Below, piece after piece: positions 1 through 64,000 of a DNA stretch of 64,000 nucleotides; positions within the stretch are counted from its first letter, which is position 1; every line of letters starts with the position of its first letter. Origin of the DNA: a virus. The DNA lies in IMG/VR virus record IMGVR_UViG_3300022752_000018, positions 119,193 to 183,192 of that record; one strand, written 5' to 3'. Under the pieces are notes generated by a model that saw only the letters and a program-made list of their open reading frames with translations, was not told the origin of the DNA and did not search any database. The translations under genes were made by a program, and so were the position numbers.

Positions 1-1
1 T

Positions 2-3000
2 ACAACTAGCACTACATTGGTTTTTAATATACCGACTAATTTTGTTTTAGATGATATATTGTATTTTAAAACTGACGGAGTTGTACAGTCATCTTCAGTT
101 CAAACATTTAATAAATTTAGTAAAGTTATTCAAACAAGTAATAATAATAGAACAATTAAAATACAGGGTAATTCATTACTTAATAATCTAAATAAAGGTA
201 ATATTAAAACAGGTTATATTACACGACAAAGATTTATTAATATAGATAACTTCATAGTTCCAGGTTATCTTAATAAAATTTCAGAAACAAAGAACTACGG
301 TGAATTAGTTTGGTTTACTGAAAACAATAAAAATACAATTTGGAAAAACCTACCAATTTATAATAAAATTGAAATAAAAGATTCTATTTTAACTAATCAA
401 TCAAGATTAGGCAAAGTCATAGTAACTACCCCCAGTGCTAATTTTATGGCAGTAACATCCAATAATAGAGTAACTTTTTATAAGAAAAATAACTCAACTT
501 GGATTAAAACACAATTTATTTTAGATTCTGATCATGCTGATTTTGGAAAATCTATAGCTGTTAGTGACGATGAAAGATTTATAGCTATAAGTTATACTGA
601 TCAATCAGTAGGCAAAGTCGCAATTTATAGGAACACAGATTTTGAATTTGATCTAGTTCAAACTCTAAGTGAGGATAATGATCCTTATTACGGTTATAAA
701 TTAAAATTTGCTATACGAGGACTAAATCAATATTCATTATTTGTAAGCACTACTAATGGTATTGGTATCAAAGATCAAACTTTCATTTATGATTACAATG
801 ATTATAGTGATTCAACTCTAATTTCAATTGAAAGAAAAGAAATAATTGACATTGAATTTACTTTAGATGGTGGTGATACAACTAATAATGTTACTGGAAA
901 TAATGATATTTCCAGTATTAATCCTATTTTTGAAAATGTTGTAGATGGCGGTAAGCCTACAGATAACACAGAATTTGTGTTCGATTATGATGTAAATTTT
1001 GATGGTTCAATACTAGTTATAGGCACAATGAATAAAGTCTATGTTTATGAAAGACGAGACTGTTATACTCTACATCAAATTATAGAAGTTCCTGAGGCAA
1101 ATGAAAGCTTTGGATATAGTGTTGCTCTATCAAGAAATGGAGAATTTTTAGCAGCATCCAGCATATTAGAAGATGGAATATATGAAAAACAAGGTAAAAT
1201 TAGGATATATCAATCTGCTTTAGCCTTGGATGAATCCACAACTCCCCCAATAAATTACACTTTACATCAAACTATTGATAATAGAAATGCTGAAGTTAAC
1301 GAACAATATGGGTATAAAATTAAATTTATTAACGATTCTAAAACATTAGTTACGTTTAGTAGGTACGGTGATGGATATTTTGACGCCATAATAGGAGAAG
1401 ATTCTACTAGAATGAATATAAATTCAGGCAGAGTAGATATCTATGATAGGTATAGAAATTATTTTGTGTTTTCAGAATCACTACCTGTAACTGATATTGA
1501 TGAAGACTATGGTGAAGGCTTTGATGCAGCACAAAATAGTATTATGGTTGGATCACCTAAAAATTTAAGTGGTAAAATAAATGTATATACAAAACCTAAT
1601 AATGTATACAGTTGGCAATTACTTTATGAAGAAAAGCCTAAAATATCAATAGAATCCTTTAAAAAGATATTTTTATATAATTCTAATACTAATACTTTAT
1701 TAGATTATGTAGATATCATTGATCCATTACAAGGTAAAATTGCAGGTGTAGCTGATCAAGAGATCAAATTTAAAACATATTATGATCCAGCAATTTACAA
1801 TTTTAAATCTAACGATTCTACTTTTAATGTTAATGTAAATGATGGTATACATTGGCTTGATAATCAAATTGGTTTGTTATGGTGGGATTTAAGACGAGCA
1901 AAATTTTTAGATTATAGTTTAGGTGATTTGGTATTTAGAAATTCAACTTGGAATACTTTATATCCCAAAGCTAGCATAGACATTTATGAATGGGTAGAAT
2001 CTAGAATACTTCCAGAACAATGGGATACATTATCTGGAACAGAGGAAGGCTTTAGTCGAGGAATATCGGGAAAAAGTCTTTATGGAAACAAAATTTATAG
2101 TCAAAAGAAAAGATTCGATACTATAAGTAAAACCTATAGAACATTATACTATTTTTGGGTTAAAAATAAATTAAACATCCCAGAAGGTATGAATCGTAAA
2201 TTAAATTCAGTAGACATAGAAAGTATAATTAAAGATCCAAAAAATTATGGTATTAAAAGTATTAATTTTTTAGATAATAATGCTTTTAATTTATCTAATA
2301 TAACTCAAATTTTACGTGATAAAGATGTTATTTTAAGTTTACAATATTGGACTTCGCCAGAAAAAGAAAAATTATTAATCCATAACGAATGGAAATTAAT
2401 AAGTGAAAATGAAAAAACAGGCTTACCAAGAGAAATAGAAAGAAAATGGATTGACAGTCTTGTAGGCAGAGATGAAAATGGTTACACCGTACCCGATATG
2501 AAACTTAGTATTAAGCAAAAGTACGGTATAGAAAATAAACCAAGACAATCAATGTTTATTAATAGAGTTGAAGCAGTTAAACAATTTGTAGAAAAATTTA
2601 ATCTTGAGATGAAGAATATACAAATTGATAATATAGACCTAACGGATTTTTACAGCAAGGATCCATTACCCAGTCTTATTACTGGTTTATATGACTACGA
2701 AGTTGATACATTTGATCAATTAAGATTTATAAATGGAGAAGCACACAAACAGGCATTTGTTTCACCAGTTATAGATCAAGGTAAAATCGTCGATGTGACC
2801 ATTATTAATGGTGGATTAGGATATAAAAATCCACCTAAAATAGAAATATTAGGGCGTGGCGTAGGGGCTAATATAGAAACTGTGCTTAATAATAATGGAA
2901 CCATTATAGCAACTAAAATTATTAATTTTGGAAAAGGTTATGATTCTTCTACTACAACTTTAAACATACGCCCTCTAGTAGCTCTAGTAAAAACTAATGA

Positions 3001-6000
3001 AGAAGATTATTGGGCTTTATATGATTATAATCACAAGAAAAAATTATGGATCATAGGAAAAACTCAAAAATATGATGTAACTAAATTTTGGGAGTTGGTA
3101 GATTGGTATGATATAGGATATAATCAGTTTACCAAAATTGATATATCTGTTAATGCCGTATATGAATTATTCACTAGGAAAGTTGATATAGGTCAAGTAG
3201 TTAAAGTAAAAAATGATGATACTGAATGGTTATTATTAGAAAAGTATAACGATGTAGTAGATGTAGATTATACTAAAAGTTTTAAAGTTGTAGGACGACA
3301 GCGTGGAAGTTTAAAATTAAGTTCAAAATTATATCAATTTGATGAAAATAGATTGGGGTTTGATGGATTTCTGTACGATGTAAATCAATATGACTTTAAC
3401 GGACCCATAGAATTTAGAATAATTTTAAGAAGTTTAATTGATAAAGTTCTTATAGATGACAAAAGAAAAATATTAATAAATTTATTTTTTACCAGTTTAC
3501 GTTATGTTTTAAGTGAACAATTATTTGTAGACTGGATGTTCAAGACCAGTTTTATTAAGGCACAGCATAATATAGGACAATTTCGTCAACGTTCTAATTA
3601 TAAAAATGATAGTTTAGGTGATTTTGAAAATTATATTAAAGAAGTTAAACCTTACAGATCTAAAATTAGAGAATTTACCAGCGTATTTTCAGATGTAGAA
3701 AATACACAAAGCCTAGTAACTGATTTTGATTTACCAGCTTATATAGAAAATTATACAATTAAAACTATTGAGACACAGTTTAAAAATGAAACTATCAGTG
3801 TTGATAACACTTCTTTAATTACTCAAAGTCCTTGGTCATTATGGAAGTCTAACTTAGGATTTTCAGTAACAGAAGTAGTGATAGTAGATGGTGGTTCTAA
3901 TTATGTTAATAGACCTATTATTACATTTGAAGGAAATTGTCTAGTACAAGCCAAAGCAAGAGCATTTGTAGTTAGAGGTTCAATAGTAAAAATTGAAATA
4001 TTAGATGAAGGTAAAGGATATTTTATACCACCTAAAATAGTTATAAACGGTAGTATAGGAGAAAATGGTACCCCTGCTAAAGCTGTTAGTGTTATAGGTA
4101 ATAGTCTAATACGATCCAATACAGTCACAGTAAAATTTGATAGATATTTAAAAGAAAAATTTGAAGACATAACACCCATAGAAATAGAAGATATTTTTTA
4201 TGGTGATGGCATTGCGACTACTTTTAGGCTAAGATATAAACCTAGTCCAGAATCTAACTCAATTATTGTAAGAATAAATGGTCTTGTACAAATTTTAGGA
4301 TCATATGAAATTTTTCCTAAAATAGATACTGAAAAAGGCTATAGAGAACATTATGCTGATTTAGTTTTAAATACTGTTCCACAACTATCAGATACAATAA
4401 TTGTAAATTATAAAAAAGATTTTGTTCATTTAAATGCTTTAGAAAGAATATACCATTATTATAGTCCAGATTATGGCATGGTTGGACGAGATTTTGCTCA
4501 ACTTATGACTGGTATAGACTATGGTGGAGTCAGCATTATAGGTACTGGATTTGAAAAACCTAACAGATGGGACGGATTATATTCTTGGTCTGAAAGACCT
4601 TGGGACGAAGATCCACCTACTGAAGATCAAATTTATGATACAATGATAGATGGTGGTAATTTAAACTCAAATAGTGTTTATAGAACAGCCAGTGGTCTAA
4701 GAGCTGAAGACATTATAATTGATGGAGATGGGTTTATAACCCCCATGTCTAGCCCAGCTCCAGAAGAAATGCTGCCTGGACATGTTACTGATTCGTTATC
4801 CATAATGATTTTTGAAAGATCTAGTACTACCAGCAGTGAAATAACCTCATTAAATTTCCTTTCTGATGGAGAAAATACTGACTTTCAGTTGATCAAGTAT
4901 CCAAATAGCAGACAAGGCATCATTGTAAAAATTAATCAAACTATATTAAAACCAGACATAGATTATACTTTTGACTATGATAAATTATTGGTTAAACTTA
5001 AAGAACCTTCTACTTTTGGATCAATAGTTAGTATTACTAGTTTAGGGTTTAGCGGTGAAAATCTATTAGATGTAAATTTTAAAATTATAAATGAAACAAC
5101 TAATACAATAGTTACTGATGTAGATTGGAGTGAAAATGTTAGTGCCTATACACTTGTTTCAGGTGAATTAGCTCAACACGAATTAATAAAAATAGACACA
5201 GTAGAAATTAGTAATAAAATAGGTATTAAATTTCCTTTTGATTTAGAAATAGATCAAGTCGTAAATTACAGTTTATTTTTGGAAAAAATAATTAATCAAA
5301 GCATAGTAACTAGAGAAATTATTATATCTAACGGTACTGATAAAAAATATACGTTGAACAATCCTGTAGGAAAGAAAGTTCCATTAGATCCTAATGTTAT
5401 TGTAAGGGCAGGTGACACTATTTACAACAGTGTTGATACATTTAAGTTTTTACTCATAGATAATGTATTAGAATATGATATCCCAGCCGGTAAAGCCGAT
5501 ATAGATATTTACAATGTTAATGATTATGATGTATATATTAATCAAGTCAAAGTTGAACTTGGCATTGCCTATAATTTTGATCTTTTACGTTCAAAACTAT
5601 TATTACAACCTTCTTACTATAAAGATAAAGCAGAAGTGCTAGTAGCGATTACAAAATATGCTGATTATTTTTTAAGGAAAGAATCAAATTTAGTTAAAAT
5701 TGAATTTAGAAATACACCGCCTGCTGATACTGAAATTGAAATTATAGCAATGTTTAACCATGATATTTTAGACATTGAAAGAAAGTATTATATTATTGAA
5801 CCCAAGTTAGAAAATTTTACTGATTCTATTTTCTATCTAAACCTTATTAAAATCAGTGCTGGAATTTTCAGATTTAATAGAGAAGTAATAGACACTACCT
5901 ATGTATGGTTAACTAAAAATAAAAAATTATTAACACCTAATATTGACTATATTTTATTAGAAGATAAGAAAAGTATTAGAATAAATGAACAGCCTAAAAC

Positions 6001-7171
6001 CACTGATGTATTTGGTGTTATTACCTTCAGTGGTAATGTGGTAAGAAACCCCGTATCATTCATGAAGTTTAAGGACATGCTTAATAGATTTTATTATAAA
6101 CGATTAAGTATCAATAGAACTACAAGATTAGAAAAAGTCTTAAACTATTATGATAAAGAATTGTATGTTGAGGATCCAGATAAGGTAAATCCTGCGCCAG
6201 GCGTTCTTTATATAGACGGTGAAAGGATTGAATATAATTTCAAAATTGGTAATAGATTAGGTCAATTAAGACGGGGCACATACGGTACAGGTGTACCTAC
6301 TGTTCATGGTAGATTGACTAAGGTTTATGATATAGGTGAATCTGAGACAATACCCTATCAAGATAGAAATCTTCAATATAGGATCATAGGAGACTGGGAA
6401 GCAGACGTAACCTATTTTAAAAATGATGTTGTATTTTACAATGGTATTAATTGGGTAATGTTAACTGGTAATAATTTAAAGTTATGGGATAATAAACTAG
6501 AATACACAAAAGGTAGGCAGATTATATATAATAATAAATTATATCTTTCTAAGAAAAATACTGATACAAATAAAAATATTAATAAAATTCCAGATCAAAA
6601 TATAGATTATTGGGATAAAATTAAAGATTTTTGTCCTTTATTTCCTAGTTTAGACAATCCTAATTGGGGTCAAACAAATGTGGGTTATTTGAATGATTCT
6701 AGTAGAACAATAGTTGTCCCATGGATTCCTAAATATAGGGCAAGTGCTACACCAGAAACTGTAGATGATATAAACAAAAGATATGTATTAGATACAGAAA
6801 TATTTGTAGGAAATAAAAGACTTCAAAAATATAAATTTTCTAAACATAATAAAGATATTCATCCTGAAAGTCCCGAAGGAGATGAATTTTTTGATCCAGA
6901 GTATACCACAGATGGAATAAATCATGGTACTGATGATAAAATTCTAGGATTAATATACTTAAAAGATCTACCACCTGAAAATTTACCCATAACTTTGGTT
7001 CATAGAAGATTAACTAGTTGGGAAGATCAAAACAAGTCACTATCCGAATCTGATAATGAAGTTGCTTATTTCTTGAAATTCCAAGTAGATCCTATTGGTG
7101 GTAGTGAGCCAACAGCAGATAGTGGATTGTATTCTAGTGATTCAGAAGATGTAAACATGGACGAGGAATAA
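2..7171 (+). CDS. Giant virion structural protein, 5'-truncated at window edge
   Basis: The frame is open to the left edge, so the true start lies upstream; the TTG at 17 is only the first possible start codon. About 2390 residues are visible. Residues ~143-540 hold four or five FG-GAP-like blades (phrases such as FGKSIAVS, FGYSVALS, YGYKIKF, each ending in a xGKxxIY-type strand), suggesting a beta-propeller. Two later stretches (nt ~2770-2980 and ~3865-4110) repeat a GGxGYxxPP / GKGYxxPP motif that I associate with large marine-phage structural proteins. The C-terminus is acidic. It is followed 2 nt later by the collagen-like fibre gene, so it probably belongs to the tail or baseplate. The exact role is not recognised. 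Confidence 0.75.
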   Translation, partial: TTSTTLVFNIPTNFVLDDILYFKTDGVVQSSSVQTFNKFSKVIQTSNNNRTIKIQGNSLLNNLNKGNIKTGYITRQRFINIDNFIVPGYLNKISETKNYGELVWFTENNKNTIWKNLPIYNKIEIKDSILTNQSRLGKVIVTTPSANFMAVTSNNRVTFYKKNNSTWIKTQFILDSDHADFGKSIAVSDDERFIAISYTDQSVGKVAIYRNTDFEFDLVQTLSEDNDPYYGYKLKFAIRGLNQYSLFVSTTNGIGIKDQTFIYDYNDYSDSTLISIERKEIIDIEFTLDGGDTTNNVTGNNDISSINPIFENVVDGGKPTDNTEFVFDYDVNFDGSILVIGTMNKVYVYERRDCYTLHQIIEVPEANESFGYSVALSRNGEFLAASSILEDGIYEKQGKIRIYQSALALDESTTPPINYTLHQTIDNRNAEVNEQYGYKIKFINDSKTLVTFSRYGDGYFDAIIGEDSTRMNINSGRVDIYDRYRNYFVFSESLPVTDIDEDYGEGFDAAQNSIMVGSPKNLSGKINVYTKPNNVYSWQLLYEEKPKISIESFKKIFLYNSNTNTLLDYVDIIDPLQGKIAGVADQEIKFKTYYDPAIYNFKSNDSTFNVNVNDGIHWLDNQIGLLWWDLRRAKFLDYSLGDLVFRNSTWNTLYPKASIDIYEWVESRILPEQWDTLSGTEEGFSRGISGKSLYGNKIYSQKKRFDTISKTYRTLYYFWVKNKLNIPEGMNRKLNSVDIESIIKDPKNYGIKSINFLDNNAFNLSNITQILRDKDVILSLQYWTSPEKEKLLIHNEWKLISENEKTGLPREIERKWIDSLVGRDENGYTVPDMKLSIKQKYGIENKPRQSMFINRVEAVKQFVEKFNLEMKNIQIDNIDLTDFYSKDPLPSLITGLYDYEVDTFDQLRFINGEAHKQAFVSPVIDQGKIVDVTIINGGLGYKNPPKIEILGRGVGANIETVLNNNGTIIATKIINFGKGYDSSTTTLNIRPLVALVKTNEEDYWALYDYNHKKKLWIIGKTQKYDVTKFWELVDWYDIGYNQFTKIDISVNAVYELFTRKVDIGQVVKVKNDDTEWLLLEKYNDVVDVDYTKSFKVVGRQRGSLKLSSKLYQFDENRLGFDGFLYDVNQYDFNGPIEFRIILRSLIDKVLIDDKRKILINLFFTSLRYVLSEQLFVDWMFKTSFIKAQHNIGQFRQRSNYKNDSLGDFENYIKEVKPYRSKIREFTSVFSDVENTQSLVTDFDLPAYIENYTIKTIETQFKNETISVDNTSLITQSPWSLWKSNLGFSVTEVVIVDGGSNYVNRPIITFEGNCLVQAKARAFVVRGSIVKIEILDEGKGYFIPPKIVINGSIGENGTPAKAVSVIGNSLIRSNTVTVKFDRYLKEKFEDITPIEIEDIFYGDGIATTFRLRYKPSPESNSIIVRINGLVQILGSYEIFPKIDTEKGYREHYADLVLNTVPQLSDTIIVNYKKDFVHLNALERIYHYYSPDYGMVGRDFAQLMTGIDYGGVSIIGTGFEKPNRWDGLYSWSERPWDEDPPTEDQIYDTMIDGGNLNSNSVYRTASGLRAEDIIIDGDGFITPMSSPAPEEMLPGHVTDSLSIMIFERSSTTSSEITSLNFLSDGENTDFQLIKYPNSRQGIIVKINQTILKPDIDYTFDYDKLLVKLKEPSTFGSIVSITSLGFSGENLLDVNFKIINETTNTIVTDVDWSENVSAYTLVSGELAQHELIKIDTVEISNKIGIKFPFDLEIDQVVNYSLFLEKIINQSIVTREIIISNGTDKKYTLNNPVGKKVPLDPNVIVRAGDTIYNSVDTFKFLLIDNVLEYDIPAGKADIDIYNVNDYDVYINQVKVELGIAYNFDLLRSKLLLQPSYYKDKAEVLVAITKYADYFLRKESNLVKIEFRNTPPADTEIEIIAMFNHDILDIERKYYIIEPKLENFTDSIFYLNLIKISAGIFRFNREVIDTTYVWLTKNKKLLTPNIDYILLEDKKSIRINEQPKTTDVFGVITFSGNVVRNPVSFMKFKDMLNRFYYKRLSINRTTRLEKVLNYYDKELYVEDPDKVNPAPGVLYIDGERIEYNFKIGNRLGQLRRGTYGTGVPTVHGRLTKVYDIGESETIPYQDRNLQYRIIGDWEADVTYFKNDVVFYNGINWVMLTGNNLKLWDNKLEYTKGRQIIYNNKLYLSKKNTDTNKNINKIPDQNIDYWDKIKDFCPLFPSLDNPNWGQTNVGYLNDSSRTIVVPWIPKYRASATPETVDDINKRYVLDTEIFVGNKRLQKYKFSKHNKDIHPESPEGDEFFDPEYTTDGINHGTDDKILGLIYLKDLPPENLPITLVHRRLTSWEDQNKSLSESDNEVAYFLKFQVDPIGGSEPTADSGLYSSDSEDVNMDEE

Positions 7172-7173
7172 AA

Positions 7174-9858
7174 ATGCCTAAACAACTTATAAACATTGGT
7201 CTAAAACCTAATGACGGTACTGGGGATACCATAAGAAAAGCCAGTATTAAAATTAATAGTAATTTTACAGAATTATATGATAGTCTGCAAAGTATTACTC
7301 TTACTCCTGGACCACAAGGTATACAGGGTCGCCAGGGCACACAAAGCTTCCAAGGCTTCCAAGGAAGACAAGGAACACAAGGACGTACGGGTCTTCAAGG
7401 TGATTCCGGTACCCAGGGATTCCAAGGATTCCCAGGAGATACAGGACCACAAGGCATTATAGGTTATGATGGATTGCCTGGACCAGAGGGCCCACAGGGT
7501 ATTCAAGGTATACAAGGCATGGCTGCTGATGCTGCTAATTTAGATTTAAGTGCTGTGAATTCTGATATAATTCCTGCACTAGATGTTACGTATAATTTAG
7601 GTTCACCTACTAATAAGTTTAAAGATTTGTATCTTAGTTCTAATACAATTTATTTAGGCGATAAAACAATAAGAATAGAAAATAATATTCTTGAGATAGG
7701 GGGAACAAAACTTAGTGATCAAACAGGTAATGTAGATGGGTTCGTTTATTCATATTGGTCATTTGATAATGTATTTGTTAGAACAATCACTAATAGTGAT
7801 GCAGATCAGTTGGTAAAACTAATAACTAAAGGCGATCAATTAAAATTAGATAGCAATCCTAATATTGTTATGGTTAGTAAATTAACTGTAATACAGCCAC
7901 CAATATCTGAAATATACATAGCAGATCCTTCATTTACAGATCATATGATTAGAGTTGATCTATTCAACTTTAATAATAATGATCAACCTATAACCTTTGA
8001 ATTAGTAAAACCATTAGGCGAATCTTCAATAAGCAATTTAACAGATCCAGATGGGTTATTACCTAATCTAACTCAGCAAGGTTGGCCTTACTATTCTGGA
8101 ACATTAGGAGTAAATTTCTTAGTAGGTAATCAAACAGTTAATATAGTACCTAGTTGGGATAGAACAATTGTAAATTTTGAATTCAATGAGAGTGGAGTAC
8201 TTAAATTACCTGCTGGTGGAGACATTCAGGATATTGATGGAAATAGTTTACTAAGTCCTAATACTACTGGTACACAGAGCGTACAAGGTATACAAGGTGG
8301 TCAGGGTGTACAAGGTGTACAAGGTGTACAAGGTGTACAAGGTGTACAAGGTGTACAAGGTGTACAAGGTGTACAAGGTGGTCGGGGTGTACAGGGCATA
8401 CAAGGATCAAATGGTGCTCAAGGCCCCCAAGGACAACAAGGGGAATTTGGATTACTTTGGCAAGGTGAATGGAATCCTAGTCTTTCTTATATAAGTGACA
8501 GGGACGTAGTATCATATGATGGATCAACATACATAAAGATCAGCGGAAATGGTAATTCCGGTAGTCTCCCGCCAGATGATAATATTCGATGGGCCTTAGT
8601 AGCTCAACAAGGTACAGATGGAATACAAGGTATACAGGGTGATCAGGGTATACAGGGTATACAGGGTATACAGGGTATACAAGGTATTACTGGTAAACAA
8701 GGTATACAGGGTATACAAGGTATACAGGGTATTCAGGGTATACAAGGTATTACTGGTAAACAAGGTATACAGGGTATACAGGGTATACAGGGTATCCAAG
8801 GAATACAAGGTGCTAATGCAGCTAGTATAAATTTGACTGCTATTACGTCAAATATTGTCCCAGCTACAGATATAATATATAATTTAGGTTCACCTACAAA
8901 TAGGTTTAAAGACTTATACTTGAGTTCAAGTACTTTATATTTGGGTCAAACAGGATTATCTGTTAGTGATGGTAATCTAGAACTTATTACTTTTGGTGGT
9001 GGTGGTGAAGGCAGTGGAGCTGCATCAAGTAGTTGGCTCGGCACAAATTATATTTACAATGGAGTTGATATTAATCATCCATTATACTTAAACATACAAC
9101 AGTTAAAAGCGGGTGACAGGCTTAAAAATAAAGCAACGGATTTTTTCACACCAACCGTTTATGTAACTTTAACTGTTTTAGGCCCTGCCATAGTTACTGC
9201 TGCTCAAGATTTTTGGTATAATAATGTATCTATAACTGATCCTAATGTTGCTAGTGTATCTTTTAGTATACCTGTAGATCAAGATTCCTCCACAGTAACT
9301 GGAGATATTGGCTATTATATGGATTTTATTAGACCAATATCAGGAGTCCCTAGTACTGGTTCTCAAGGTGTACAAGGTGTACAAGGTGTACAAGGTATAC
9401 AAGCATTAGATGGAGCGCAAGGAATACAAGGTGTACAAGGAATACAAGGTGCATCAGGTAGCGGCAGCACTAGTGTTCAATCTACTAGACAACAGATAAT
9501 AACAACTACTGGTGTACTCACAAATAATCAAATTACATTTGTTGACCTAAATGCTTACAAGGGATATTTTTTGTACAAAATACAGACAAGTCATTCGGCC
9601 TGGGTGAGACTATATGTTTCTATAGCTGAAAGATTATCTGATCAAAATAGAAATCAAACAGAAGATCCTGCTACAGGAATTGGTCTCATAACTGAAGTAA
9701 TCACTACAGGAAGTACCCCTGTAATCATAGCACCCGCAGTAATAGGATACAATGATGAAACTCCACCAACTTCTAATATACCTATAACTATCAAAAATTT
9801 AAGTGGATCAAATCAAGATATTACTATAACACTTACTCTTGTACAGGTGGAAGCATGA
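7174..9858 (+). CDS. Collagen-like tail fibre protein
   Basis: 894 aa starting at ATG 7174. The N-terminus ([18 protein letters not shown] followed by [12 protein letters not shown]) looks like a phage fibre attachment module. Three Gly-X-Y blocks follow (residues ~45-115, ~370-425 and ~480-550), with a short one near 730-760, dominated by GVQ and GIQ triplets, so a trimeric collagen-like shaft is expected. Between the blocks, a module with YNLGSPTN(K/R)FKDLYLSS occurs twice (residues ~125-170 and ~555-600), a strand-turn motif common in phage fibre shafts. The stop overlaps the next start (ATGA), so it is co-translated with the protease gene. Role inferred: host-contact or whisker fibre. Confidence 0.8.
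8305..8376 (+). repeat. Eight perfect tandem copies of a 9-bp collagen-coding unit
   Basis: GGTGTACAA is repeated eight times without a mismatch and encodes GVQ triplets. Unit gain or loss keeps the reading frame, so the fibre length can change by recombination or slippage. Confidence 0.95.
8617..8815 (+). repeat. GGTATACAG-type collagen repeat with a 66-bp higher-order unit
   Basis: Near-identical 9-bp units coding GIQ fill this stretch. They are interrupted by a GITGKQ-coding segment that appears twice, so about 66 bp is tandemly duplicated. GTATAC is itself palindromic. Confidence 0.9.
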
Positions 9859-11498
9859 GCGATCTAAGAATTTACATAGTTACTCTATATAATCACGAAG
9901 ATTTAGAGGAGTTCTATTACGATATGGAAACTCCTGGAGGAAATTTATTCATACCAAATAGAGAAGTAGATGTTTCTGCTAGAAGACCTAACAGCAGAAA
10001 TACTAATTATTGGTTAACAGAGGAAGAAGCAAACCAACTTAAATTAGATCCAAGAGTGCTAAATGTAGTTCTAGAAGAACTTAATTTAAAAGGTAGACAC
10101 CCAACCTATACTCAAACTTCATCAAATTGGAATAAACAATTCGTTAATAATAGTGATCATGTAAATTGGGGATTACTAAGAGTATATGAAGGACAGCAGC
10201 GATCTAACTGGGGGGAAAATGGTACACTTAGTCAAAGTGGATCTATAACCATCAATGCAGAGGGAAGAAATATTGACGTTTTAATAGTTGATGGACACTG
10301 TAATCCAGACCACCCAGAATATGCCAAAAATGCTGATGGATCTGGAGGATCACGAGTAAATCAATATAACTGGTATCAACATACAAATACTATTACAGGT
10401 GGTTCTAATGGAACCTATGTCTATACACCATATACTGGTACAGCTGCAGAAGATGACAATAATCACGGTGCTCACGTAGCAGGCACTGTGGCAGGTAATA
10501 CACAAGGATGGGCTAGATCAGCTAATATCTATAATATTAGCCCATATGGTAGCAACCCAAATTCACTGGTTGTAAGTTTTCTTTATGATTATATAAAAGA
10601 ATTTCATATTAACAAACCCATAAATCCACTCACTGGTCGCAAAAATCCTACGATAATGAACTGTAGTTATGGAAGCTCAATTCAATATAATCAAGGAGTG
10701 GTAGGACCCATAACGAGAGCTATTTATAGGGGTGTAGATACAGGGACTATATCTGGTGGTTTAAGCACAGCACAACTCAATGCCAACGGAATTTATGACA
10801 GAACTAACAGTACTCAACCTAGAGTACCATATTGGTCAGACGCAGATAATGTTGATATTCAAGATTTAATTAATCTAGGAGTTATAATTGTGGCTTCAGC
10901 AGGGAATGATTATTTCTACACCTGTAATGAGGGCAGTGAAGATTATGATAATAGGTTTATAGCTACTTATTATGGAACTTCTTATTTTTGGTATTATCAT
11001 AGAGGCAGTAGCCCAGCAGCCAGCACTAATGTTATCAGCGTAGGAGCTATGGGCAATACAATAAATGAAACTAAAGCAGCGTTCAGTAATAATGGACCAG
11101 GGGTAGATATTTACGCACCAGGTAGGGCAATTATGAGTTCACTGAACTCATCATCAACTTCGGATCCTAGAAACTCCACATATAAAATTGGCAAATATCA
11201 AGGAACCAGTATGGCAAGCCCACAAGTTTGTGGTGTTTTGGCCTGTATATTGGAAATTTACCCTAATATGAATCAAAGTCAAGCTAGGAAATATCTATTT
11301 GATACAGCCAAATACAATCAGATGACAGATACCGGTGGTAGTTTTACAGATCAAACCAGTTTAAACGGTTCTACTAATAGAACTTTAAATTTTAAACAGG
11401 AGAGACCAAGTATAGGAAAAACTTGGCCTAAACTTAATTTACTAGGACGTCCTACTAGCGGATTATTATATCCTAGATCAAGGGTTAAAAGGTTATAA
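9855..11498 (+). CDS. Subtilisin-like serine protease (peptidase S8) in the tail operon
   Basis: 547 aa. All three catalytic motifs of the S8 family are present in order: Asp146 in DVLIVDGHCNPDHPEY, His204 in NNHGAHVAGTVAG, and Ser452 in GTSMASPQVCG. There is no signal peptide. The gene starts inside the stop of the fibre gene (ATGA overlap), so it is made with the virion proteins. Plausible roles are maturation cleavage of a fibre or a virion-borne protease acting at the host surface; the sequence does not decide between them. The residues between His204 and Ser452 include a long insert typical of extended subtilases. It ends with a basic tail. Confidence 0.85.
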   Translation: MSDLRIYIVTLYNHEDLEEFYYDMETPGGNLFIPNREVDVSARRPNSRNTNYWLTEEEANQLKLDPRVLNVVLEELNLKGRHPTYTQTSSNWNKQFVNNSDHVNWGLLRVYEGQQRSNWGENGTLSQSGSITINAEGRNIDVLIVDGHCNPDHPEYAKNADGSGGSRVNQYNWYQHTNTITGGSNGTYVYTPYTGTAAEDDNNHGAHVAGTVAGNTQGWARSANIYNISPYGSNPNSLVVSFLYDYIKEFHINKPINPLTGRKNPTIMNCSYGSSIQYNQGVVGPITRAIYRGVDTGTISGGLSTAQLNANGIYDRTNSTQPRVPYWSDADNVDIQDLINLGVIIVASAGNDYFYTCNEGSEDYDNRFIATYYGTSYFWYYHRGSSPAASTNVISVGAMGNTINETKAAFSNNGPGVDIYAPGRAIMSSLNSSSTSDPRNSTYKIGKYQGTSMASPQVCGVLACILEIYPNMNQSQARKYLFDTAKYNQMTDTGGSFTDQTSLNGSTNRTLNFKQERPSIGKTWPKLNLLGRPTSGLLYPRSRVKRL

Positions 11499-11514
11499 TA
11501 GTATTTAAAATACA

Positions 11515-11522
11515 TATAAATA
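11515..11522 (+). promoter_or_regulatory. T4-type late promoter box, exact TATAAATA
   Basis: An exact TATAAATA lies 18 nt before the ATG at 11541, in the short gap after the protease gene. It matches the T4 late-promoter consensus. Confidence 0.7.
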
Positions 11523-11540
11523 TTTGGATAGAGAAATCAT

Positions 11541-12149
11541 ATGCAAACAAAAGATTTTGGCGGAATTCACATTGAAGGGCACATTAAAATTTGGGACCCT
11601 GAGCATGACGAAGTTTTCATAAACAAAAGAAATGCCATTCATTATGAAAATATGAGTGTGGCGTTGGCCAATGCTGTGGCCAACTCAGGAAGTGGAATAA
11701 TCAGTGAAATGGCCTTTGGAAACGGCGGAACTGCTGTTGATCCTACAGGAATTATAACATACCTTACGCCAAATACCACAGGTATAAATGCTAGTTTATA
11801 TAACGAAACATATATTAAGGTTATAGATGATACTAGCAGTGCTAATATTAATCCATTACGTAATTATATAGAAACAAGACATGTCACCGGTACTAATTAC
11901 ACTGATGTTTTCATAACTTGTCTTCTTGATTACGGTGAACCAACTGGTCAGGATGCTTTTGACAATACTAGCGATACTAAAAGTTTATATACTTTCGACG
12001 AGTTAGGTCTAGTTACTAGAAACGAGTCTAATCAAAAAAAACTTTTAACACATGTGATATTTCACCCGGTACAAAAAAGTTTAAACAGGCTTATACAAAT
12101 AGACTACACTGTTAGAATACAAAGTTTAACAGGGTTGATGGGGGCATAA
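11541..12149 (+). CDS. Virion-associated protein, unknown role
   Basis: 202 aa behind a consensus late box. The N-terminus reads FGGIHIEGHIKIWDPEHDEV, followed by NKRNAIHYENMSVALA and a glycine-rich turn. It resembles small structural proteins that sit beside fibre genes in T4-like marine phages, but I do not recognise a named family. No membrane segment or catalytic motif is visible. It is followed 3 nt later by the first of three paralogous fibre genes. Position and the late box support a structural role; baseplate or fibre connector is a guess. Confidence 0.7.
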   Translation: MQTKDFGGIHIEGHIKIWDPEHDEVFINKRNAIHYENMSVALANAVANSGSGIISEMAFGNGGTAVDPTGIITYLTPNTTGINASLYNETYIKVIDDTSSANINPLRNYIETRHVTGTNYTDVFITCLLDYGEPTGQDAFDNTSDTKSLYTFDELGLVTRNESNQKKLLTHVIFHPVQKSLNRLIQIDYTVRIQSLTGLMGA

Positions 12150-12152
12150 TAT

Positions 12153-14084
12153 ATGACAATAATATTAAACAAAACAGACCCATCAAATCAATCCATTACC
12201 CTATTGGATGGTCAAACTAATCAGACTACACCTTTAACTTTTTTAGGAAAAAATTACTCTCAAGGATATAGTAAGATTATAGGAGAAAATTTTTTACATT
12301 TATTAGAAAATTTTTCTTTTAATAATCCACCTGAAAATCCTGTACAAGGTCAATTATGGTTTAATAATAATGTGGATGTCGAAATAGATTCATTGGCCAA
12401 TACATCTAGAGATAGCTATGGTATTAAAGTATTTGACGGGCAGAATTGGTTACCAATAGGTATTGTAAAAAAGTTTGCTCAACCACCCACTATAGGTGGT
12501 AGTACAAATTTAAATACTGGTGACTTATTTGTTGATACAGAAAGACAACAATTGTATATTAGTAATGGTAGCGATGGTTGGACTCTAGTTGGACCTTCTT
12601 TTAATGCTGCTGAAAAAACAGGCATGGAAATAGAATATATTGTAGATTCTGATTCATCTATAGATAGGCCTATTTTGTCCATATTTGTAAAAACTAAAAG
12701 AATAGTGGTAATTAGTGATTATGAATTTGTACCTAAATCTTTATTAACTGGTTTTAGGATAATAAAACAAGGAATTAACTTATCAACTGAAATTTTACAT
12801 CCTATTAATCAAACAAAATTTTGGGGAGTTGCTGAAAAAGCAGAATCCTTAATTAGCGGAGATGAAATTGTTCTAGCTAGAAATTTCCTAAGAAGTGATC
12901 AAAGTAGCACTACTAATTTTAGTTTTCAGGTTAGAAATAATAATGGAATAAGCATAGGTAATGATCTCAGTTTGATATTAGGAGCAGATACGTCCGGGTC
13001 ATTCATTTATAATAAATTGGATGGAGCCAGTATTGATCTTAGACTTAGAAAAGATAATCAAATTAAAAATATTCTAAGATGTACAATTACCCCAAATAAT
13101 ATTTCCGCAGTAGGTATTAACAATCTAGTCCCAGAAGAAACTTTAGATGTTATAGGAAATATAAAGACTAATCAGAGATTTATAACCAGCAGCACACAAG
13201 CTAATAGTATTAGTACACAAGGTGGAATTAGTGTTTTAGGCAATGCAACAATTGGTCAAAATTTAACAGTAACTGGGACTACAATTTTATCCAATATTGA
13301 ACCCAATGCAGATGATACAAAAAATTTAGGTTCTGAAAATAAAAGATGGAATACAATTTATGCTGGTAAGATTGGAACCAACACTAGAAGAGTTGTAGTT
13401 AATGGAACACTTAATGGCGATGTAAATGGTAATATATCAGGTTATTCAACAGGATTTAGCGCACCCATTACAATTACTCTTACAGGTGATGTAACTGGTA
13501 CAGTGTCTATACAAAAGGATAACGAATCCAAAAATTTAGTTACTACCTTAAAGTCAGATTTCATTAGTCAGAAACCAGAAACATCAGTTTTTCAACCTAA
13601 TGACCTGTTACTAATTGAACGTAATCAAGGTCTATTAAAGATAAAAAGATCAAGTCTTGTTAATCAATTACCTTTAGTACCAGTGGGTACAATTATTTTA
13701 TGGGCAGGTGATGCAAATAGAATACCAAAAGGATATTTAATTTGTGATGGCGCAGAAGTAGAACAATATAAGTACCAAACTTTATATTCAGTTATTGGCT
13801 ATACATATAAAAATCAAGTAAATTTAACTGGCACGGGATCAGGTTTCTTGACTTTTGCTTTACCTGATTTAAGACCAAGCTTACCAAGTTATAAGCCTAA
13901 TCAAGTGACATTAAACTTAAATTATACCATAATAGAATTAGGCAATACTGATTGGATATCTATGGGATTGAGTTTTAGTCCGGCAGTTAACACAACCTTT
14001 AATGTTCAATCTCTTGGAGAAGGCACAGGCAAATTGATCTTGACAAACGGTCCAAAATATTTAATTTATACTGGAAATGTCTAA
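12153..14084 (+). CDS. Tail fibre with C-terminal tail-collar domain
   Basis: 643 aa. Residues ~25-75 (LTFLGKNYSQGY, ENFLHLLENF, GQLWFNN) form a module shared with the next two fibre genes. A shaft motif KNLGSENKRWNTIYAGKI sits at residues ~390-407. The C-terminal third has the tail-collar signature: VPVGTIILWAGD, PKGYLICDGAEV, then YSVIGYTY and FALPDLR, as in the phage Tail Collar family (PF07484). The stop overlaps the next ATG (TAATG). It is probably a trimeric short fibre or collar-like adhesin. Confidence 0.8.
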   Translation: MTIILNKTDPSNQSITLLDGQTNQTTPLTFLGKNYSQGYSKIIGENFLHLLENFSFNNPPENPVQGQLWFNNNVDVEIDSLANTSRDSYGIKVFDGQNWLPIGIVKKFAQPPTIGGSTNLNTGDLFVDTERQQLYISNGSDGWTLVGPSFNAAEKTGMEIEYIVDSDSSIDRPILSIFVKTKRIVVISDYEFVPKSLLTGFRIIKQGINLSTEILHPINQTKFWGVAEKAESLISGDEIVLARNFLRSDQSSTTNFSFQVRNNNGISIGNDLSLILGADTSGSFIYNKLDGASIDLRLRKDNQIKNILRCTITPNNISAVGINNLVPEETLDVIGNIKTNQRFITSSTQANSISTQGGISVLGNATIGQNLTVTGTTILSNIEPNADDTKNLGSENKRWNTIYAGKIGTNTRRVVVNGTLNGDVNGNISGYSTGFSAPITITLTGDVTGTVSIQKDNESKNLVTTLKSDFISQKPETSVFQPNDLLLIERNQGLLKIKRSSLVNQLPLVPVGTIILWAGDANRIPKGYLICDGAEVEQYKYQTLYSVIGYTYKNQVNLTGTGSGFLTFALPDLRPSLPSYKPNQVTLNLNYTIIELGNTDWISMGLSFSPAVNTTFNVQSLGEGTGKLILTNGPKYLIYTGNV

Positions 14085-17000
14085 TGGCCTATACTGTAAT
14101 TAAAACTGATGGAACTGTATTAACTGATGTACTAGATAACAGTATAGATAGGATTACTACTGATCTAACCCTAGTAGGTAAAAATACACCTAATTATGGT
14201 GAATTTATAAATGAAAATTTTATTAAATTACTAGAAAACTTTAGCAGTGCTCAACCACCTAGGGCTCCTTTAAGAGGTCAAATTTGGTATGATACTAGTG
14301 AAAATAAACTAAAATTATTTGATGGTATCAAATTTATAGAATTTTGGCGACCTATAGTTAGTGCTACTTTACCCAATCTAAATGTTGGTGATATTTGGAT
14401 TGATAATAATAAACGACAATTATATTTTAACGATGGACAAGGCAATGTACTTGCTGGGCCATTATACACAGCTCAACAAGGGAATACTGGGCATCAGGTC
14501 AGCACTTTAGAAGATATTAATGGTGTAACACACGTTATTATCAAATTTAAAATTGGAAATACTCTAATGGGAGTATTTTCTAAAACTGCCTTCACTCCAA
14601 ATTATACGTTAGGTGAAGGCAGGCTATTAGAATCTGAAGGCTATTCAGGACCAGTAATTATAGGGTTTAATCCTCTATCAACTAATTTTAAATTCAATGT
14701 AACTGTAAAGAATGCTGAAAATCTTGTAACACAATTTGGTACACCTATTAACGTAGATCAGTTTGTTAAAACCACAGGTAATAATAATATAAACGGAAGG
14801 TTGGATATCACAGGTAATAGTGATATTGACACTGAATTTTCTCGTCCATTAATATTAGGTAGTTCAGGCAATCTAACAATAGAAATTAAAAATGTATTAC
14901 AAAGCTCAACAGAAATTCCACCGGTAAAAATTAAGAATCAAGTTACAAATCAAGATCTTGCCTTGATAGTAAAAAATTCTGATGATTTTCAAAATGCAAT
15001 TTACATTAATGCTACAGATTCAAGAGTAGGCATTTACAATGATGATCCCCTAACTACCTTAGATATTGAAGGTGATGTTAATTTTAGAAATAATCTTGTA
15101 ACGAATAAAGAAAGTATAGATATTTTTAACACCACTGCTAAAACAATTAATTTAGCTAGACAAGCCAATAATATTAGCATAGCCAGTACCTCGGGCGAAA
15201 CTGTAATAAACAATAAAATTGTAGCTAAAAAGGGTATTTTAATTGAAACTGGTAACCTAGATACTAGTTTAACTACCTTTAATTTAGTTAATACCGCAGT
15301 TCAAACTTTAAATTTGGCTAGAGCTGCTAGGACAATCAATATCGGAGCAGGCCCAGATGGTTCAGGAGTTGTAAATTTTAGTAATAATGTCAACATACCA
15401 GGAATTTTAAGTATCACTGGTGAATTAACAGTTGATCAATTAAATTTTAGGAATAATCAAATCAGAGCAGTTAATAATGATTTAGAATTATTTGCCGGTA
15501 GTGATAATGATATCACTCTACAAAATAAAACTATTGGATATGAAGATTTATTATTATCCAAAAGATTAATGTTTGATGGGTTAGGAATAATAGGAGTACC
15601 ATCTGGATTTACTAGAGAATTTCAGTTATTAAACAATATTGTAAGTGATATAGCATTTGGTGGTGATGCTACCACAATTTCTATAGGTTCAACTATTGGT
15701 ACTACTAATGTAAAACATAACCTACAGGTTTTTGGTGACATTAGTATAGGTGGAGCAGATAGTTCACCTGCTATTATTGAAAGTAATGGGCCATTAGCAC
15801 ATCTTTATAATGTAGTAGCAAAAGAAATTTTTATTGGTGGTCAAGCTAAAGAAATTAATTTATTTTATGAACCACAGTTACTAGGAAATCCTAGTCCTTC
15901 ATTAGGAAAATCTCTAAACATATATGCCGCTGATACTTATCTAGAAGGCGATTTGACCTTATTAGGTGGCGATATAAAAGTCCCTCCAGGGGTAACTATA
16001 ACCAGTTTATTCAACAATTATGCTTCAAGAGTAACTATAGGTGGTGATGCAAATCTAATAGAATTGGGTGGATCTGGTACAACGGTCCGTGTAGGTAATA
16101 ATTTAAAAGTAGGTAGTGTAGCTGGTGAAATTGAATTCACCAGTATAGTGTCTAGTGGAAATATTACTAGAGGACAGATAAATGTAGGTGCTACTACAGC
16201 ATTTTTTGACTTCTTGCCTCAAAACATTTTAAATTTAGAAATAGCAGCCAGTGCCGATAAAATTTACATTGGGCGAGGAACTGTAGCCGAAAATGAAGTT
16301 GGCCAATGGCAACCAAGTGTAAACACCGGATCACTAAAAACAAACCCTCCTTATATAGGATCAAGTCAATTACCTATTGTAATAATGAAAGAAAATCTAT
16401 TAGTAAGAAATAGATTATTAATACCAGAAGTTGATAAAAGTGGTGTTGGCGGTGCTGGTGTACTGTACAAGAACACTTATCAAGAATTAGAGGCTAGTCA
16501 AAGTATAAGGATAACGGGTAATGCTTTATCTGTAGCAGGTGATATATTTGTAGGTAATATTATTATAGGAACGGATTTAAATGGAACTGTAAGAATTCCT
16601 AGATTACAGACTAATGTATTTGTATTAACTGATGAAATCATTAGCACAGAATCAAGTATTGACATACTGAAAACTACAGTAGATCAAATTACTATAGGTG
16701 GTAAGGCCAACGGCAAAATAATATTAGGTGGATCAACTACCAGTGTAGAAATACCAGGATTTGTAAAAAGAACTTGGAAAACTGTTACTACCACTAGGAC
16801 TGCTATTGCAGGGGATTTTCTATTAATAGATACTAGTTCATTCAATGTAACAGTAACTTTACCCGCAGTTGCTGAGTTGGGCGATACTATTCATTTCGCA
16901 GATAAAAATGGTATTAGTAGTAGTAGAAAACTTGTAATTGATAGAAATGATCATAAAATTAATGGATTAGAATCTAATTTAGAAATAACTACTGCTAATA

Positions 17001-17353
17001 AAATATTTTCTTTAGTTTATACTGGGGTAGATAGAGGATGGTGTTGGGACGAAGATAATTGGAAAGTGATTAATAGTACTTATACTGCTACTAATAAAGA
17101 CAAGCTTTTAATTAATAATTCATCCGCTTTAGTATCCAATGTTACAGTAAATTTACCAACTAATCCACAAATTGGTCATACTATTAGATTTATGGATCAA
17201 AATGGGTTAACAGTAGCTAAACCGTTAATTATTCAAAGAAACGGGGCTTTAATCAATGGTTCTAATACAGATCTTACTATAAACACTGCTGGGCGAGCAT
17301 TTGCTCTAGTATATACAGGTGCTACTAGGGGGTGGTGCTATGAAAACAATTAA
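14084..17353 (+). CDS. Tail fibre paralogue with duplicated C-terminal domain
   Basis: 1089 aa, start overlapping the previous stop. The N-terminal module matches its neighbours (LTLVGKNTPNYGE, NENFIKLLENF, GQIWYDTSENKLKLFDG). The middle is a long beta-rich shaft with many NLxxxAxTINIGA-like strands. The last ~185 residues are two tandem copies of one domain. Each has the pattern LLIxxSS, VTLP or VNLP, GDTIHFADKNG or GHTIRFMDQNG, and ends in LVYTGxxRGWCxE. The repeated WC-containing end makes this the likely receptor tip, by inference only. No catalytic motif is seen. Confidence 0.75.
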   Translation: MAYTVIKTDGTVLTDVLDNSIDRITTDLTLVGKNTPNYGEFINENFIKLLENFSSAQPPRAPLRGQIWYDTSENKLKLFDGIKFIEFWRPIVSATLPNLNVGDIWIDNNKRQLYFNDGQGNVLAGPLYTAQQGNTGHQVSTLEDINGVTHVIIKFKIGNTLMGVFSKTAFTPNYTLGEGRLLESEGYSGPVIIGFNPLSTNFKFNVTVKNAENLVTQFGTPINVDQFVKTTGNNNINGRLDITGNSDIDTEFSRPLILGSSGNLTIEIKNVLQSSTEIPPVKIKNQVTNQDLALIVKNSDDFQNAIYINATDSRVGIYNDDPLTTLDIEGDVNFRNNLVTNKESIDIFNTTAKTINLARQANNISIASTSGETVINNKIVAKKGILIETGNLDTSLTTFNLVNTAVQTLNLARAARTINIGAGPDGSGVVNFSNNVNIPGILSITGELTVDQLNFRNNQIRAVNNDLELFAGSDNDITLQNKTIGYEDLLLSKRLMFDGLGIIGVPSGFTREFQLLNNIVSDIAFGGDATTISIGSTIGTTNVKHNLQVFGDISIGGADSSPAIIESNGPLAHLYNVVAKEIFIGGQAKEINLFYEPQLLGNPSPSLGKSLNIYAADTYLEGDLTLLGGDIKVPPGVTITSLFNNYASRVTIGGDANLIELGGSGTTVRVGNNLKVGSVAGEIEFTSIVSSGNITRGQINVGATTAFFDFLPQNILNLEIAASADKIYIGRGTVAENEVGQWQPSVNTGSLKTNPPYIGSSQLPIVIMKENLLVRNRLLIPEVDKSGVGGAGVLYKNTYQELEASQSIRITGNALSVAGDIFVGNIIIGTDLNGTVRIPRLQTNVFVLTDEIISTESSIDILKTTVDQITIGGKANGKIILGGSTTSVEIPGFVKRTWKTVTTTRTAIAGDFLLIDTSSFNVTVTLPAVAELGDTIHFADKNGISSSRKLVIDRNDHKINGLESNLEITTANKIFSLVYTGVDRGWCWDEDNWKVINSTYTATNKDKLLINNSSALVSNVTVNLPTNPQIGHTIRFMDQNGLTVAKPLIIQRNGALINGSNTDLTINTAGRAFALVYTGATRGWCYENN

Positions 17354-17355
17354 TC

Positions 17356-17363
17356 GATAAATA
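17356..17363 (+). promoter_or_regulatory. Late promoter box variant GATAAATA
   Basis: One mismatch to TATAAATA, 18 nt before the ATG at 17382. The distance equals that of the exact box at 11515. An AAGGGG ribosome-binding site lies between box and start. Confidence 0.55.
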
Positions 17364-17381
17364 TAACGAAGGGGATCAAAT

Positions 17382-19253
17382 ATGCCATACAATATTAATA
17401 GATATAACGGGACACTAGCGACAGTGGTTGAGGATGGTACTGTCGATAATACCTTAGATATCAAACTTATTGGCAGAAATTATGCTGGTTACGGCGAAGT
17501 ACAAAATGAAAACATGGTTCATATGTTGGAAAATTTTGCCAGTCCTAGTGAACCCCCTAGAAGAATAACAGGCCAAGTATGGTATGATAGTGGAAATAAG
17601 AAATTAAAATTTTTTGACGGTACTAAATTTAAAACCAATAGTACTGCTGAAATCAGCATAACACAACCTAGTGGATTATCACAGGGAGACTTTTGGTTTA
17701 ATTCAGAGACTAATCAATTATATGTTTGGACAGGCAGTTCATTTATTTTAGTAGGTCCTCAGGCTGTTGAGAACGCAGGCACAACAGAATTAAAAAGTGT
17801 AAGTGTAGAGGATATTACAGGAACAACATACGCTATAGTTAGAGCCATTGTCAACAGTAAAACAATCTATATTATTAGCGCAAATGAATTTATCTTACCA
17901 GATAATACTATTTTAGGATTTAAGCTGATTAAACAGGGAATAACCTTAATTGATACTATGGCTGTATCCAGTTCTGATCCGTTATACGGTATAACAACTA
18001 CTCAACATAGATTTTGGGGAACTTCAAGTAGTAGTTTAGGATTGGTCACAGACAGTGGTAAAGTAGTGACTGCTGATCAATTAGTTAGCAGTGAAGATCC
18101 ACAATTTTCTGGATTAGTGGGCTATAGTGATCAAGGTTTTACATTAGGTAATCAAGACTCATTACAAGTCTATATTGATACTGAAGGTAATGCCTGTATC
18201 AGATCAATAAAATTAAACGGATTAATAAATTTTTATACACGGATAGCAACTAATGATGATAATAACGACAGGGCTCCAATGAAATTACAGGGTAATAATA
18301 TTTTACCTGGAGTTCCTCAAATTAGTAACTTAGGAGTATCAGATCAAAAATTTGCCAACGTGTATGCTGTCAATGTTTATGCAGCTCTTAAAGGGACAGC
18401 TGATAAAGCAGACGCTTTAAATGTAGGTGGCACATATGTAACTGCCGCACTAGGAGCCGCCGCAAATACTATAGTAGCCAGAGACAATCAGGCATCAATT
18501 ACGGCTCAAAAATTTAAGGGAACGGCTACCCTAGCTGAAGCTGTATACGGTGGAGTAGCAGGAGATATTGTTTATCAAACTGGACCAAATACAACAGGAT
18601 TTTTAAATCAAGGACAAGAAAATACAGTTTTATCTATTAATAATGATGGTAATTATAATTGGCTACCAATAGCTGACATTGCCAGTTCTGGACAAGCTGA
18701 TACAGTTTATATTACTAACGAAATATTAGAAGCTGATGAGCCCATTAAATATCCTACATTTGTGGAATCAAGTGGAGGGTATCATTCAATCAAAATTGAT
18801 ACTACAGGCCTAACATATAATGTAGAAACTAAAACATTAACAACAACGTTTTTTGATGGTGAAGCGACCAGTGCCTCTTATGCTGACTTGGCTGAAAAAT
18901 ATTTGGCTGATGCTGTATATGATATTGGAACGGTTATGGTAGTAGGTGGTACTAAAGAAGTTACACAGAGTAAATATGGAGATAGAGCTATTGGAGTAGT
19001 AAGTGGTAGCCCAGCATATCTAATGAATAAGGATTTGGCCAACGGCACTGTAATAGCATTGAAAGGAAGAGTTCCTGTTAAAATAGTAGGTAAGGTACAA
19101 AAAGGAGACAAAATTATTGCAACTAATAATGGTTGTGCTATGGCTGGTAAGTCAATGACAAAAATTTATTTAGACAGTGTTAACTTTTTTGCAATAGCTT
19201 TGGAATCCAGTGATGATCCTGAAATTAAATTAATAGAATGTGTTATTCTATAA
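17382..19253 (+). CDS. Third fibre paralogue with peptidase-G2-like C-terminus
   Basis: 623 aa. It shares the N-terminal module (IKLIGRNYAGYGE, NENMVHMLENF, GQVWYDSGNKKLKFFDG) and carries the shaft motif SNLGVSDQKFANVYAVNVYA near residue 315. The C-terminus (SYADLAEKYLADAVYDIGTV, DRAIGVVSGSPAYLMN, VALKGRVPVKIVGKV) resembles the C-terminal fibre domain related to Peptidase_G2 autocleavage domains; this is from memory of the family and the cleavage residues cannot be checked here. It is probably a trimeric fibre. It ends 12 nt before the first giant Ig-repeat gene. Confidence 0.75.
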   Translation: MPYNINRYNGTLATVVEDGTVDNTLDIKLIGRNYAGYGEVQNENMVHMLENFASPSEPPRRITGQVWYDSGNKKLKFFDGTKFKTNSTAEISITQPSGLSQGDFWFNSETNQLYVWTGSSFILVGPQAVENAGTTELKSVSVEDITGTTYAIVRAIVNSKTIYIISANEFILPDNTILGFKLIKQGITLIDTMAVSSSDPLYGITTTQHRFWGTSSSSLGLVTDSGKVVTADQLVSSEDPQFSGLVGYSDQGFTLGNQDSLQVYIDTEGNACIRSIKLNGLINFYTRIATNDDNNDRAPMKLQGNNILPGVPQISNLGVSDQKFANVYAVNVYAALKGTADKADALNVGGTYVTAALGAAANTIVARDNQASITAQKFKGTATLAEAVYGGVAGDIVYQTGPNTTGFLNQGQENTVLSINNDGNYNWLPIADIASSGQADTVYITNEILEADEPIKYPTFVESSGGYHSIKIDTTGLTYNVETKTLTTTFFDGEATSASYADLAEKYLADAVYDIGTVMVVGGTKEVTQSKYGDRAIGVVSGSPAYLMNKDLANGTVIALKGRVPVKIVGKVQKGDKIIATNNGCAMAGKSMTKIYLDSVNFFAIALESSDDPEIKLIECVIL

Positions 19254-19265
19254 GGTAATATTTTT

Positions 19266-22200
19266 ATGTCAACTTCAACATCAATTCAAGCAAGTCAATT
19301 TAATGCTATACAAACTAGAGTAGCTAAGCTATTAGGTACTGGGACCGGAGATTTTGGCTATGGACAAACATTAATAAGCAGTCAAATATTACCAGGTCAG
19401 AAAATTACTGCTCAACCGTTGGTTAATATAAAAATTGACTTAGATAAAATTGCATTCCATCAGACTAATTTAGCAAGTGCTGCTCCTTCTGTACAGTTAG
19501 GACAATCAATTGCTGCCACAGACTGGACTAAGTATACCAATGAATTAGATTTATTAGAAGCAAATAGATTACAAATCAGTGAAACATCTGCTCAATCAAC
19601 TTGGACTGCTGACTATTCCACATTAGGGTTTTCTAATTGGAATAGTGTTAGAGCACACACTGTAACATTTGACTTTGGTAGTATTAATAATGCCAGATAT
19701 TTTTTTAATACTGGCGGAGAAATAAGGATAGTTCCCAGACATACAGGATTCACTAATGCTAGCTCAAAAGGAGGAGCATGGGCAGCTTTATTCAATAGAT
19801 TGGGCACAAAAGGGGTAAGATTACGTGCTAATGTTACTACCTGTCAAGATGGAACAGCGGAATCTAAAGGATACTATCAGCTTACTACTACGCCACTACA
19901 AATTTTTTCAATTGTAGATACTGGTCCATATGCTGGAAATGATTTTGTTGTTCTAGCCAGCGTGTCAAATCCTCTAAGAAGTCTTATTATAACATGTAGA
20001 TTTACAGACGACACTTTAGTCCCAGCTACAGATGAAGCTGTTGATGGTACTACAACAAGCAGTCTTGGTATACTAAGAGCAACTGGTAGCAGTGTCGGAA
20101 TTCTTACTAATCCTGTTGCTCAAACAAATTTAAATGTCCCTGGAAGTCCGCTCAGTGTAACAGCAACAATTACAGGTGGAACAACGGCTACAATTAACTA
20201 TCTACCGCCATCTAGTGATGGAGGTATTTCAATTTCCAGTTACACTGCTGTGAGTACACCCGATAATGTAACAGCAACCGTTAATAGGGAAGGTGGAGGT
20301 CAAATTTTTGTAACAGGGTTACGACCAGTAACAACCTATACTTTTGTTGTATTTGCTACAAATACTGTAGGTTCTGGACCAAATAGCTCACCTACGGCAT
20401 CAGTAACTACAACTACAGATGTACCTAGTAAACCATTATCTGTAACAGCGGTAAGCACCAGCTCAACTACGGCTACAATAACATATAGTGAGCCCAGCAG
20501 TAATGGTGGAACAACTATTATAAGTTATACAGCAATTAGCTCACCAGGTAATATTCAAGCAACAGTTACTAGATCTGGCGGGGGCACAATTAACGTAACA
20601 GGTTTATCCGTAGCAACAGCATACACTTTTAGAGTATATGCTACTAACTCAAGAGGTAATAGCGCACTTAGTGATCCTTCAGAACTGATAACTACATCTA
20701 GTGCTGAACCTATTATAGGATCTCCTTACGGTGGTGGGTATTTTGCGGGAGCAGTTAGTACTCCTGGAAACGATTTAGCAGACTATTTCCTCATTGTTTC
20801 ACCTGCATCTTTAGGTCAATCTTCTACTGGTTTACAATGGTCTAACACATCAACAGTTACATCATCTACAAGTGTAATTGATGGGCGTGCTAATTCTAAT
20901 TCTTTACCTTCAACACCACAAGCACCAGGTATTGGGCTACCTGCTGTAGTTTCTGGATCTTTAGGTACACAAATTGATATATCCTATACTGCACCTATAA
21001 ATAATGGTGGTAGCGCAATAACTAGTTACACTGCTATAAGCACACCTGATAATATTACCTCTACAGTAGGTCGTGCAGGAAGCGGCAATATTAGGGTCTC
21101 AAATTTAAGTCCTAATAAAACATACTCTTTTAAAGTTTATGCTACTAATGCTGTGGGTAATAGTCCATTAAGTATATCTACAGTAGAACTTCAAACACCA
21201 ATATTACCAAATAATACCTCTATACCATCAATAACAGGCACTGTTCTTTTAGGAAGTACATTAACTGTGGATATAGGAACTTGGACTGGAACACCTACAA
21301 TTACTTACTCATATCAATGGCAAAGAGGCACAGTTTCAATTACTGGGTCTACAAGTCAAACCTATACCATTGTTATAGCAGATGTAGGTAGCATATTAAG
21401 ATGTGTAATAACAGCATCTAATGCTGCGGGAACTAAGAGTGTAAACAGCGCATATACTATAGCAGTACCAGCTATAGCTCCTACAAACTCCAGCCTTCCA
21501 ACTATCAGTGGTACTGTTCAGGTTGGTCAAACTCTTACAGTATCTAATGGAGTTTGGTCTGGATCTACACCAATTACTTATGAATATCAATGGCAACGTG
21601 GAACTACAAATATTACTGGATCTACAAGCACTTCCTATACTATTGTTCTAACAGACGTAGGAAATAGGTTTAGGGTGAGAGTTCTTGCTCGAAATAGTGC
21701 AGGAGAAAATTTCGTGTTCACAGCTAGTACTGCCTTAGTCCCATCAGTAGCCCCAACTAATACTAGCTTACCAGTAATTACTGGAGATATTGCTGTAGGA
21801 TTAAGAATCAATGCCACAACTGGTGTTTGGACAGGGTCACCTACAATACAATACACTTATCAATGGCTGCGTAATTCTACTCCTATATCAGGATCAACCA
21901 CTAATGGTTATACAATTTTAGCGTCTGATGTAGGAAGTGTATTATCTGTAGAAGTTAAAGCAAGTAATAATGCAGGATTCGATATAGCAAGATCATTACC
22001 CACGGCAACTATACAATCTGCTAGTGCTCCAACAATAAGTGTATTACCTGCTATTACCGGTAATGCTGCTGTAGATCAAATTCTAAATGTTAGCAATGGT
22101 ACTTGGAGTGGAACACAACCCATCAATTATGCTTATCAGTGGTTGAGAGGCACTATATCAATAGTAGGTGCCACTTCAAATAATTATACAGTGACCATAG

Positions 22201-23951
22201 CAGACACTTTGAATACTATTGCTTGTAAAGTAACTGCATCTAATGTATCAGGTAGTCTTGCTGTAACATCAGCAAGCACAGGGCAAGTGCCAGCCGTATT
22301 GGCTACAAACGTTATTTTGCCGGTAATTACAGGCACTGTTGAAATAGGTAAAACTATTCAATCAAGTACAGGCACTTGGACTGGAACACCTACAATAACC
22401 TACTCATATCAATGGCAACGTGGTACAACTAATATTTCTGGGGCTAACACTAGTTCATATACAATACAATTAGCAGATAGTAATAGTCAATTAAGATGCC
22501 AGGTTATTGCGTCAAATCCAGCAGGGTTATCTCAAGCTGCTAATAGTCTAAGCACTATAACAGTTCCTCTACCTAGTGTACCAGTAAATTCAATTCCACC
22601 AAGTATAAGTGGTACTGTTAGTGTAGGCAATACTCTTACTACAAGTAATGGAACTTGGACTGGTACGGGTCCTTTCACTTACACATATCAATGGCAAAGT
22701 GGCAATGTGGATTTAGCTGGCAAAATAACCAATACTTACATAGTTGACTTGAGTGATGTAGGAAAAACTATTCGTGTAGTAGTAACTGCTACTAACGCAT
22801 CAGGAAACAGATCAAGTGCATCATTACCAACTGTTGTAGTACCACCAACTGCTCCTATTCTTGTTAGCAAACCTGTAGTTACAGGTATAGTTCAAATTGG
22901 TGAAACATTGACAACAACGGATGGATCATGGATTGGTAGTCCAACTATTACATACACCTATCAATGGTTGAGGGGTAATTCAGCTAACGCAATAAGTGGA
23001 GCAACTTCTTCTACATACAAGATCGTGACTCAAGACGCTAATAATCAATTATATGTTAGAGTAACTGCACGAAATAGCGTAGGATCCAGATCAGACACAT
23101 CACTTGGAACCAGTGTAGTACCATTAGCCACAGCACCAGTAAATGTAGTCGCTCCAACTATTACAGGCACAGTAGCTATAGGTGAAACACTGACAATTAA
23201 TTTAGGGACTTGGACTGGAACACCTACAATAAACTACACGTATCAGTGGCAACGTGGTTCAACCAATATTACAAATGCTACAGCAACTACCTATGTAATT
23301 GCAGGTGAGGATACTGGCTCTACTATACGCTGTAGGGTATCTGCTTCTAATAGTGCAGGTAATTCACAACCAGCGTTTACTCTTTCCACCCCACCAATAG
23401 CAGCAGCAGCTCCTACAAATAGAGTGTTACCTGTAATTACAGGTACTTTAGCTATAGGGCAGAATTTAACTGTGAATCCAGGAACTTGGATAGGTACAAC
23501 TCCTATAACTTACACTTATCAGTGGGAGCAAAATACAACTCCTATAGCGGGTGCTACTAACAATGTATATGTAATTAGATTAGCTGATAATAATAATAGT
23601 TTACGATGTGGAGTTACCGCATCTAACAGTGTAGGAAATCTTAAAGTATATTCTGAACCTACTAATGTAATATCTGCGGTAGCTCCTGCTAATACAGCAG
23701 AACCAACAATTTTAGGTATTCCTGCAGTGGGGCAAACATTATCAGTCAATGTTGGATCTTGGACTGGTACACAACCTATCACTTACCAATATCAATGGAA
23801 AAGAGGAACTTCAAATATCAATAATGCTATAGGCAGCACTTATACTGTAGTAAATGCTGATTTTGGTGAAGTTTTAAGCTGTAGAGTAATTGCTACAAAT
23901 GTTGTAGGATCAGCAGAAAGAACCTCTGCACCAACGGGAGTAGTTGGGTAA
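19266..23951 (+). CDS. Fibre protein with three Fn3 and ten Ig-like repeats
   Basis: 1561 aa. Residues 1-290 are a distinct head domain (DFGSINNARYFFNTGGEIRI is its clearest part) that I associate with phage tail proteins. Three Fn3-like domains follow at ~292-383, ~385-477 and ~551-645, each with SNGGxxIxSYTA and YTFxVxATNxxG. Ten Ig-like repeats of ~91 aa fill 647-1561. Each has GTVxxGxTLT, GTWTGTPxIxYxYQW, a variable loop with IxGAT, and LRCxVxASNxxG. It is likely a long extended fibre that displays carbohydrate- or surface-binding Ig folds. The stop lies 80 nt before the next giant gene, which carries the same repeats. Confidence 0.8.
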   Translation: MSTSTSIQASQFNAIQTRVAKLLGTGTGDFGYGQTLISSQILPGQKITAQPLVNIKIDLDKIAFHQTNLASAAPSVQLGQSIAATDWTKYTNELDLLEANRLQISETSAQSTWTADYSTLGFSNWNSVRAHTVTFDFGSINNARYFFNTGGEIRIVPRHTGFTNASSKGGAWAALFNRLGTKGVRLRANVTTCQDGTAESKGYYQLTTTPLQIFSIVDTGPYAGNDFVVLASVSNPLRSLIITCRFTDDTLVPATDEAVDGTTTSSLGILRATGSSVGILTNPVAQTNLNVPGSPLSVTATITGGTTATINYLPPSSDGGISISSYTAVSTPDNVTATVNREGGGQIFVTGLRPVTTYTFVVFATNTVGSGPNSSPTASVTTTTDVPSKPLSVTAVSTSSTTATITYSEPSSNGGTTIISYTAISSPGNIQATVTRSGGGTINVTGLSVATAYTFRVYATNSRGNSALSDPSELITTSSAEPIIGSPYGGGYFAGAVSTPGNDLADYFLIVSPASLGQSSTGLQWSNTSTVTSSTSVIDGRANSNSLPSTPQAPGIGLPAVVSGSLGTQIDISYTAPINNGGSAITSYTAISTPDNITSTVGRAGSGNIRVSNLSPNKTYSFKVYATNAVGNSPLSISTVELQTPILPNNTSIPSITGTVLLGSTLTVDIGTWTGTPTITYSYQWQRGTVSITGSTSQTYTIVIADVGSILRCVITASNAAGTKSVNSAYTIAVPAIAPTNSSLPTISGTVQVGQTLTVSNGVWSGSTPITYEYQWQRGTTNITGSTSTSYTIVLTDVGNRFRVRVLARNSAGENFVFTASTALVPSVAPTNTSLPVITGDIAVGLRINATTGVWTGSPTIQYTYQWLRNSTPISGSTTNGYTILASDVGSVLSVEVKASNNAGFDIARSLPTATIQSASAPTISVLPAITGNAAVDQILNVSNGTWSGTQPINYAYQWLRGTISIVGATSNNYTVTIADTLNTIACKVTASNVSGSLAVTSASTGQVPAVLATNVILPVITGTVEIGKTIQSSTGTWTGTPTITYSYQWQRGTTNISGANTSSYTIQLADSNSQLRCQVIASNPAGLSQAANSLSTITVPLPSVPVNSIPPSISGTVSVGNTLTTSNGTWTGTGPFTYTYQWQSGNVDLAGKITNTYIVDLSDVGKTIRVVVTATNASGNRSSASLPTVVVPPTAPILVSKPVVTGIVQIGETLTTTDGSWIGSPTITYTYQWLRGNSANAISGATSSTYKIVTQDANNQLYVRVTARNSVGSRSDTSLGTSVVPLATAPVNVVAPTITGTVAIGETLTINLGTWTGTPTINYTYQWQRGSTNITNATATTYVIAGEDTGSTIRCRVSASNSAGNSQPAFTLSTPPIAAAAPTNRVLPVITGTLAIGQNLTVNPGTWIGTTPITYTYQWEQNTTPIAGATNNVYVIRLADNNNSLRCGVTASNSVGNLKVYSEPTNVISAVAPANTAEPTILGIPAVGQTLSVNVGSWTGTQPITYQYQWKRGTSNINNAIGSTYTVVNADFGEVLSCRVIATNVVGSAERTSAPTGVVG

Positions 23952-23996
23952 AGATAACTTAAAACTTATGCCATAATGGTTAAAAAGGTTAAAAAT

Positions 23997-24004
23997 GATA
24001 AATA
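23997..24004 (+). promoter_or_regulatory. Late promoter box variant GATAAATA
   Basis: Same one-mismatch form as at 17356, 27 nt before the ATG at 24032, in the only gap between the two Ig-repeat genes. Confidence 0.5.
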
Positions 24005-24031
24005 TCTTAGTTAACCAAAGGTAGAAAATCT

Positions 24032-27000
24032 ATGCCAGTTCCAAGTCAACCAACGATAGGCTTAGCCCAAGCAGTGGGAGCAACGAGCGCTTCCGTTAAT
24101 TTTACAGCACCAGCAGATACAGGCGGCTTAACAATTTTAAGCTATACCGCAACAGCAACACCTCTAACAACAGGTACAAATGTAACAGCTACCCTAAGCC
24201 AATCCGGTAGTGGAACAATTTTTATAACAGGGCTTACTCCGTCTACAGGTTATACTTTTACCATATATGCTACTAATGCTGATGGAAACTCTTTAAATAG
24301 TTCTAGCAGTAATAGTACAACTACTCTACCATCATTAGTTTTCCCAGCGGCTGAATTTTGTAATAATCTTGTAATAGGACCAAATGATGATTGGTACTTA
24401 CCTAGTAAAAATGAATTAGAAATAGCATATTATAACCTAAAACCTACTACTAGCAGTAACCAAACCTCATCAGGTATTGATCCTAATGCTGTGCCACCAA
24501 GATCAACAAATTATACAACATCTTTACCAGCTAGAACTAATAGTGCTACCTTTCAGTCTAGCGGCGCTGAAGCATTCAATTCTAATGCAGGTACATACTA
24601 TTGGACTAGTACTGAAACTGCTCCAGGAACAGCAATTGCTCAAACTTTTAACACTGGTGACCAATCGGCAAATAATAAAGTAAACACTGCTTTGGTTAGA
24701 GCTGTAAGAAGAGCACTTATCCCGGCAGGATTTACAGTGGCATCAGCTCCTACTTTAGGCACAGTTACATTATCAGGAAATACAGCTACTATTCCTTATA
24801 ATCCACCTTCTAGTAATGGTAATTGTGTAATAAGTGGTTATGAAGCAGTTTCTACAGTAAATTCCGCACTGAAAGGATCCTCAACAGGTCCAGCTGCTGG
24901 AAGCATTAGTATCAGTGGTCTAACATTAGGTGTAGCACACACATTCACTGTTAGGGCTAGAAATTTAATTGGTATAGGAGCAGCCAGCACACCTAGTAAC
25001 AGTGTAGTGCTTACCGCACCTGTGAACATAGGAACACCAACAGTATCAGGCACTGTTCAGATAGGACAATCAATCAGTGTAAGTAATGGTTCATGGTCGG
25101 GTACCCCAGTAATAACATTTACCTATCAATGGCAAAGAGGTTCAACTACTTCTTCTTTCACTGATATAACCAGTAATGGAATTGGCTCCACATATACTTT
25201 AGTCAATGCTGATTTTAATAACTTTTTACGCTGTAAAGTCACTGCCACAAATAGTGGTGGTGCCAGTTCTGAGTTCACAGCAGCAACTGATAAAGTTACA
25301 GCCTTACCACCATCTAATACTGGTCTTCCAATTATAAATGGTACAGCTATTTTTGGTAATACCCTTAATGTGACCAACGGAACTTGGGATGGCATACCAG
25401 CACCAGCATTTAGTTATCAATGGCAGCGAGGCGCAAATGTAAGTTCATTTGCTAATATCAGTGGTGCAACAAATTCATCTTATACTGTTGTAATGGATGA
25501 TACCTTAAACATATTACGCTGTATTGTCACAGCCACAAACGCTGGTGGTGCTGTACCACAAGCAACTAGTCAAATACCAAATACAGGCGTAATTCCAGCG
25601 GTACCTCCTGCTAACACTGCGGCACCTACTATCAGTGGTACAGTGTTCATTGGACAAACTCTCACTGTAAATGAAGGAACATGGACTGGTACAGCAACAA
25701 TTACTTACAGCTATCAATGGCAAAAGGGCACAACAGACTTATCAGGTGCTACAAATAAAACATATGTAATACAATTCTCTGATTATAATAATACATTACG
25801 TTGTATTGTAACTGCCAAAAATCCTGCAAATAATACCACAGGAGTAGCCGCCAACACAGTCAATACAATACTAGTACCACCAGCACCACCAGTTAATACA
25901 GTTGTACCATTAATCACTGGTACCGTAGCAGTAACAAATACACTAAGCTGTAGTCCAGGAACTTGGACTGGTACAGAAACAATCACATATTCGTATCAAT
26001 GGCAAAGAGGAACCAGTGATATATCTGGAGCCACTAATTCTAGTTATCAAGTTACGTTGACTGACGTTGGATCTACTTTGAGATGCGTAGTGACGGCAAG
26101 AAATCCAGCCACTTCAATAGGAGTAGCTAAAGAGAGCGCCAATACAATAGTAGTTCCTCCAATGGTTCCAAGAAATGATGCGGTACCAACTATCACTGTA
26201 TCTAATAATGGACTGTACGGTGCTGGGTTGTATGGAAGTACACTAACTGCTAGCACAGGTACATGGTTTGGTACATTACCTATAACCTACACTTATCAAT
26301 GGCAACGTGGTACAACTGATATTGTAGGTGCTACAAATTCTAATTATGTTATTCAAATAGATGATACCCTTAACACAGTAAGATGTGTGGTTAAGGCCAC
26401 CAATATAGCAGGAAATACATCATCTACATCAGCTAATTTCCCCGCAACAGGTACAATACCTTCCTTCGCCCCAATTAATTCAGTAACACCTACAATCACT
26501 GGCACTCCGGCAAATGGCAATGTGTTAACAGTGAATTCGGGTACATGGATCGGAACAGCACCAATTACTTACGAATATCAATGGCAAAGAGGAACAACTG
26601 ATATTCCTGGTGAAACTAATATAAATTATACAGTTGTGATTCCTGACACTTTGAACACACTACGTTGTAGAGTTACAGCTAAGAATGTGGCCAGTATAAA
26701 TGGTGTACAAGGATTCAGTGCTAATGTTCCAACTACTGGTGTTATTGCTGCTGTGGGCCCAAGTAATGTTGTAAGACCAAGTATATCAGGAGCAATTGAA
26801 ATCAATGGTGTATTGACAGCAGATCCAGGAACTTGGACTGGTACTGTTACTATTTTATATACCTATCAATGGAGAAAAGGAGCCCCAGGTGGTACATTAT
26901 TGCCAATAACAGGTGCTACAAATCCAACTTATACAATACAATTAGCTGATAAATTCAATGTAATTGATGTTGTGGTAACTGCAAGTAATCCTGGTGGATC

Positions 27001-30000
27001 AGCTTCAAGAGAAAGTTTATCTACCACAACTATACCAGATGCCTTCCCACCACAGAACGTTACGTTACCAGTAATTACAGGTACTGTAGCCTTTGGTGGA
27101 TCTGTGAGTGTTAGCAATGGAACTTGGTCTGGAACTACTCCTTTTACTTATTCATACCAATGGCAACGCGGAACAACTGATATTACAGGTGCTACAAATT
27201 CTAATTATGTTATCCAAGTAGATGATACCCTTAATACCATAAGATGTATAGTACGGGCTAGGAATGCTGGGTCCAGTACTGGAGTTACCGCTACTAGCCT
27301 TTCTGTACCGGGAACAGGTACAATTGCTGCTATAGCTCCTTTTAATACAGTTCCGCCTACGATCAGTGGAACAACAGCAATTTTAAGTACTTTAGAAGCC
27401 ATGCCAAATACTTGGGTTGGTAGTGGTACAATAACTTATAGCTATCAATGGTTTAAAGCACCTAGTGGTGGAGCATTGAGTCCAATTTCAGGAGCAACAA
27501 ATAAAACCTATCAAGTGGTAGCTGCTGATTATAATTCGAGTCTAGCGGTTACAGTGACAGCTAAAAACGTAGCTAATCCTACTACAGGCGTATCTGCCCA
27601 AACTATTCAAACAGTATTAGTACCACCATACAAGACAGTTTTTGATAGTCCTGGGCCTCAAATTACAGGTACAGTTGCCATAGGTCAAACACTAACTGTT
27701 GATTTAGGCACTTACTTAGGTGTTCCCACACCAACAATAACATATCAATGGCAACGTGGCACAAACAATATTTCAGGAGCAACTGGTTCATCATATACTG
27801 TAACTTCTGCTGATTATGCCCTTCAATTAAGATGTGTAGTTACTGCTAATAATGCTGGTGGAACAACCGTTGTTAATACTAACCAAACTGTACCAGTTCC
27901 ACCACAAGCTCCTACAGTATCAGCTATACCTACAATATCTGGAACAGTAGCCATATATCAACAGTTGACGTGCCTTCCAGGCACTTGGGTAGGGACCCCA
28001 ACCCCAACATATACCTATCAGTGGGCAGTTGGTGGAGTAAACCAAGGTACGGCAAGTACCTACACAGTAGATTTTAATGATTTTGATAAAACTATAACTT
28101 GTACAGTTACAGCCTCAAACTTAGCCGGTAGTGCTAGTTCAACAACAGCAGCGACCATTAAGGTACCAGGACTAACTCCAAGTCTTACGGCAGCTCCTAC
28201 TCTTACTGGGACAAACCAAGTATTTGAAACTTTAAATACAACTAGCGGAACATGGTTTGGTACCGCTACCATAGGCTACGCATATCAATGGCAAAGAAAC
28301 GGTGTAAATATAAACACTTTACCAAGTCCTAAAACTACACAAGGTACTTCAAATAGTTATACTCTTACAGCAGCTGATTATCAAGCAACAATTAGAGTGA
28401 TCATATATGCGTTCAATACAGGGGGTGAAACTAGCACTACTGTTACATTTAGTGGTCAGGTTTTAGGAAAAGCACCAATTATTACTGCTATTCCTACAAT
28501 ATCAGGTACAGTAGCCCCTGCTTCAACAATCACAGCATCAACTGGAACTTGGACTGCAGTTCCTGCTATAACATCTTACAGTTATCAGTGGAGAGCAGAT
28601 GGAGTCAATATTAGCGGTGCAACTTCTGCATCCTACACAGTTGCTCTAGCTGATATAGGTAAAAAATTATCATGTCTTGTAACAGCTACCAATTCAGTGG
28701 GAAGCATCGGTGAAAAAACAGCTGATACTATTACAGTTCCTAATGCCACTGCTCCATCCAATACCGCTGGACCAACTATTAGCGGATCATTTGTTTTAAA
28801 TGGAACTGTGACGGCTACGACAGGAAGTTGGAACGGCACACCACCTATTACTTATACCATACAATGGTATAGATCTCCTGCTGATGGATCAGGAGTCCTT
28901 GGCACTGGTAGTAACTACATCATAACTATGGCAGATACAAATCAAAAGATTTATGCTAGAGTAATAGCCAATAATCCTGGTGGAACTCAACAAGCTGATT
29001 CTAGTTTGAGTGGTACCATTCCTGCTGTTGCACCAACTAATACAGTGGCGCCAACCATAAGTGGAACAGCGGCTTATAATAATACCCTGTCAGTAACTAC
29101 TGGTACTTGGACTGGATCAACAGGAATCAATTACACTTATCAATGGCGTGTAGGTACAACAAATATCGCAGGAGCCACTGGTAGTTCATATACTTTAAAT
29201 TATGATCAAACTAATACCACAGTAAATGTACAAGTTACAGCTACAAATGCTGGTGGTTCTAACACAGCAACTACAACAAATTATCCAAGTAGTGGAGTGA
29301 TTCCTGCTATAGCACCAATAAACAGTGCCCCACCTACTTACGAAATTAGTCCAGATGCTACAACTTATACTGATTTTTCAGGTAGTTCTACAATAAGAGT
29401 AGGTGATGTAGTTAGAGTTAAATCACCTGGAACTTGGGTAGGGTCCCCAACGATAACCTTTAGCTATACTTGGGGAAATAGTGATGGCACAGCTATAAGT
29501 AGTCCATTTCCTAATGCCCTAATAGTACCTGATACAAGTTATGGAAAAACATTAGTAGGTAAGGTTACAGGTACAAATCCAGGAGGAAGCACTGTATATA
29601 GCACTACCCTAGTTACAGTAGTTAACCAACTTATCCGAGTTACAACTAATCCTGACATGCGTAAGTTGGTAAATAGTATTGAATATTTTATTACAAGTTT
29701 AAATGTAGGTGATGTAGTTCGTATTACATCTGGTGACAGGGCAGGTTTCCCAACACCAACAATATCTATGAAAATACAGGCTTTATTTAGTGGTGTATGG
29801 ACTGATATAGCCACTAATTTAAATAATGGTGCTTATTACACTATACCCTCTAATGCCTACAATACACAAGTTAGAGTCAGTGTTACAGCAACAAATGCTT
29901 TTGAAACTGTAACGAGAGAATTTAATCCTGGTGTTACCGTAGGTCCTCAAAACCTAGCAGTTGTTGTGGCCCCGAGTATAACATTGACCAGCGGAGCTTT

Positions 30001-33000
30001 AAGGCCTGGCGGAGTTTTATCATGGAATGCAGGTACTTATTCAGGAACACCGCAACCCAACACTTTCTCAGTAATACTTCAAAGATTAATCTCTGGTGTT
30101 AGTTCAGATATAGCGACCTATACAACTAGTACAGGTACTTATACTATAGTGAATGCTGATTATAATAGTACACTGAGAATAAAAGCAACGGTGGGTAACG
30201 GTGGTGTTACCCCAAGTATCACCAATGATAGCCAATATACTAATAATATTGGACCTTTACCAATAGGAAATACTGCTCTACCAACTATAACCACTGGTAC
30301 TGCCACAACAGTTGCAGGTGATCAAAAATATTCAACTACTTATAACGTATCACTTGGATCATGGACAGGTTGGCCAGCTTTGAGCTATACTTTATCTTTA
30401 TATAGAGGAACAACTTTAATAACTAGTTCAACTGGGACTAGTTTATCATATCAATTAACAGCTAGTGATTATCAACAAACTCATTATGCCACAGTTAAAG
30501 CTACAAACGCTGCCGATAGCACAGGGGTAACTGCTACTTCAGCTACCACTAGTGCATTTAACACAACAGTTAGTTATACAGGCAGCAATCCTTCGATTAC
30601 AGCCAGTGGGTTTGATCCTAGTTCAATCTTAAGAGATGGACAGGTAATAAGAGTTGACCAACCTCTGTATACCAAAATACCCGCACCCACAGTAACATAT
30701 CAATGGCGTAGAGGTACAACAAATATATCAGGAGCCACAGGAAGCTCATATACAGTAACAGCCAGTGACATAGGATCTGCAATAAATTGTGTAGTTACTT
30801 ATTCAGGTACACCTACAGAAACACGTACTACAGGTAACACAGCCACTGTTCAACCTGCGCTAGTTGCCCCTAGTTGGACATCAACCCCTGATACGCCCAC
30901 TGGCCTTACGGTTCAAAATACTATTACACTACCTACATATACAGCTAGTGGTAACCCAACACCTACAATAACAACTACATGGCAAAGAGCAGAAGCGGCT
31001 ACACCAACTAGTTTTAGTAATGTATCAGGTTCTAGTGTAACTTTGGTGACAGCAGATTATGGAAGATACTATAGAATCAGTGCTACAGCCTCCAATAGTC
31101 AAGGCTCTATATCTTACACGTCAACTTCACGCCAAATCGGAGCTAAACTAGCTCAACCAGATGCCTTCACTATGAGCTCAGACATAGCAGTGCCTGATAT
31201 AAATAGTTCCACAGCCAGCTTAACATTATCATATTCTGCTAACGCTGCTAAACTGAATGATCCAACTCCTGCCACATATACTGAAACTACGACTGTTAGT
31301 TTACATAACTATGATGATAATAACGCACAAGGACTTGGTTCATTAGTACAATCATGGTCACCGTCGATTCGTTCAAATATCACTAGTATGACCCCTAATA
31401 CTTGGAGTTTAATAGTTAGTCCTGCTCATTACGGTAAAGTTTTAAAGTTCGTTACCTCATGGACAACTGGCTACGGCGTTGTAGGTGGTAGTGGTACAAC
31501 AACTTTAGTAACAAATAGAATTGTTCATGGCCCTGCTCCTACAGCAACAATGGGTTGGTCTACTCCAATTATAATAAGAGTTGGTGACCCAGCTCCAGTA
31601 TGGTATGCTGTAATCTCATATTATCCACCACAATACGGTGCTGTTGAAACTAAGTTTTTTGAAAGTAAAACAATTGCTGCGACCACTTGGACTGTAAGAA
31701 ATAATACCAACACTTTAGCAATTACAGATGCGGATATAGGATTGCAACTTAGAGGTAGGATAACATTAACATTGCCTGCAATGACCTATAAGGCTATGAA
31801 TTATTCAACTGGGCAGGTAAGTTCAACCACTAGCACTGCACCCGCATGGAATGTAGAAGGTATAACTCAGACTGTTTCTGTGTTTGATAAGGCTATTTCA
31901 ACTGCAGGATTTACAAAACCTACAATCTCAGGGAATTACCTTGCAGGTAGTGTTCATACAATCAATGCAGGAACAATTCCCAGTTATTGGCATACGATGA
32001 CACTATTTTTAGATATGTCTAATGGGACGACTATTACTGTAGGTAGCGCAAATAGTGGCGGACAATCTAGTATTACAATGAATTGGACTGCTGTTGCAGG
32101 CACTATAAGTACTATAAGAGCTGTTTGGTATAACAAGGGTGGAGAAGGATGGGCCAACAGTAATAATATAAATCAAGTTATCATCACAGCCACAGCACCA
32201 GGTGCACCAGGGGTATCTATATATATAGATATGAATTGGCCTGGTGCAGAGGGACGACCAACCTTCGTAGGAACAATCACAGCACCTTCAAGTAACGGTG
32301 GCGCCGCAATTACTTCGTATAAATGTGACCTATATAAGAATTCAGGAACATATGTTTCTACCCAATCGACTACTGGCCTTTCTTTTGCAAACGCTGGGCC
32401 TTTTGACAGAGTAACTCCATATTATTTTATCGTATATGCCATAAATATCGCGGGTACAGGCCCAGGCACAACAAGTAATACAGTCACAACTCCTGCCACA
32501 ATGCCAAGTCTACCCACAAATGTCACAGTGTCGTCGATTACAGATTCTTCTTGTACAGTTAGTTGGACAGCCAGCAGTGACACTGGAGGAAAACCTGTAA
32601 CATATAACGCAACAATTAAATTAGCATCAAATGGTCAAAATGTAGTCGGAAACGATACAACGGGAACATCAATAAGTCTATCAGGACTAAGTAGAACCAC
32701 ACAATATTATGCTATAGTTTTTCCTCGTAATGAAAATAATTTAAATTACCTGATTGGTGCTACATCGGCAAACTTTACCACTGCTGCCATAGTACCAAGA
32801 GCACCAGTAGTAACAGTGTCAGGAGCCACAGCAAGTTCTTATGTAGCATCATGGACATTAGCTGATACTGGTGGAAGTGCTATTACAGGATATAACATAC
32901 AAAATAGATCTGGTGGTGTTAATGTAGGAGGAAGTTTAACTGTAGCTGCTAATATTACAAGTGTAACAATATCCGGTCTCGGTGCTAACACAACCTATAC

Positions 33001-35230
33001 AGCTAGAGTATACGCTATAAATGCTATAGGTAATGGAGTAATAGGTGAGTCATCAGGTATAACTACAACAGGAACTGCACCGGCACAGATAACAAGTTTC
33101 ACTGCGGACCGTTCTACAGTTATTCCTACTAGTGGTGTTTTAGTATGGACAGCTCCTTCAAATGGTGGATCAGCTATAACTAAATATAGAATCAATATCA
33201 GCCCAGCAAATACAGCAGGTCAAACTTTTGTAGAAGTGGCTGATTCATCAGCCACGGTAACTTATTCACTAATGTCCCTAACGGCTGGAACTACTTATAC
33301 AGTAAGTGTAGCGGCGGTGAATGCTATTGGAACTGGTACAGCTAGTGCCAATAAAACATTCAAACCTGGATTGGCGCCGGCAACAAATAGTTTGGTAATT
33401 ACACCGATATTTGGTCACACAAATAATGTTAAGATTACTAGATTAAGTTGGACAAATATAATAGCTGGGTATCCAGCTACTAGCCATACTTTAAACGGAC
33501 CAGGATTTTCTACAAATCAAAACTATACTGGTGCTGCAACCACGGTAGACAGTGCTGCTCTTACTATAGCAAATGGATCCAGTATAACTTACAGTGTAAC
33601 GTCCAATAGTGATGTTCCCAATACTTTACTATCGACATTTCAAGTATCTACCATTTACACATTACCACCAGAAGCACCAACAGCATTAAGTGTATCTGTG
33701 AGTAATACTGTAGGCACAGCAACTTTAAGTTGGACAGCACCAGCTAATAATGGATCACCACTTACAGGCTACGATGTTGAGATATTAAACGCATCCAATG
33801 TAGTTCTTGGTTCCTTTAGTGCTGCTCTAGCTGCTAATGCTACAAGTCATACATTCGTATTAGGTTGGCAAAGTGCTGCCACAGTTTATAATCCACGTAT
33901 AAGAGCAAAAAATAGCTCACCAGGACTAAGATCAGATGTTAATGTAGCTGGCCTTGGACCTTGGGCTTCAACATCTTATACTGCAACAACTATACCAGGT
34001 GCTCCAGGAGCAGTTACAGCCACCGCGACTAGCTCAACAACTGTTAGCGTCACATGGTCAGCAGCTTCTAATAACGGTGGAAGTGCTATTACAGGATATA
34101 GAGTATATTGGGACGTTCTCTATAGGTCTTCTTTCCTGACCAGCGCCACTACAACTTCCTATACAGTCACTGGACTTAGTCCTGGGTCAGAAAATTTAAC
34201 TTTTGGCGTTGAGGCTGTAAACAGACATGGCGGCGGTACTATTACCAGTAGCGGATTTGTAAATATGCCATTAGAAAGAAAATCAGTTACAATCAACATT
34301 AGCACAAGTCAAAACAATTATGTTTTAGATACATCGAAAGTGACAGGATATATAACCGGTAAAACAGATGTGACAGTAAATATAGGGCTTGTTAATATAG
34401 GCTCTAGCTCTACAGGAGAACCAGCTTTTAAAGTTACAGGCTTCAATAACGGGGATACTATTGTTATTAATAATGGTGGAAGCATCGGTGGCGCAGGTGG
34501 TGCAGGGGGGACAGGCGGCGGCGTTACAATGTATTTGCCATATAGTTGGCTAGGTGGTGGCGACGCTCAATATACTTTTACAGCAGGTGGTAATGGCGAA
34601 AATGGTGGAATAGGTATGGCAGTGTACAACACATCGTCTGGTGTCACTTGGAGACCTGTAATAAATAACTCCGGATATATAATGGGTGGCGGCGCTGGCG
34701 GTGGTGGCGGTGCTGGCGTGGGAACGGGTCCAATAGGCCTCAAAGCACCTACTTATTATTCCGCTTTTGGTGGCGGAGGTGGCGGAGGTGGTCGTGGAGG
34801 CCAAGGTTTAGCTACAGGTAATGTAGGTGTGGGTGGTGGTGGTGCGGGTGGTGCGGGTGGTACTGCCAGCTGGTATGGTAGGTCTTCGACATATTCAGGT
34901 GCCTACACAGGACCAGCAGGTACAGCTGGGAGTACTTCCCCCCCAACAGACGTTGGGGGAGCAGGTGGTATCAGCGCCAATCCAAATCCACCAGATAATG
35001 TTAATGGCTATAACAACAGTGGTGGAGCTGGCAGCGGATTTCATTATCTAAACCAATACGCTACTCCTGCTTACCCTGGTAAAGCTTTCAAAGGTACTCC
35101 TATAATTGGGACTGGCAGTATTAGCATAGGTACCGCTGGTCTTGCTGGCACTAATGGTGCATATATTACAGGAAAAGTGACTGTAGCAACTAACACTGGT
35201 TTCCTATTGGGTGTGGATGGAAGAATATAA
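24032..35230 (+). CDS. Giant fibre/adhesin: Fn3, Lcl/DUF1566-like, ~20 Ig-like, ~6 Fn3, Gly-rich tip
   Basis: 3732 aa. Domain order: an Fn3 at ~1-95; a Lcl_C/DUF1566-like domain at ~105-230 (DDWYLPSKNELEIAY, then YYWTSTE and VRAVRR); roughly twenty Ig-like repeats of ~90-100 aa from ~328 to ~2370, the last ones increasingly divergent; about six Fn3 domains from ~2720 to 3410; and a glycine-rich end (~3480-3656, e.g. SIGGAGGAGGTGGG) with NNGG and INNSGYIMGGG phrases. Glycine-rich tips of this kind act as adhesin sandwiches in some T4-like fibres. It has no signal peptide, as expected for a virion part. The stop is immediately followed by a decayed gene copy. Confidence 0.85.
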   Translation: MPVPSQPTIGLAQAVGATSASVNFTAPADTGGLTILSYTATATPLTTGTNVTATLSQSGSGTIFITGLTPSTGYTFTIYATNADGNSLNSSSSNSTTTLPSLVFPAAEFCNNLVIGPNDDWYLPSKNELEIAYYNLKPTTSSNQTSSGIDPNAVPPRSTNYTTSLPARTNSATFQSSGAEAFNSNAGTYYWTSTETAPGTAIAQTFNTGDQSANNKVNTALVRAVRRALIPAGFTVASAPTLGTVTLSGNTATIPYNPPSSNGNCVISGYEAVSTVNSALKGSSTGPAAGSISISGLTLGVAHTFTVRARNLIGIGAASTPSNSVVLTAPVNIGTPTVSGTVQIGQSISVSNGSWSGTPVITFTYQWQRGSTTSSFTDITSNGIGSTYTLVNADFNNFLRCKVTATNSGGASSEFTAATDKVTALPPSNTGLPIINGTAIFGNTLNVTNGTWDGIPAPAFSYQWQRGANVSSFANISGATNSSYTVVMDDTLNILRCIVTATNAGGAVPQATSQIPNTGVIPAVPPANTAAPTISGTVFIGQTLTVNEGTWTGTATITYSYQWQKGTTDLSGATNKTYVIQFSDYNNTLRCIVTAKNPANNTTGVAANTVNTILVPPAPPVNTVVPLITGTVAVTNTLSCSPGTWTGTETITYSYQWQRGTSDISGATNSSYQVTLTDVGSTLRCVVTARNPATSIGVAKESANTIVVPPMVPRNDAVPTITVSNNGLYGAGLYGSTLTASTGTWFGTLPITYTYQWQRGTTDIVGATNSNYVIQIDDTLNTVRCVVKATNIAGNTSSTSANFPATGTIPSFAPINSVTPTITGTPANGNVLTVNSGTWIGTAPITYEYQWQRGTTDIPGETNINYTVVIPDTLNTLRCRVTAKNVASINGVQGFSANVPTTGVIAAVGPSNVVRPSISGAIEINGVLTADPGTWTGTVTILYTYQWRKGAPGGTLLPITGATNPTYTIQLADKFNVIDVVVTASNPGGSASRESLSTTTIPDAFPPQNVTLPVITGTVAFGGSVSVSNGTWSGTTPFTYSYQWQRGTTDITGATNSNYVIQVDDTLNTIRCIVRARNAGSSTGVTATSLSVPGTGTIAAIAPFNTVPPTISGTTAILSTLEAMPNTWVGSGTITYSYQWFKAPSGGALSPISGATNKTYQVVAADYNSSLAVTVTAKNVANPTTGVSAQTIQTVLVPPYKTVFDSPGPQITGTVAIGQTLTVDLGTYLGVPTPTITYQWQRGTNNISGATGSSYTVTSADYALQLRCVVTANNAGGTTVVNTNQTVPVPPQAPTVSAIPTISGTVAIYQQLTCLPGTWVGTPTPTYTYQWAVGGVNQGTASTYTVDFNDFDKTITCTVTASNLAGSASSTTAATIKVPGLTPSLTAAPTLTGTNQVFETLNTTSGTWFGTATIGYAYQWQRNGVNINTLPSPKTTQGTSNSYTLTAADYQATIRVIIYAFNTGGETSTTVTFSGQVLGKAPIITAIPTISGTVAPASTITASTGTWTAVPAITSYSYQWRADGVNISGATSASYTVALADIGKKLSCLVTATNSVGSIGEKTADTITVPNATAPSNTAGPTISGSFVLNGTVTATTGSWNGTPPITYTIQWYRSPADGSGVLGTGSNYIITMADTNQKIYARVIANNPGGTQQADSSLSGTIPAVAPTNTVAPTISGTAAYNNTLSVTTGTWTGSTGINYTYQWRVGTTNIAGATGSSYTLNYDQTNTTVNVQVTATNAGGSNTATTTNYPSSGVIPAIAPINSAPPTYEISPDATTYTDFSGSSTIRVGDVVRVKSPGTWVGSPTITFSYTWGNSDGTAISSPFPNALIVPDTSYGKTLVGKVTGTNPGGSTVYSTTLVTVVNQLIRVTTNPDMRKLVNSIEYFITSLNVGDVVRITSGDRAGFPTPTISMKIQALFSGVWTDIATNLNNGAYYTIPSNAYNTQVRVSVTATNAFETVTREFNPGVTVGPQNLAVVVAPSITLTSGALRPGGVLSWNAGTYSGTPQPNTFSVILQRLISGVSSDIATYTTSTGTYTIVNADYNSTLRIKATVGNGGVTPSITNDSQYTNNIGPLPIGNTALPTITTGTATTVAGDQKYSTTYNVSLGSWTGWPALSYTLSLYRGTTLITSSTGTSLSYQLTASDYQQTHYATVKATNAADSTGVTATSATTSAFNTTVSYTGSNPSITASGFDPSSILRDGQVIRVDQPLYTKIPAPTVTYQWRRGTTNISGATGSSYTVTASDIGSAINCVVTYSGTPTETRTTGNTATVQPALVAPSWTSTPDTPTGLTVQNTITLPTYTASGNPTPTITTTWQRAEAATPTSFSNVSGSSVTLVTADYGRYYRISATASNSQGSISYTSTSRQIGAKLAQPDAFTMSSDIAVPDINSSTASLTLSYSANAAKLNDPTPATYTETTTVSLHNYDDNNAQGLGSLVQSWSPSIRSNITSMTPNTWSLIVSPAHYGKVLKFVTSWTTGYGVVGGSGTTTLVTNRIVHGPAPTATMGWSTPIIIRVGDPAPVWYAVISYYPPQYGAVETKFFESKTIAATTWTVRNNTNTLAITDADIGLQLRGRITLTLPAMTYKAMNYSTGQVSSTTSTAPAWNVEGITQTVSVFDKAISTAGFTKPTISGNYLAGSVHTINAGTIPSYWHTMTLFLDMSNGTTITVGSANSGGQSSITMNWTAVAGTISTIRAVWYNKGGEGWANSNNINQVIITATAPGAPGVSIYIDMNWPGAEGRPTFVGTITAPSSNGGAAITSYKCDLYKNSGTYVSTQSTTGLSFANAGPFDRVTPYYFIVYAINIAGTGPGTTSNTVTTPATMPSLPTNVTVSSITDSSCTVSWTASSDTGGKPVTYNATIKLASNGQNVVGNDTTGTSISLSGLSRTTQYYAIVFPRNENNLNYLIGATSANFTTAAIVPRAPVVTVSGATASSYVASWTLADTGGSAITGYNIQNRSGGVNVGGSLTVAANITSVTISGLGANTTYTARVYAINAIGNGVIGESSGITTTGTAPAQITSFTADRSTVIPTSGVLVWTAPSNGGSAITKYRINISPANTAGQTFVEVADSSATVTYSLMSLTAGTTYTVSVAAVNAIGTGTASANKTFKPGLAPATNSLVITPIFGHTNNVKITRLSWTNIIAGYPATSHTLNGPGFSTNQNYTGAATTVDSAALTIANGSSITYSVTSNSDVPNTLLSTFQVSTIYTLPPEAPTALSVSVSNTVGTATLSWTAPANNGSPLTGYDVEILNASNVVLGSFSAALAANATSHTFVLGWQSAATVYNPRIRAKNSSPGLRSDVNVAGLGPWASTSYTATTIPGAPGAVTATATSSTTVSVTWSAASNNGGSAITGYRVYWDVLYRSSFLTSATTTSYTVTGLSPGSENLTFGVEAVNRHGGGTITSSGFVNMPLERKSVTINISTSQNNYVLDTSKVTGYITGKTDVTVNIGLVNIGSSSTGEPAFKVTGFNNGDTIVINNGGSIGGAGGAGGTGGGVTMYLPYSWLGGGDAQYTFTAGGNGENGGIGMAVYNTSSGVTWRPVINNSGYIMGGGAGGGGGAGVGTGPIGLKAPTYYSAFGGGGGGGGRGGQGLATGNVGVGGGGAGGAGGTASWYGRSSTYSGAYTGPAGTAGSTSPPTDVGGAGGISANPNPPDNVNGYNNSGGAGSGFHYLNQYATPAYPGKAFKGTPIIGTGSISIGTAGLAGTNGAYITGKVTVATNTGFLLGVDGRI

Positions 35231-35314
35231 CAGATTATAAATAATTTAAGGTATTTGATTATAAACTTTTACAGGAAATTATTCAAAAAGTAAATTTTTA
35301 TAATTGGAATAGCG
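35230..35314 (+). pseudogene. Decayed copy of the 5' end of the 160-aa gene
   Basis: These 85 bp align without gaps to 35656-35740, inside the gene at 35650, with about 16 mismatches. Translated in the matching frame, 19 of 28 positions agree (shared phrase NFYNWNS), with an in-frame TAA at the fifth codon. An exact TATAAATA at 35236-35243 lies inside it and may be a by-product of the A+T-rich coding sequence rather than a selected promoter. Confidence 0.8.
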
Positions 35315-35315
35315 A

Positions 35316-35323
35316 CATAAATA
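35316..35323 (+). promoter_or_regulatory. Late promoter box variant CATAAATA
   Basis: One mismatch to the consensus, 15 nt before the ATG at 35339, with a GGAAT ribosome-binding site between. It begins 2 nt after the end of the recognisable pseudogene homology. Confidence 0.5.
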
Positions 35324-35338
35324 TGAAAAGGAATTATT

Positions 35339-35647
35339 ATGACATATAAGTTTAAATATACAATTTTATCTATTAGTGAGAATGAAAAAACTTTCGAAGT
35401 TCAATACGAGAGTGAGGGACTTAAAACTTATCGTATGAGTTTAATGTGTCCTTATGAAGGACAGTCACTTGAAGAACTAATTAAGCTAAGTGCTCCTCTA
35501 ACTTTATGGCAAATGGAAAATACACCTGTAATACTACCAGAAATCGGTCTTAGCGGTGAGTTTGACCCATCGGTAATTTCTGAACAAACAAATTCTAGTC
35601 AAAGTTTTGATGATGGGTCCATTGATATTCCTGTACAAGAGGTATAA
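35339..35647 (+). CDS. Small fibre-associated protein, possible assembly factor
   Basis: 102 aa, starting with MTYKFKYTILSISENEKTFE and containing EGLKTYRMSLMCPYEGQSLEE, then a tail rich in Ser and Asp. Small proteins with a comparable beta-hairpin start and a P-x-EG-x-SLE phrase often follow fibre genes in T4-like phages and act in fibre assembly; that link is by resemblance and position only. It is followed 2 nt later by the 160-aa gene, so the two are probably co-expressed. Confidence 0.6.
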   Translation: MTYKFKYTILSISENEKTFEVQYESEGLKTYRMSLMCPYEGQSLEELIKLSAPLTLWQMENTPVILPEIGLSGEFDPSVISEQTNSSQSFDDGSIDIPVQEV

Positions 35648-35649
35648 TT

Positions 35650-36132
35650 ATGAGCATAGATTATAAAATATTTAAGATGTTTGATTACTTAATTTTACGT
35701 GGAACTATTCAAAAAGGAAATTTTTATAACTGGAACAGCGCACAAAATGGAGACTGCACATTTTATGTAGTGGGTGGTAAAGTAGATTTAACAGATGAAA
35801 TTACTAAAGATAGTACTATATCATTGAAAGCAGGAGATTTCCATCCTGCATATAGTTGGACAGGTTTATTCACAGGCGATGTAATTGAAGACTTTGAAGT
35901 ATGGAGTTGGCACCCTATTCATAATAATGATATTGTTATTGCACCTTTTGATGTGATTACAATGTCTGAACATGATACTCACACAATATTATTGGGTACT
36001 AACATATTTATTTGCAAAGGTATTGTATCTATAGGTGGACAAGATTTTGTAGGTCCTACTAAAGTTTCATTTAAAAGTGGTGATAAGGTAATCACAGCCA
36101 AAGAGAATTCTTATATTTTAAAATTTAAATGA
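35650..36132 (+). CDS. Unknown beta-rich protein, cupin-like
   Basis: 160 aa, with no family recognised. The sequence alternates strands and turns (FYVVGGKVDL, ISLKAGDFHPAYSW, TILLGTNIFICKGIVSIGG), which would fit a cupin-like or other beta-sandwich fold. It has several His residues (HPAYSW, WHPIHNND, SEHDTHTI), but no clear metal triad. Its 5' end has a decayed second copy 426 bp upstream, showing local duplication. It overlaps the next gene by 4 nt (ATGA). Confidence 0.6.
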   Translation: MSIDYKIFKMFDYLILRGTIQKGNFYNWNSAQNGDCTFYVVGGKVDLTDEITKDSTISLKAGDFHPAYSWTGLFTGDVIEDFEVWSWHPIHNNDIVIAPFDVITMSEHDTHTILLGTNIFICKGIVSIGGQDFVGPTKVSFKSGDKVITAKENSYILKFK

Positions 36133-36698
36133 AACATGCTAAAAAAATTTTATTACCGTTTGACATTCAAGAATTAATAGGTGATATAGATTCTATTGAT
36201 GATAGATACACTGATTCTTTTGGTAAATTTAAAACTGAATATAAAATAAAGCGTAGATTTGTTCCTAAAAAAATTCAGTTGAAAATTCTGAAATCATTGC
36301 CTTATGACCTACAAAAGGATTACCTTACATCCACAATTTCTGAAATTGGGTTGTTAGCTCCCCATGTACATATAACCGATAATTCTGTCATAAACTTCTA
36401 CATTAAAACCAATAAAGAAATAACTTATTTTTGGGATGGAGAAATAGTTCCAGATGATTATAACTCAATAGTACGTGATAACGGTAATGGTTATTGGACT
36501 TTGGCTACAGATAAATTAACCATTTGTGAATCATTTACTGCTGATCCTGGAGAAATTTGGATATTAAATACTCAACAGCCTCATTCAGTGACTTTTGAAA
36601 ATTTTGACTTTTTAAGTGTTTTAGATACAAGATTAGTTATTCAAATGTTTTTTAAAACTCCATTTTTAAAAATTTCTTCTTATTTTAATCAAGGATAA
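36129..36698 (+). CDS. Possible double-stranded beta-helix (2OG-oxygenase-like) protein
   Basis: 189 aa, overlapping the previous stop. The middle reads LLAPHVHITDNSVINFYI, and the C-terminal part has PGEIWILNTQQPHSV and LDTRLVIQMFF. An early His/Asp pair, a distal His and a downstream Arg are the order seen in Fe(II)/2-oxoglutarate dioxygenases, but the spacing of HVHITD is not the textbook HxD, so this is weak. The glycosyltransferase gene lies 12 nt downstream, so a role in modifying a sugar or a fibre is conceivable. Confidence 0.5.
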   Translation: MKHAKKILLPFDIQELIGDIDSIDDRYTDSFGKFKTEYKIKRRFVPKKIQLKILKSLPYDLQKDYLTSTISEIGLLAPHVHITDNSVINFYIKTNKEITYFWDGEIVPDDYNSIVRDNGNGYWTLATDKLTICESFTADPGEIWILNTQQPHSVTFENFDFLSVLDTRLVIQMFFKTPFLKISSYFNQG

Positions 36699-36709
36699 AG
36701 AAGTAAATA

Positions 36710-37390
36710 ATGATACCAATTTTTATAGGTTATGATCCACGTGAAGCTATTGTATTTCATGTTTGTTCAAATAGTATAATACGTCATGCTAGTCAACCTG
36801 TTAGCATTAACCCTTTAGCCCTTAATTTATTTAAGGACTATGAAGAAACTCATAAAGATGGTAGTAATGCCTTTATCTATAGTAGATTTTTAGTTCCTTA
36901 CCTATCAGAATTTAAAGGTCATGCTATCTATATGGATGGAGATATGATTGTAAAAGATGATATCGTAGAATTATGGAATCAAAGAGAAATAGGCTACGAT
37001 ATTCAAGTAGTCAAGCACGACTATAAAACTAAGATGCCTATAAAATACCTAGGCAGCAGAAATGAAGATTATCCTAGGAAAAACTGGAGTAGTGTAATAA
37101 TTTGGAATTGTTTTACAGCAGCAAATAGAATATTAACACCTGAATATGTTATGAAATCTACAGGAAGTCATCTTCATAGATTTGAATGGCTCAATGATGA
37201 TATGATAGGTGAATTACCTAAAGAATGGAATTGGTTACCAGACGAATTAGGTCCAAATCTTCAAGCAAAACTTTTACACTATACATTAGGAGCTCCTTGC
37301 TTTAAGGAATTCGCTAAAACAGAAATGGCAGATGATTGGACCGCTGAACACACTTTAGCTTTACATTGTCAACAAAAAGATCAACAATAA
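36710..37390 (+). CDS. GT8-like glycosyltransferase
   Basis: 226 aa. The start MIPIFIGYDPREAIVFHV is typical of GT-A/GT8-type transferases in phages and bacteria. The metal-binding DxD is YMDGDMIV (Asp76, Asp78), and the C-terminal LLHYTLGAPCF corresponds to the His-x-x-G segment that binds the nucleotide diphosphate. Expected role: transfer of a sugar from a nucleotide donor to a glycan or virion component. It is upstream of kdsA and other glycosyltransferase genes, so it probably belongs to one carbohydrate module. Donor and acceptor are unknown. Confidence 0.75.
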   Translation: MIPIFIGYDPREAIVFHVCSNSIIRHASQPVSINPLALNLFKDYEETHKDGSNAFIYSRFLVPYLSEFKGHAIYMDGDMIVKDDIVELWNQREIGYDIQVVKHDYKTKMPIKYLGSRNEDYPRKNWSSVIIWNCFTAANRILTPEYVMKSTGSHLHRFEWLNDDMIGELPKEWNWLPDELGPNLQAKLLHYTLGAPCFKEFAKTEMADDWTAEHTLALHCQQKDQQ

Positions 37391-37393
37391 ATA
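37386..37393 (+). promoter_or_regulatory. Possible late box AATAAATA before kdsA
   Basis: One mismatch to TATAAATA, overlapping the stop of the preceding gene and 66 nt before the kdsA ATG. In DNA this AT-rich it could be chance. Confidence 0.35.
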
Positions 37394-37459
37394 GTTCATA
37401 AACTAATTAATTACAAAATAAAACGCCAAATTATTATGAATTTTTGGTGAAAATATAAC

Positions 37460-38287
37460 ATGAAAAAAATTACAGTAAAAAATATAACATTTAGCAATAA
37501 TTTACCTATAAAAGTCATTGCAGGCCCCTGTCAAATAGAAAGTAAGGAGCATGCCTATCAAATAGCCGCAGAATTACTGCTTATTTGTCGAAATTTAGGT
37601 ATGGACTTGGTTTTTAAGAGTAGTTTTGATAAAGCTAACAGATCAAGCATAAATGGACAACGTGGTGTTGGTCCAAATATGGGTTTAGACATATTAAGCT
37701 ATATAAAATCTAAATTAGGTATACCTGTTCTCACAGATATCCATGAAAAAGAGCAGGCCAAGTTGGCATTGGCCAATGATATTGACATTATTCAGATTCC
37801 TGCCTTTCTTTGTCGTCAAACTGACCTATTATTGGCAGCAGGTGAGACTGGATTGGCCATTAACGTAAAGAAAGGTCAGTTCTTAGCACCACATGACATG
37901 AAAAATGTGGCAGAGAAGATAGCCAGCACTGGAAATGAACGTATTATGTTATGTGAGAGAGGATATACCCATGGATATAATAATTTGGTGGTGGACATGC
38001 GTAGTTTGCCTATTATGGCTGGGACTGAATACCCTGTTATATTTGATTGTACGCACAGCGTACAACAACCTGGAGGATTGGGTGCCTCTACTGGCGGGGA
38101 TCGCAGGATGGTCCCATATCTCGCCCGAGCAGCAGTAGCTACAGGTTGCTTATCTGCCGTATTCATCGAATGTCATGACGATCCAGACCATGCCCCCAGC
38201 GATGGCCCTAACATGATTAAGATGGAGGACATGCCCTACCTACTAAAAAGCTTAAAAGAAATAGACTATTTGGTCAAAAACAAATGA
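37460..38287 (+). CDS. kdsA: 3-deoxy-8-phosphooctulonate (Kdo-8-P) synthase
   Basis: 275 aa, close to the bacterial enzyme length (~280). It condenses phosphoenolpyruvate with arabinose-5-phosphate to Kdo-8-phosphate, the first committed step towards Kdo in LPS and capsules. Diagnostic segments in order: AGPCQIES, FKSSFDKANRSS, DIHEKEQAK, IPAFLCRQTDLLLAA, INVKKGQFLAP, and DCTHSVQQPGGLGASTGG. Cys24 in AGPC marks the metal-dependent type rather than the E. coli Asn type. All substrate-binding segments are intact, so activity is likely. No KdsB, KdsC or KdsD is seen in the window. It overlaps the next gene by 4 nt. Confidence 0.95.
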   Translation: MKKITVKNITFSNNLPIKVIAGPCQIESKEHAYQIAAELLLICRNLGMDLVFKSSFDKANRSSINGQRGVGPNMGLDILSYIKSKLGIPVLTDIHEKEQAKLALANDIDIIQIPAFLCRQTDLLLAAGETGLAINVKKGQFLAPHDMKNVAEKIASTGNERIMLCERGYTHGYNNLVVDMRSLPIMAGTEYPVIFDCTHSVQQPGGLGASTGGDRRMVPYLARAAVATGCLSAVFIECHDDPDHAPSDGPNMIKMEDMPYLLKSLKEIDYLVKNK

Positions 38288-39198
38288 GAGTAGGTATTTT
38301 CTACTCCAGTATATCAAATATACACAAGGCTCTACACAAACAACACCTAATGGACAATTTTAAGCAGGGTGTAGTACTTTCAGGTGATGAAGCTATTGAT
38401 TTTAAAAGTAGAACACAAGTTATACAAGGCTTAGATGCTGGCTTTGTATTAGGTTATACATTGGAAAACAATTATCGAAAAAAAATCATAGATACTTTAA
38501 AAATAATCAAGGCCAAGATCATATTTGTGGACAGTAACATATTCAGCTATGGTGATAATTATCATCAATACCATAGATACAGTGTAAACAGCATCTATCC
38601 CACTGATGGGGAATATTTTTTAGGTGAAAACTTTAGTCCTGACAAGTTAAACAGGATTCTAACCTACCATAGAATACGAATCAAGCCTTGGAGATCAACA
38701 GGTAACCATATTTTACTATTAGGACAGAGAACCATGTCATGGAACATGCTTAATCGTAATGGTTTAGAGTGGATCATAGGTCAAGTGACTAGAATCAAAC
38801 AACATACTGATAGAAAAATAGTCATTAGGCTGCATCCAGGTGATAAAACTTATGACTTAGAGAATAGAAGAAGATTATCCAGCATATTTTTTGGATCTAA
38901 TGTAGTTGTCAGCAACAATCCTCATATCACACAGGATTTAACTGATGCTTGGTGTAGTGTTGGATATAATAGTACGTCTAATTGTGTCAGTGCTATTGAA
39001 GGTGTTCCTGTTTTTTTAGACGATCCCCTTAATAGTTGGGCTAGAGACGTATCATTTAGCAAGTTACACCTGATTGAAGATCCGCCTATGCCTGATCGAG
39101 AGAAATGGTTAGAAAAAATTGCTAATATACATTGGAATAATGATGAAATTATGACCGGAGTGTATTGGCGTCGTCTAAAATCATTTTATAAAATTTGA
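38284..39198 (+). CDS. Capsule/Kdo-transferase-like glycosyltransferase
   Basis: 304 aa, start inside the kdsA stop, so translationally coupled. The C-terminal half reads ILLLGQ at ~153, VIRLHPGDK at ~180-188, then GYNSTSNCVSAIEGVPVFLDD at ~223-243 with a final SWARDVSF. A His-Pro pair followed by a G-x-P-V segment is the layout of KpsS/KpsC-type and related capsule transferases that use CMP-Kdo. Coupling to kdsA suggests Kdo as the sugar, by inference. It is related to the 283-aa protein at 40007. It overlaps the convergent gene by 13 nt at the 3' end. Confidence 0.6.
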   Translation: MRVGIFYSSISNIHKALHKQHLMDNFKQGVVLSGDEAIDFKSRTQVIQGLDAGFVLGYTLENNYRKKIIDTLKIIKAKIIFVDSNIFSYGDNYHQYHRYSVNSIYPTDGEYFLGENFSPDKLNRILTYHRIRIKPWRSTGNHILLLGQRTMSWNMLNRNGLEWIIGQVTRIKQHTDRKIVIRLHPGDKTYDLENRRRLSSIFFGSNVVVSNNPHITQDLTDAWCSVGYNSTSNCVSAIEGVPVFLDDPLNSWARDVSFSKLHLIEDPPMPDREKWLEKIANIHWNNDEIMTGVYWRRLKSFYKI

Positions 39199-39989
39199 TA
39201 TTTTTTTATCTCATCTAAATAAATTTTAGTAAACTTTCTCGGGCCCTTGGCACACCATATATAACTATTTTTATTCATTTCAAAATCAACAAACTGCTTA
39301 TTCAATGGGGTTTTCTTAAATTTTTGAATTACAATATCCAAAGTTTCTTGATCTAGAAACCAATAAAATGTATCCTTGTCAAATTCTTCATTAATCAACT
39401 TGGAATGCTGTTTAATCAATTCTAAACTACCTTCAGTACCGGTATAAAAAATGGTACTGGCAAGATGTTGGATATAAGGAACATGTTTCTTGTGAGTTTT
39501 TTCAAATATGTGTATGTCAAAATTATTTTTAGGAAGCGCAAATTGTTTTCTTACTAAACTATCAGTATCTAGCATGATAACATAAGTTGGTTTAGACAAA
39601 ATTTGGTCTAATCTTATAAATCTAGCACAGGCGTAATAAGTTCTTACTAATTCAGTGCGTATTTTTTCTACATCTTCTCCGAGCTTGATCATTTTACTAC
39701 GTCTTCTACTGTATTCTGATTCAATAGTGTCAAATTTATAAAAATCATATGCTTTTGAAATTAGATCTTCATTGAAAAATTCATATGTAACACTAATTCC
39801 TATTTTTTTACATAAGCCTAAAGTTTCCTCACTGGGATTATAAACATGACAGTGTATAGGATAAGAAAAATTAGCTCTTATACTACTGATCAAAGGTTTA
39901 CCATAAATATTAAAGTACTTTTCGTCTGAAGCAATATAAAAAACAGTGTGGGTTGATTCAAACTGACCATGTAACTCAGGAATTTTCAT
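39186..39989 (-). CDS. DxD-type glycosyltransferase
   Basis: 267 aa from ATG 39989, chosen over an ATG 39 nt upstream because it leaves a late-type box 7 nt upstream and avoids overlap with the divergent gene at 40007. The core is VIMLDTDSLVRKQ, with the DxD at Asp141/Asp143, preceded by a charged helix and YYACARFIRLDQIL. A later LDQETLDIVIQ is typical of GT-A folds. Donor and acceptor are unknown. Its opposite orientation inside the carbohydrate cluster implies separate transcription. Confidence 0.65.
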   Translation of the reverse strand: MKIPELHGQFESTHTVFYIASDEKYFNIYGKPLISSIRANFSYPIHCHVYNPSEETLGLCKKIGISVTYEFFNEDLISKAYDFYKFDTIESEYSRRRSKMIKLGEDVEKIRTELVRTYYACARFIRLDQILSKPTYVIMLDTDSLVRKQFALPKNNFDIHIFEKTHKKHVPYIQHLASTIFYTGTEGSLELIKQHSKLINEEFDKDTFYWFLDQETLDIVIQKFKKTPLNKQFVDFEMNKNSYIWCAKGPRKFTKIYLDEIKKYQIL

Positions 39990-39996
39990 AGTAAGG

Positions 39997-40004
39997 TATT
40001 TAGT
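39997..40004 (-). promoter_or_regulatory. Late-type box ACTAAATA
   Basis: ACTAAATA on the minus strand lies 7 nt before the ATG at 39989. It has two mismatches to TATAAATA but keeps the TAAATA core seen at other start sites here. Confidence 0.35.
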
Positions 40005-40006
40005 AC

Positions 40007-40858
40007 GTGCGTATAGCCTATTTTCCAAAACAAACTGCTCACCAAAGTGAACCTATATGGCAAGCTTTCCTAAACAGTTGTAAATATTTTGGTATATATC
40101 CAGTTGAAAATAGTTATGATGCGGATTGTGCTGTAATTTGGAGTGTTTTATGGCGTGGCCGTTTGCTTTCAAACAAAAAAGTTTATGAAATTTATAGAAG
40201 TTCAAACAAACCTGTGTTTATTTTAGAAGTCGGCAGTTTACATAGAGGATCTACTTGGAAGGTCAGCGTTAACAATATCACCAAAGATGGAATCTATGCT
40301 AACGAAGAAGATTTTATACCTAATAGATTTAAAAAATTAAATTTAAGTTTAACAGAGTATAAATCAAACCCAAATAGGCCCATACTGATAACAGGTCAAC
40401 ATGATCAAAGCTTACAATGGACCTATAATGGATCATGTATTGATTACATTTATGAAAAAATACAAGAAATAAGAACAATAAGCGACGTTCCTATAATTAT
40501 TAGACCACATCCTAGAAACAAAATATTAAAAAATTTTGGAATTAATACAGAAATACAAATACCAATTATAATACCTAACACTTACGATCAATATGACTTG
40601 GATTTTAATTATCGAGCTGTGATTAATTTTAATAGCGGTGTTGGTATACAGGCTGCTTTACATGGAGTTCCTATAGTATGTGATCAAAGTAGCTTGGCCA
40701 GTGAAGTCAGTGTAGAACTCAAAGACCTACATTCGATACCCAACATAGATAGGCATCATTGGTTTGAAAAAGTTCTACATTCTGAATGGACACTTGATGA
40801 AATAGATCAAGGCATTCCATTGGCCAGGCTATTGAACAAACTAAATTTGACAAAGTGA
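40007..40858 (+). CDS. Second capsule/Kdo-transferase-like protein
   Basis: 283 aa with a GTG start (MRIAYFPKQT), transcribed away from the gene at 39989. The shared core with the 304-aa protein is ILITGQHDQSLQW, VPIIIRPHPRN, then VINFNSGVGIQAALHGVPIV, so the two are paralogues of one glycosyltransferase-like family. Such RPHP and G-V-P-I/V segments are found in capsule polysaccharide transferases of the GT-B type. Expected substrate: an activated acidic sugar, possibly CMP-Kdo, by context with kdsA. No membrane segment is seen. Confidence 0.6.
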   Translation: MRIAYFPKQTAHQSEPIWQAFLNSCKYFGIYPVENSYDADCAVIWSVLWRGRLLSNKKVYEIYRSSNKPVFILEVGSLHRGSTWKVSVNNITKDGIYANEEDFIPNRFKKLNLSLTEYKSNPNRPILITGQHDQSLQWTYNGSCIDYIYEKIQEIRTISDVPIIIRPHPRNKILKNFGINTEIQIPIIIPNTYDQYDLDFNYRAVINFNSGVGIQAALHGVPIVCDQSSLASEVSVELKDLHSIPNIDRHHWFEKVLHSEWTLDEIDQGIPLARLLNKLNLTK

Positions 40859-40880
40859 TTCTAATTTTATATAATATGTT

Positions 40881-42053
40881 ATGATGAACATTGATGACAT
40901 AGTTTTAGAGTTACAAAAAATAGGTTGGAATAATCTTAATCCATTAATACCTTTGAAAGATTTAAAAATACTAAAAAGTATAGCCAGTTGTATTGTTTCC
41001 CCTGCTTATATAACTGAAGCACAGGCTAACTTGGTAGTTAAAATCCTTAGAGAAAATTTAGAATATATTGATAATCAAAAATTAGACATTTCAACTTGCT
41101 TAAAAAATATAAAATGGTCCAATACTTTTCGAGTCATAAAAAAAGAAAGGAATGTTGAGATCATAACTAACGAAAATTCTGAAATTTACATAAAAATTGC
41201 ATCTACTTGGGATAGGCAAATAAACAAGATCCTTTTTTCTTTGGAAAAGATATTAAATTCAGAAAAACATTTAAAAAATATTTTTCCACTAAACGAAAAA
41301 AGCATCATTGAAATTTATCGAATTTTAAAACCTTTAAATTTTAACTTTTCTGCCGAATTTCTTGAATTTTTAGATAAAGTACAATCAATTGATTTAGAAA
41401 AAACTAAAAATCAATTTGTATTCGAAAACTTTTATCAATCTAAAAAAGACAAATTAAATCAATTTGATATCTTTGAAAATAGTTTAATCCAACTAGATAG
41501 GAAAATACGATATCAATATGTGTATGATAGTGATTTTGACGAAAATACTAAAAAAACATTAGAATATAAAATCGCCAATAGAAGCGATACCAGAGTATAT
41601 GTATCAAACTATACTAGCAGTTTTGATAATTTAGTAAACGCCTTACGAAACTTAAAACGAGATAAAATTTTGTTAGTCTTTGATATGAATAAAATAGATG
41701 AATGTCTATACTATCTTGATAAGGTTAAAAATTACACAAACCAGAATGAATTGAACAGTTATACTGGTATATATTTTAGATTTGATAATAAAGACAAGGG
41801 CAGTGAGTTCAATAAAATAATTAGTGATAATATGCTCAATGCTCTATTAAGTAAGAGTTCTAAACTAGTAGGTGTGAGTACTAGCAAACTACCTAAATTT
41901 TTACCCAAGTCTGATTGGTATCCAGACGCAGTCATTAGTTTCACAACCAGTCTAAGAAATAATAAAACTGATGTGTATTGTAATGATTGTGATTGTATAG
42001 TATACTACACTAACACAAAGCCATTAATATCAAATGTACATGAAATCCTGTAA
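40881..42053 (+). CDS. Unknown protein translationally linked to the UvsW-like helicase
   Basis: 390 aa, not recognised. The first 200 residues are helical and Lys/Asn-rich. The C-terminal half looks like an alpha/beta fold (ILLVFDMNK, LVGVSTSKLPKFLPKS, WYPDAVISF). It ends with a Cys-rich patch, VYCNDCDCIVYY. The last 20 nt overlap the next gene, which suggests coupled expression and perhaps a shared role in replication or recombination. A nuclease or helicase accessory function is possible but unproven. Confidence 0.5.
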   Translation: MMNIDDIVLELQKIGWNNLNPLIPLKDLKILKSIASCIVSPAYITEAQANLVVKILRENLEYIDNQKLDISTCLKNIKWSNTFRVIKKERNVEIITNENSEIYIKIASTWDRQINKILFSLEKILNSEKHLKNIFPLNEKSIIEIYRILKPLNFNFSAEFLEFLDKVQSIDLEKTKNQFVFENFYQSKKDKLNQFDIFENSLIQLDRKIRYQYVYDSDFDENTKKTLEYKIANRSDTRVYVSNYTSSFDNLVNALRNLKRDKILLVFDMNKIDECLYYLDKVKNYTNQNELNSYTGIYFRFDNKDKGSEFNKIISDNMLNALLSKSSKLVGVSTSKLPKFLPKSDWYPDAVISFTTSLRNNKTDVYCNDCDCIVYYTNTKPLISNVHEIL

Positions 42054-43506
42054 ATTAGTCATAAAAGATGAAGTAAACATAAAATTCGAAGGACTTCCAC
42101 TAGAGGCACGTCGTAAGTTGGCCAACACCTTCAAATATGTATTACCCTACGCACGTTTCCAACCTGCTTACAAGTTAGGGCGTTGGGATGGCACAACTAG
42201 CCTATTTGGGATTGGTGGATCTGGGTATTTAACACACATAGAGAAGATCCTAGATGTGCTTAATTCTATGGATATTGAAGTAACTGATATTGAAGATCAT
42301 AGATCCAATAAGCAAGTCTCTTTTACACCAGTTACTGAAACGTATTGGGCTGATCAAGGTAAGGTTTGGCCCAAAGGACACCAACAGGAAGGGCAACCTA
42401 TATTATTACGTGACTATCAAGTGGAAGCAATCAACACTTTTTTACAGCATCATCAAAGTCTACAAGAAATAGCTACTGGTGCTGGTAAGACTATCACTAC
42501 TGCTACACTAAGCCAACTATGTGAACCATATGGTAGAACTATAACCATAGTACCAAACAAAAGTTTAGTTGAACAAACTGAAGAGGACTTTCGTAATGTA
42601 GGTTTAGATGTTGGAGTATATTATGGAGATCGAAAAGAGCTGAACTGTACTCATACTATATGTACTTGGCAGAGTTTAAACATATTGGATAAAAAAAGTA
42701 AAAATGGAGAAACAGATCAACTGACACTGGCTGAATTTTTAGATGGCGTTAGTGCTGTAATAGTTGATGAAGTTCATATGGCCAAGGCTGAAATACTTAA
42801 GAATTTATTGACACGCAACCTAAATAATGCCTGTATACGATGGGGATTGACTGGAACCGTTCCTAAAGAACCTTATGAACATGAACAGATTTTCGCCAGT
42901 ATAGGACCATTAGTGGGAGGTATCAAAGCCAGTGAACTACAGGATAAAGGTGTATTAAGCAATTGTCATGTAAACATTGTACAACTCATTGACCTACCTG
43001 AATTTAAAAGTTACGCGGAAGAATTAAAATATCTTGTTACAGATGAAAATAGAATGATCTATGTGAGTAAGTTTATAAAAAATGTAGCAGACAAAGGCAA
43101 TACTTTAGTTTTAGTAAATAGAATTGACACAGGCAAATTTATAGTAAACGAATTAGAAGGCAGCGTATTCATTTCAGGCAATGTAAAAACCAAAGATAGG
43201 AAAGAAGAGTATGACGAAGTGGCAACGAGTCAGAATAAAATCATTGTCGCCACCTACGGTGTGGCAGCAGTTGGCATCAATATTCCTCGCATTTTTAATT
43301 TGGTTCTTATTGAACCTGGCAAGTCCTTTGTACGTGTTATACAATCGATTGGTCGGGGAATCCGTCGAGCGGAGGATAAGGACTTTGTTGAAATCTGGGA
43401 TGTGACCAGTACCTGTAAGTTTAGTAAGCGACATCTTACAGAACGTAAAAAATACTATAAGGAAGCTCAATATCCTTTTACCGTGGAAAAGATAGATTGG
43501 CAATAA
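42034..43506 (+). CDS. uvsW: SF2 DNA helicase, UvsW-like
   Basis: 490 aa, near the size of T4 UvsW (~500). It has an N-terminal domain of ~125 residues, then DYQVEAI, Walker A ATGAGKT (147-153), VPNKSLVEQT, DEVH (245-248), the GLTGT segment (motif III), and the C-terminal lobe with NTLVLVNR, IVATYGVAAVGINIPR and QSIGRGIRR (motif VI). UvsW-type enzymes unwind recombination intermediates and stalled forks and end origin-dependent initiation in T4. Start ATG 42034 overlaps the previous gene; ATG 42040 is an alternative. Confidence 0.85.
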   Translation: MYMKSCKLVIKDEVNIKFEGLPLEARRKLANTFKYVLPYARFQPAYKLGRWDGTTSLFGIGGSGYLTHIEKILDVLNSMDIEVTDIEDHRSNKQVSFTPVTETYWADQGKVWPKGHQQEGQPILLRDYQVEAINTFLQHHQSLQEIATGAGKTITTATLSQLCEPYGRTITIVPNKSLVEQTEEDFRNVGLDVGVYYGDRKELNCTHTICTWQSLNILDKKSKNGETDQLTLAEFLDGVSAVIVDEVHMAKAEILKNLLTRNLNNACIRWGLTGTVPKEPYEHEQIFASIGPLVGGIKASELQDKGVLSNCHVNIVQLIDLPEFKSYAEELKYLVTDENRMIYVSKFIKNVADKGNTLVLVNRIDTGKFIVNELEGSVFISGNVKTKDRKEEYDEVATSQNKIIVATYGVAAVGINIPRIFNLVLIEPGKSFVRVIQSIGRGIRRAEDKDFVEIWDVTSTCKFSKRHLTERKKYYKEAQYPFTVEKIDWQ

Positions 43507-43508
43507 CT

Positions 43509-44015
43509 ATGCAAATATTAACATTAGAAAACAAATTATTCCCCTTAAGCAATCTACCCAATCAAGTAGATGAAAATACAAGATTCGCTGTGTTGGACAA
43601 CAGCGATCCAAAAAATCCAGATTTTTTCTTTGTACCCTTAATCTTTTTAGAAAGTTTTAATAGTCCAGCTATAGTACTAAAAATTGGTGATAACGAAATT
43701 AGTATGCCCATAGATTGGAGCATAGCAGTAGGTGATGCCACCAGTAATGTGGATGCGGAAATATTACCTTTGACCAGTTTGAATGATAGAGGTTTTGATG
43801 CTGTTATATTCAACCCTTTGAGTAGTTTTAAAATTGAATATAGACCTATTGAAATTGTAAATTTTTACAACGATGTTAAATGGTATTTTCCTAAAATGCG
43901 TAATAATCATTTATTGGTGACCCCGTTAGAATATGAAGAAAAACCAGAATGTGCTTTTTTTATTAAAGAAGTTAGTAGACAAAATGAACTCATTGACATC
44001 AGCAGTATTTTATGA
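43509..44015 (+). CDS. Unknown protein downstream of uvsW
   Basis: 168 aa from ATG 43509; a TTG 12 nt upstream would overlap uvsW and is less likely. Strand-rich sequence with ENTRFAVLDNSDPKNPDFFFVP and WYFPKMRNNHLLVTPLEY. It has no catalytic motif, membrane segment or known family. It sits in a tight run of overlapping replication genes (4-nt overlap with the next), so an accessory role in replication or gene control is likely. Confidence 0.55.
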   Translation: MQILTLENKLFPLSNLPNQVDENTRFAVLDNSDPKNPDFFFVPLIFLESFNSPAIVLKIGDNEISMPIDWSIAVGDATSNVDAEILPLTSLNDRGFDAVIFNPLSSFKIEYRPIEIVNFYNDVKWYFPKMRNNHLLVTPLEYEEKPECAFFIKEVSRQNELIDISSIL

Positions 44016-44251
44016 ATTCGAACAAAACATATATCTATGAAAGTCCAGATGGAGGACACACTGTTTATAGAAGAAACTTAAGAGAAAATATTAGGGAACT
44101 AATCAGTGAAGATGAGTACGCCAAAAATCGTAAATTATTACAGGAGTGGAATAAAATCTGGGAAGTAAAAGATTCCAACCCTACTTTACAACATGCTGTG
44201 GAACGTGTTATAATGATCTATAAATTAAGTGAACAACATGGCAAAACTTGA
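44012..44251 (+). CDS. Small conserved-looking phage protein
   Basis: 79 aa. The start MNSNKTYIYESPDGGHTVYRR is a phrase that I associate with short proteins of T4-like marine phages; the rest is a charged helix (RENIRELISEDEYAKNRKLL). It overlaps its neighbours at both ends (4 nt and 14 nt). Function unknown. Confidence 0.6.
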   Translation: MNSNKTYIYESPDGGHTVYRRNLRENIRELISEDEYAKNRKLLQEWNKIWEVKDSNPTLQHAVERVIMIYKLSEQHGKT

Positions 44252-44696
44252 ACTAAAAGACATTCTTAGTGCGTTGGATCAAAATGGAAAAGATATTTGG
44301 GATCTGCTTGATGATGAACAAAAAAAGGCTATCCCTTTTTTTGTTCTAAACAGATTTATGAGCAGTGTAAAGACTAATAGTAGAGAAGTACAAGAACACT
44401 ATGTACTAGCCACTAATGAATATTACAATAAACATTATTTTTCTCTATATCAACATCCTAAGTTACTTTGGTTACTACTTTGTAGTTGTTCTTATGATAA
44501 CGATAAGACTTATTTCCATGAATACATACGTTTAGAAAAAGATAAGAATGTTAAATTGAAAATACTTGAAAAACTATATCCTAAGAAAAAAATAGATGAT
44601 TTGGAAACATTGAGCCATTTGAATAGTCTAAAAGAAATAATGGAGCTGGCCAAAGATCATGGCTGGAATGATAAAGAAATTCAAGAATATCTCTAA
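44238..44696 (+). CDS. Probable clamp-loader small subunit (gp62-like)
   Basis: 152 aa from ATG 44238 (a GTG 9 nt upstream is possible). The segment IPFFVLNRFMSS followed by ATNEYYNKHYFSLYQHPKL and LLWLLLCS matches the layout of gp62-type clamp-loader small subunits, in which a P-F-x-x-N-R phrase and a helical bundle follow. gp62 partners the AAA+ subunit gp44 to load the sliding clamp. Neither gp44 nor the clamp is in this window. The assignment rests on motif order and on the surrounding replication genes. Confidence 0.5.
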   Translation: MAKLELKDILSALDQNGKDIWDLLDDEQKKAIPFFVLNRFMSSVKTNSREVQEHYVLATNEYYNKHYFSLYQHPKLLWLLLCSCSYDNDKTYFHEYIRLEKDKNVKLKILEKLYPKKKIDDLETLSHLNSLKEIMELAKDHGWNDKEIQEYL

Positions 44697-45376
44697 TGGA
44701 ATCATCTTTTATTTGTAATCATTGTCAGGCTAAATTTACTCGTGAAAAAACGCTATTTGTACACATCTGCGAACAAAAGCGTAGATTTTTAGCTAAAAAC
44801 GACAGACATGTTCAAATGGCTTTTTTGGCTTTTGATAGATTTTTCAAACTAAATCAAAAATCCTCATCACAAAAAACTTATGAAGAATTTAGTCAAAGTC
44901 CTTACTACACTGCTTTTGTAAAGTTTGGAAGTTTTTTACACAATGTAAATCCATTATATCCTGAAAAATTCATTGATTATATAGTTACTAGCGGTGTAAA
45001 ATTAGATCATTGGTGTAGGGAAAGTTTGTATTATGATTATGTAATTCATTTGATAAAAAATGAAAGTGTTGAAACAGCCCTGCAGCGTAGTATATCTACA
45101 ATGATGGATTGGGCTGATTCACACAATAGCATATGGAATCATTATCTTCATTATGTTAGTAGTAATAGGGTGACTTTTGATATTAAAGATGGCAAAATAA
45201 GCCCATGGATATTATTAAATAGTACTAGTGGTAAAACACTGCTAAACCAACTAACTGACGAACAATTATCCAGCATTGGTCCTATAATTGATTTGCCTTT
45301 TTGGACAAACAAATTTCGATCTAACAAAGATGATTTAGATCTCGCTTTTCAAGTTATAAAGGAAGGAAATTTATGA
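44696..45376 (+). CDS. Protein with N-terminal zinc finger
   Basis: 226 aa, starting inside the previous stop (TAATG). Residues 6-30 read FICNHCQAKFTREKTLFVHI followed by CEQKRR. This is a C-x2-C then H-x2-C arrangement, close to a C2H2-type finger with Cys as the last ligand. The remainder is helical with many aromatic residues and no known domain. A nucleic-acid-binding role in replication or late gene control is plausible from the finger and position. It overlaps the next small gene by 4 nt. Confidence 0.6.
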   Translation: MESSFICNHCQAKFTREKTLFVHICEQKRRFLAKNDRHVQMAFLAFDRFFKLNQKSSSQKTYEEFSQSPYYTAFVKFGSFLHNVNPLYPEKFIDYIVTSGVKLDHWCRESLYYDYVIHLIKNESVETALQRSISTMMDWADSHNSIWNHYLHYVSSNRVTFDIKDGKISPWILLNSTSGKTLLNQLTDEQLSSIGPIIDLPFWTNKFRSNKDDLDLAFQVIKEGNL

Positions 45377-45546
45377 GCATACCCAAAGAAGTAGAATTAG
45401 GTATCGAAGTGGGCTTGGTGGAAGAAGAAACAGCAATCTACGTAAAATTTACAGGATTTGAAAATCTAGACGATGCAGAAGAATATGCGGATTATTTGGC
45501 TGAAAATTTACCCTTACTCTTATTCAACAGTGAGACTAAACACTAA
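45373..45546 (+). CDS. Small acidic protein, unknown
   Basis: 57 aa, starting at the ATGA overlap with the zinc-finger gene and ending in a TAATG overlap with the DnaE-like gene. Sequence is acidic (VEEETAIYVKFTGFENLDDA). The overlaps on both sides and the uninterrupted frame argue that it is real. Function unknown; it could be a partner of the DnaE-like protein. Confidence 0.6.
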   Translation: MSIPKEVELGIEVGLVEEETAIYVKFTGFENLDDAEEYADYLAENLPLLLFNSETKH

Positions 45547-46112
45547 TGCCTGATATTGATATTGATTTTATAGATAGAGAACAGATTCTCAAAGAAGTTA
45601 AGCATGTCAAAGCTAGACGAGGAGATACTCAACATAATACTGGAATTTATATACAGAACATACCTCACGATCCTGTGACCAATATTTCTTCCCTTGATTA
45701 TAACGAAGCCGAAACTAAAGGCTATTTTAAAATTGATTTTTTAAATGTAGGAATATACAAGGGAGTTAAGAATGAAGCACATTTACAACAACTTATGGAG
45801 ATTGAACCAATATGGGAACTATTACTACAAGACGAGTTTACGGATCTACTATTTCATTTAAAAGGGCATGGTACTATTCTGAAGAAGACCCAGCCGACTT
45901 CCGTGGAACAATTAGCTGCTGTCCTAGCTATGATCCGCCCGGCCAAAAGACACCTGATTGGAAAAACTTGGACAGAGATTATGATGGACATCTGGACGAA
46001 ACCAGAGAATAACGAATTTTATTTTAAAAAGCCACATGCTATAGCCTATGCTATGGCTGTGGTAGTACAAATGAACTTGATTTGCGAGAGCATTAGTTAT
46101 GATTATGGTTAG
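45546..46112 (+). CDS. Compact DnaE-like (family C DNA polymerase) protein
   Basis: 188 aa. The motif order is that of bacterial DnaE palm/fingers: PDIDIDF (residues 2-8, like PDxDxDF), HNTGIYIQNIP (like H-x-x-G-V), GYFKIDFLNV with Asp64 (like VKFDFLG), then LLFHLKGHGTILKK and LAAVLAMIRPAKRHL (like the fingers segment ending RPGP), and FKKPHAIAYAMAVVVQMNLI (like FNKSHAAAYA). All three positions of the catalytic Asp triad appear present. The PHP, beta-binding and tau-binding parts of a ~1100-aa DnaE are missing. It may be a minimal polymerase, a DNA-binding remnant or an inhibitor. Family assignment is by eye. Confidence 0.55.
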   Translation: MPDIDIDFIDREQILKEVKHVKARRGDTQHNTGIYIQNIPHDPVTNISSLDYNEAETKGYFKIDFLNVGIYKGVKNEAHLQQLMEIEPIWELLLQDEFTDLLFHLKGHGTILKKTQPTSVEQLAAVLAMIRPAKRHLIGKTWTEIMMDIWTKPENNEFYFKKPHAIAYAMAVVVQMNLICESISYDYG

Positions 46113-46483
46113 ACTTTTCTAACCAATTCTACACTTTTACGTTTGGCTCTTTTAAGACTAAGATTTAAAATATTGAGTGTGGGACCCAGCAAAACTCTTA
46201 CACCTTTTGTACTAAAAGTCTTAATACAATACTTAAATGGATCCATTTCTACTTTTAGGAATATGCTGATAGGTATTAGTCTATTACTTTCCCACCACCA
46301 AGTCTCACCTAATAATAAGAATTGATTTTTTTCTTCTGACGTTTTGATAGTATCTATATCATAAAAAGTTGTAACAAATTGATCTTGATTGATTATGATA
46401 CCTACATACTCCTTATCACCGTAATTGATTACACTGATAAAAGGAAGTAGTTCTTTAGTAGTATCCTTTAATTTTTTAGTCAT
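46109..46483 (-). CDS. Unknown phage protein
   Basis: 124 aa from ATG 46483, preferred over upstream alternatives because it leaves the divergent gene's promoter and leader free. Alternating strands with FISVINYGDKEYVGIIINQD and LLLGETWWWESNRLIPISIF, then a basic C-terminus (LKRAKRKS). It overlaps the stop of the DnaE-like gene by 4 nt on the opposite strand. No family recognised. Confidence 0.6.
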   Translation of the reverse strand: MTKKLKDTTKELLPFISVINYGDKEYVGIIINQDQFVTTFYDIDTIKTSEEKNQFLLLGETWWWESNRLIPISIFLKVEMDPFKYCIKTFSTKGVRVLLGPTLNILNLSLKRAKRKSVELVRKV

Positions 46484-46488
46484 AAATA
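46481..46488 (+). promoter_or_regulatory. Late promoter box variant CATAAATA
   Basis: One mismatch to TATAAATA, 15 nt before ATG 46504. It overlaps the start codon of the divergent gene at 46483. Confidence 0.5.
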
Positions 46489-46503
46489 GTATTGAGAGCC
46501 AAG

Positions 46504-47334
46504 ATGCAAAAAGTCCAAGTTTATTTATATCCAAATCGCATAACAGTACTTAGTCATTTGGATACCAATCTAGCTAATACGGAGTATAGAATTGTGTACC
46601 AACGAACTGTAAAATTATACAAAGGCATAGATAATATCATTGAACTAGAAATTAAAAACAATGATCAAAAACGTATTGAAATTGGTATAGGATCTTTAAA
46701 ACTGACCCTAATGGATAAAAATTACAATACAATTAATATTTATACCGCTGATAGTTTAGAAGATAGTACCCAAGTAGGCCTAGCTAGAGTAACTATACCT
46801 AAAGAGGACTTGAATAACCTTGATCCACAATTTTTAAAATTTACAGTGACCAAGGTTAATGCTATATTTGAAGAATCTTTAACCTATACTAATTCTAATT
46901 TTGATGCCTACGGAACAATGGAACTTAAACAAGGTGCTCGCCCAGTTGATTATTCGGAAGTAATAAAATACGATAGGTGGACTACAGAAACTAACTATCA
47001 AGGTAGTCGATGGGAAGAAAGGAAAGTTTATCATATTAGTGAAGCCATTCCTCTTAGTCAAAATAGGGCTGTTTTGAAAGATATTGTTAGTATGGCTTTA
47101 TATATTAAAGATTTTATTGGTGAAATTTATGTCGAAGGCACTGATAATGAAGTAATTGGCAATGAAGCATTTAAAGATCCAAAGATTCTACACAGTTATG
47201 TTTATATGGGTCCTGATCTGATGAATTCGGTTATAATGATTCCTTCAGTCAATATTACCGGTTGTACTTACATGCGAGTGAAATATCTTTGTAAAAGCTC
47301 AGGATCAGTTGACTATGTAGAAATAAATGTGTAG
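46504..47334 (+). CDS. Virion-like protein inside the replication block
   Basis: 277 aa from ATG 46504 (a TTG 12 nt upstream is less likely). The N-terminal part (YRIVYQRTVKLYKGIDNIIE and KLTLMDKNYNTI) resembles the baseplate-upper-protein-type N-terminal fold used by tail proteins. The C-terminal half is strand-rich and ends in MRVKYLCKSSGSVDYVEINV. Its own late-type box fits a structural protein. Its place between the DnaE-like protein and the primase is unusual. No specific family name can be supported. Confidence 0.55.
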   Translation: MQKVQVYLYPNRITVLSHLDTNLANTEYRIVYQRTVKLYKGIDNIIELEIKNNDQKRIEIGIGSLKLTLMDKNYNTINIYTADSLEDSTQVGLARVTIPKEDLNNLDPQFLKFTVTKVNAIFEESLTYTNSNFDAYGTMELKQGARPVDYSEVIKYDRWTTETNYQGSRWEERKVYHISEAIPLSQNRAVLKDIVSMALYIKDFIGEIYVEGTDNEVIGNEAFKDPKILHSYVYMGPDLMNSVIMIPSVNITGCTYMRVKYLCKSSGSVDYVEINV

Positions 47335-47342
47335 TATAAAGG

Positions 47343-48302
47343 ATGTCCTTAATTTCTGATACTATACTAAGTTATTTGCCTGGAAAACGCAAACAGACAC
47401 CAAGCGGTTGGATTAGCTTTAATGCTGTATGCTGCAGTGATCAACGACTTAGAGGTGGACTTATACAGAGTGGTACATCTATTAGCTATCATTGTTTTAA
47501 CTGTGGGTTTAAGGCTAGTTGGCAACCTGGACGCACTATTAGTTTAAAACTAAAAAAATTATTTGAATATCTCAATGTACCCAGTGATTTAATATCTAAA
47601 ATTACCATTGAAGCCCTAAGAAATAGAGATATTGAACACTATGAAATTATATCTAATATACCTAAATTTGAAACCAGACCTTTACCAGACAACGCTAGAC
47701 CGATTGTAGACTTGATTGATAACCCACCAAATGAACTGATTGTTATACTTGAATATATTCTAAGTAGAGGATTGGATTTGGATGACTATAACTTTTATTG
47801 GACTGATTCTAGTGGGTTAGGAAATAGATTAATTATTCCCTATTATTATAAGGGTAATATTGTAGGATATACGGCAAGAAGTTGTAATCAAGCCAAACCT
47901 AAATACATAGCTAGCCAACAACCAGGATATGTTTTTAACTTGGACGCTCAAAATGACCATAGAAAATTTGTCATAGTCTGTGAAGGTCAAATAGATGCTA
48001 TATCTATTGACGGGGTCAGTGTTAATGGATCAGAAATTAATCAGGCACAACACTTATTGATAAATCAATTACAACGTGAAGTAATTGTAGTACCTGATAG
48101 AGACCAAGCCAGTAAAAAACTTATAAGTTCGGCATTGTCCTATAATTATTCCTTAAGCTTCCCGTCTTGGGATGATGATGTCAAAGACATAAATGATGCT
48201 AGAAAAAAATATGGTAAACTACAAACTTTGACTATGATTTTGGATGCTGTTTGTACTAGTGAAGTTAAAATTAAATTAAAAGAAAAAGAATGGATAAAAT
48301 AA
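47343..48302 (+). CDS. DNA primase (gp61-like)
   Basis: 319 aa, near the length of T4 gp61 (~340). The zinc-binding N-terminus shows FNAVCCSDQRL (Cys30, Cys31) and ISYHCFNCGFK (Cys51, Cys54). The TOPRIM part has VIVCEGQIDAISI (Glu214) and IVVPDRDQASKKL (the DxD pair), needed for primer synthesis. It makes RNA primers for the lagging strand with the gp41-type helicase encoded two genes downstream. Confidence 0.8.
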   Translation: MSLISDTILSYLPGKRKQTPSGWISFNAVCCSDQRLRGGLIQSGTSISYHCFNCGFKASWQPGRTISLKLKKLFEYLNVPSDLISKITIEALRNRDIEHYEIISNIPKFETRPLPDNARPIVDLIDNPPNELIVILEYILSRGLDLDDYNFYWTDSSGLGNRLIIPYYYKGNIVGYTARSCNQAKPKYIASQQPGYVFNLDAQNDHRKFVIVCEGQIDAISIDGVSVNGSEINQAQHLLINQLQREVIVVPDRDQASKKLISSALSYNYSLSFPSWDDDVKDINDARKKYGKLQTLTMILDAVCTSEVKIKLKEKEWIK

Positions 48303-48324
48303 TAGATAGTATTAAGGATTTACT

Positions 48325-49332
48325 ATGAATTCTATTGGTAACTTAACAACAACTAAGGATCTAGGATTGGATACTCATTCAATGAACGAACTGTTAGAAA
48401 GACTTAATGGTTATACTAGAATATACGAAAAATTAAATAAAAAAATAGTAGCAGAAGAACTACTACATGTGGACGTAATGTTCTATAGGAATATGTATCC
48501 AGATTTGATTCCTTATGATTATGAAGCAACTGTACAGCATTATATATACTACGGCTCTATAGAAGGTAGACACGGAAGCCCATATAGCACCAGAGATAAT
48601 TTTGCTCAGTATGTTGCTAGTTATATAAATGCTGATATATTAGAGATTGGACCATTCACTAGGCCTTTACTTAAAGGTCCAAATATAAAATACGCAGATG
48701 TATATGACACAGAAACTCTTAGAAAAAGGGCAGCTAACTTTAATCTAGCCGTCGAAGATGTATGTGACGTTCATTATGTTATACCAGAAATGACGTTGAC
48801 TACTATACCAGATAAATTTGATATAGTAGTAACTAGTCATAATATTGAACATCAACCCAACCTAATTAAACATTTAAATGAAGTATATGATCTACTTAAA
48901 CCTAATGGAAAATTTTGTCTTATAGTTCCAGATCATAGATATTGCTTTGATGCTAACATGCCATTGACTAATATAGGTGATGTACTAGACGCATTTTACA
49001 GTGATAGAAAATTACATACACTTAAAAATTTAGTTCAACACTACTGCTTGGCTGTACACAATGATGGTAAAGAACATTGGCAATATCAGAATAGTGGGGA
49101 ACGTAGTTTATATCAACCAACCGATGTAATTAAGGTAATGAAAACTTTGATTAATTATGCCAATGCCGATAAGGAGTTTTATTTGGACGCACATGCTTGG
49201 TACTTTACTCCTTGGAATTTTAGCGATATCATGAACTGTTTGATTAAATTGGATTTGATACAATTTAAAAATGTTATATGTAACGGTACAGTAGAGAATC
49301 ATCAAGAATTTACTTGTATATTGGAGAAATAA
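48325..49332 (+). CDS. Class I SAM-dependent methyltransferase with N-terminal GR-type domain
   Basis: 335 aa. Residues ~50-90 contain FYRNMYPDLIPYDYEATVQHY then GSIEGRHGSPYS, a short domain often attached to glycan-modifying enzymes. The methyltransferase core follows: ADILEIGPFTRPLL (SAM-binding motif I), FDIVVTSHNIEHQPNLIKHL and LLKPNGKFCLIVPDHRY. A glycan or small-molecule methyltransferase fits this architecture better than a DNA methylase, as no NPPY or catalytic PC motif is seen. The last 3 nt overlap the helicase start (TAATG). Substrate unknown. Confidence 0.7.
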   Translation: MNSIGNLTTTKDLGLDTHSMNELLERLNGYTRIYEKLNKKIVAEELLHVDVMFYRNMYPDLIPYDYEATVQHYIYYGSIEGRHGSPYSTRDNFAQYVASYINADILEIGPFTRPLLKGPNIKYADVYDTETLRKRAANFNLAVEDVCDVHYVIPEMTLTTIPDKFDIVVTSHNIEHQPNLIKHLNEVYDLLKPNGKFCLIVPDHRYCFDANMPLTNIGDVLDAFYSDRKLHTLKNLVQHYCLAVHNDGKEHWQYQNSGERSLYQPTDVIKVMKTLINYANADKEFYLDAHAWYFTPWNFSDIMNCLIKLDLIQFKNVICNGTVENHQEFTCILEK

Positions 49333-50747
49333 TGACGAGACAAAACTCAGACTATGGCTATGATATTCAAAAGATTTACTTGGAACTGATGTTGAGTGAT
49401 GCCGAAACATTTATAAGATGCCAGAGCATATTTGATCATGAACTATTCGATCGTAAATTACAAAACACTGCAAAATTTATAAACGACTATGTAGTAGAAC
49501 ACAATGTTCTTCCCACATATGATATTGTGAACGCAGCAACTAATAGCAGTCTGTACAAACCCCAAGAAGAAATACGTGAGGAACATTACGATTGGCTACT
49601 ACAAGACTTTGAAACTTTTATCAAACATAAAGGACTAGAACGTGCTATATTATCCAGTGCCGATCTGTTGGAAAAGGGAGAGTATGGCCCGGTTGAAGAT
49701 CTAATTAAGAAGGCTGTTCAAATTGGTCTACAAAAAGATATGGGAACAGATTATTATGAAGATCCAAGAAGTAGATTAATGCGTATTAAAGATAAAAACG
49801 GACAGATCAGCACAGGTTGGGCCAGCTTGGATAATAAACTATTTGGTGGATTTAATCGAGGCGAACTTAATATATTTGCCGGTGGTAGTGGCGCAGGTAA
49901 AAGCTTGTTTTTAGCTAATTTAGGATTGAACTGGAGCTTGGCTGGATTGAACGTATTGTATGTTACACTGGAACTTAGTGAAGAATTGGTCAGTATGCGT
50001 ATTGATAGCATGGTAACAGATGTGTCTACTAAAGATATTTTTAAACAGATTGACGATGTAGAAATGAAAGTCAGAGTGATTGGCAAAAAGAGTGGACGGT
50101 TTCAAATTAAATATATGCCCAGCGGTAAGACAGCTAACGATCTACGCAGTTTTATGAAGGAGTATGAGGTAAAGACTGGTAAAAAGATTGACATATTGTT
50201 GGTTGATTATTTAGACTTGTTGATGCCTATAAGTCGCAAAATTAGTGCGGAGAATTTGTTTATTAAAGACAAATTTGTTTCAGAAGAGCTAAGAAATCTA
50301 GCTGTGGAAAAGAATGTAGTCTTGGTCACTGCCGCACAGCTGAATCGTGGCGCTGTAGATGAAATTAGTTTTGATCATAGTCATATCAGTGGTGGCCTTA
50401 GTAAGATACAGACTGCCGATAATGTATTTGCTATCTTTACCAGTAGGAATATGCGTGAAAAGGGCAGATATCAAATTCAATTGATGAAAACTCGTAGCAG
50501 TAGCGGCGTAGGACAAAGTATTGATTTAGAATTTAATATTGATACACTACGAATCACTAACTTGGATGATATTGAATCCACACAAAGCTATAAACCAAAT
50601 ACTTCAGTATTGGAGAATATTAAACAAAGATCTTCGGCACAAAAAGATGATCCCACACAGGGAATCAGTGTTAAGAACTCACAGGTAAAAGTAGAAGGAA
50701 CTAAACTACGTCAACTACTGAACAGTTTGAACACAGATGAGATCTAG
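49332..50747 (+). CDS. Replicative DnaB-family helicase (gp41-like)
   Basis: 471 aa, near T4 gp41 (475). An N-terminal helical domain (1-160) is followed by a RecA-type core: Walker A GGSGAGKS (184-191), the Glu-containing LYVTLELSEE, Walker B ILLVDYLDLL, VTAAQLNR, and ISGGLSKIQTADNVFA. It unwinds the fork ahead of the polymerase and recruits the primase two genes upstream. Start ATG 49332 is chosen because it forms the TAATG overlap with the methyltransferase stop. Confidence 0.9.
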   Translation: MTRQNSDYGYDIQKIYLELMLSDAETFIRCQSIFDHELFDRKLQNTAKFINDYVVEHNVLPTYDIVNAATNSSLYKPQEEIREEHYDWLLQDFETFIKHKGLERAILSSADLLEKGEYGPVEDLIKKAVQIGLQKDMGTDYYEDPRSRLMRIKDKNGQISTGWASLDNKLFGGFNRGELNIFAGGSGAGKSLFLANLGLNWSLAGLNVLYVTLELSEELVSMRIDSMVTDVSTKDIFKQIDDVEMKVRVIGKKSGRFQIKYMPSGKTANDLRSFMKEYEVKTGKKIDILLVDYLDLLMPISRKISAENLFIKDKFVSEELRNLAVEKNVVLVTAAQLNRGAVDEISFDHSHISGGLSKIQTADNVFAIFTSRNMREKGRYQIQLMKTRSSSGVGQSIDLEFNIDTLRITNLDDIESTQSYKPNTSVLENIKQRSSAQKDDPTQGISVKNSQVKVEGTKLRQLLNSLNTDEI

Positions 50748-50785
50748 CAACACTTAATAATTTTGATTTCGTCCTTAAATACATT

Positions 50786-51070
50786 ATGGGTGAAATCAAT
50801 CTTATTACACAACTATTAGAAATTGGTAGTCCTATTGCTGCTGCTATCATAGCCTTTTATTTTGTATATCTCACTATAAAGTTTATTCTAGCTGGTGTTA
50901 CTAATAGTGTTAATGGTATGGCTAAAATTATTAGAGGCTTGGATAGTAGGATCTTTACTATGGCTAACCAATTAATCTTGATTGATATTAAGGTAAGCAC
51001 TGCTCTAGGGCTTAATCCTGATTATGATCGTATTAGTAGATCAGAATTGAAAGATCGAAGAAAAGACTAA
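50786..51070 (+). CDS. Small single-membrane-span protein
   Basis: 94 aa with one strong hydrophobic segment near residues 15-37 (SPIAAAIIAFYFVYLTIKFI) and a charged C-terminus. A late-like CTTAAATA sits only 4 nt before the start codon. It overlaps the holin-like gene by 1 nt. A role in lysis or membrane organisation fits the neighbour, but no family is recognised. Confidence 0.6.
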   Translation: MGEINLITQLLEIGSPIAAAIIAFYFVYLTIKFILAGVTNSVNGMAKIIRGLDSRIFTMANQLILIDIKVSTALGLNPDYDRISRSELKDRRKD

Positions 51071-51396
51071 TGAACCCTAATGACATCATAATTTTTATAA
51101 ACAAATATGGATTCCCTGTAGTATTTTCAGGTTGCCTAGGCGCACTGATTTGGTATATTTGGAATTGGGTGACTAAGGAGATTAAACCAGTCATAGGTCA
51201 GGCTAATGATACATTATTAGAACTTATTGATCGAGTAAGACTATTGGATAACGACTTAATTAGATTAAATCAAAAAGTGGAGACTGTGATGGAATTGAGA
51301 GGTGAACGTATTGAAAAGGAAACTGATAAGTTTGAAGATCTAATTAATAATGAGCCACCAAATAAAACTGAAAACAGGGACAAACAAAAGAAGTAG
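51070..51396 (+). CDS. Holin-like membrane protein with coiled coil
   Basis: 108 aa. One hydrophobic segment (~14-34, FPVVFSGCLGALIWYIWNWV) is followed by a long coiled-coil-like stretch (LLELIDRVRLLDNDLIRLNQ) and a Lys/Glu-rich tail. This single-span plus coiled-coil layout matches BhlA/UviB-type holins. It is directly behind another small membrane protein. The last 57 nt overlap the convergent two-TM gene. Confidence 0.55.
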   Translation: MNPNDIIIFINKYGFPVVFSGCLGALIWYIWNWVTKEIKPVIGQANDTLLELIDRVRLLDNDLIRLNQKVETVMELRGERIEKETDKFEDLINNEPPNKTENRDKQKK

Positions 51397-51555
51397 TCCT
51401 ACTATTTGTCTTTGTGTCATTTCTTCATCGAATATTTCAATTTCTCGTGAATTAAGAGTTTGTCTTACATCCTTGGGTATTGTACTAAATCCTGTAATAA
51501 ACAATATTAATCCATAAACTAAAAATACAAAATATATGGCAGCTATAATTGTCAT
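51340..51555 (-). CDS. Two-TM small membrane protein, downstream partner of the cyclase
   Basis: 71 aa with two hydrophobic helices (~3-22 and ~50-69) joined by an acidic loop (REIEIFDEEMTQRQ). Its start overlaps the cyclase stop by 4 nt (ATGA), so the two are translationally coupled. Its 3' end overlaps the convergent holin-like gene. There is no cNMP-binding domain. It could be a membrane effector, an anchor or a holin/antiholin; nothing in the sequence decides. Confidence 0.65.
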   Translation of the reverse strand: MTIIAAIYFVFLVYGLILFITGFSTIPKDVRQTLNSREIEIFDEEMTQRQIVGLLLLFVPVFSFIWWLIIN

Positions 51556-52778
51556 CTCATTCTATTTTCATCAATAAACTTAATTTCATCAACTAGAGCA
51601 TCGGCGTCAGTCTTAAAATTATTAAACTCAGCTTTACTTATTGTTTTATTAAGATCTTCAAGTAATTTTTGTGCTGATGTGTCGTGCTCGGCTCTGGCTG
51701 CGTACAACCAACGAAATGCGTTTTTCTTGTCTGATATTTGGAGATAATATTTACCTAGACTAATCATTGCTGGTACTCTACGCTTCATGGCACTTTCTCT
51801 TAGATCACCTATAACATGCTCTATTTCGCTATCACTACTATTGGGATCACTGAATACCATTATGGCTAACCTATAACTGGCTTGTTCATTGACCTTGGCT
51901 GCTTGGCGTAGAAACTGTATGGCTAGGCTACGACTGTCGGACTCTACAAGGTCTGCTATTTTGATAGCTAGGTCGCTGTTAATTTTAGTACAGAACTCTC
52001 TGAATACAGCATGTACATAAGGTTTGAATTCAATAGGCACTAGGTTCTTTTGTAACATATTGATTAATTCATCAAGTGCTTGAATATCCTGTTTACTTAC
52101 TCGCCACATGAGTACACGAGTAGCAGGACCATACTTATTGTCATGCTTAAAAGTCATGGCATCATTTAATGTGCGATTACGAGCTGCTTGATCATTTAGT
52201 ACAGCAGCAATCATTTCGGCATGACTCTTAGTCGTAGTGGAAGTCTTCCTAACAGTTTTATTCAACCCTGGATTGGGACTGCTGCCCTCAATCTCCACAC
52301 TCCATATTTCCATAGGTTCAACATTTTTGAATTCTTGTATGCCCCTACTGATAAATTTATGATCTTTGATCTTACTGTTTACTAGCCTATATACAGCATC
52401 GGTCATAGTGACTCCACCAAGGTCAGCTAGACTTTCGCAACGTGCGGCTAGGTTAACGGCATCACCCATTAGGTTAGTGCCGTAGATCCACACTTCACCC
52501 ACATGCATGCCCACACGCCATCGCATGCCATTGTTTAATTTACTTAGCCTAGATTGCATCTCTATGCCAAAACGTACAGCATCAACAGCACTGGCGAACT
52601 CAATGAGCACACTGTCGCCCCCGGTGTTGAACAATCTACCTTTACTACTATCTATTAAAGGATCAATTATGGCACGGCAGGCATCTAACTTGGCCAAGGT
52701 CCCTGCTTCATCCCGCTGCATTAGGCTACTGTACCCAATGACATCACTACATATGATCGTTGCTAATTTAGTATCCAT
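51552..52778 (-). CDS. Class III nucleotidyl cyclase with helical repeat C-terminus
   Basis: 408 aa. Residues 5-160 form a bacterial-type class III cyclase: metal-binding Asp12 in IICSDVIGYSSLM and Asp55 in NTGGDSVLIEFASAVDAVRF, then RVGMHVGEVWIYG and NLMGDAVNLAARCE with transition-state Asn109 and Arg113. The two residues that select the base (Lys in KTTGD and Asp in DxxGD of adenylyl cyclases) are Asn51 and Asn102 here, so ATP use is not assured. Residues ~190-408 are helical, with Sel1-like repeats. It makes a cyclic nucleotide, presumably in the infected host. A consensus late box lies 5 nt upstream of the start. Confidence 0.85.
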   Translation of the reverse strand: MDTKLATIICSDVIGYSSLMQRDEAGTLAKLDACRAIIDPLIDSSKGRLFNTGGDSVLIEFASAVDAVRFGIEMQSRLSKLNNGMRWRVGMHVGEVWIYGTNLMGDAVNLAARCESLADLGGVTMTDAVYRLVNSKIKDHKFISRGIQEFKNVEPMEIWSVEIEGSSPNPGLNKTVRKTSTTTKSHAEMIAAVLNDQAARNRTLNDAMTFKHDNKYGPATRVLMWRVSKQDIQALDELINMLQKNLVPIEFKPYVHAVFREFCTKINSDLAIKIADLVESDSRSLAIQFLRQAAKVNEQASYRLAIMVFSDPNSSDSEIEHVIGDLRESAMKRRVPAMISLGKYYLQISDKKNAFRWLYAARAEHDTSAQKLLEDLNKTISKAEFNNFKTDADALVDEIKFIDENRMR

Positions 52779-52783
52779 ACTAC

Positions 52784-52791
52784 TATTTATA
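52784..52791 (-). promoter_or_regulatory. Late promoter box, exact TATAAATA, for the cyclase
   Basis: Exact consensus on the minus strand, ending 5 nt before the cyclase ATG at 52778. That spacing places transcription start at or next to the start codon. Confidence 0.65.
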
Positions 52792-52798
52792 GTACGAA

Positions 52799-53026
52799 TT
52801 ACTTAATTTGACTCCTCAACCTAGCTACTTCATTGTGTAGCTCTTTATGACGAGCATGTAACCTACGTAACTCTTGTTGTAGAACAGCTATTTGACGTTG
52901 TAATAATCGAACTACATCATAATCTTGTGGACTTTGCTTGACATTATTACCACCTAAAGTAAGAGGACTATTATTACTGGCTATGCTTGTTTCTATATTG
53001 TATTGATCTTGAATCATATTCTGCAT
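52799..53026 (-). CDS. Small coiled-coil protein upstream of the cyclase
   Basis: 75 aa from ATG 53026, which has an AAAAGGGGGG ribosome-binding site; the ORF extends upstream only through a TTG start. The second half is a heptad-rich coiled coil (LLQRQIAVLQQELRRLHARH). It lies 20 nt upstream of the cyclase start, on the same strand, so a three-gene unit with the cyclase and two-TM gene is likely. No domain recognised. Confidence 0.6.
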   Translation of the reverse strand: MQNMIQDQYNIETSIASNNSPLTLGGNNVKQSPQDYDVVRLLQRQIAVLQQELRRLHARHKELHNEVARLRSQIK

Positions 53027-53087
53027 TTTTGCCCCCCTTTTACTGTTTTTATTACTTATCAATTAAATACATATTATAGGATCTAGT

Positions 53088-53519
53088 TTGAAAGGACTTG
53101 AACAAGCCTTTGACCAACTCTTTGATGATACACTGAATAGACAAGGATGGTTGGTGCCAAAAAGCCTAAAAAGAGCTATGGTGTCTATTTTGGTGGAAAA
53201 ATTAGACAAAAATCCATGGCAACCAGAACCCAGCTATGCCCAACTGTATCTTACAGCACGTAGACCAGAAACTTTAAAATGGTTAGGAGATACTTGTTGG
53301 TTTACAAGAGCCATATTCCCCCAATTAGGTACACGCAGAGGTATTAGCGCTAGTTACTATACAGACTTGGGTCAAGGCTGTTATAGTCGATTATTAAACT
53401 ATATAGGCCCAGATAATAATCTTGAATTGATGATTCGTCATTTTGACTTTCTTGCTGAAGTGGCTTGGACTGTGGTACATAGCCAAGGACAATTTCGAAA
53501 AATGTGGAGCGAGGATTGA
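53088..53519 (+). CDS. Unknown phage protein
   Basis: 143 aa, TTG start with AGGA 6 nt upstream; no ATG is available in frame. Helical, Trp- and Arg-rich (GWLVPKSLKRAMVSILVEKL; DTCWFTRAIFPQLGTRRGIS), with GQFRKMWSED at the end. No family recognised. An ATTAAATA late-like box lies upstream. HemF follows 32 nt later. Confidence 0.6.
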   Translation: MKGLEQAFDQLFDDTLNRQGWLVPKSLKRAMVSILVEKLDKNPWQPEPSYAQLYLTARRPETLKWLGDTCWFTRAIFPQLGTRRGISASYYTDLGQGCYSRLLNYIGPDNNLELMIRHFDFLAEVAWTVVHSQGQFRKMWSED

Positions 53520-53551
53520 TATCTATTAAATAGTATTTTAATTAAAATGCT

Positions 53552-54433
53552 ATGTTAAAAGATCAAGCTCTAAAATTTTTTACAGAACTACAAACAGATA
53601 TTATCAATGGACTATCCACTATTGAGGATGACCCTTTTATTTCTGACAGTTGGACTAGACTAGAAGGTGGCGGCGGTACTAGTAGACTGGTAGAACTTGG
53701 CACTGTATTCGAACGTGGCGGCTGTAACTATAGCCATGTATTTGGAAAAAAACTACCACCCAGCGCCAGCGAACATAGACCTGAACTGGCAGGACAAAGC
53801 TGGGAGGCAGCAGGCGTTAGTTTGGTCCTGCATCCTAATAACCCCTACGTGCCCACAGCACATTTGAATGTGCGTATGTTTATTACAGAGTCAGGACAGG
53901 GATGGTTCGGTGGTGGCATGGATCTTACCCCATATTACTACTTTGAAGAAGACGCTGTACATTGGCATCAAACTTGTAAAAACGCTCTAGATCTTATTAA
54001 TACTGAACTATATCCCAAATATAAACAATGGTGCGATAACTACTTCGATCTTAAACATAGAAACGAATCAAGAGGCATTGGCGGCATATTCTTCGACGAT
54101 CTCAGCCAACCCTCAATGGAACAGGCGTTTGACATAGTTAAGGCCACTGGTCAGGCATTCTTAAAGGCCTACACACCCATAGTAATCTTGCGTAGAGATA
54201 TGCCCTACTCAGAACGAGAACGTGATTGGCAACTATATCGAAGAGGTAGATACGTAGAGTTTAATTTGGTCTACGACAGAGGCACTCTATTTGGTCTACA
54301 GAGCAATGGACGCACTGAAAGTATACTGATGAGTATGCCACCTCTAGTACGTTGGCAGTATGACTATCATCCTCCCCATGGTAGTAGGGAAGATGAACTA
54401 CTTAAGAACTTGATCCCAAAATCATACGTTTGA
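53552..54433 (+). CDS. hemF: Oxygen-dependent coproporphyrinogen III oxidase
   Basis: 293 aa (E. coli HemF is 299). It decarboxylates coproporphyrinogen III to protoporphyrinogen IX in haem synthesis, using O2. The family signature (KQWC then [18 protein letters not shown]) is complete, with [39 protein letters not shown] and [16 protein letters not shown]. The lengths and invariant residues look intact, so it is likely functional. It lies alone among unrelated phage genes and is an auxiliary metabolic gene. A TATTAAATA box lies ~19 nt upstream. It may sustain haem or chlorophyll precursor supply during infection. Confidence 0.93.
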
Positions 54434-54496
54434 TGCCGAAGGCTCCCGCGAAGCGGTAGAAACGGTAGGCCAAATTTTAAAACCATTACAATAAGA

Positions 54497-55150
54497 TTAC
54501 AACTTATTAACCAATAATCTTACGAAATCTGCTAACAAAGCATGATGAGTATAATGGTGCCAATAACGCCGCATATAGCGATCCATATACCAAAAACTGT
54601 CACTCTCAGGATGAGGCCCTATTAGGCCAATCCTACCCTCAATTAGTGCCGCACAATCACCATTAGTATAACTGGCTATGCTACTAGAAGGCTTGGCCCC
54701 TAATAGACTACACCCATCATAGAAAAACATGGTTTCATTATGACCCATCCAAGTAACATCAACTACTGTGCTATAACTACGATGTACACTGGCCCCTGGT
54801 CGCCGAATATACTGAACTGGATTGATATCACTGGCTAGATCAAAATATAAAGGACCGGCCCAGTAGGCTCCCATACAGATGCCTAGATAATGACCCCCTT
54901 GCAGAACATACTGCTGTACTTGATCTAGATAGGGCTCACAGATACGATGCCACGTGTCCGAATCACCTAAGCCCCCTGGCACGGCCAGTAACTGATACTT
55001 GCTTAACTTCTTTAATACTAGATCCGTGTTCTTTATACAGTCTACATTGGATATACCATATAAAGATGACAATACCTTTACAACACCGTGAGCACTTTGT
55101 AGACTACACTCAGGATGGTTAAGTAATACCGCGGCTTTGAGCTTGGCCAT
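54497..55150 (-). CDS. BPL_N/GATase1-like protein
   Basis: 217 aa. The nucleophile elbow is GICMGAYWAGP with Cys92, and the C-terminal His179-x-Glu181 sits in LIGPHPESDS, the triad pattern of class I glutamine-amidotransferase folds. Opening residues (AAVLLNHPECSLQSAHGV) and the layout resemble the N-terminal domain of eukaryotic-type biotin protein ligase (BPL_N), which hydrolyses or transfers small molecules. The substrate is unknown. It is transcribed towards hemF, with a TGTAAATA box 7 nt upstream of its start. Confidence 0.7.
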   Translation of the reverse strand: MAKLKAAVLLNHPECSLQSAHGVVKVLSSLYGISNVDCIKNTDLVLKKLSKYQLLAVPGGLGDSDTWHRICEPYLDQVQQYVLQGGHYLGICMGAYWAGPLYFDLASDINPVQYIRRPGASVHRSYSTVVDVTWMGHNETMFFYDGCSLLGAKPSSSIASYTNGDCAALIEGRIGLIGPHPESDSFWYMDRYMRRYWHHYTHHALLADFVRLLVNKL

Positions 55151-55220
55151 AATACTATATTTACACTAGAATTATGGAGTTTTGATTACATAGACTTTAC
55201 TTATCCCAACGGGCTAAATC

Positions 55221-55337
55221 TTAATCTTTGACCTCTTGCTTACTGCCCAAACTCCAACTGGCTAGAAATCCTAGAAATATGATAAATCCTATGACCTCAA
55301 CCCATACATCTAAACCAATCTCACTATAATCTATCAT
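55221..55337 (-). CDS. 38-aa single-span membrane peptide
   Basis: 38 aa (start MIDYSEIGLDVWVEV, then a hydrophobic stretch VIGFIIFLGFLASWSL and a KQEVKD end). An AAAGGA ribosome-binding site and a GCTAAATA late-like box precede it. The single span with charged ends suits a small membrane regulator. Function unknown. Confidence 0.6.
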   Translation of the reverse strand: MIDYSEIGLDVWVEVIGFIIFLGFLASWSLGSKQEVKD

Positions 55338-55373
55338 AATACAGATCCTTTCAAGAATTATTTAGCAGAATCC

Positions 55374-55403
55374 GAACCGGGGTCTACAATAAAAAAAATC
55401 CTG
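55374..55403 (+). repeat. 30-nt repeat, copy 1 (GAACCGGGGTCTACA...)
   Basis: Nearly identical to 56352-56380 (core GAACCGGG-TCTACA, A-run, CTG). The copies flank the metalloprotease gene. In one frame both read EPG-x3-KK, so they may be remnants of one coding sequence. Confidence 0.7.
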
Positions 55404-55436
55404 ATATGCCAATAACGTTAGTCATGAATAAAAGTT

Positions 55437-55444
55437 AATAAATA
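55437..55444 (+). promoter_or_regulatory. Late-type box AATAAATA
   Basis: One mismatch to the consensus, ending 4 nt before ATG 55449, as for several other genes here. Confidence 0.4.
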
Positions 55445-55448
55445 ATTG

Positions 55449-56288
55449 ATGCGAATTCATGAAATATTATCAGAAATAGGACAACCCACAAGTTTCAAAA
55501 CCGCACCGGTTTTACAGTCGCCCATGCGGCCGATGTCAGCTCAAGACAGAGCAATGTGGGTCGCACGAGGACAAAAACTGACTCAGCGACTCAAGAACAT
55601 ATATGCGGTATTAATTAACTCGATGGCTCAGGAAGATCAAAAAATGATACAGGGCGTGCCTGTTAGTGCTCCAATGGATGTGGATGTATTGGCCTATGCT
55701 CATACTAATATTACCGATCTAGCAAAAAAAGGTATAGAATTTGATATAGGCACATTTTGGAATATGACCGATAGCTGTCTAGCTTATGTACTGGGTCACG
55801 AAATTGGACACGTTCTACAGGAACGCTCAGGTGGTGTTACAAGTTATAAGAATAGATCTAGACCAGGTATTACGGATAAACAAAAGAGAGAGCTGAACCG
55901 AAAAATGGAATTGGATGCAGATGCCTACGGTGCTGTATTGGCCTACAAATGCGGCTATAACGCTAATGAAGCTAGAGCTTTTCTTAGTCGTGCTGAATTA
56001 CAAGAGCCTGAGGATCCTCAGGCAGATTATCCTAGTTGGAATACAAGACAAGCTGGTATAACTAAAGCAGTAAAGAACTACTCAGACCAAAGGCGTAGCG
56101 AAATAGAACCAGAAATGGACATGCATTTTCAACAAAGTTTACAGCGTCGTGGACCGTCACCAGAAGCTAAAGAAGATATACAACATGCTCTACACGGTAT
56201 ATCACAACTTAATGCTGTATTGGCAGCAATGCCAGAACTAGCTCAACCAGGTCCTATGCCTCCGGCTAGTAGTTTAAACTGGGCTTGA
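55449..56288 (+). CDS. HExxH zinc metalloprotease-like protein
   Basis: 279 aa from ATG 55449 (a TTG 3 nt upstream is in frame). The zinc motif is VLGHEIGHVLQE (His117, Glu118, His121), with a candidate third ligand in MELDADAYGA (Glu154), as in M48-like or related zincins. The N-terminus MRIHEILSEIG is a phrase also seen on head-associated proteins of T4-like phages. The C-terminus is Pro/Met-rich and likely disordered. Roles such as prohead maturation or host protein cleavage are possible; the substrate is unknown. Confidence 0.7.
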   Translation: MRIHEILSEIGQPTSFKTAPVLQSPMRPMSAQDRAMWVARGQKLTQRLKNIYAVLINSMAQEDQKMIQGVPVSAPMDVDVLAYAHTNITDLAKKGIEFDIGTFWNMTDSCLAYVLGHEIGHVLQERSGGVTSYKNRSRPGITDKQKRELNRKMELDADAYGAVLAYKCGYNANEARAFLSRAELQEPEDPQADYPSWNTRQAGITKAVKNYSDQRRSEIEPEMDMHFQQSLQRRGPSPEAKEDIQHALHGISQLNAVLAAMPELAQPGPMPPASSLNWA

Positions 56289-56291
56289 TTT

Positions 56292-56396
56292 ATGTACATG
56301 GTCAGCTTGGCGACTACGAATGTGCAACAACACAGATTCGGCCGGGATGGCGAACCGGGTCTACAGCTAAAAAAATTCTGCGCTAAGAAATTTTAA
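56292..56396 (+). CDS. Possible 34-aa peptide
   Basis: ATG three nt after the metalloprotease stop; the frame reads MYMVSLATTNVQQHRFGRDG and ends LKKFCAKKF. It contains the repeated EPG-coding element. There is no clear ribosome-binding site, so it may be a gene remnant. Confidence 0.25.
   Translation: MYMVSLATTNVQQHRFGRDGEPGLQLKKFCAKKF
56352..56380 (+). repeat. 30-nt repeat, copy 2
   Basis: Matches 55374-55403 apart from one missing G and a few substitutions; see that entry. Confidence 0.7.
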
Positions 56397-56545
56397 TATG
56401 AAGTACTTAAACTTTTCAGGGGGTTTTTCTGCCACCATGGGTTCTGTAGCAGCAGCGCTATAAAATATATAATTTATTTTTATAAAGCCACCACCATAAC
56501 ATTTATAATATTATAAAATAATAACCCTCCATAGTAGTAAACTAT

Positions 56546-56574
56546 TTGACAAGCTCAAAGACTTGTGCTACTAT
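56546..56574 (+). promoter_or_regulatory. Sigma70 promoter TTGACA-17-TACTAT
   Basis: TTGACA at 56546-56551, a 17-bp spacer, TACTAT at 56569-56574. It drives the only plus-strand early gene of this region. Confidence 0.85.
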
Positions 56575-56605
56575 ATGTTTTTTACTACACGACGGAGCCA
56601 TGCTT

Positions 56606-56872
56606 ATGTGCCATTGCTACACTGTTGACTACACTGAGTCGTTCAATGAACAACTCAAACACAACGAGGACTGGGAGCTTGAGGAGCAGTTCATAGAGCA
56701 GTTTGAGCGGGACTATGCTACTAGCCTAGAGGGTACCCGTAGCCGTAATGTAGGCGGGGTGGTGTTATACTATAAGGCACGTCGGGAAGTAGCCTTCTTT
56801 GACTATGAGAACATGGTGGGTAGTGTATACGCCCTAGGGGGTAAGCGAGCCAGTGCAGTATGCGACTGCTAG
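56606..56872 (+). CDS. Small early protein, unknown
   Basis: 88 aa from ATG 56606, which has GGAG 8 nt upstream; the ATG at 56600 is too close to it, and any start further up would lie in the promoter. Sequence MCHCYTVDYTESFNEQLKHN is acidic; it later has VVLYYKARREVAFFDY and a C-terminal VCDC. Cys/His at both ends could bind metal. A strong terminator follows. No family recognised. Confidence 0.65.
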   Translation: MCHCYTVDYTESFNEQLKHNEDWELEEQFIEQFERDYATSLEGTRSRNVGGVVLYYKARREVAFFDYENMVGSVYALGGKRASAVCDC

Positions 56873-56891
56873 CCCTAGAGCTCGATCAACG

Positions 56892-56914
56892 AGGACGCAC
56901 TGCGTCCTTTTTTT
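56892..56914 (+). terminator. Rho-independent terminator
   Basis: Stem AGGACGC/GCGTCCT with a 3-nt loop, followed by seven T. Ends the plus-strand early unit. Confidence 0.9.
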
Positions 56915-56931
56915 ATGACTATTTTCCGGCC

Positions 56932-56966
56932 AAAAAAAAGTCCTGATGGCATACTCACATCAGGAC
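56932..56966 (-). terminator. Rho-independent terminator, minus strand
   Basis: 9-bp stem GTCCTGATG/CATCAGGAC with a 9-nt loop, then eight T on the minus strand. It ends the leftward early transcript facing the plus-strand terminator. Confidence 0.9.
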
Positions 56967-56977
56967 CTAAAGGGAGA

Positions 56978-57310
56978 CTAGTCTAGTCTGCTGCCTGCGT
57001 ATACACGCTCAAGGCCTAACTGTTCCTTCAGTACATGAGCAAAGGCTTCAGCGCCATCTTCCAATATGCCCACGCTCTGTACGCCTAGTCGGCTGGGGTT
57101 CCAGTACTGTAGGCTACGCTGGTAGCCGTTGCGAGTAAAGCCTGAGGCCAACAGTGCTCGACCCAGTCGACTGTTAGCCCTAACGCCGTAGACGTCTACC
57201 CAAGCAAAGCCACAAGCGTCCCTATCACCACGTTGCTCTAAGCTCTTACGTGCCTGGCTGTTAGCGGCCTTCAATGCTTGCTCTACAGCCTGTTGTACCT
57301 GTTGTTCCAT
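56978..57310 (-). CDS. Early protein, unknown
   Basis: 110 aa, ATG with AGGAG 8 nt upstream. A helical start (MEQQVQQAVEQALKAANSQA) precedes CGFAWVDVYGVRANSRLGRA, LQYWNPSRLGVQSV and GAEAFAHVL. I believe this layout recurs in early regions of unrelated phages, but no function is known. It is the last gene before the minus-strand terminator and has its own sigma70 promoter. Confidence 0.65.
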   Translation of the reverse strand: MEQQVQQAVEQALKAANSQARKSLEQRGDRDACGFAWVDVYGVRANSRLGRALLASGFTRNGYQRSLQYWNPSRLGVQSVGILEDGAEAFAHVLKEQLGLERVYAGSRLD

Positions 57311-57343
57311 TTCGTTGCTCCTGTGTAATCTTTAAGTGTTCGT

Positions 57344-57372
57344 AGTATACGCGGGTTCTAAAAGCCTGTCAA
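57344..57372 (-). promoter_or_regulatory. Early promoter TTGACA-17-TATACT
   Basis: Drives 56978-57310. The spacer begins GGCTTTTAGAAC, the module shared across the array. Confidence 0.9.
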
Positions 57373-57373
57373 C

Positions 57374-57616
57374 CTATGTGGTTATTGAGTCAATGACTAC
57401 AGTCTCTACTGGTACAGTGACTATATCGAAGTCAGCGTGGTCCAAGGTACCCCAGAGGCTGACATGTAGTTGTTCTGCGGCCCGTTGTGCTTCTAGTGCC
57501 TGTAGCCGGGAAGTGTAGAAGCCTAAGGTACCATCGTAGTCTGGGTCCAAGAGGCTGCTGGCCAGTGTGGGTTGGCCCAAGTTCTGTAGAATGTAGATCA
57601 GGATAGTGTCAAACAA
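57374..57616 (-). CDS. Small early protein, unknown
   Basis: 80 aa with a TTG start, supported by AAAGGA 6 nt upstream (no ATG available). Sequence LIYILQNLGQPTLASSLLDP then YTSRLQALEAQRAAEQLHVS; a helix with a strand-rich end. No family recognised. The stop lies 2 nt from the next promoter's -35. Confidence 0.6.
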   Translation of the reverse strand: MFDTILIYILQNLGQPTLASSLLDPDYDGTLGFYTSRLQALEAQRAAEQLHVSLWGTLDHADFDIVTVPVETVVIDSITT

Positions 57617-57646
57617 GTGTGTTCCTTTCTGTGTCTGTATGTTCGT

Positions 57647-57675
57647 ATTGTATGCTCGTTCTAAAGACCTGTCAA
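57647..57675 (-). promoter_or_regulatory. Early promoter TTGACA-17-TACAAT
   Basis: Drives 57374-57616. Spacer begins GGTCTTTAGAAC; upstream ACACAGG. Confidence 0.9.
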
Positions 57676-57690
57676 CCTGTGTGGGTATTT

Positions 57691-57767
57691 TGGCCTGACT
57701 GGAGGGATTCGAACCCCCGACCGACGGATTAGAAATCCGTTGCTCTATCCTGCTGAGCTACAGTCAG
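57691..57767 (-). tRNA. tRNA-Arg (anticodon TCT), CCA encoded
   Basis: 77 nt including CCA. Acceptor CTGACTG/CAGTCAG pairs fully, the anticodon arm is ACGGA-TTTCTAA-TCCGT, and the T-loop is TTCGAAT. It reads AGA (and AGG by wobble), a codon frequent in the AT-rich late genes. One nt separates it from tRNA-Leu. Confidence 0.95.
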
Positions 57768-57768
57768 T

Positions 57769-57855
57769 TGGTGCCCGTAGCCGGAGTCGAACCAGCACGC
57801 CGTTGCCAGCGAGGGATTTTAAGTCCCTTGTGTCTACCTATTTCACCATACGGGC
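57769..57855 (-). tRNA. tRNA-Leu (anticodon TAA), CCA encoded
   Basis: 87 nt, class II with a long variable arm. Acceptor GCCCGTA/TACGGGC, anticodon arm AGGGA-CTTAAAA-TCCCT, CCA encoded. It reads TTA. It is 6 nt downstream of the 108-aa gene and probably co-transcribed. Confidence 0.95.
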
Positions 57856-57861
57856 CTGATC

Positions 57862-58188
57862 TTATTTAGCAGGTTCCAGGCTGGCTATGCCCAGTTCCTG
57901 CATGCCTTGTTCTGTGAATCTCACTGGAAAGCCTACAATCCTGCTGACATCTTGTTCAAAGCCCCTGTCAGTGTAGACTTCCCAGGGACCACTGTGTGAG
58001 ACAAGGACTTCTGTTACAATCCTGTCTGCTAGGGCAAGATGCCTGATCGTTATAGCATCTACATTGAACTTCATACCCTTGCTCTCCATCCACAGGCTAG
58101 TGCCATCGCAGGTAGCAGTGTCTGAGACTGGAAAACAGTGCTCTACACTGCCCTCCGCAAAATGTGTCATAGTCATATAGTTTAGCAT
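57862..58188 (-). CDS. Early protein, unknown
   Basis: 108 aa. Start MLNYMTMTHFAEGSVEHCFP, later SLWMESKGMKFNVDAITIRH, VSHSGPWEVYTDRGFEQDV and a final LGIASLEPAK. AAGGAT precedes the ATG; it is 10 nt behind the 95-aa gene and just before the two tRNAs. Strand-rich, no known domain. Probably a host-takeover protein by position. Confidence 0.65.
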   Translation of the reverse strand: MLNYMTMTHFAEGSVEHCFPVSDTATCDGTSLWMESKGMKFNVDAITIRHLALADRIVTEVLVSHSGPWEVYTDRGFEQDVSRIVGFPVRFTEQGMQELGIASLEPAK

Positions 58189-58198
58189 GTTATAATCC

Positions 58199-58486
58199 TT
58201 AGCCTAATAGTGCCTTCACACGCACATACTCTCCACCGCCAACTCGCAATTGCACGTCGCAGTCACAAGAGGTACGTTTCACCTTGTTCTTGTAGCCTGC
58301 TAAAAAAAGCATAGTCTCAAGTTCTTTAGCCAACTTGTCTGCTTCTGCTCGGCTATAAAGCCTAAACGCCACATGTCGCAAGCTGTGGTCCTGCTTGCAC
58401 TTGTCTGTAAAAGAGCCAGCATAGCCAAAACTCTTCGTGTAAATGAAACGTGCGAACAGACGCACAATTTTAGTCGTTGCCAACAT
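58199..58486 (-). CDS. Early protein, unknown
   Basis: 95 aa. Basic N-terminus (MLATTKIVRLFARFIYTKSF), a HSLRHVAFRLYSRAEADKLA helix, and CDCDVQLRVGGGEYVRVKAL at the end. First gene of the operon that ends with the two tRNAs. No family recognised. Confidence 0.65.
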   Translation of the reverse strand: MLATTKIVRLFARFIYTKSFGYAGSFTDKCKQDHSLRHVAFRLYSRAEADKLAKELETMLFLAGYKNKVKRTSCDCDVQLRVGGGEYVRVKALLG

Positions 58487-58514
58487 CTCAGTTCCTTTTG
58501 TTTACTATACAGGC

Positions 58515-58543
58515 ATTATACAGGGGTTCTAAAGACCTGTCAA
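58515..58543 (-). promoter_or_regulatory. Early promoter TTGACA-17-TATAAT (perfect)
   Basis: Both hexamers are consensus. It drives 58199-58486, 57862-58188 and probably both tRNAs. Spacer begins GGTCTTTAGAAC. Confidence 0.92.
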
Positions 58544-58552
58544 CCTGTAGGG

Positions 58553-58726
58553 TTATTCTAAGTCCAGTGTATGCTCTTCTATAGCAGTCTCTAGTTCAGT
58601 GTCCATCTCCTCAGCCAAGTTAGCCAATGCAGCCTTAGCCAATTCTAATGTACTATAAACTCCAACGTTATAAAAAGCAAGTTCATCATCGCCAATGCCC
58701 TGGGCCGTTGCTACAAATAATTTCAT
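58553..58726 (-). CDS. Small early acidic protein
   Basis: 57 aa: MKLFVATAQGIGDDELAFYN then a Glu-rich helix (LANLAEEMDTELETAIEE). It starts at ATG 58726 behind GGA and its own perfect promoter. A strand-helix fold is likely. Function unknown. Confidence 0.65.
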   Translation of the reverse strand: MKLFVATAQGIGDDELAFYNVGVYSTLELAKAALANLAEEMDTELETAIEEHTLDLE

Positions 58727-58756
58727 CTATGTTCCGTTTTTTGTTTAAGTCTTTGT

Positions 58757-58785
58757 ATTATACATGAGGTCTAAAGACCTGTCAA
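58757..58785 (-). promoter_or_regulatory. Early promoter TTGACA-17-TATAAT (perfect)
   Basis: Drives 58553-58726. Spacer begins GGTCTTTAGACC, a one-base change from the shared module. Confidence 0.92.
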
Positions 58786-58826
58786 GCTGTGTGGGTATTT
58801 GTTGCGAACGTACAACAGTCTAGACA

Positions 58827-58842
58827 CCGTTATACTACCTAT
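58827..58842. repeat. 16-nt direct repeat, copy 1
   Basis: CCGTTATACTACCTAT, repeated at 58859-58874; the copies start 32 nt apart. Each contains TATACT, so they may be -10-like or protein-binding sites. Confidence 0.8.
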
Positions 58843-58858
58843 GACAAGTTCTAGGCCT

Positions 58859-58874
58859 CCGTTATACTACCTAT
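58859..58874. repeat. 16-nt direct repeat, copy 2
   Basis: Identical to 58827-58842. An ATGACA 16 nt before its TATACT makes a weaker plus-strand promoter possible. Confidence 0.8.
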
Positions 58875-58922
58875 AACGTTATATTTCTACAACCTATACC
58901 CAGGAAGCCAGTATGGTTCTGC

Positions 58923-58951
58923 TTGACAGGGCCTGTTATTGGTATTATAAA
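58923..58951 (+). promoter_or_regulatory. Plus-strand sigma70-like promoter TTGACA-17-TATAAA
   Basis: TTGACA 58923-58928, TATAAA 58946-58951. Transcription would start near 58958, inside the left arm of the inverted repeat, so it may drive a small RNA. Confidence 0.6.
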
Positions 58952-59085
58952 CACCATATTCTAGCACACTCTTCCATCTCTTTTTTAGGCACCAGACCGG
59001 AGCGACCGGGGCTTGAAATGCTTGGCGATATCCCGATTCGAATCAGGGATGGACAGAACGCCGCAGTGTTGAATGTGCTAGAATA

Positions 59086-59090
<5 letters not shown>
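58952..59090. ncRNA. Candidate structured RNA closed by a 17-bp inverted repeat
   Basis: 58952-58968 and 59074-59090 are perfect 17-nt inverted complements (CACCATATTCTAGCACA). Inside lie CCGG-agcga-CCGG (58998-59010 area) and a nested hairpin, GGCG...CGCC enclosing ATCCC...GGGAT around GATTCGAATC. The right arm covers the 3' ACCA of tRNA-Ile. It could be a plus-strand sRNA from the promoter at 58923, or a tRNA 3' trailer structure on the minus strand. No T-run follows on either strand. Confidence 0.45.
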
Positions 59091-59154
<64 letters not shown>

Positions 59155-59164
<10 letters not shown>

Positions 59165-59355
59165 CTTGTACCGCACTCAAAGACCAATTCACTATCCCCC
59201 GACTCTGTTTCACGGTTGACTTCAGCATGAACATGGCCTTCTCTTAGAGCCTGTTGCGCCATCTGTCTCGCTTCTTTGAGACTCTTTGTAGCATAATACA
59301 GGCTTTGATGACCACCTTCATCGGTGGCCATGACTTCATACAATTCCCAACTCAT
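59155..59355 (-). CDS. Small early protein, unknown
   Basis: 66 aa: MSWELYEVMATDEGGHQSLY, a Lys/Glu helix, and SELVFECGTRPP at the end. It starts in a TAATG overlap with the 135-aa gene, and its stop TAG is inside the acceptor stem of tRNA-Ile2. A small alpha/beta fold is likely. No family recognised. Confidence 0.65.
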
Positions 59356-59762
59356 TAGAACGGAGCATCCTCCATGTCTTTAACTTCATCATACGTGCTC
59401 TTCGCCGTGCTCTTCGCACTCTTCTTCTCTGCTGGTGCCTTAGTGGCAGTAGGAGTTGACTCAGGCTTCACAGCCTTAGGTGCCCGTACTGTTGGTGCCT
59501 TAGCAGTATTTGCATCAATGAATTCAGCTAGAGTGGCCTGTGCTATGACATCAGCAAACTCTGCCATGTCTCGTAGTGCAAGAGCAGCTTCCATCTTGGT
59601 CATGGGACGATCCAACTCTGCTAGACGAACATCCTCATGTCCACCCTTCATAAGTACTTTGACACGCATGACGTCATTTGCGAATCGAATCTTATACTCT
59701 CCACCATGACTGGCGGGAAGCTTGCTGATACCTGCTACAGTGAATAATTGTTCAGTTGCCAT
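59355..59762 (-). CDS. Early protein with SSB-like acidic C-terminal tip
   Basis: 135 aa. An N-terminal strand-rich domain (LFTVAGISKLPASHGGEYKI, VMRVKVLMKGGHEDVRL) is followed by a helix and then an Ala/Pro/Lys-rich linker (~88-122). It ends EVKDMEDAPF. A flexible linker plus a DxxxPF-like tip is the layout bacterial SSBs use to bind partners. The N-terminal part is not a recognisable OB-fold by eye, so it could be an SSB mimic or unrelated. Confidence 0.65.
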   Translation of the reverse strand: MATEQLFTVAGISKLPASHGGEYKIRFANDVMRVKVLMKGGHEDVRLAELDRPMTKMEAALALRDMAEFADVIAQATLAEFIDANTAKAPTVRAPKAVKPESTPTATKAPAEKKSAKSTAKSTYDEVKDMEDAPF

Positions 59763-59822
59763 CTTATTTGCCTTTCGTATTTAACTCTGTTAGTATTAAT
59801 GCTAATCTTTTAGCATAGTCAT

Positions 59823-59851
59823 ATTGTACTATCGATCTCTAATCTTGTCAA
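59823..59851 (-). promoter_or_regulatory. Early promoter TTGACA-17-TACAAT
   Basis: Drives 59355-59762, 59155-59355 and probably tRNA-Ile2. Overlaps the 3' coding end of the upstream gene. Confidence 0.88.
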
Positions 59852-60017
59852 GCCGTCGTTTATTGAATTTGGCTAATTGTTTTACCGTTAAACGTTGCCC
59901 ATTCACAACAGCCGCACTCGTGGGCATGTATATGTGTTCGTACGTATGTGTACACACACGCACAGCTAGACCATTACTGATCTGAGCCGCAGTCCAAGCC
60001 AAGGCCTTACTCATCAT
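59829..60017 (-). CDS. Small basic early protein (MSKALA family), long form
   Basis: 62 aa from ATG 60017 (or 60014), overlapping the stop of the 69-aa gene, with GAGGATC upstream. Begins MMSKALAWTAAQISNGLAVR and ends in a basic helix (LAKFNKRRLDKIRDR). The first residues match a 28-aa ORF at 60303, showing a duplicated two-gene unit. Function unknown. Confidence 0.6.
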   Translation of the reverse strand: MMSKALAWTAAQISNGLAVRVCTHTYEHIYMPTSAAVVNGQRLTVKQLAKFNKRRLDKIRDR

Positions 60018-60030
60018 CGAGATCCTCATC
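59997..60030. repeat. 34-nt direct repeat, copy 1
   Basis: Identical to 60372-60405. It spans the stop of one gene and the start of the next in both copies. Confidence 0.95.
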
Positions 60031-60216
60031 TTCGTCCTCGCGGTCAAGCCAGGTAATTAGGTCATTCTTGCGAGCAAAGTCTGCTACTTCACTCTCACTC
60101 AAATAGCCCAACAAGTCCCTGATTAAGGTGTCCTTGTCGATCATGTCGTCCTCTACAAGGCTTAAGAGTTCGCAAGTGTATCTACGGCTGCGGTATGAAT
60201 CTTGTCTAGTCCACAT
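60007..60216 (-). CDS. Small acidic early protein, LVED paralogue A
   Basis: 69 aa, AAGGAG 7 nt before the ATG. Core LLSLVEDDMIDKDTLIRDLL, later SESEVADFARKNDL, and an acidic end DEDEDLDDE. The core aligns with the 64-aa protein at 60382, so the two are paralogues. I associate this fold with small phage proteins of unknown function. Confidence 0.7.
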   Translation of the reverse strand: MWTRQDSYRSRRYTCELLSLVEDDMIDKDTLIRDLLGYLSESEVADFARKNDLITWLDREDEDEDLDDE

Positions 60217-60248
60217 AGTATCGCTCCTTAGTGTTTCAGTGTATTCAC

Positions 60249-60277
60249 ATTATAGCAAATATCAATAACCCAGTCAA
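60249..60277 (-). promoter_or_regulatory. Early promoter TTGACT-17-TATAAT
   Basis: Drives 60007-60216 and 59829-60017. A 5-bp AGGGC/GCCCT hairpin (60283-60296) lies just upstream. Confidence 0.88.
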
Positions 60278-60302
60278 GTGAAAGGGCTTAGGCCCTCCCA
60301 CC

Positions 60303-60389
60303 TCAGTCCATACGACTGTTCATGTAGGCCTTAACGCCCAGGTGCTCTGTAAGGAACTTTGCCGCAGCCTCAGCCAAGGCCTTACTCAT
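60303..60389 (-). CDS. 28-aa MSKALA paralogue, short form
   Basis: MSKALAEAAAKFLTEHLGVK and a short tail. It starts 8 nt inside the 64-aa gene in the same arrangement as 59829-60017, and shares MSKALA plus the flanking 34-nt repeat. The C-terminal part is shortened or diverged. Confidence 0.5.
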   Translation of the reverse strand: MSKALAEAAAKFLTEHLGVKAYMNSRMD

Positions 60390-60405
60390 CATCGAGATCC
60401 TCATC
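60372..60405. repeat. 34-nt direct repeat, copy 2
   Basis: Identical to 59997-60030; marks the duplicated bicistronic unit. Confidence 0.95.
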
Positions 60406-60576
60406 ATAGGCAAAACGTGGGCTCAGTTCGTTGGCATCTAACATGTCACGTACCTCATCCGTGTTCAGCCAGTTCAGTGCCGCATGAAGCATCTGCATGG
60501 GATCTACCAAGCCATCTTCTACAAGACTTAAGGCAAAGTCTCTGGGATCTCTCTTAAACAGTTCCTTGTCCATCAT
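60382..60576 (-). CDS. Small acidic early protein, LVED paralogue B
   Basis: 64 aa. Start ATG 60576 or 60573 behind AAGGAG. Core FALSLVEDGLVDPMQMLHAA, TDEVRDMLDANEL, ending YDEDLDDE. Paralogue of 60007-60216; both share the DEDLDDE end. Confidence 0.7.
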   Translation of the reverse strand: MMDKELFKRDPRDFALSLVEDGLVDPMQMLHAALNWLNTDEVRDMLDANELSPRFAYDEDLDDE

Positions 60577-60604
60577 CAGCTCCTTTGTTTAACAGCATAA
60601 CCAT

Positions 60605-60633
60605 ATTATACTACCAATCAATACCCTAGTCAA
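60605..60633 (-). promoter_or_regulatory. Early promoter TTGACT-17-TATAAT
   Basis: Drives 60382-60576 and 60303-60389. The spacer shares GGGTATTGATTGGTAG with the promoter at 60831. Confidence 0.9.
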
Positions 60634-60641
60634 CCGTAGGG

Positions 60642-60797
60642 TTATACATTAAAGTTCTTCTCCGTTATCCTGACGATGTATACTGTGGGATCGTTTACGA
60701 ACCCCCAGTCCTTCTTTGCATGGAGACGAGCTTCTCGAAGAGTCCTAAAGGTGGCCTTCCACCTGGTTTGCTTGCTACGAACTTGGTATTTGACCAC
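60642..60797 (-). CDS. Small basic early protein
   Basis: 51 aa from GTG 60797. An in-frame ATG at 60830 directly follows the -10 box, so it would not be in the mRNA; the GTG has AAGGAG ~9 nt upstream. Sequence MVKYQVRSKQTRWKATFRTL then REARLHAKKDWGF: very basic, strand-helix-strand, possibly nucleic-acid-binding. No family recognised. Confidence 0.6.
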   Translation of the reverse strand: MVKYQVRSKQTRWKATFRTLREARLHAKKDWGFVNDPTVYIVRITEKNFNV

Positions 60798-60830
60798 AGT
60801 CTGCTTCTCCTTGTTGTTCACTATAACCAT

Positions 60831-60859
60831 ATTATACTACCAATCAATACCCCTGTCAA
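60831..60859 (-). promoter_or_regulatory. Early promoter TTGACA-17-TATAAT (perfect)
   Basis: Drives 60642-60797. Its position excludes the upstream ATG as start. Confidence 0.92.
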
Positions 60860-61137
60860 TCGCAGGGTCTTTTGACCTGTTCTACGAAGAATCCACTCTG
60901 CTCAGTGGCCCTACGCTCTATGAGAGCTTGCTCTTGCCGGCGAGTGGCTTCTACCATGTCTGCAATCAACTGCTTCTGCTTTCTTGCGGGAAGATGCTGC
61001 ATATAGTATACTAGAACACTCTGTAGGTAGCCAGCCTCATAAGCATGACTGTGATGATATCTTTGGTGTGCGGCCTCACTGAACTTCTTTAGTACAATGT
61101 TCAGCGAGTCCTGATTTGGCGTAGTCCACATTCCCAT
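60856..61137 (-). CDS. Early protein, unknown
   Basis: 93 aa, AGGAG 8 nt before the ATG. Helical throughout (LNIVLKKFSEAAHQRYHHSH, YYMQHLPARKQKQLIADMVE), His- and Gln-rich, ending KRPCD. No family recognised. Shares the leader (CAAAGGAGCAACGAAATGG) with the gene at 56978. Confidence 0.65.
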   Translation of the reverse strand: MGMWTTPNQDSLNIVLKKFSEAAHQRYHHSHAYEAGYLQSVLVYYMQHLPARKQKQLIADMVEATRRQEQALIERRATEQSGFFVEQVKRPCD

Positions 61138-61167
61138 TTCGTTGCTCCTTTGTGTTTCAGTTTCATA

Positions 61168-61196
61168 AGTATACGTTCATTCCAAAAACCTGTCAA
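61168..61196 (-). promoter_or_regulatory. Early promoter TTGACA-17-TATACT
   Basis: Drives 60856-61137. Confidence 0.9.
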
Positions 61197-61313
61197 CTTG
61201 TCGGGTCATTCCCTTGTGTTGTACATATACCACAAGGTGTTGCTAGTCAACAACGGCCGCACTCGCCTCCCCTAGCCCTCAGACATAGGGTCCTTAGGCT
61301 CCTAAACGGTGTA

Positions 61314-61342
61314 GAAAAGTGTGAAAAAGTGTGAAAAAGTGT
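61314..61342 (+). repeat. Three tandem GAAAA(A)GTGT units, iteron-like
   Basis: GAAAAGTGT then GAAAAAGTGT twice, with a fourth copy (GTAGAAAAGTGT) at 61398-61409. Spaced about one helical turn in an otherwise gene-free stretch. Confidence 0.7.
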
Positions 61343-61509
61343 GACAAAATCAGCGTTATACTTCATAAGACTGTCGGTGCTCCATGCGGCTAGTGTAGTA
61401 GAAAAGTGTTAAGGGAGGTCTCGGGCCACTATGCTCAAATGGTTACTCTGTGTAGTCCAATCGTTCTCCCTAAGTTCTAAAACGTTCTAAAAGTCAGTAC
61501 AGTATAGTC

Positions 61510-61540
61510 AAAAAAATCCCCCGGGAGCCTAGCGGGGGAT
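61510..61540 (-). terminator. Rho-independent terminator after the AAA+ gene
   Basis: ATCCCCC/GGGGGAT stem followed by seven T on the minus strand. Confidence 0.88.
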
Positions 61541-61542
61541 TA

Positions 61543-61569
61543 AAAAACCTGGGAGCGAATCAGGTTTTT
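61543..61569. terminator. Bidirectional terminator
   Basis: 9-bp stem AAAAACCTG/CAGGTTTTT with a 9-nt loop; T-rich on either strand. Confidence 0.75.
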
Positions 61570-61578
61570 AGGGGACCA

Positions 61579-62442
61579 TCACGTTCTTTTCATACAAGTC
61601 AATTGTGCTACTTTCTTCCAGTTGGGCATAGAGGCCTTCAGTGCCGCCACCTTAATGACCATTCGTAAGCTCAGTTCACGCATCATATGCTTGTTCGTGT
61701 CAATAAAGTCAATGACTTCTTCTTTCTCATAGTCTGCGAACTCGAAGCCATTAGTCTCAAAGAGGTTATGATCCTGTGTAACTTGACGGATTCGTAGCAG
61801 TTTCTCACGGTCAGTGTCAATGGTAAGATCCAAGTAGTGACAACGACTCTCCAGTGCTTCTAAGTGATCTCTAAGCTTCTTGCTCTTTACGTTCTCAAAC
61901 TTAATGTTGGTGATGAAGATAGCGCCACCTTTGAATTCGAACTTATTGGGTACACCTTCGCTGTGCAGACTACGACTATCCGTGTTCCAGTGTATAGTAC
62001 GTTTCGCAGAGCTGTCCAGTGCCGCTTTCAGTATGTTAAGGCTCAAGTCGTCTAAGAGTACACTATCGCAGTCGTCGAACACTAGTATGTTCTTCTTCGC
62101 AGAGAACTCGTAGAGTTTCTTGTACAGTCCAATGGCACTCATTGCGCCTTTGACCACTTCGTACTTCTTCAGTTTTTCGTTTTGTGCTACGTCTGCGAAC
62201 ACGTCGTGTCTGCTCAGTACCTTTTCAACTCCGTAGGATTTTCCCACACCCGGGGGACCACTCACAATCATAGCTCGTACGTCGCCCTTCTTCACCGCAC
62301 GAGTCATGTCATCTAAGATCATAAAACGTTCACGCAGTCGTTCGATGATTTCTTCGTCAGTCTCGCGGGGTTTTGCTGGGGTTTTTTCAGTCATTTCAAT
62401 AGTATTAGGGGTCAATTTCATCGCATCAATCATCTTAGGCAT
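61579..62442 (-). CDS. AAA+ ATPase
   Basis: 287 aa. Walker A SGPPGVGKSYG (62-69), Walker B ILVFDDCDSVLL (Asp123, Asp124), sensor-1-like IFITNIKFENV, and an arginine-rich C-terminal helical lid (MMRELSLRMVIKVAALK). Such single-domain ATPases occur in early regions of marine T4-like phages; a helicase-loader or protein-remodelling role is possible. It is the longest early gene, preceded by AAAGGAG and followed by two terminators. The nearby repeat-rich noncoding stretch could be its target, by inference. Confidence 0.85.
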   Translation of the reverse strand: MPKMIDAMKLTPNTIEMTEKTPAKPRETDEEIIERLRERFMILDDMTRAVKKGDVRAMIVSGPPGVGKSYGVEKVLSRHDVFADVAQNEKLKKYEVVKGAMSAIGLYKKLYEFSAKKNILVFDDCDSVLLDDLSLNILKAALDSSAKRTIHWNTDSRSLHSEGVPNKFEFKGGAIFITNIKFENVKSKKLRDHLEALESRCHYLDLTIDTDREKLLRIRQVTQDHNLFETNGFEFADYEKEEVIDFIDTNKHMMRELSLRMVIKVAALKASMPNWKKVAQLTCMKRT

Positions 62443-62469
62443 AGTTTCGCTCCTTTGCGTTAAGTCTTA

Positions 62470-62498
62470 ATATTACACGGATTCGGCGGTGTTGTCAA
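62470..62498 (-). promoter_or_regulatory. Early promoter TTGACA-17-TAATAT
   Basis: Drives the AAA+ gene; it lies within the 3' end of the 54-aa gene, whose stop falls in the -10. Confidence 0.85.
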
Positions 62499-62637
62499 GT
62501 AGTTCAACAAGGGTTTTCGCACCGTATTTACTATCTGCTTCAATCTCCGCATCCAGATAGTTGGTTGCGTCTAGTTCTGTGGGCATCCAGCCATCCTTAA
62601 GATAGTAGAATGTGTCCTTATATTTCACCACTTCCAT
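62473..62637 (-). CDS. Small acidic early protein
   Basis: 54 aa: MEVVKYKDTFYYLKDGWMPT then an acidic helix (YLDAEIEADSKYGAKTLVEL). It starts in a TAATG overlap with the 126-aa gene. Function unknown. Confidence 0.65.
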   Translation of the reverse strand: MEVVKYKDTFYYLKDGWMPTELDATNYLDAEIEADSKYGAKTLVELLDNTAESV

Positions 62638-63017
62638 TATGCCACTTCCCGGCAGTAGTCAGCGAACTCAGCGTGGGTACCTTTGAACACAAGGTCTCGC
62701 TTGTAGTTAAAGATAATAACGTCCTTCTCGTAGACATGATACTCAAAGTCTTGTCCATCGTCTCTGTTGAGTATGGGGGCATGGAGGTAAAAGTTGCCTA
62801 CTTCAGTTTTGAAGTGAGCAACCATTTGAGCAGCCAAACAGCCCATGCCGTTAGCCAACTTTGCTCGCTTTTCACCAAAACCGTTGACGATCTCGTACCC
62901 GTCTAAGAACTCAGCAAGTTCTGCTCCGTGCCCAGTGGGATAGCCATCGTATTGACGATAAAGGCATACTACGGGGTGCTTGCCCTCATAGACATAAGTT
63001 AGTGATCTCGTTCCCAT
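62637..63017 (-). CDS. Conserved-type early phage protein
   Basis: 126 aa: MGTRSLTYVYEG, CLYRQYDGYPTGHGAELAEF, EIVNGFGEKRAKLANGMGC, then a strand-rich end (IFNYKRDLVFKGTHAEFADY). I recall this MGTRSLT / RQYDGYPxGHG pattern from many phages, always without an assigned function. The strong leader and promoter fit an abundant early product. No catalytic motif is evident. Confidence 0.75.
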   Translation of the reverse strand: MGTRSLTYVYEGKHPVVCLYRQYDGYPTGHGAELAEFLDGYEIVNGFGEKRAKLANGMGCLAAQMVAHFKTEVGNFYLHAPILNRDDGQDFEYHVYEKDVIIFNYKRDLVFKGTHAEFADYCREVA

Positions 63018-63045
63018 TTCATGCTCCTTGTGTTTCAGTCTCTAT

Positions 63046-63074
63046 AGTATAGCATGGCTCAAGAGGCCTGTCAA
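63046..63074 (-). promoter_or_regulatory. Early promoter TTGACA-17-TATACT
   Basis: Drives 62637-63017 and 62473-62637. Confidence 0.9.
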
Positions 63075-63083
63075 CCTCTAGGG

Positions 63084-63290
63084 TTATTGGAATCGTTGTA
63101 AAATAACACGGGCCTCGTCTACCGCCATGTATTCATCCAGGGCCGTAGCAGTCAGCAGTTCGTAGACAGTACGAGCGTCCCGTCCATAAAGTTCTAGCAC
63201 GGCTTCTACGTCACGCTGGGTATCACACTGGTTCCACATGAATTCTGCTATAATCTTTTGGTTCTTTGTTAGTCCTTCAATCTTAACCAT
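63084..63290 (-). CDS. Small early protein, unknown
   Basis: 68 aa, TAATG overlap with the 26-aa gene and AAGGAG upstream. Helical: MVKIEGLTKNQKIIAEFMWN, then a VLELYGRDARTVYELLTATA helix. Possibly a small DNA-binding or adaptor protein; no family recognised. Confidence 0.65.
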   Translation of the reverse strand: MVKIEGLTKNQKIIAEFMWNQCDTQRDVEAVLELYGRDARTVYELLTATALDEYMAVDEARVILQRFQ

Positions 63291-63370
63291 TAGATAACTC
63301 CTTGTTGTATGAGTATGGCCGTGGCCAGTCCAATGAGTATGATGCCAATGAATACAGTTCTGTCTGTCAT
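63290..63370 (-). CDS. 26-aa single-span membrane peptide
   Basis: MTDRTVFIGIILIGLATAIL and a short end. One hydrophobic helix. Overlaps its neighbours on both sides by 4 nt (ATGA) and 1 nt (TAATG), which supports translation. Confidence 0.55.
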   Translation of the reverse strand: MTDRTVFIGIILIGLATAILIQQGVI

Positions 63371-63558
63371 TTCAGCCCCGCTATTTCAAACCATTCCGTG
63401 TAGCTGAGGTAGAAGTCTGTACGTGGGTCGTAGTATTTTCCTTCCCGTGGGTCGTAGTAGAGTACCCGCCCGTTGAAGTTGAAAGGTCCTTCCAAACCCC
63501 GGCGCGGCTCATAGCCCTTAAGAAGATCTTCTGTCTTACCCAATACCTTGTAGCCCAT
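63367..63558 (-). CDS. Small early protein with repeated YYDPR motif
   Basis: 63 aa, AAGGAG upstream. The centre repeats VLYYDPREGKYYDPRTDFYL, a phrase known to me from other phage small proteins without a function. First gene of a three-gene unit. Confidence 0.65.
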   Translation of the reverse strand: MGYKVLGKTEDLLKGYEPRRGLEGPFNFNGRVLYYDPREGKYYDPRTDFYLSYTEWFEIAGLK

Positions 63559-63587
63559 CCTGCACTCCTTGTTGTCATCATAGTCGT

Positions 63588-63616
63588 ATTATATGTTCGT
63601 TCAAAAGACCTGTCAA
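63588..63616 (-). promoter_or_regulatory. Early promoter TTGACA-17-TATAAT (perfect)
   Basis: Drives 63367-63558, 63290-63370 and 63084-63290. Spacer begins GGTCTTTTGAAC. Confidence 0.92.
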
Positions 63617-63642
63617 CCTATAGGGGTATTGTTGTTTTCTTG

Positions 63643-63852
63643 CTACAGCCAACTTCCAGGGAGAACGTAGGGTTTACGCTGACCCCGTACCCTAACATCA
63701 ATCTGTCTCACTGCTCGTTTCAGTCTCCGAGCCAAGTAGCGAGCACGACCCAGGCTAGGGGTGGCTACGAAGTCACTCCATCCACCGTCGGAGAAGGTAC
63801 GGGGCTTGTTCAATGCTACATAATATAGGGTTTTGGGTCTAATCATCTTCAT
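63643..63852 (-). CDS. Small basic early protein
   Basis: 69 aa: MKMIRPKTLYYVALNKPRTF then a helix rich in Arg (GRARYLARRLKRAVRQIDV). It starts in an ATGA overlap with the upstream partial gene. The basic helix suggests nucleic-acid binding. No family recognised. Confidence 0.6.
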   Translation of the reverse strand: MKMIRPKTLYYVALNKPRTFSDGGWSDFVATPSLGRARYLARRLKRAVRQIDVRVRGQRKPYVLPGSWL

Positions 63853-64000
63853 TGGAACTCCAATAGGTCTGCTACTTCATTTGAGTATAGATAGCTCAGT
63901 GTCTTCCATACACTATCTATAATGTCGTTGAATTCTCTGAATTGGGTATAGAGGTTTTTGAAGTAGAACTCGTCACCTCTGGCCTCTGCATACAGTTCTG
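63849..64000 (-). CDS. Early protein, 5' end beyond the window
   Basis: The last ~50 codons are visible (ELYAEARGDEFYFKNLYTQF, ending SYLYSNEVADLLEFQ). Acidic and aromatic, probably helical. The start lies to the right of the window. Confidence 0.6.
   Translation of the reverse strand, partial: ELYAEARGDEFYFKNLYTQFREFNDIIDSVWKTLSYLYSNEVADLLEFQ

What the first reader, a model, noticed from the sequence alone, without database searches (positions are those of the whole stretch)
45546..46112. 188-aa DnaE-like protein keeping the three catalytic Asp motifs
The motif order PDIDIDF, HNTG, KIDFLNV, fingers-like MIRPAK and FKKPHAIAYA follows bacterial DnaE, but the spacing is collapsed (59 instead of ~150 residues between Asp motifs) and PHP and clamp-binding domains are gone. 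T4-like phages normally use a family B polymerase. A protein this small may be a minimal polymerase, a translocated regulator or a decoy for host replisome parts.
Basis: partly seen in the sequence, partly recalled or inferred. Interest (0 to 1): 0.65.

Follow-up and report, generated by a model that had tools for sequence, protein, structure and literature searches.

The report
Half of a split phage polymerase
This small protein is the metal-binding half of a pared-down bacterial-type DNA polymerase (Pol III alpha) that a large family of mostly giant phages keeps as two separate genes beside its normal T4-type polymerase; the split enzyme was described from sequence in 2021, and nobody appears to have tested what it does.

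Summary
ORF 45546-46112 (+) encodes 188 aa with the family C polymerase motifs in order (MPDIDIDF, KIDFLN, IRPAK, FKKPHAIAYA) and 59 residues between the catalytic Asp motifs. It is the C-terminal half of a split, minimal Pol III alpha, already described by Iyer et al. 2021 in T4-like 'group 2.2' jumbo phages; it is not a complete polymerase. HMM-HMM alignment to DnaE gives three collinear blocks (E. coli 399-419, 509-641, 740-767; the thumb and much of the fingers are gone). D401, D403, K553, D555, R639 and H760 equivalents are invariant across 33 aligned relatives. AF2/Foldseek retrieves only Pol III alpha/PolC as its best 15 PDB matches. The missing N-terminal half (GRGS nucleotide-binding motif, E. 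coli 264-393) is a separate gene in the same phages: 58 of the 60 listed phage records, and the two largest close relatives, 180-184 kb away. The window's contig starts about 45 kb past where that gene lies in its relative G001. Close relatives also carry a family B polymerase with intact motifs. The likeliest function is a two-subunit nucleotidyltransferase core working near primase, helicase and clamp loader. Activity is unproven.

The parts
45546..46112 (+). C-terminal (Mg2+/template-binding) unit of the split minimal Pol III alpha, 188 aa
   Evidence: phrog_11778 3.6e-66; HMM-HMM to DnaE; AF2 and Foldseek
45549..45569 (+). PDIDIDF strand; D3 and D5 = E. coli DnaE D401 and D403 (catalytic metal ligands)
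   Evidence: D3, D5, D7 invariant
45729..45737 (+). K62-I-D64 = E. coli K553 and D555 (triphosphate contact and third catalytic Asp)
   Evidence: K62 and D64 invariant
45936..45947 (+). RPAK fingers motif, R131/P132 = E. coli R639/P640
   Evidence: R131, P132, K134 invariant
46023..46049 (+). FKKPHAIAY, H164 = E. coli H760; last conserved block of the fingers
   Evidence: H164 and Y168 invariant
45373..45546 (+). 57-aa ORF whose TAA stop overlaps the ATG of the C-unit (TAATG)
   Evidence: no Pfam or PHROG match
44696..45376 (+). 226-aa protein with N-terminal zinc-finger-like CxxC...HxxxC, phrog_11058; the protein just upstream of the C-unit in phage PAC2 is annotated C2H2-type
46109..46534 (-). 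convergent small gene, phrog_11637; a convergent small gene lies next to the C-unit in most of the phages examined
42034..43506 (+). UvsW-type DNA helicase
47343..48302 (+). DnaG-type (Toprim) DNA primase
   Evidence: phrog_47 1e-41
49314..50747 (+). DnaB-like replicative helicase (T4 gp41 type)
   Evidence: phrog_19 4e-69

Best explanation
The gene encodes the C-terminal half of a phage-specific, minimal, two-gene family C (Pol III alpha) catalytic core. Its partner, a ~170-aa protein (phrog_11127), carries the GRGS nucleotide-binding helix-loop and ends at E. coli DnaE residue 393. The window protein begins at residue 399. The two chains most likely assemble into one Pol-beta-like palm with a reduced fingers domain: the C-unit supplies the three metal-binding Asp, K553 and the template-side H760 region, and the N-unit supplies the GRGS site for the dNTP triphosphate. 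The assembled heterodimer adds nucleotides to a primer end at or near the phage fork (its genes sit beside primase-helicase and clamp loader), as an accessory to the family B replicase, for example in primer extension, gap filling or repair. Shown here: homology, collinearity, invariance of active-site residues, the exact split point, co-occurrence, purifying selection, fold of each half, gene neighbourhood. Inferred: physical association, catalysis, and the biological role.
For: HMM-HMM: C-unit to DnaE P=1.3e-7 (three collinear blocks), N-unit to DnaE P=2.6e-11; column-shuffle control maximum 31.4 against 62.9. The split is exact and conserved: all 80 C-units start at the PDID motif and 79 of 80 N-units end 35-36 residues after GxGRGS. 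Invariant residues map to the active site. Both halves fold as Pol III alpha pieces: N-unit pLDDT 91.8 with the top 7 PDB hits Pol III alpha, C-unit pLDDT 86.8 with the top 15 hits Pol III alpha/PolC. Co-occurrence: 58 of 60 listed phage records by tblastn, a 59th by profile, and CM1, G001 and G003. Neighbours are UvsW, primase and DnaB for the C-unit and the clamp loader and GroES for the N-unit. dN/dS 0.05-0.26. Independent published prediction: Iyer et al. 2021, PMC7824862.
Against: No biochemical data were found. The thumb (E. coli ~420-508) and the fingers segment ~642-739, which in DnaE holds the paired Arg 709/710 said to contact the triphosphate (own knowledge), are absent, so primer-template grip and triphosphate binding must be rebuilt another way. 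An intact family B replicase is present in relatives, so a second polymerase is not obviously needed. The complex could not be modelled. Foldseek TM-scores are modest (0.32-0.45 of query) because each half is a cut piece of a domain.
Confidence: 0.66

Rival explanations
1. The N- and C-units form an active nucleotidyltransferase that is not a template-directed polymerase (for example a terminal transferase, primer-forming or end-tailing enzyme, or nucleotide ligand synthase), since the thumb and half of the fingers are gone.
For: Catalytic residues kept, template- and primer-gripping parts removed; pol-beta-fold enzymes include many non-polymerase NTases (own knowledge).
Against: The fingers motifs RPxK and FKKxHAxxYA and the region around H760 are as invariant as the Asp residues; gene neighbours are replication genes.
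Confidence: 0.17
2. A catalytically silent palm/fingers mimic that binds host or phage replisome parts (decoy, regulator or structural subunit).
For: Small size; clamp- and tau-binding domains absent; an intact PolB is present.
Against: Metal-binding Asp, K62 and the partner's GRGS are invariant over proteins only 32-53% identical to the window protein; a decoy need not keep these.
Confidence: 0.12
3. A self-sufficient single-chain minimal polymerase of 188 aa.
For: Three Asp motifs present.
Against: It lacks the GRGS half of the palm, which is a separate conserved gene in the same phages; the Asp strand is the least confident part of the lone model (mean pLDDT 68 for residues 1-10).
Confidence: 0.03
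4. A truncated or frameshifted relic of a full-length DnaE.
For: Short; annotated 'truncated' in phage CBB for the other half (PMC5259590).
Against: Same boundaries in 80 of 80 relatives, dN/dS 0.13-0.15, no neighbouring DnaE remnants in the searches run.
Confidence: 0.02

Closest known systems
Split minimal DNA polymerase III alpha of group 2.2 jumbo phages (Iyer et al. 2021, Viruses 13:63, PMC7824862; PHROG families phrog_11778 = C-unit and phrog_11127 = N-unit)
   Same: Same protein family, same split, same co-occurrence with family B polymerase and distant N- and C-genes.
   Different: This is a metagenomic lineage whose nearest isolated phage is Atu_ph07 (53% identity); here the exact split residues, residue-level conservation, selection and fold searches of each half are added, and a 141-kb (non-jumbo) phage, Slicko01, is found to carry both halves.
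Bacterial DnaE / Pol III alpha (E. coli DnaE, PF07733 + PF17657)
   Same: Palm Asp triad, K553, R639, H760 blocks in order; Pol III alpha structures are the best fold matches.
   Different: No PHP, thumb, clamp-binding, OB or tau-binding domains; ~100 residues of fingers deleted; encoded in two pieces.
T4 gp43 family B replicase
   Same: Present in the same phages (intact DTDS, SLYPS, KxxxNSLYG and exo motifs in G001-G003).
   Different: Unrelated fold; a separate gene; not this protein.

Membership tests
Family C DNA polymerase (DnaE/PolC) catalytic core | Catalytic Asp triad (E. coli D401, D403, D555) in the palm | tested here: met
   D3, D5, D64 aligned and invariant
Family C DNA polymerase (DnaE/PolC) catalytic core | Significant profile match to DnaE and palm fold | tested here: met
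   hhalign P=1.3e-7 with shuffle control; Foldseek top 15 hits Pol III alpha/PolC, best E 9.4e-4
Family C DNA polymerase (DnaE/PolC) catalytic core | GRGS nucleotide-binding element in the same palm | tested here: inconclusive
   Not in this chain; present in the separate partner N-unit of relatives (PF07733 E 2e-8, invariant GRGS). That the two chains form one palm is inferred. The partner gene lies outside the window's 183-kb contig
Family C DNA polymerase (DnaE/PolC) catalytic core | Thumb, full fingers (incl. E. coli R709/R710), PHP, clamp-binding and OB domains | tested here: not met
   Regions 420-508 and 642-739 absent; the chain ends shortly after the H760 helix; the N-unit has no PHP match
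Family C DNA polymerase (DnaE/PolC) catalytic core | DNA polymerase activity | not testable with these tools
   No experimental data found
Split minimal Pol III alpha of group 2.2 jumbo phages (Iyer 2021) | C-terminal unit as a stand-alone gene starting at the PDIDIDF strand | tested here: met
Split minimal Pol III alpha of group 2.2 jumbo phages (Iyer 2021) | Distant separate N-terminal unit in the same genome | tested here: met
   Met in close relatives G001 (180 kb apart) and G003 (184 kb apart) and in 58 of 60 listed phage records. Not seen in G000 itself, whose contig starts about 45 kb short of it
Split minimal Pol III alpha of group 2.2 jumbo phages (Iyer 2021) | Accompanied by a family B polymerase | tested here: met
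   6 of 7 records; the exception is G000, whose collinear PolB site also falls off the contig

The most novel reading that the evidence does not exclude
The two units form an active bacterial-type (family C) polymerase that works at the same fork as the phage's family B replicase, i.e. a hybrid replisome in which a very small family C catalytic core, made of two free-standing chains without thumb or PHP, does one dedicated job such as primer hand-off or lagging-strand synthesis.
Probability: 0.27. Interest if true: 0.75.

Novelty: new member of a known kind. Interest (0 to 1): 0.4.

Why it matters
If active, this is a naturally occurring, heavily reduced two-chain Pol III core, useful for asking which parts of the bacterial replicase are needed for catalysis, and it would mean that a widespread group of large phages runs bacterial-type and eukaryote-type polymerases side by side. 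The family has hundreds of members in IMG/VR but the activity has apparently not been tested; relatives in lab coliphages (121Q, PBECO4) make the test easy.

Tried and rejected
Own-contig search for the N-unit with PF07733, a CBB N-unit and an N-unit alignment: negative, explained by the contig edge. Own-contig PolB: negative for the same reason. A proofreading DnaQ partner: present in CBB and Atu_ph07 but no significant match in G001 or G003, so not a general partner. Intein or trans-splicing of the halves: N- and C-units end and start cleanly with no intein sequence. Natural N+C fusion: none among 80 C- and 80 N-loci. A two-chain complex could not be predicted with the tools.

Full report
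OBSERVATION. D5 to D64 is 59 residues, against 152 between E. coli D403 and D555. The ATG overlaps the stop of a 57-aa ORF (TAATG), and a convergent gene overlaps its stop.

IS THE DnaE RESEMBLANCE REAL? Single-sequence searches are marginal (Pfam DNA_pol3_finger E 0.035; phmmer to 5lew E 0.51), but PHROG phrog_11778 'DNA polymerase' matches at 3.6e-66. I aligned the window protein with 80 IMG/VR and seven phage relatives and compared that profile with a DnaE profile (E. coli plus viral DnaE). hhalign gave three collinear blocks: window 1-19 to E. coli 399-419, 28-133 to 509-641 (P 1.3e-7) and 145-171 to 740-767. Column-shuffled versions scored at most 31.4 against 62.9. A profile search of PDB sequences returns Pol III alpha first. 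Residues invariant in the 33-sequence alignment include D3, D5, K62, D64, R131, P132 and H164, which align with E. coli D401, D403, K553, D555, R639, P640 and H760. The deleted stretches are the thumb (about 420-508) and a fingers segment (about 642-739).

STRUCTURE. AlphaFold2 gives the window protein a mean pLDDT of 86.8 and pTM 0.76, with the Asp motifs on strands 4-7 and 62-66. Foldseek against the PDB returns Pol III alpha or PolC for all of the first 15 hits (best E 9.4e-4, probability 1.00). TM-scores are modest because the piece is half a domain. The least confident part is residues 1-10, the catalytic strand (mean pLDDT 68), as expected if a partner is missing.

THE OTHER HALF. Phage CBB gp328 (172 aa, PF07733 E 2e-8; phrog_11127) is the N-terminal part of the palm with the GRGS motif. 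Its family aligns to E. coli 264-393 (P 2.6e-11), so the two units leave a gap of five residues. In 80 IMG/VR N-units the frame ends 35-36 residues after the start of GxGRGS in 79 cases; in 80 of 80 C-units a stop lies in frame shortly upstream of the PDID motif. The N-unit model (pLDDT 91.8) has Pol III alpha as its top seven PDB hits (best E 0.019, so supportive rather than conclusive). Of 60 listed phage records with a C-unit, 58 also have an N-unit by tblastn. The exceptions are a 109-kb Klebsiella record and Slicko01, where a profile finds it (E 3.7e-19). CM1 has both. The genes lie 15 to 224 kb apart in the annotated jumbo phages that I compared. Slicko01 is a circular 141-kb record with the two genes about 11 kb apart, so the pair is not restricted to jumbo phages.

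WHY THE N-UNIT IS NOT IN THIS CONTIG. The window is the right-hand 64 kb of a 183,192-bp virus record with no N-unit or family B polymerase. The two largest close relatives in which an N-unit was found, G001 (365 kb) and G003 (270 kb), have both, with the N-unit 180-184 kb upstream of the C-unit. A third, G002 (280 kb), has PolB but no N-unit; its contig ends about where the N-unit would be expected at that spacing. The first 3 kb of G000 are collinear with G001 at 147.4-144.4 kb, whereas G001 has PolB at 167 kb and the N-unit at 192 kb. The contig therefore begins about 20 kb past PolB and 45 kb past the N-unit site. This absence is an edge effect.

CONTEXT. The C-unit sits between a UvsW helicase and a primase-DnaB pair, with the same order or close to it in PAC2, CBB and others. 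The N-unit sits near a GroES-type gene and the gp44-type clamp loader. PolB in G001-G003 keeps the DTDS, SLYPS, KxxxNSLYG and exonuclease motifs, so the split enzyme is an addition, not a replacement. dN/dS of the C-unit is 0.05-0.26 between relatives with measurable dS.

LITERATURE. Iyer et al. [quoted passage not shown] Earlier genome papers noted the N-unit only (CBB_328, PMC5259590; Atu_ph07 gp316, PMC6102473). I found no experimental follow-up in the open library; subscription papers are not covered.

MECHANISM. I take the likeliest reading to be a heterodimeric catalytic core whose active site forms across the two chains. Homology, split point, invariance and co-occurrence are shown; assembly, catalysis and role are inferred. 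Loss of the thumb and of the R709/R710 segment leaves open whether it is a processive polymerase, a short-gap filler, or a non-templated transferase. Confidence that the gene is the C-terminal half of the split Pol III alpha is about 0.95; that the pair is a template-directed catalyst, about 0.66.

VERDICT. A correct observation of a real, conserved and already described protein family. The locus is a new metagenomic member; the scientific question it raises, what a two-chain family C core does next to a T4-type replicase, remains open.

Noticed in passing
window 53552-54433: Phage-borne coproporphyrinogen III oxidase (HemF, Pfam E 5e-123). Also present in the three closest relatives G004, G010 and G011 but not in G001-G003; among 50,697 phage records only three match, none of which looks like a close relative, so it appears to be an auxiliary metabolic gene specific to this clade.
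   Followed up: partly
L108:2825-4558 (Bacteroides phage BS-TP1, PQ571274.1): A 577-aa 'DNA polymerase' holds PHP and the N-terminal DnaE palm, then breaks just before the PDIDIDF strand into what looks like an intein-type sequence. This is the same break position as the jumbo-phage split, suggesting a fractured dnaE with a split intein.
   Followed up: no
L114 and L170 (Alishewanella phage Slicko01, OQ508956.1, 141 kb circular): A phage below the jumbo size limit carries both halves of the split Pol III alpha, about 11 kb apart, and PF00136 matches in two separate frames that may be a split family B polymerase.
   Followed up: partly
window 24032-35230 and 19266-23951: Very long ORFs (3732 and 1561 aa) made of repeated Ig/fibronectin-like units ('P..SGT...G..L....GTW.G...I.Y.YQW.R'), probably tail fibre or adhesion proteins.
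   Followed up: no
window 7174-9858: 894-aa protein with long collagen-like GIQGIQG repeats.
   Followed up: no
window 51500-64000: GC rises from about 0.33 to 0.46 and the GC skew changes sign towards the right end. hemF in this stretch is shared with close relatives, so at least that part is not a misassembly.
   Followed up: partly
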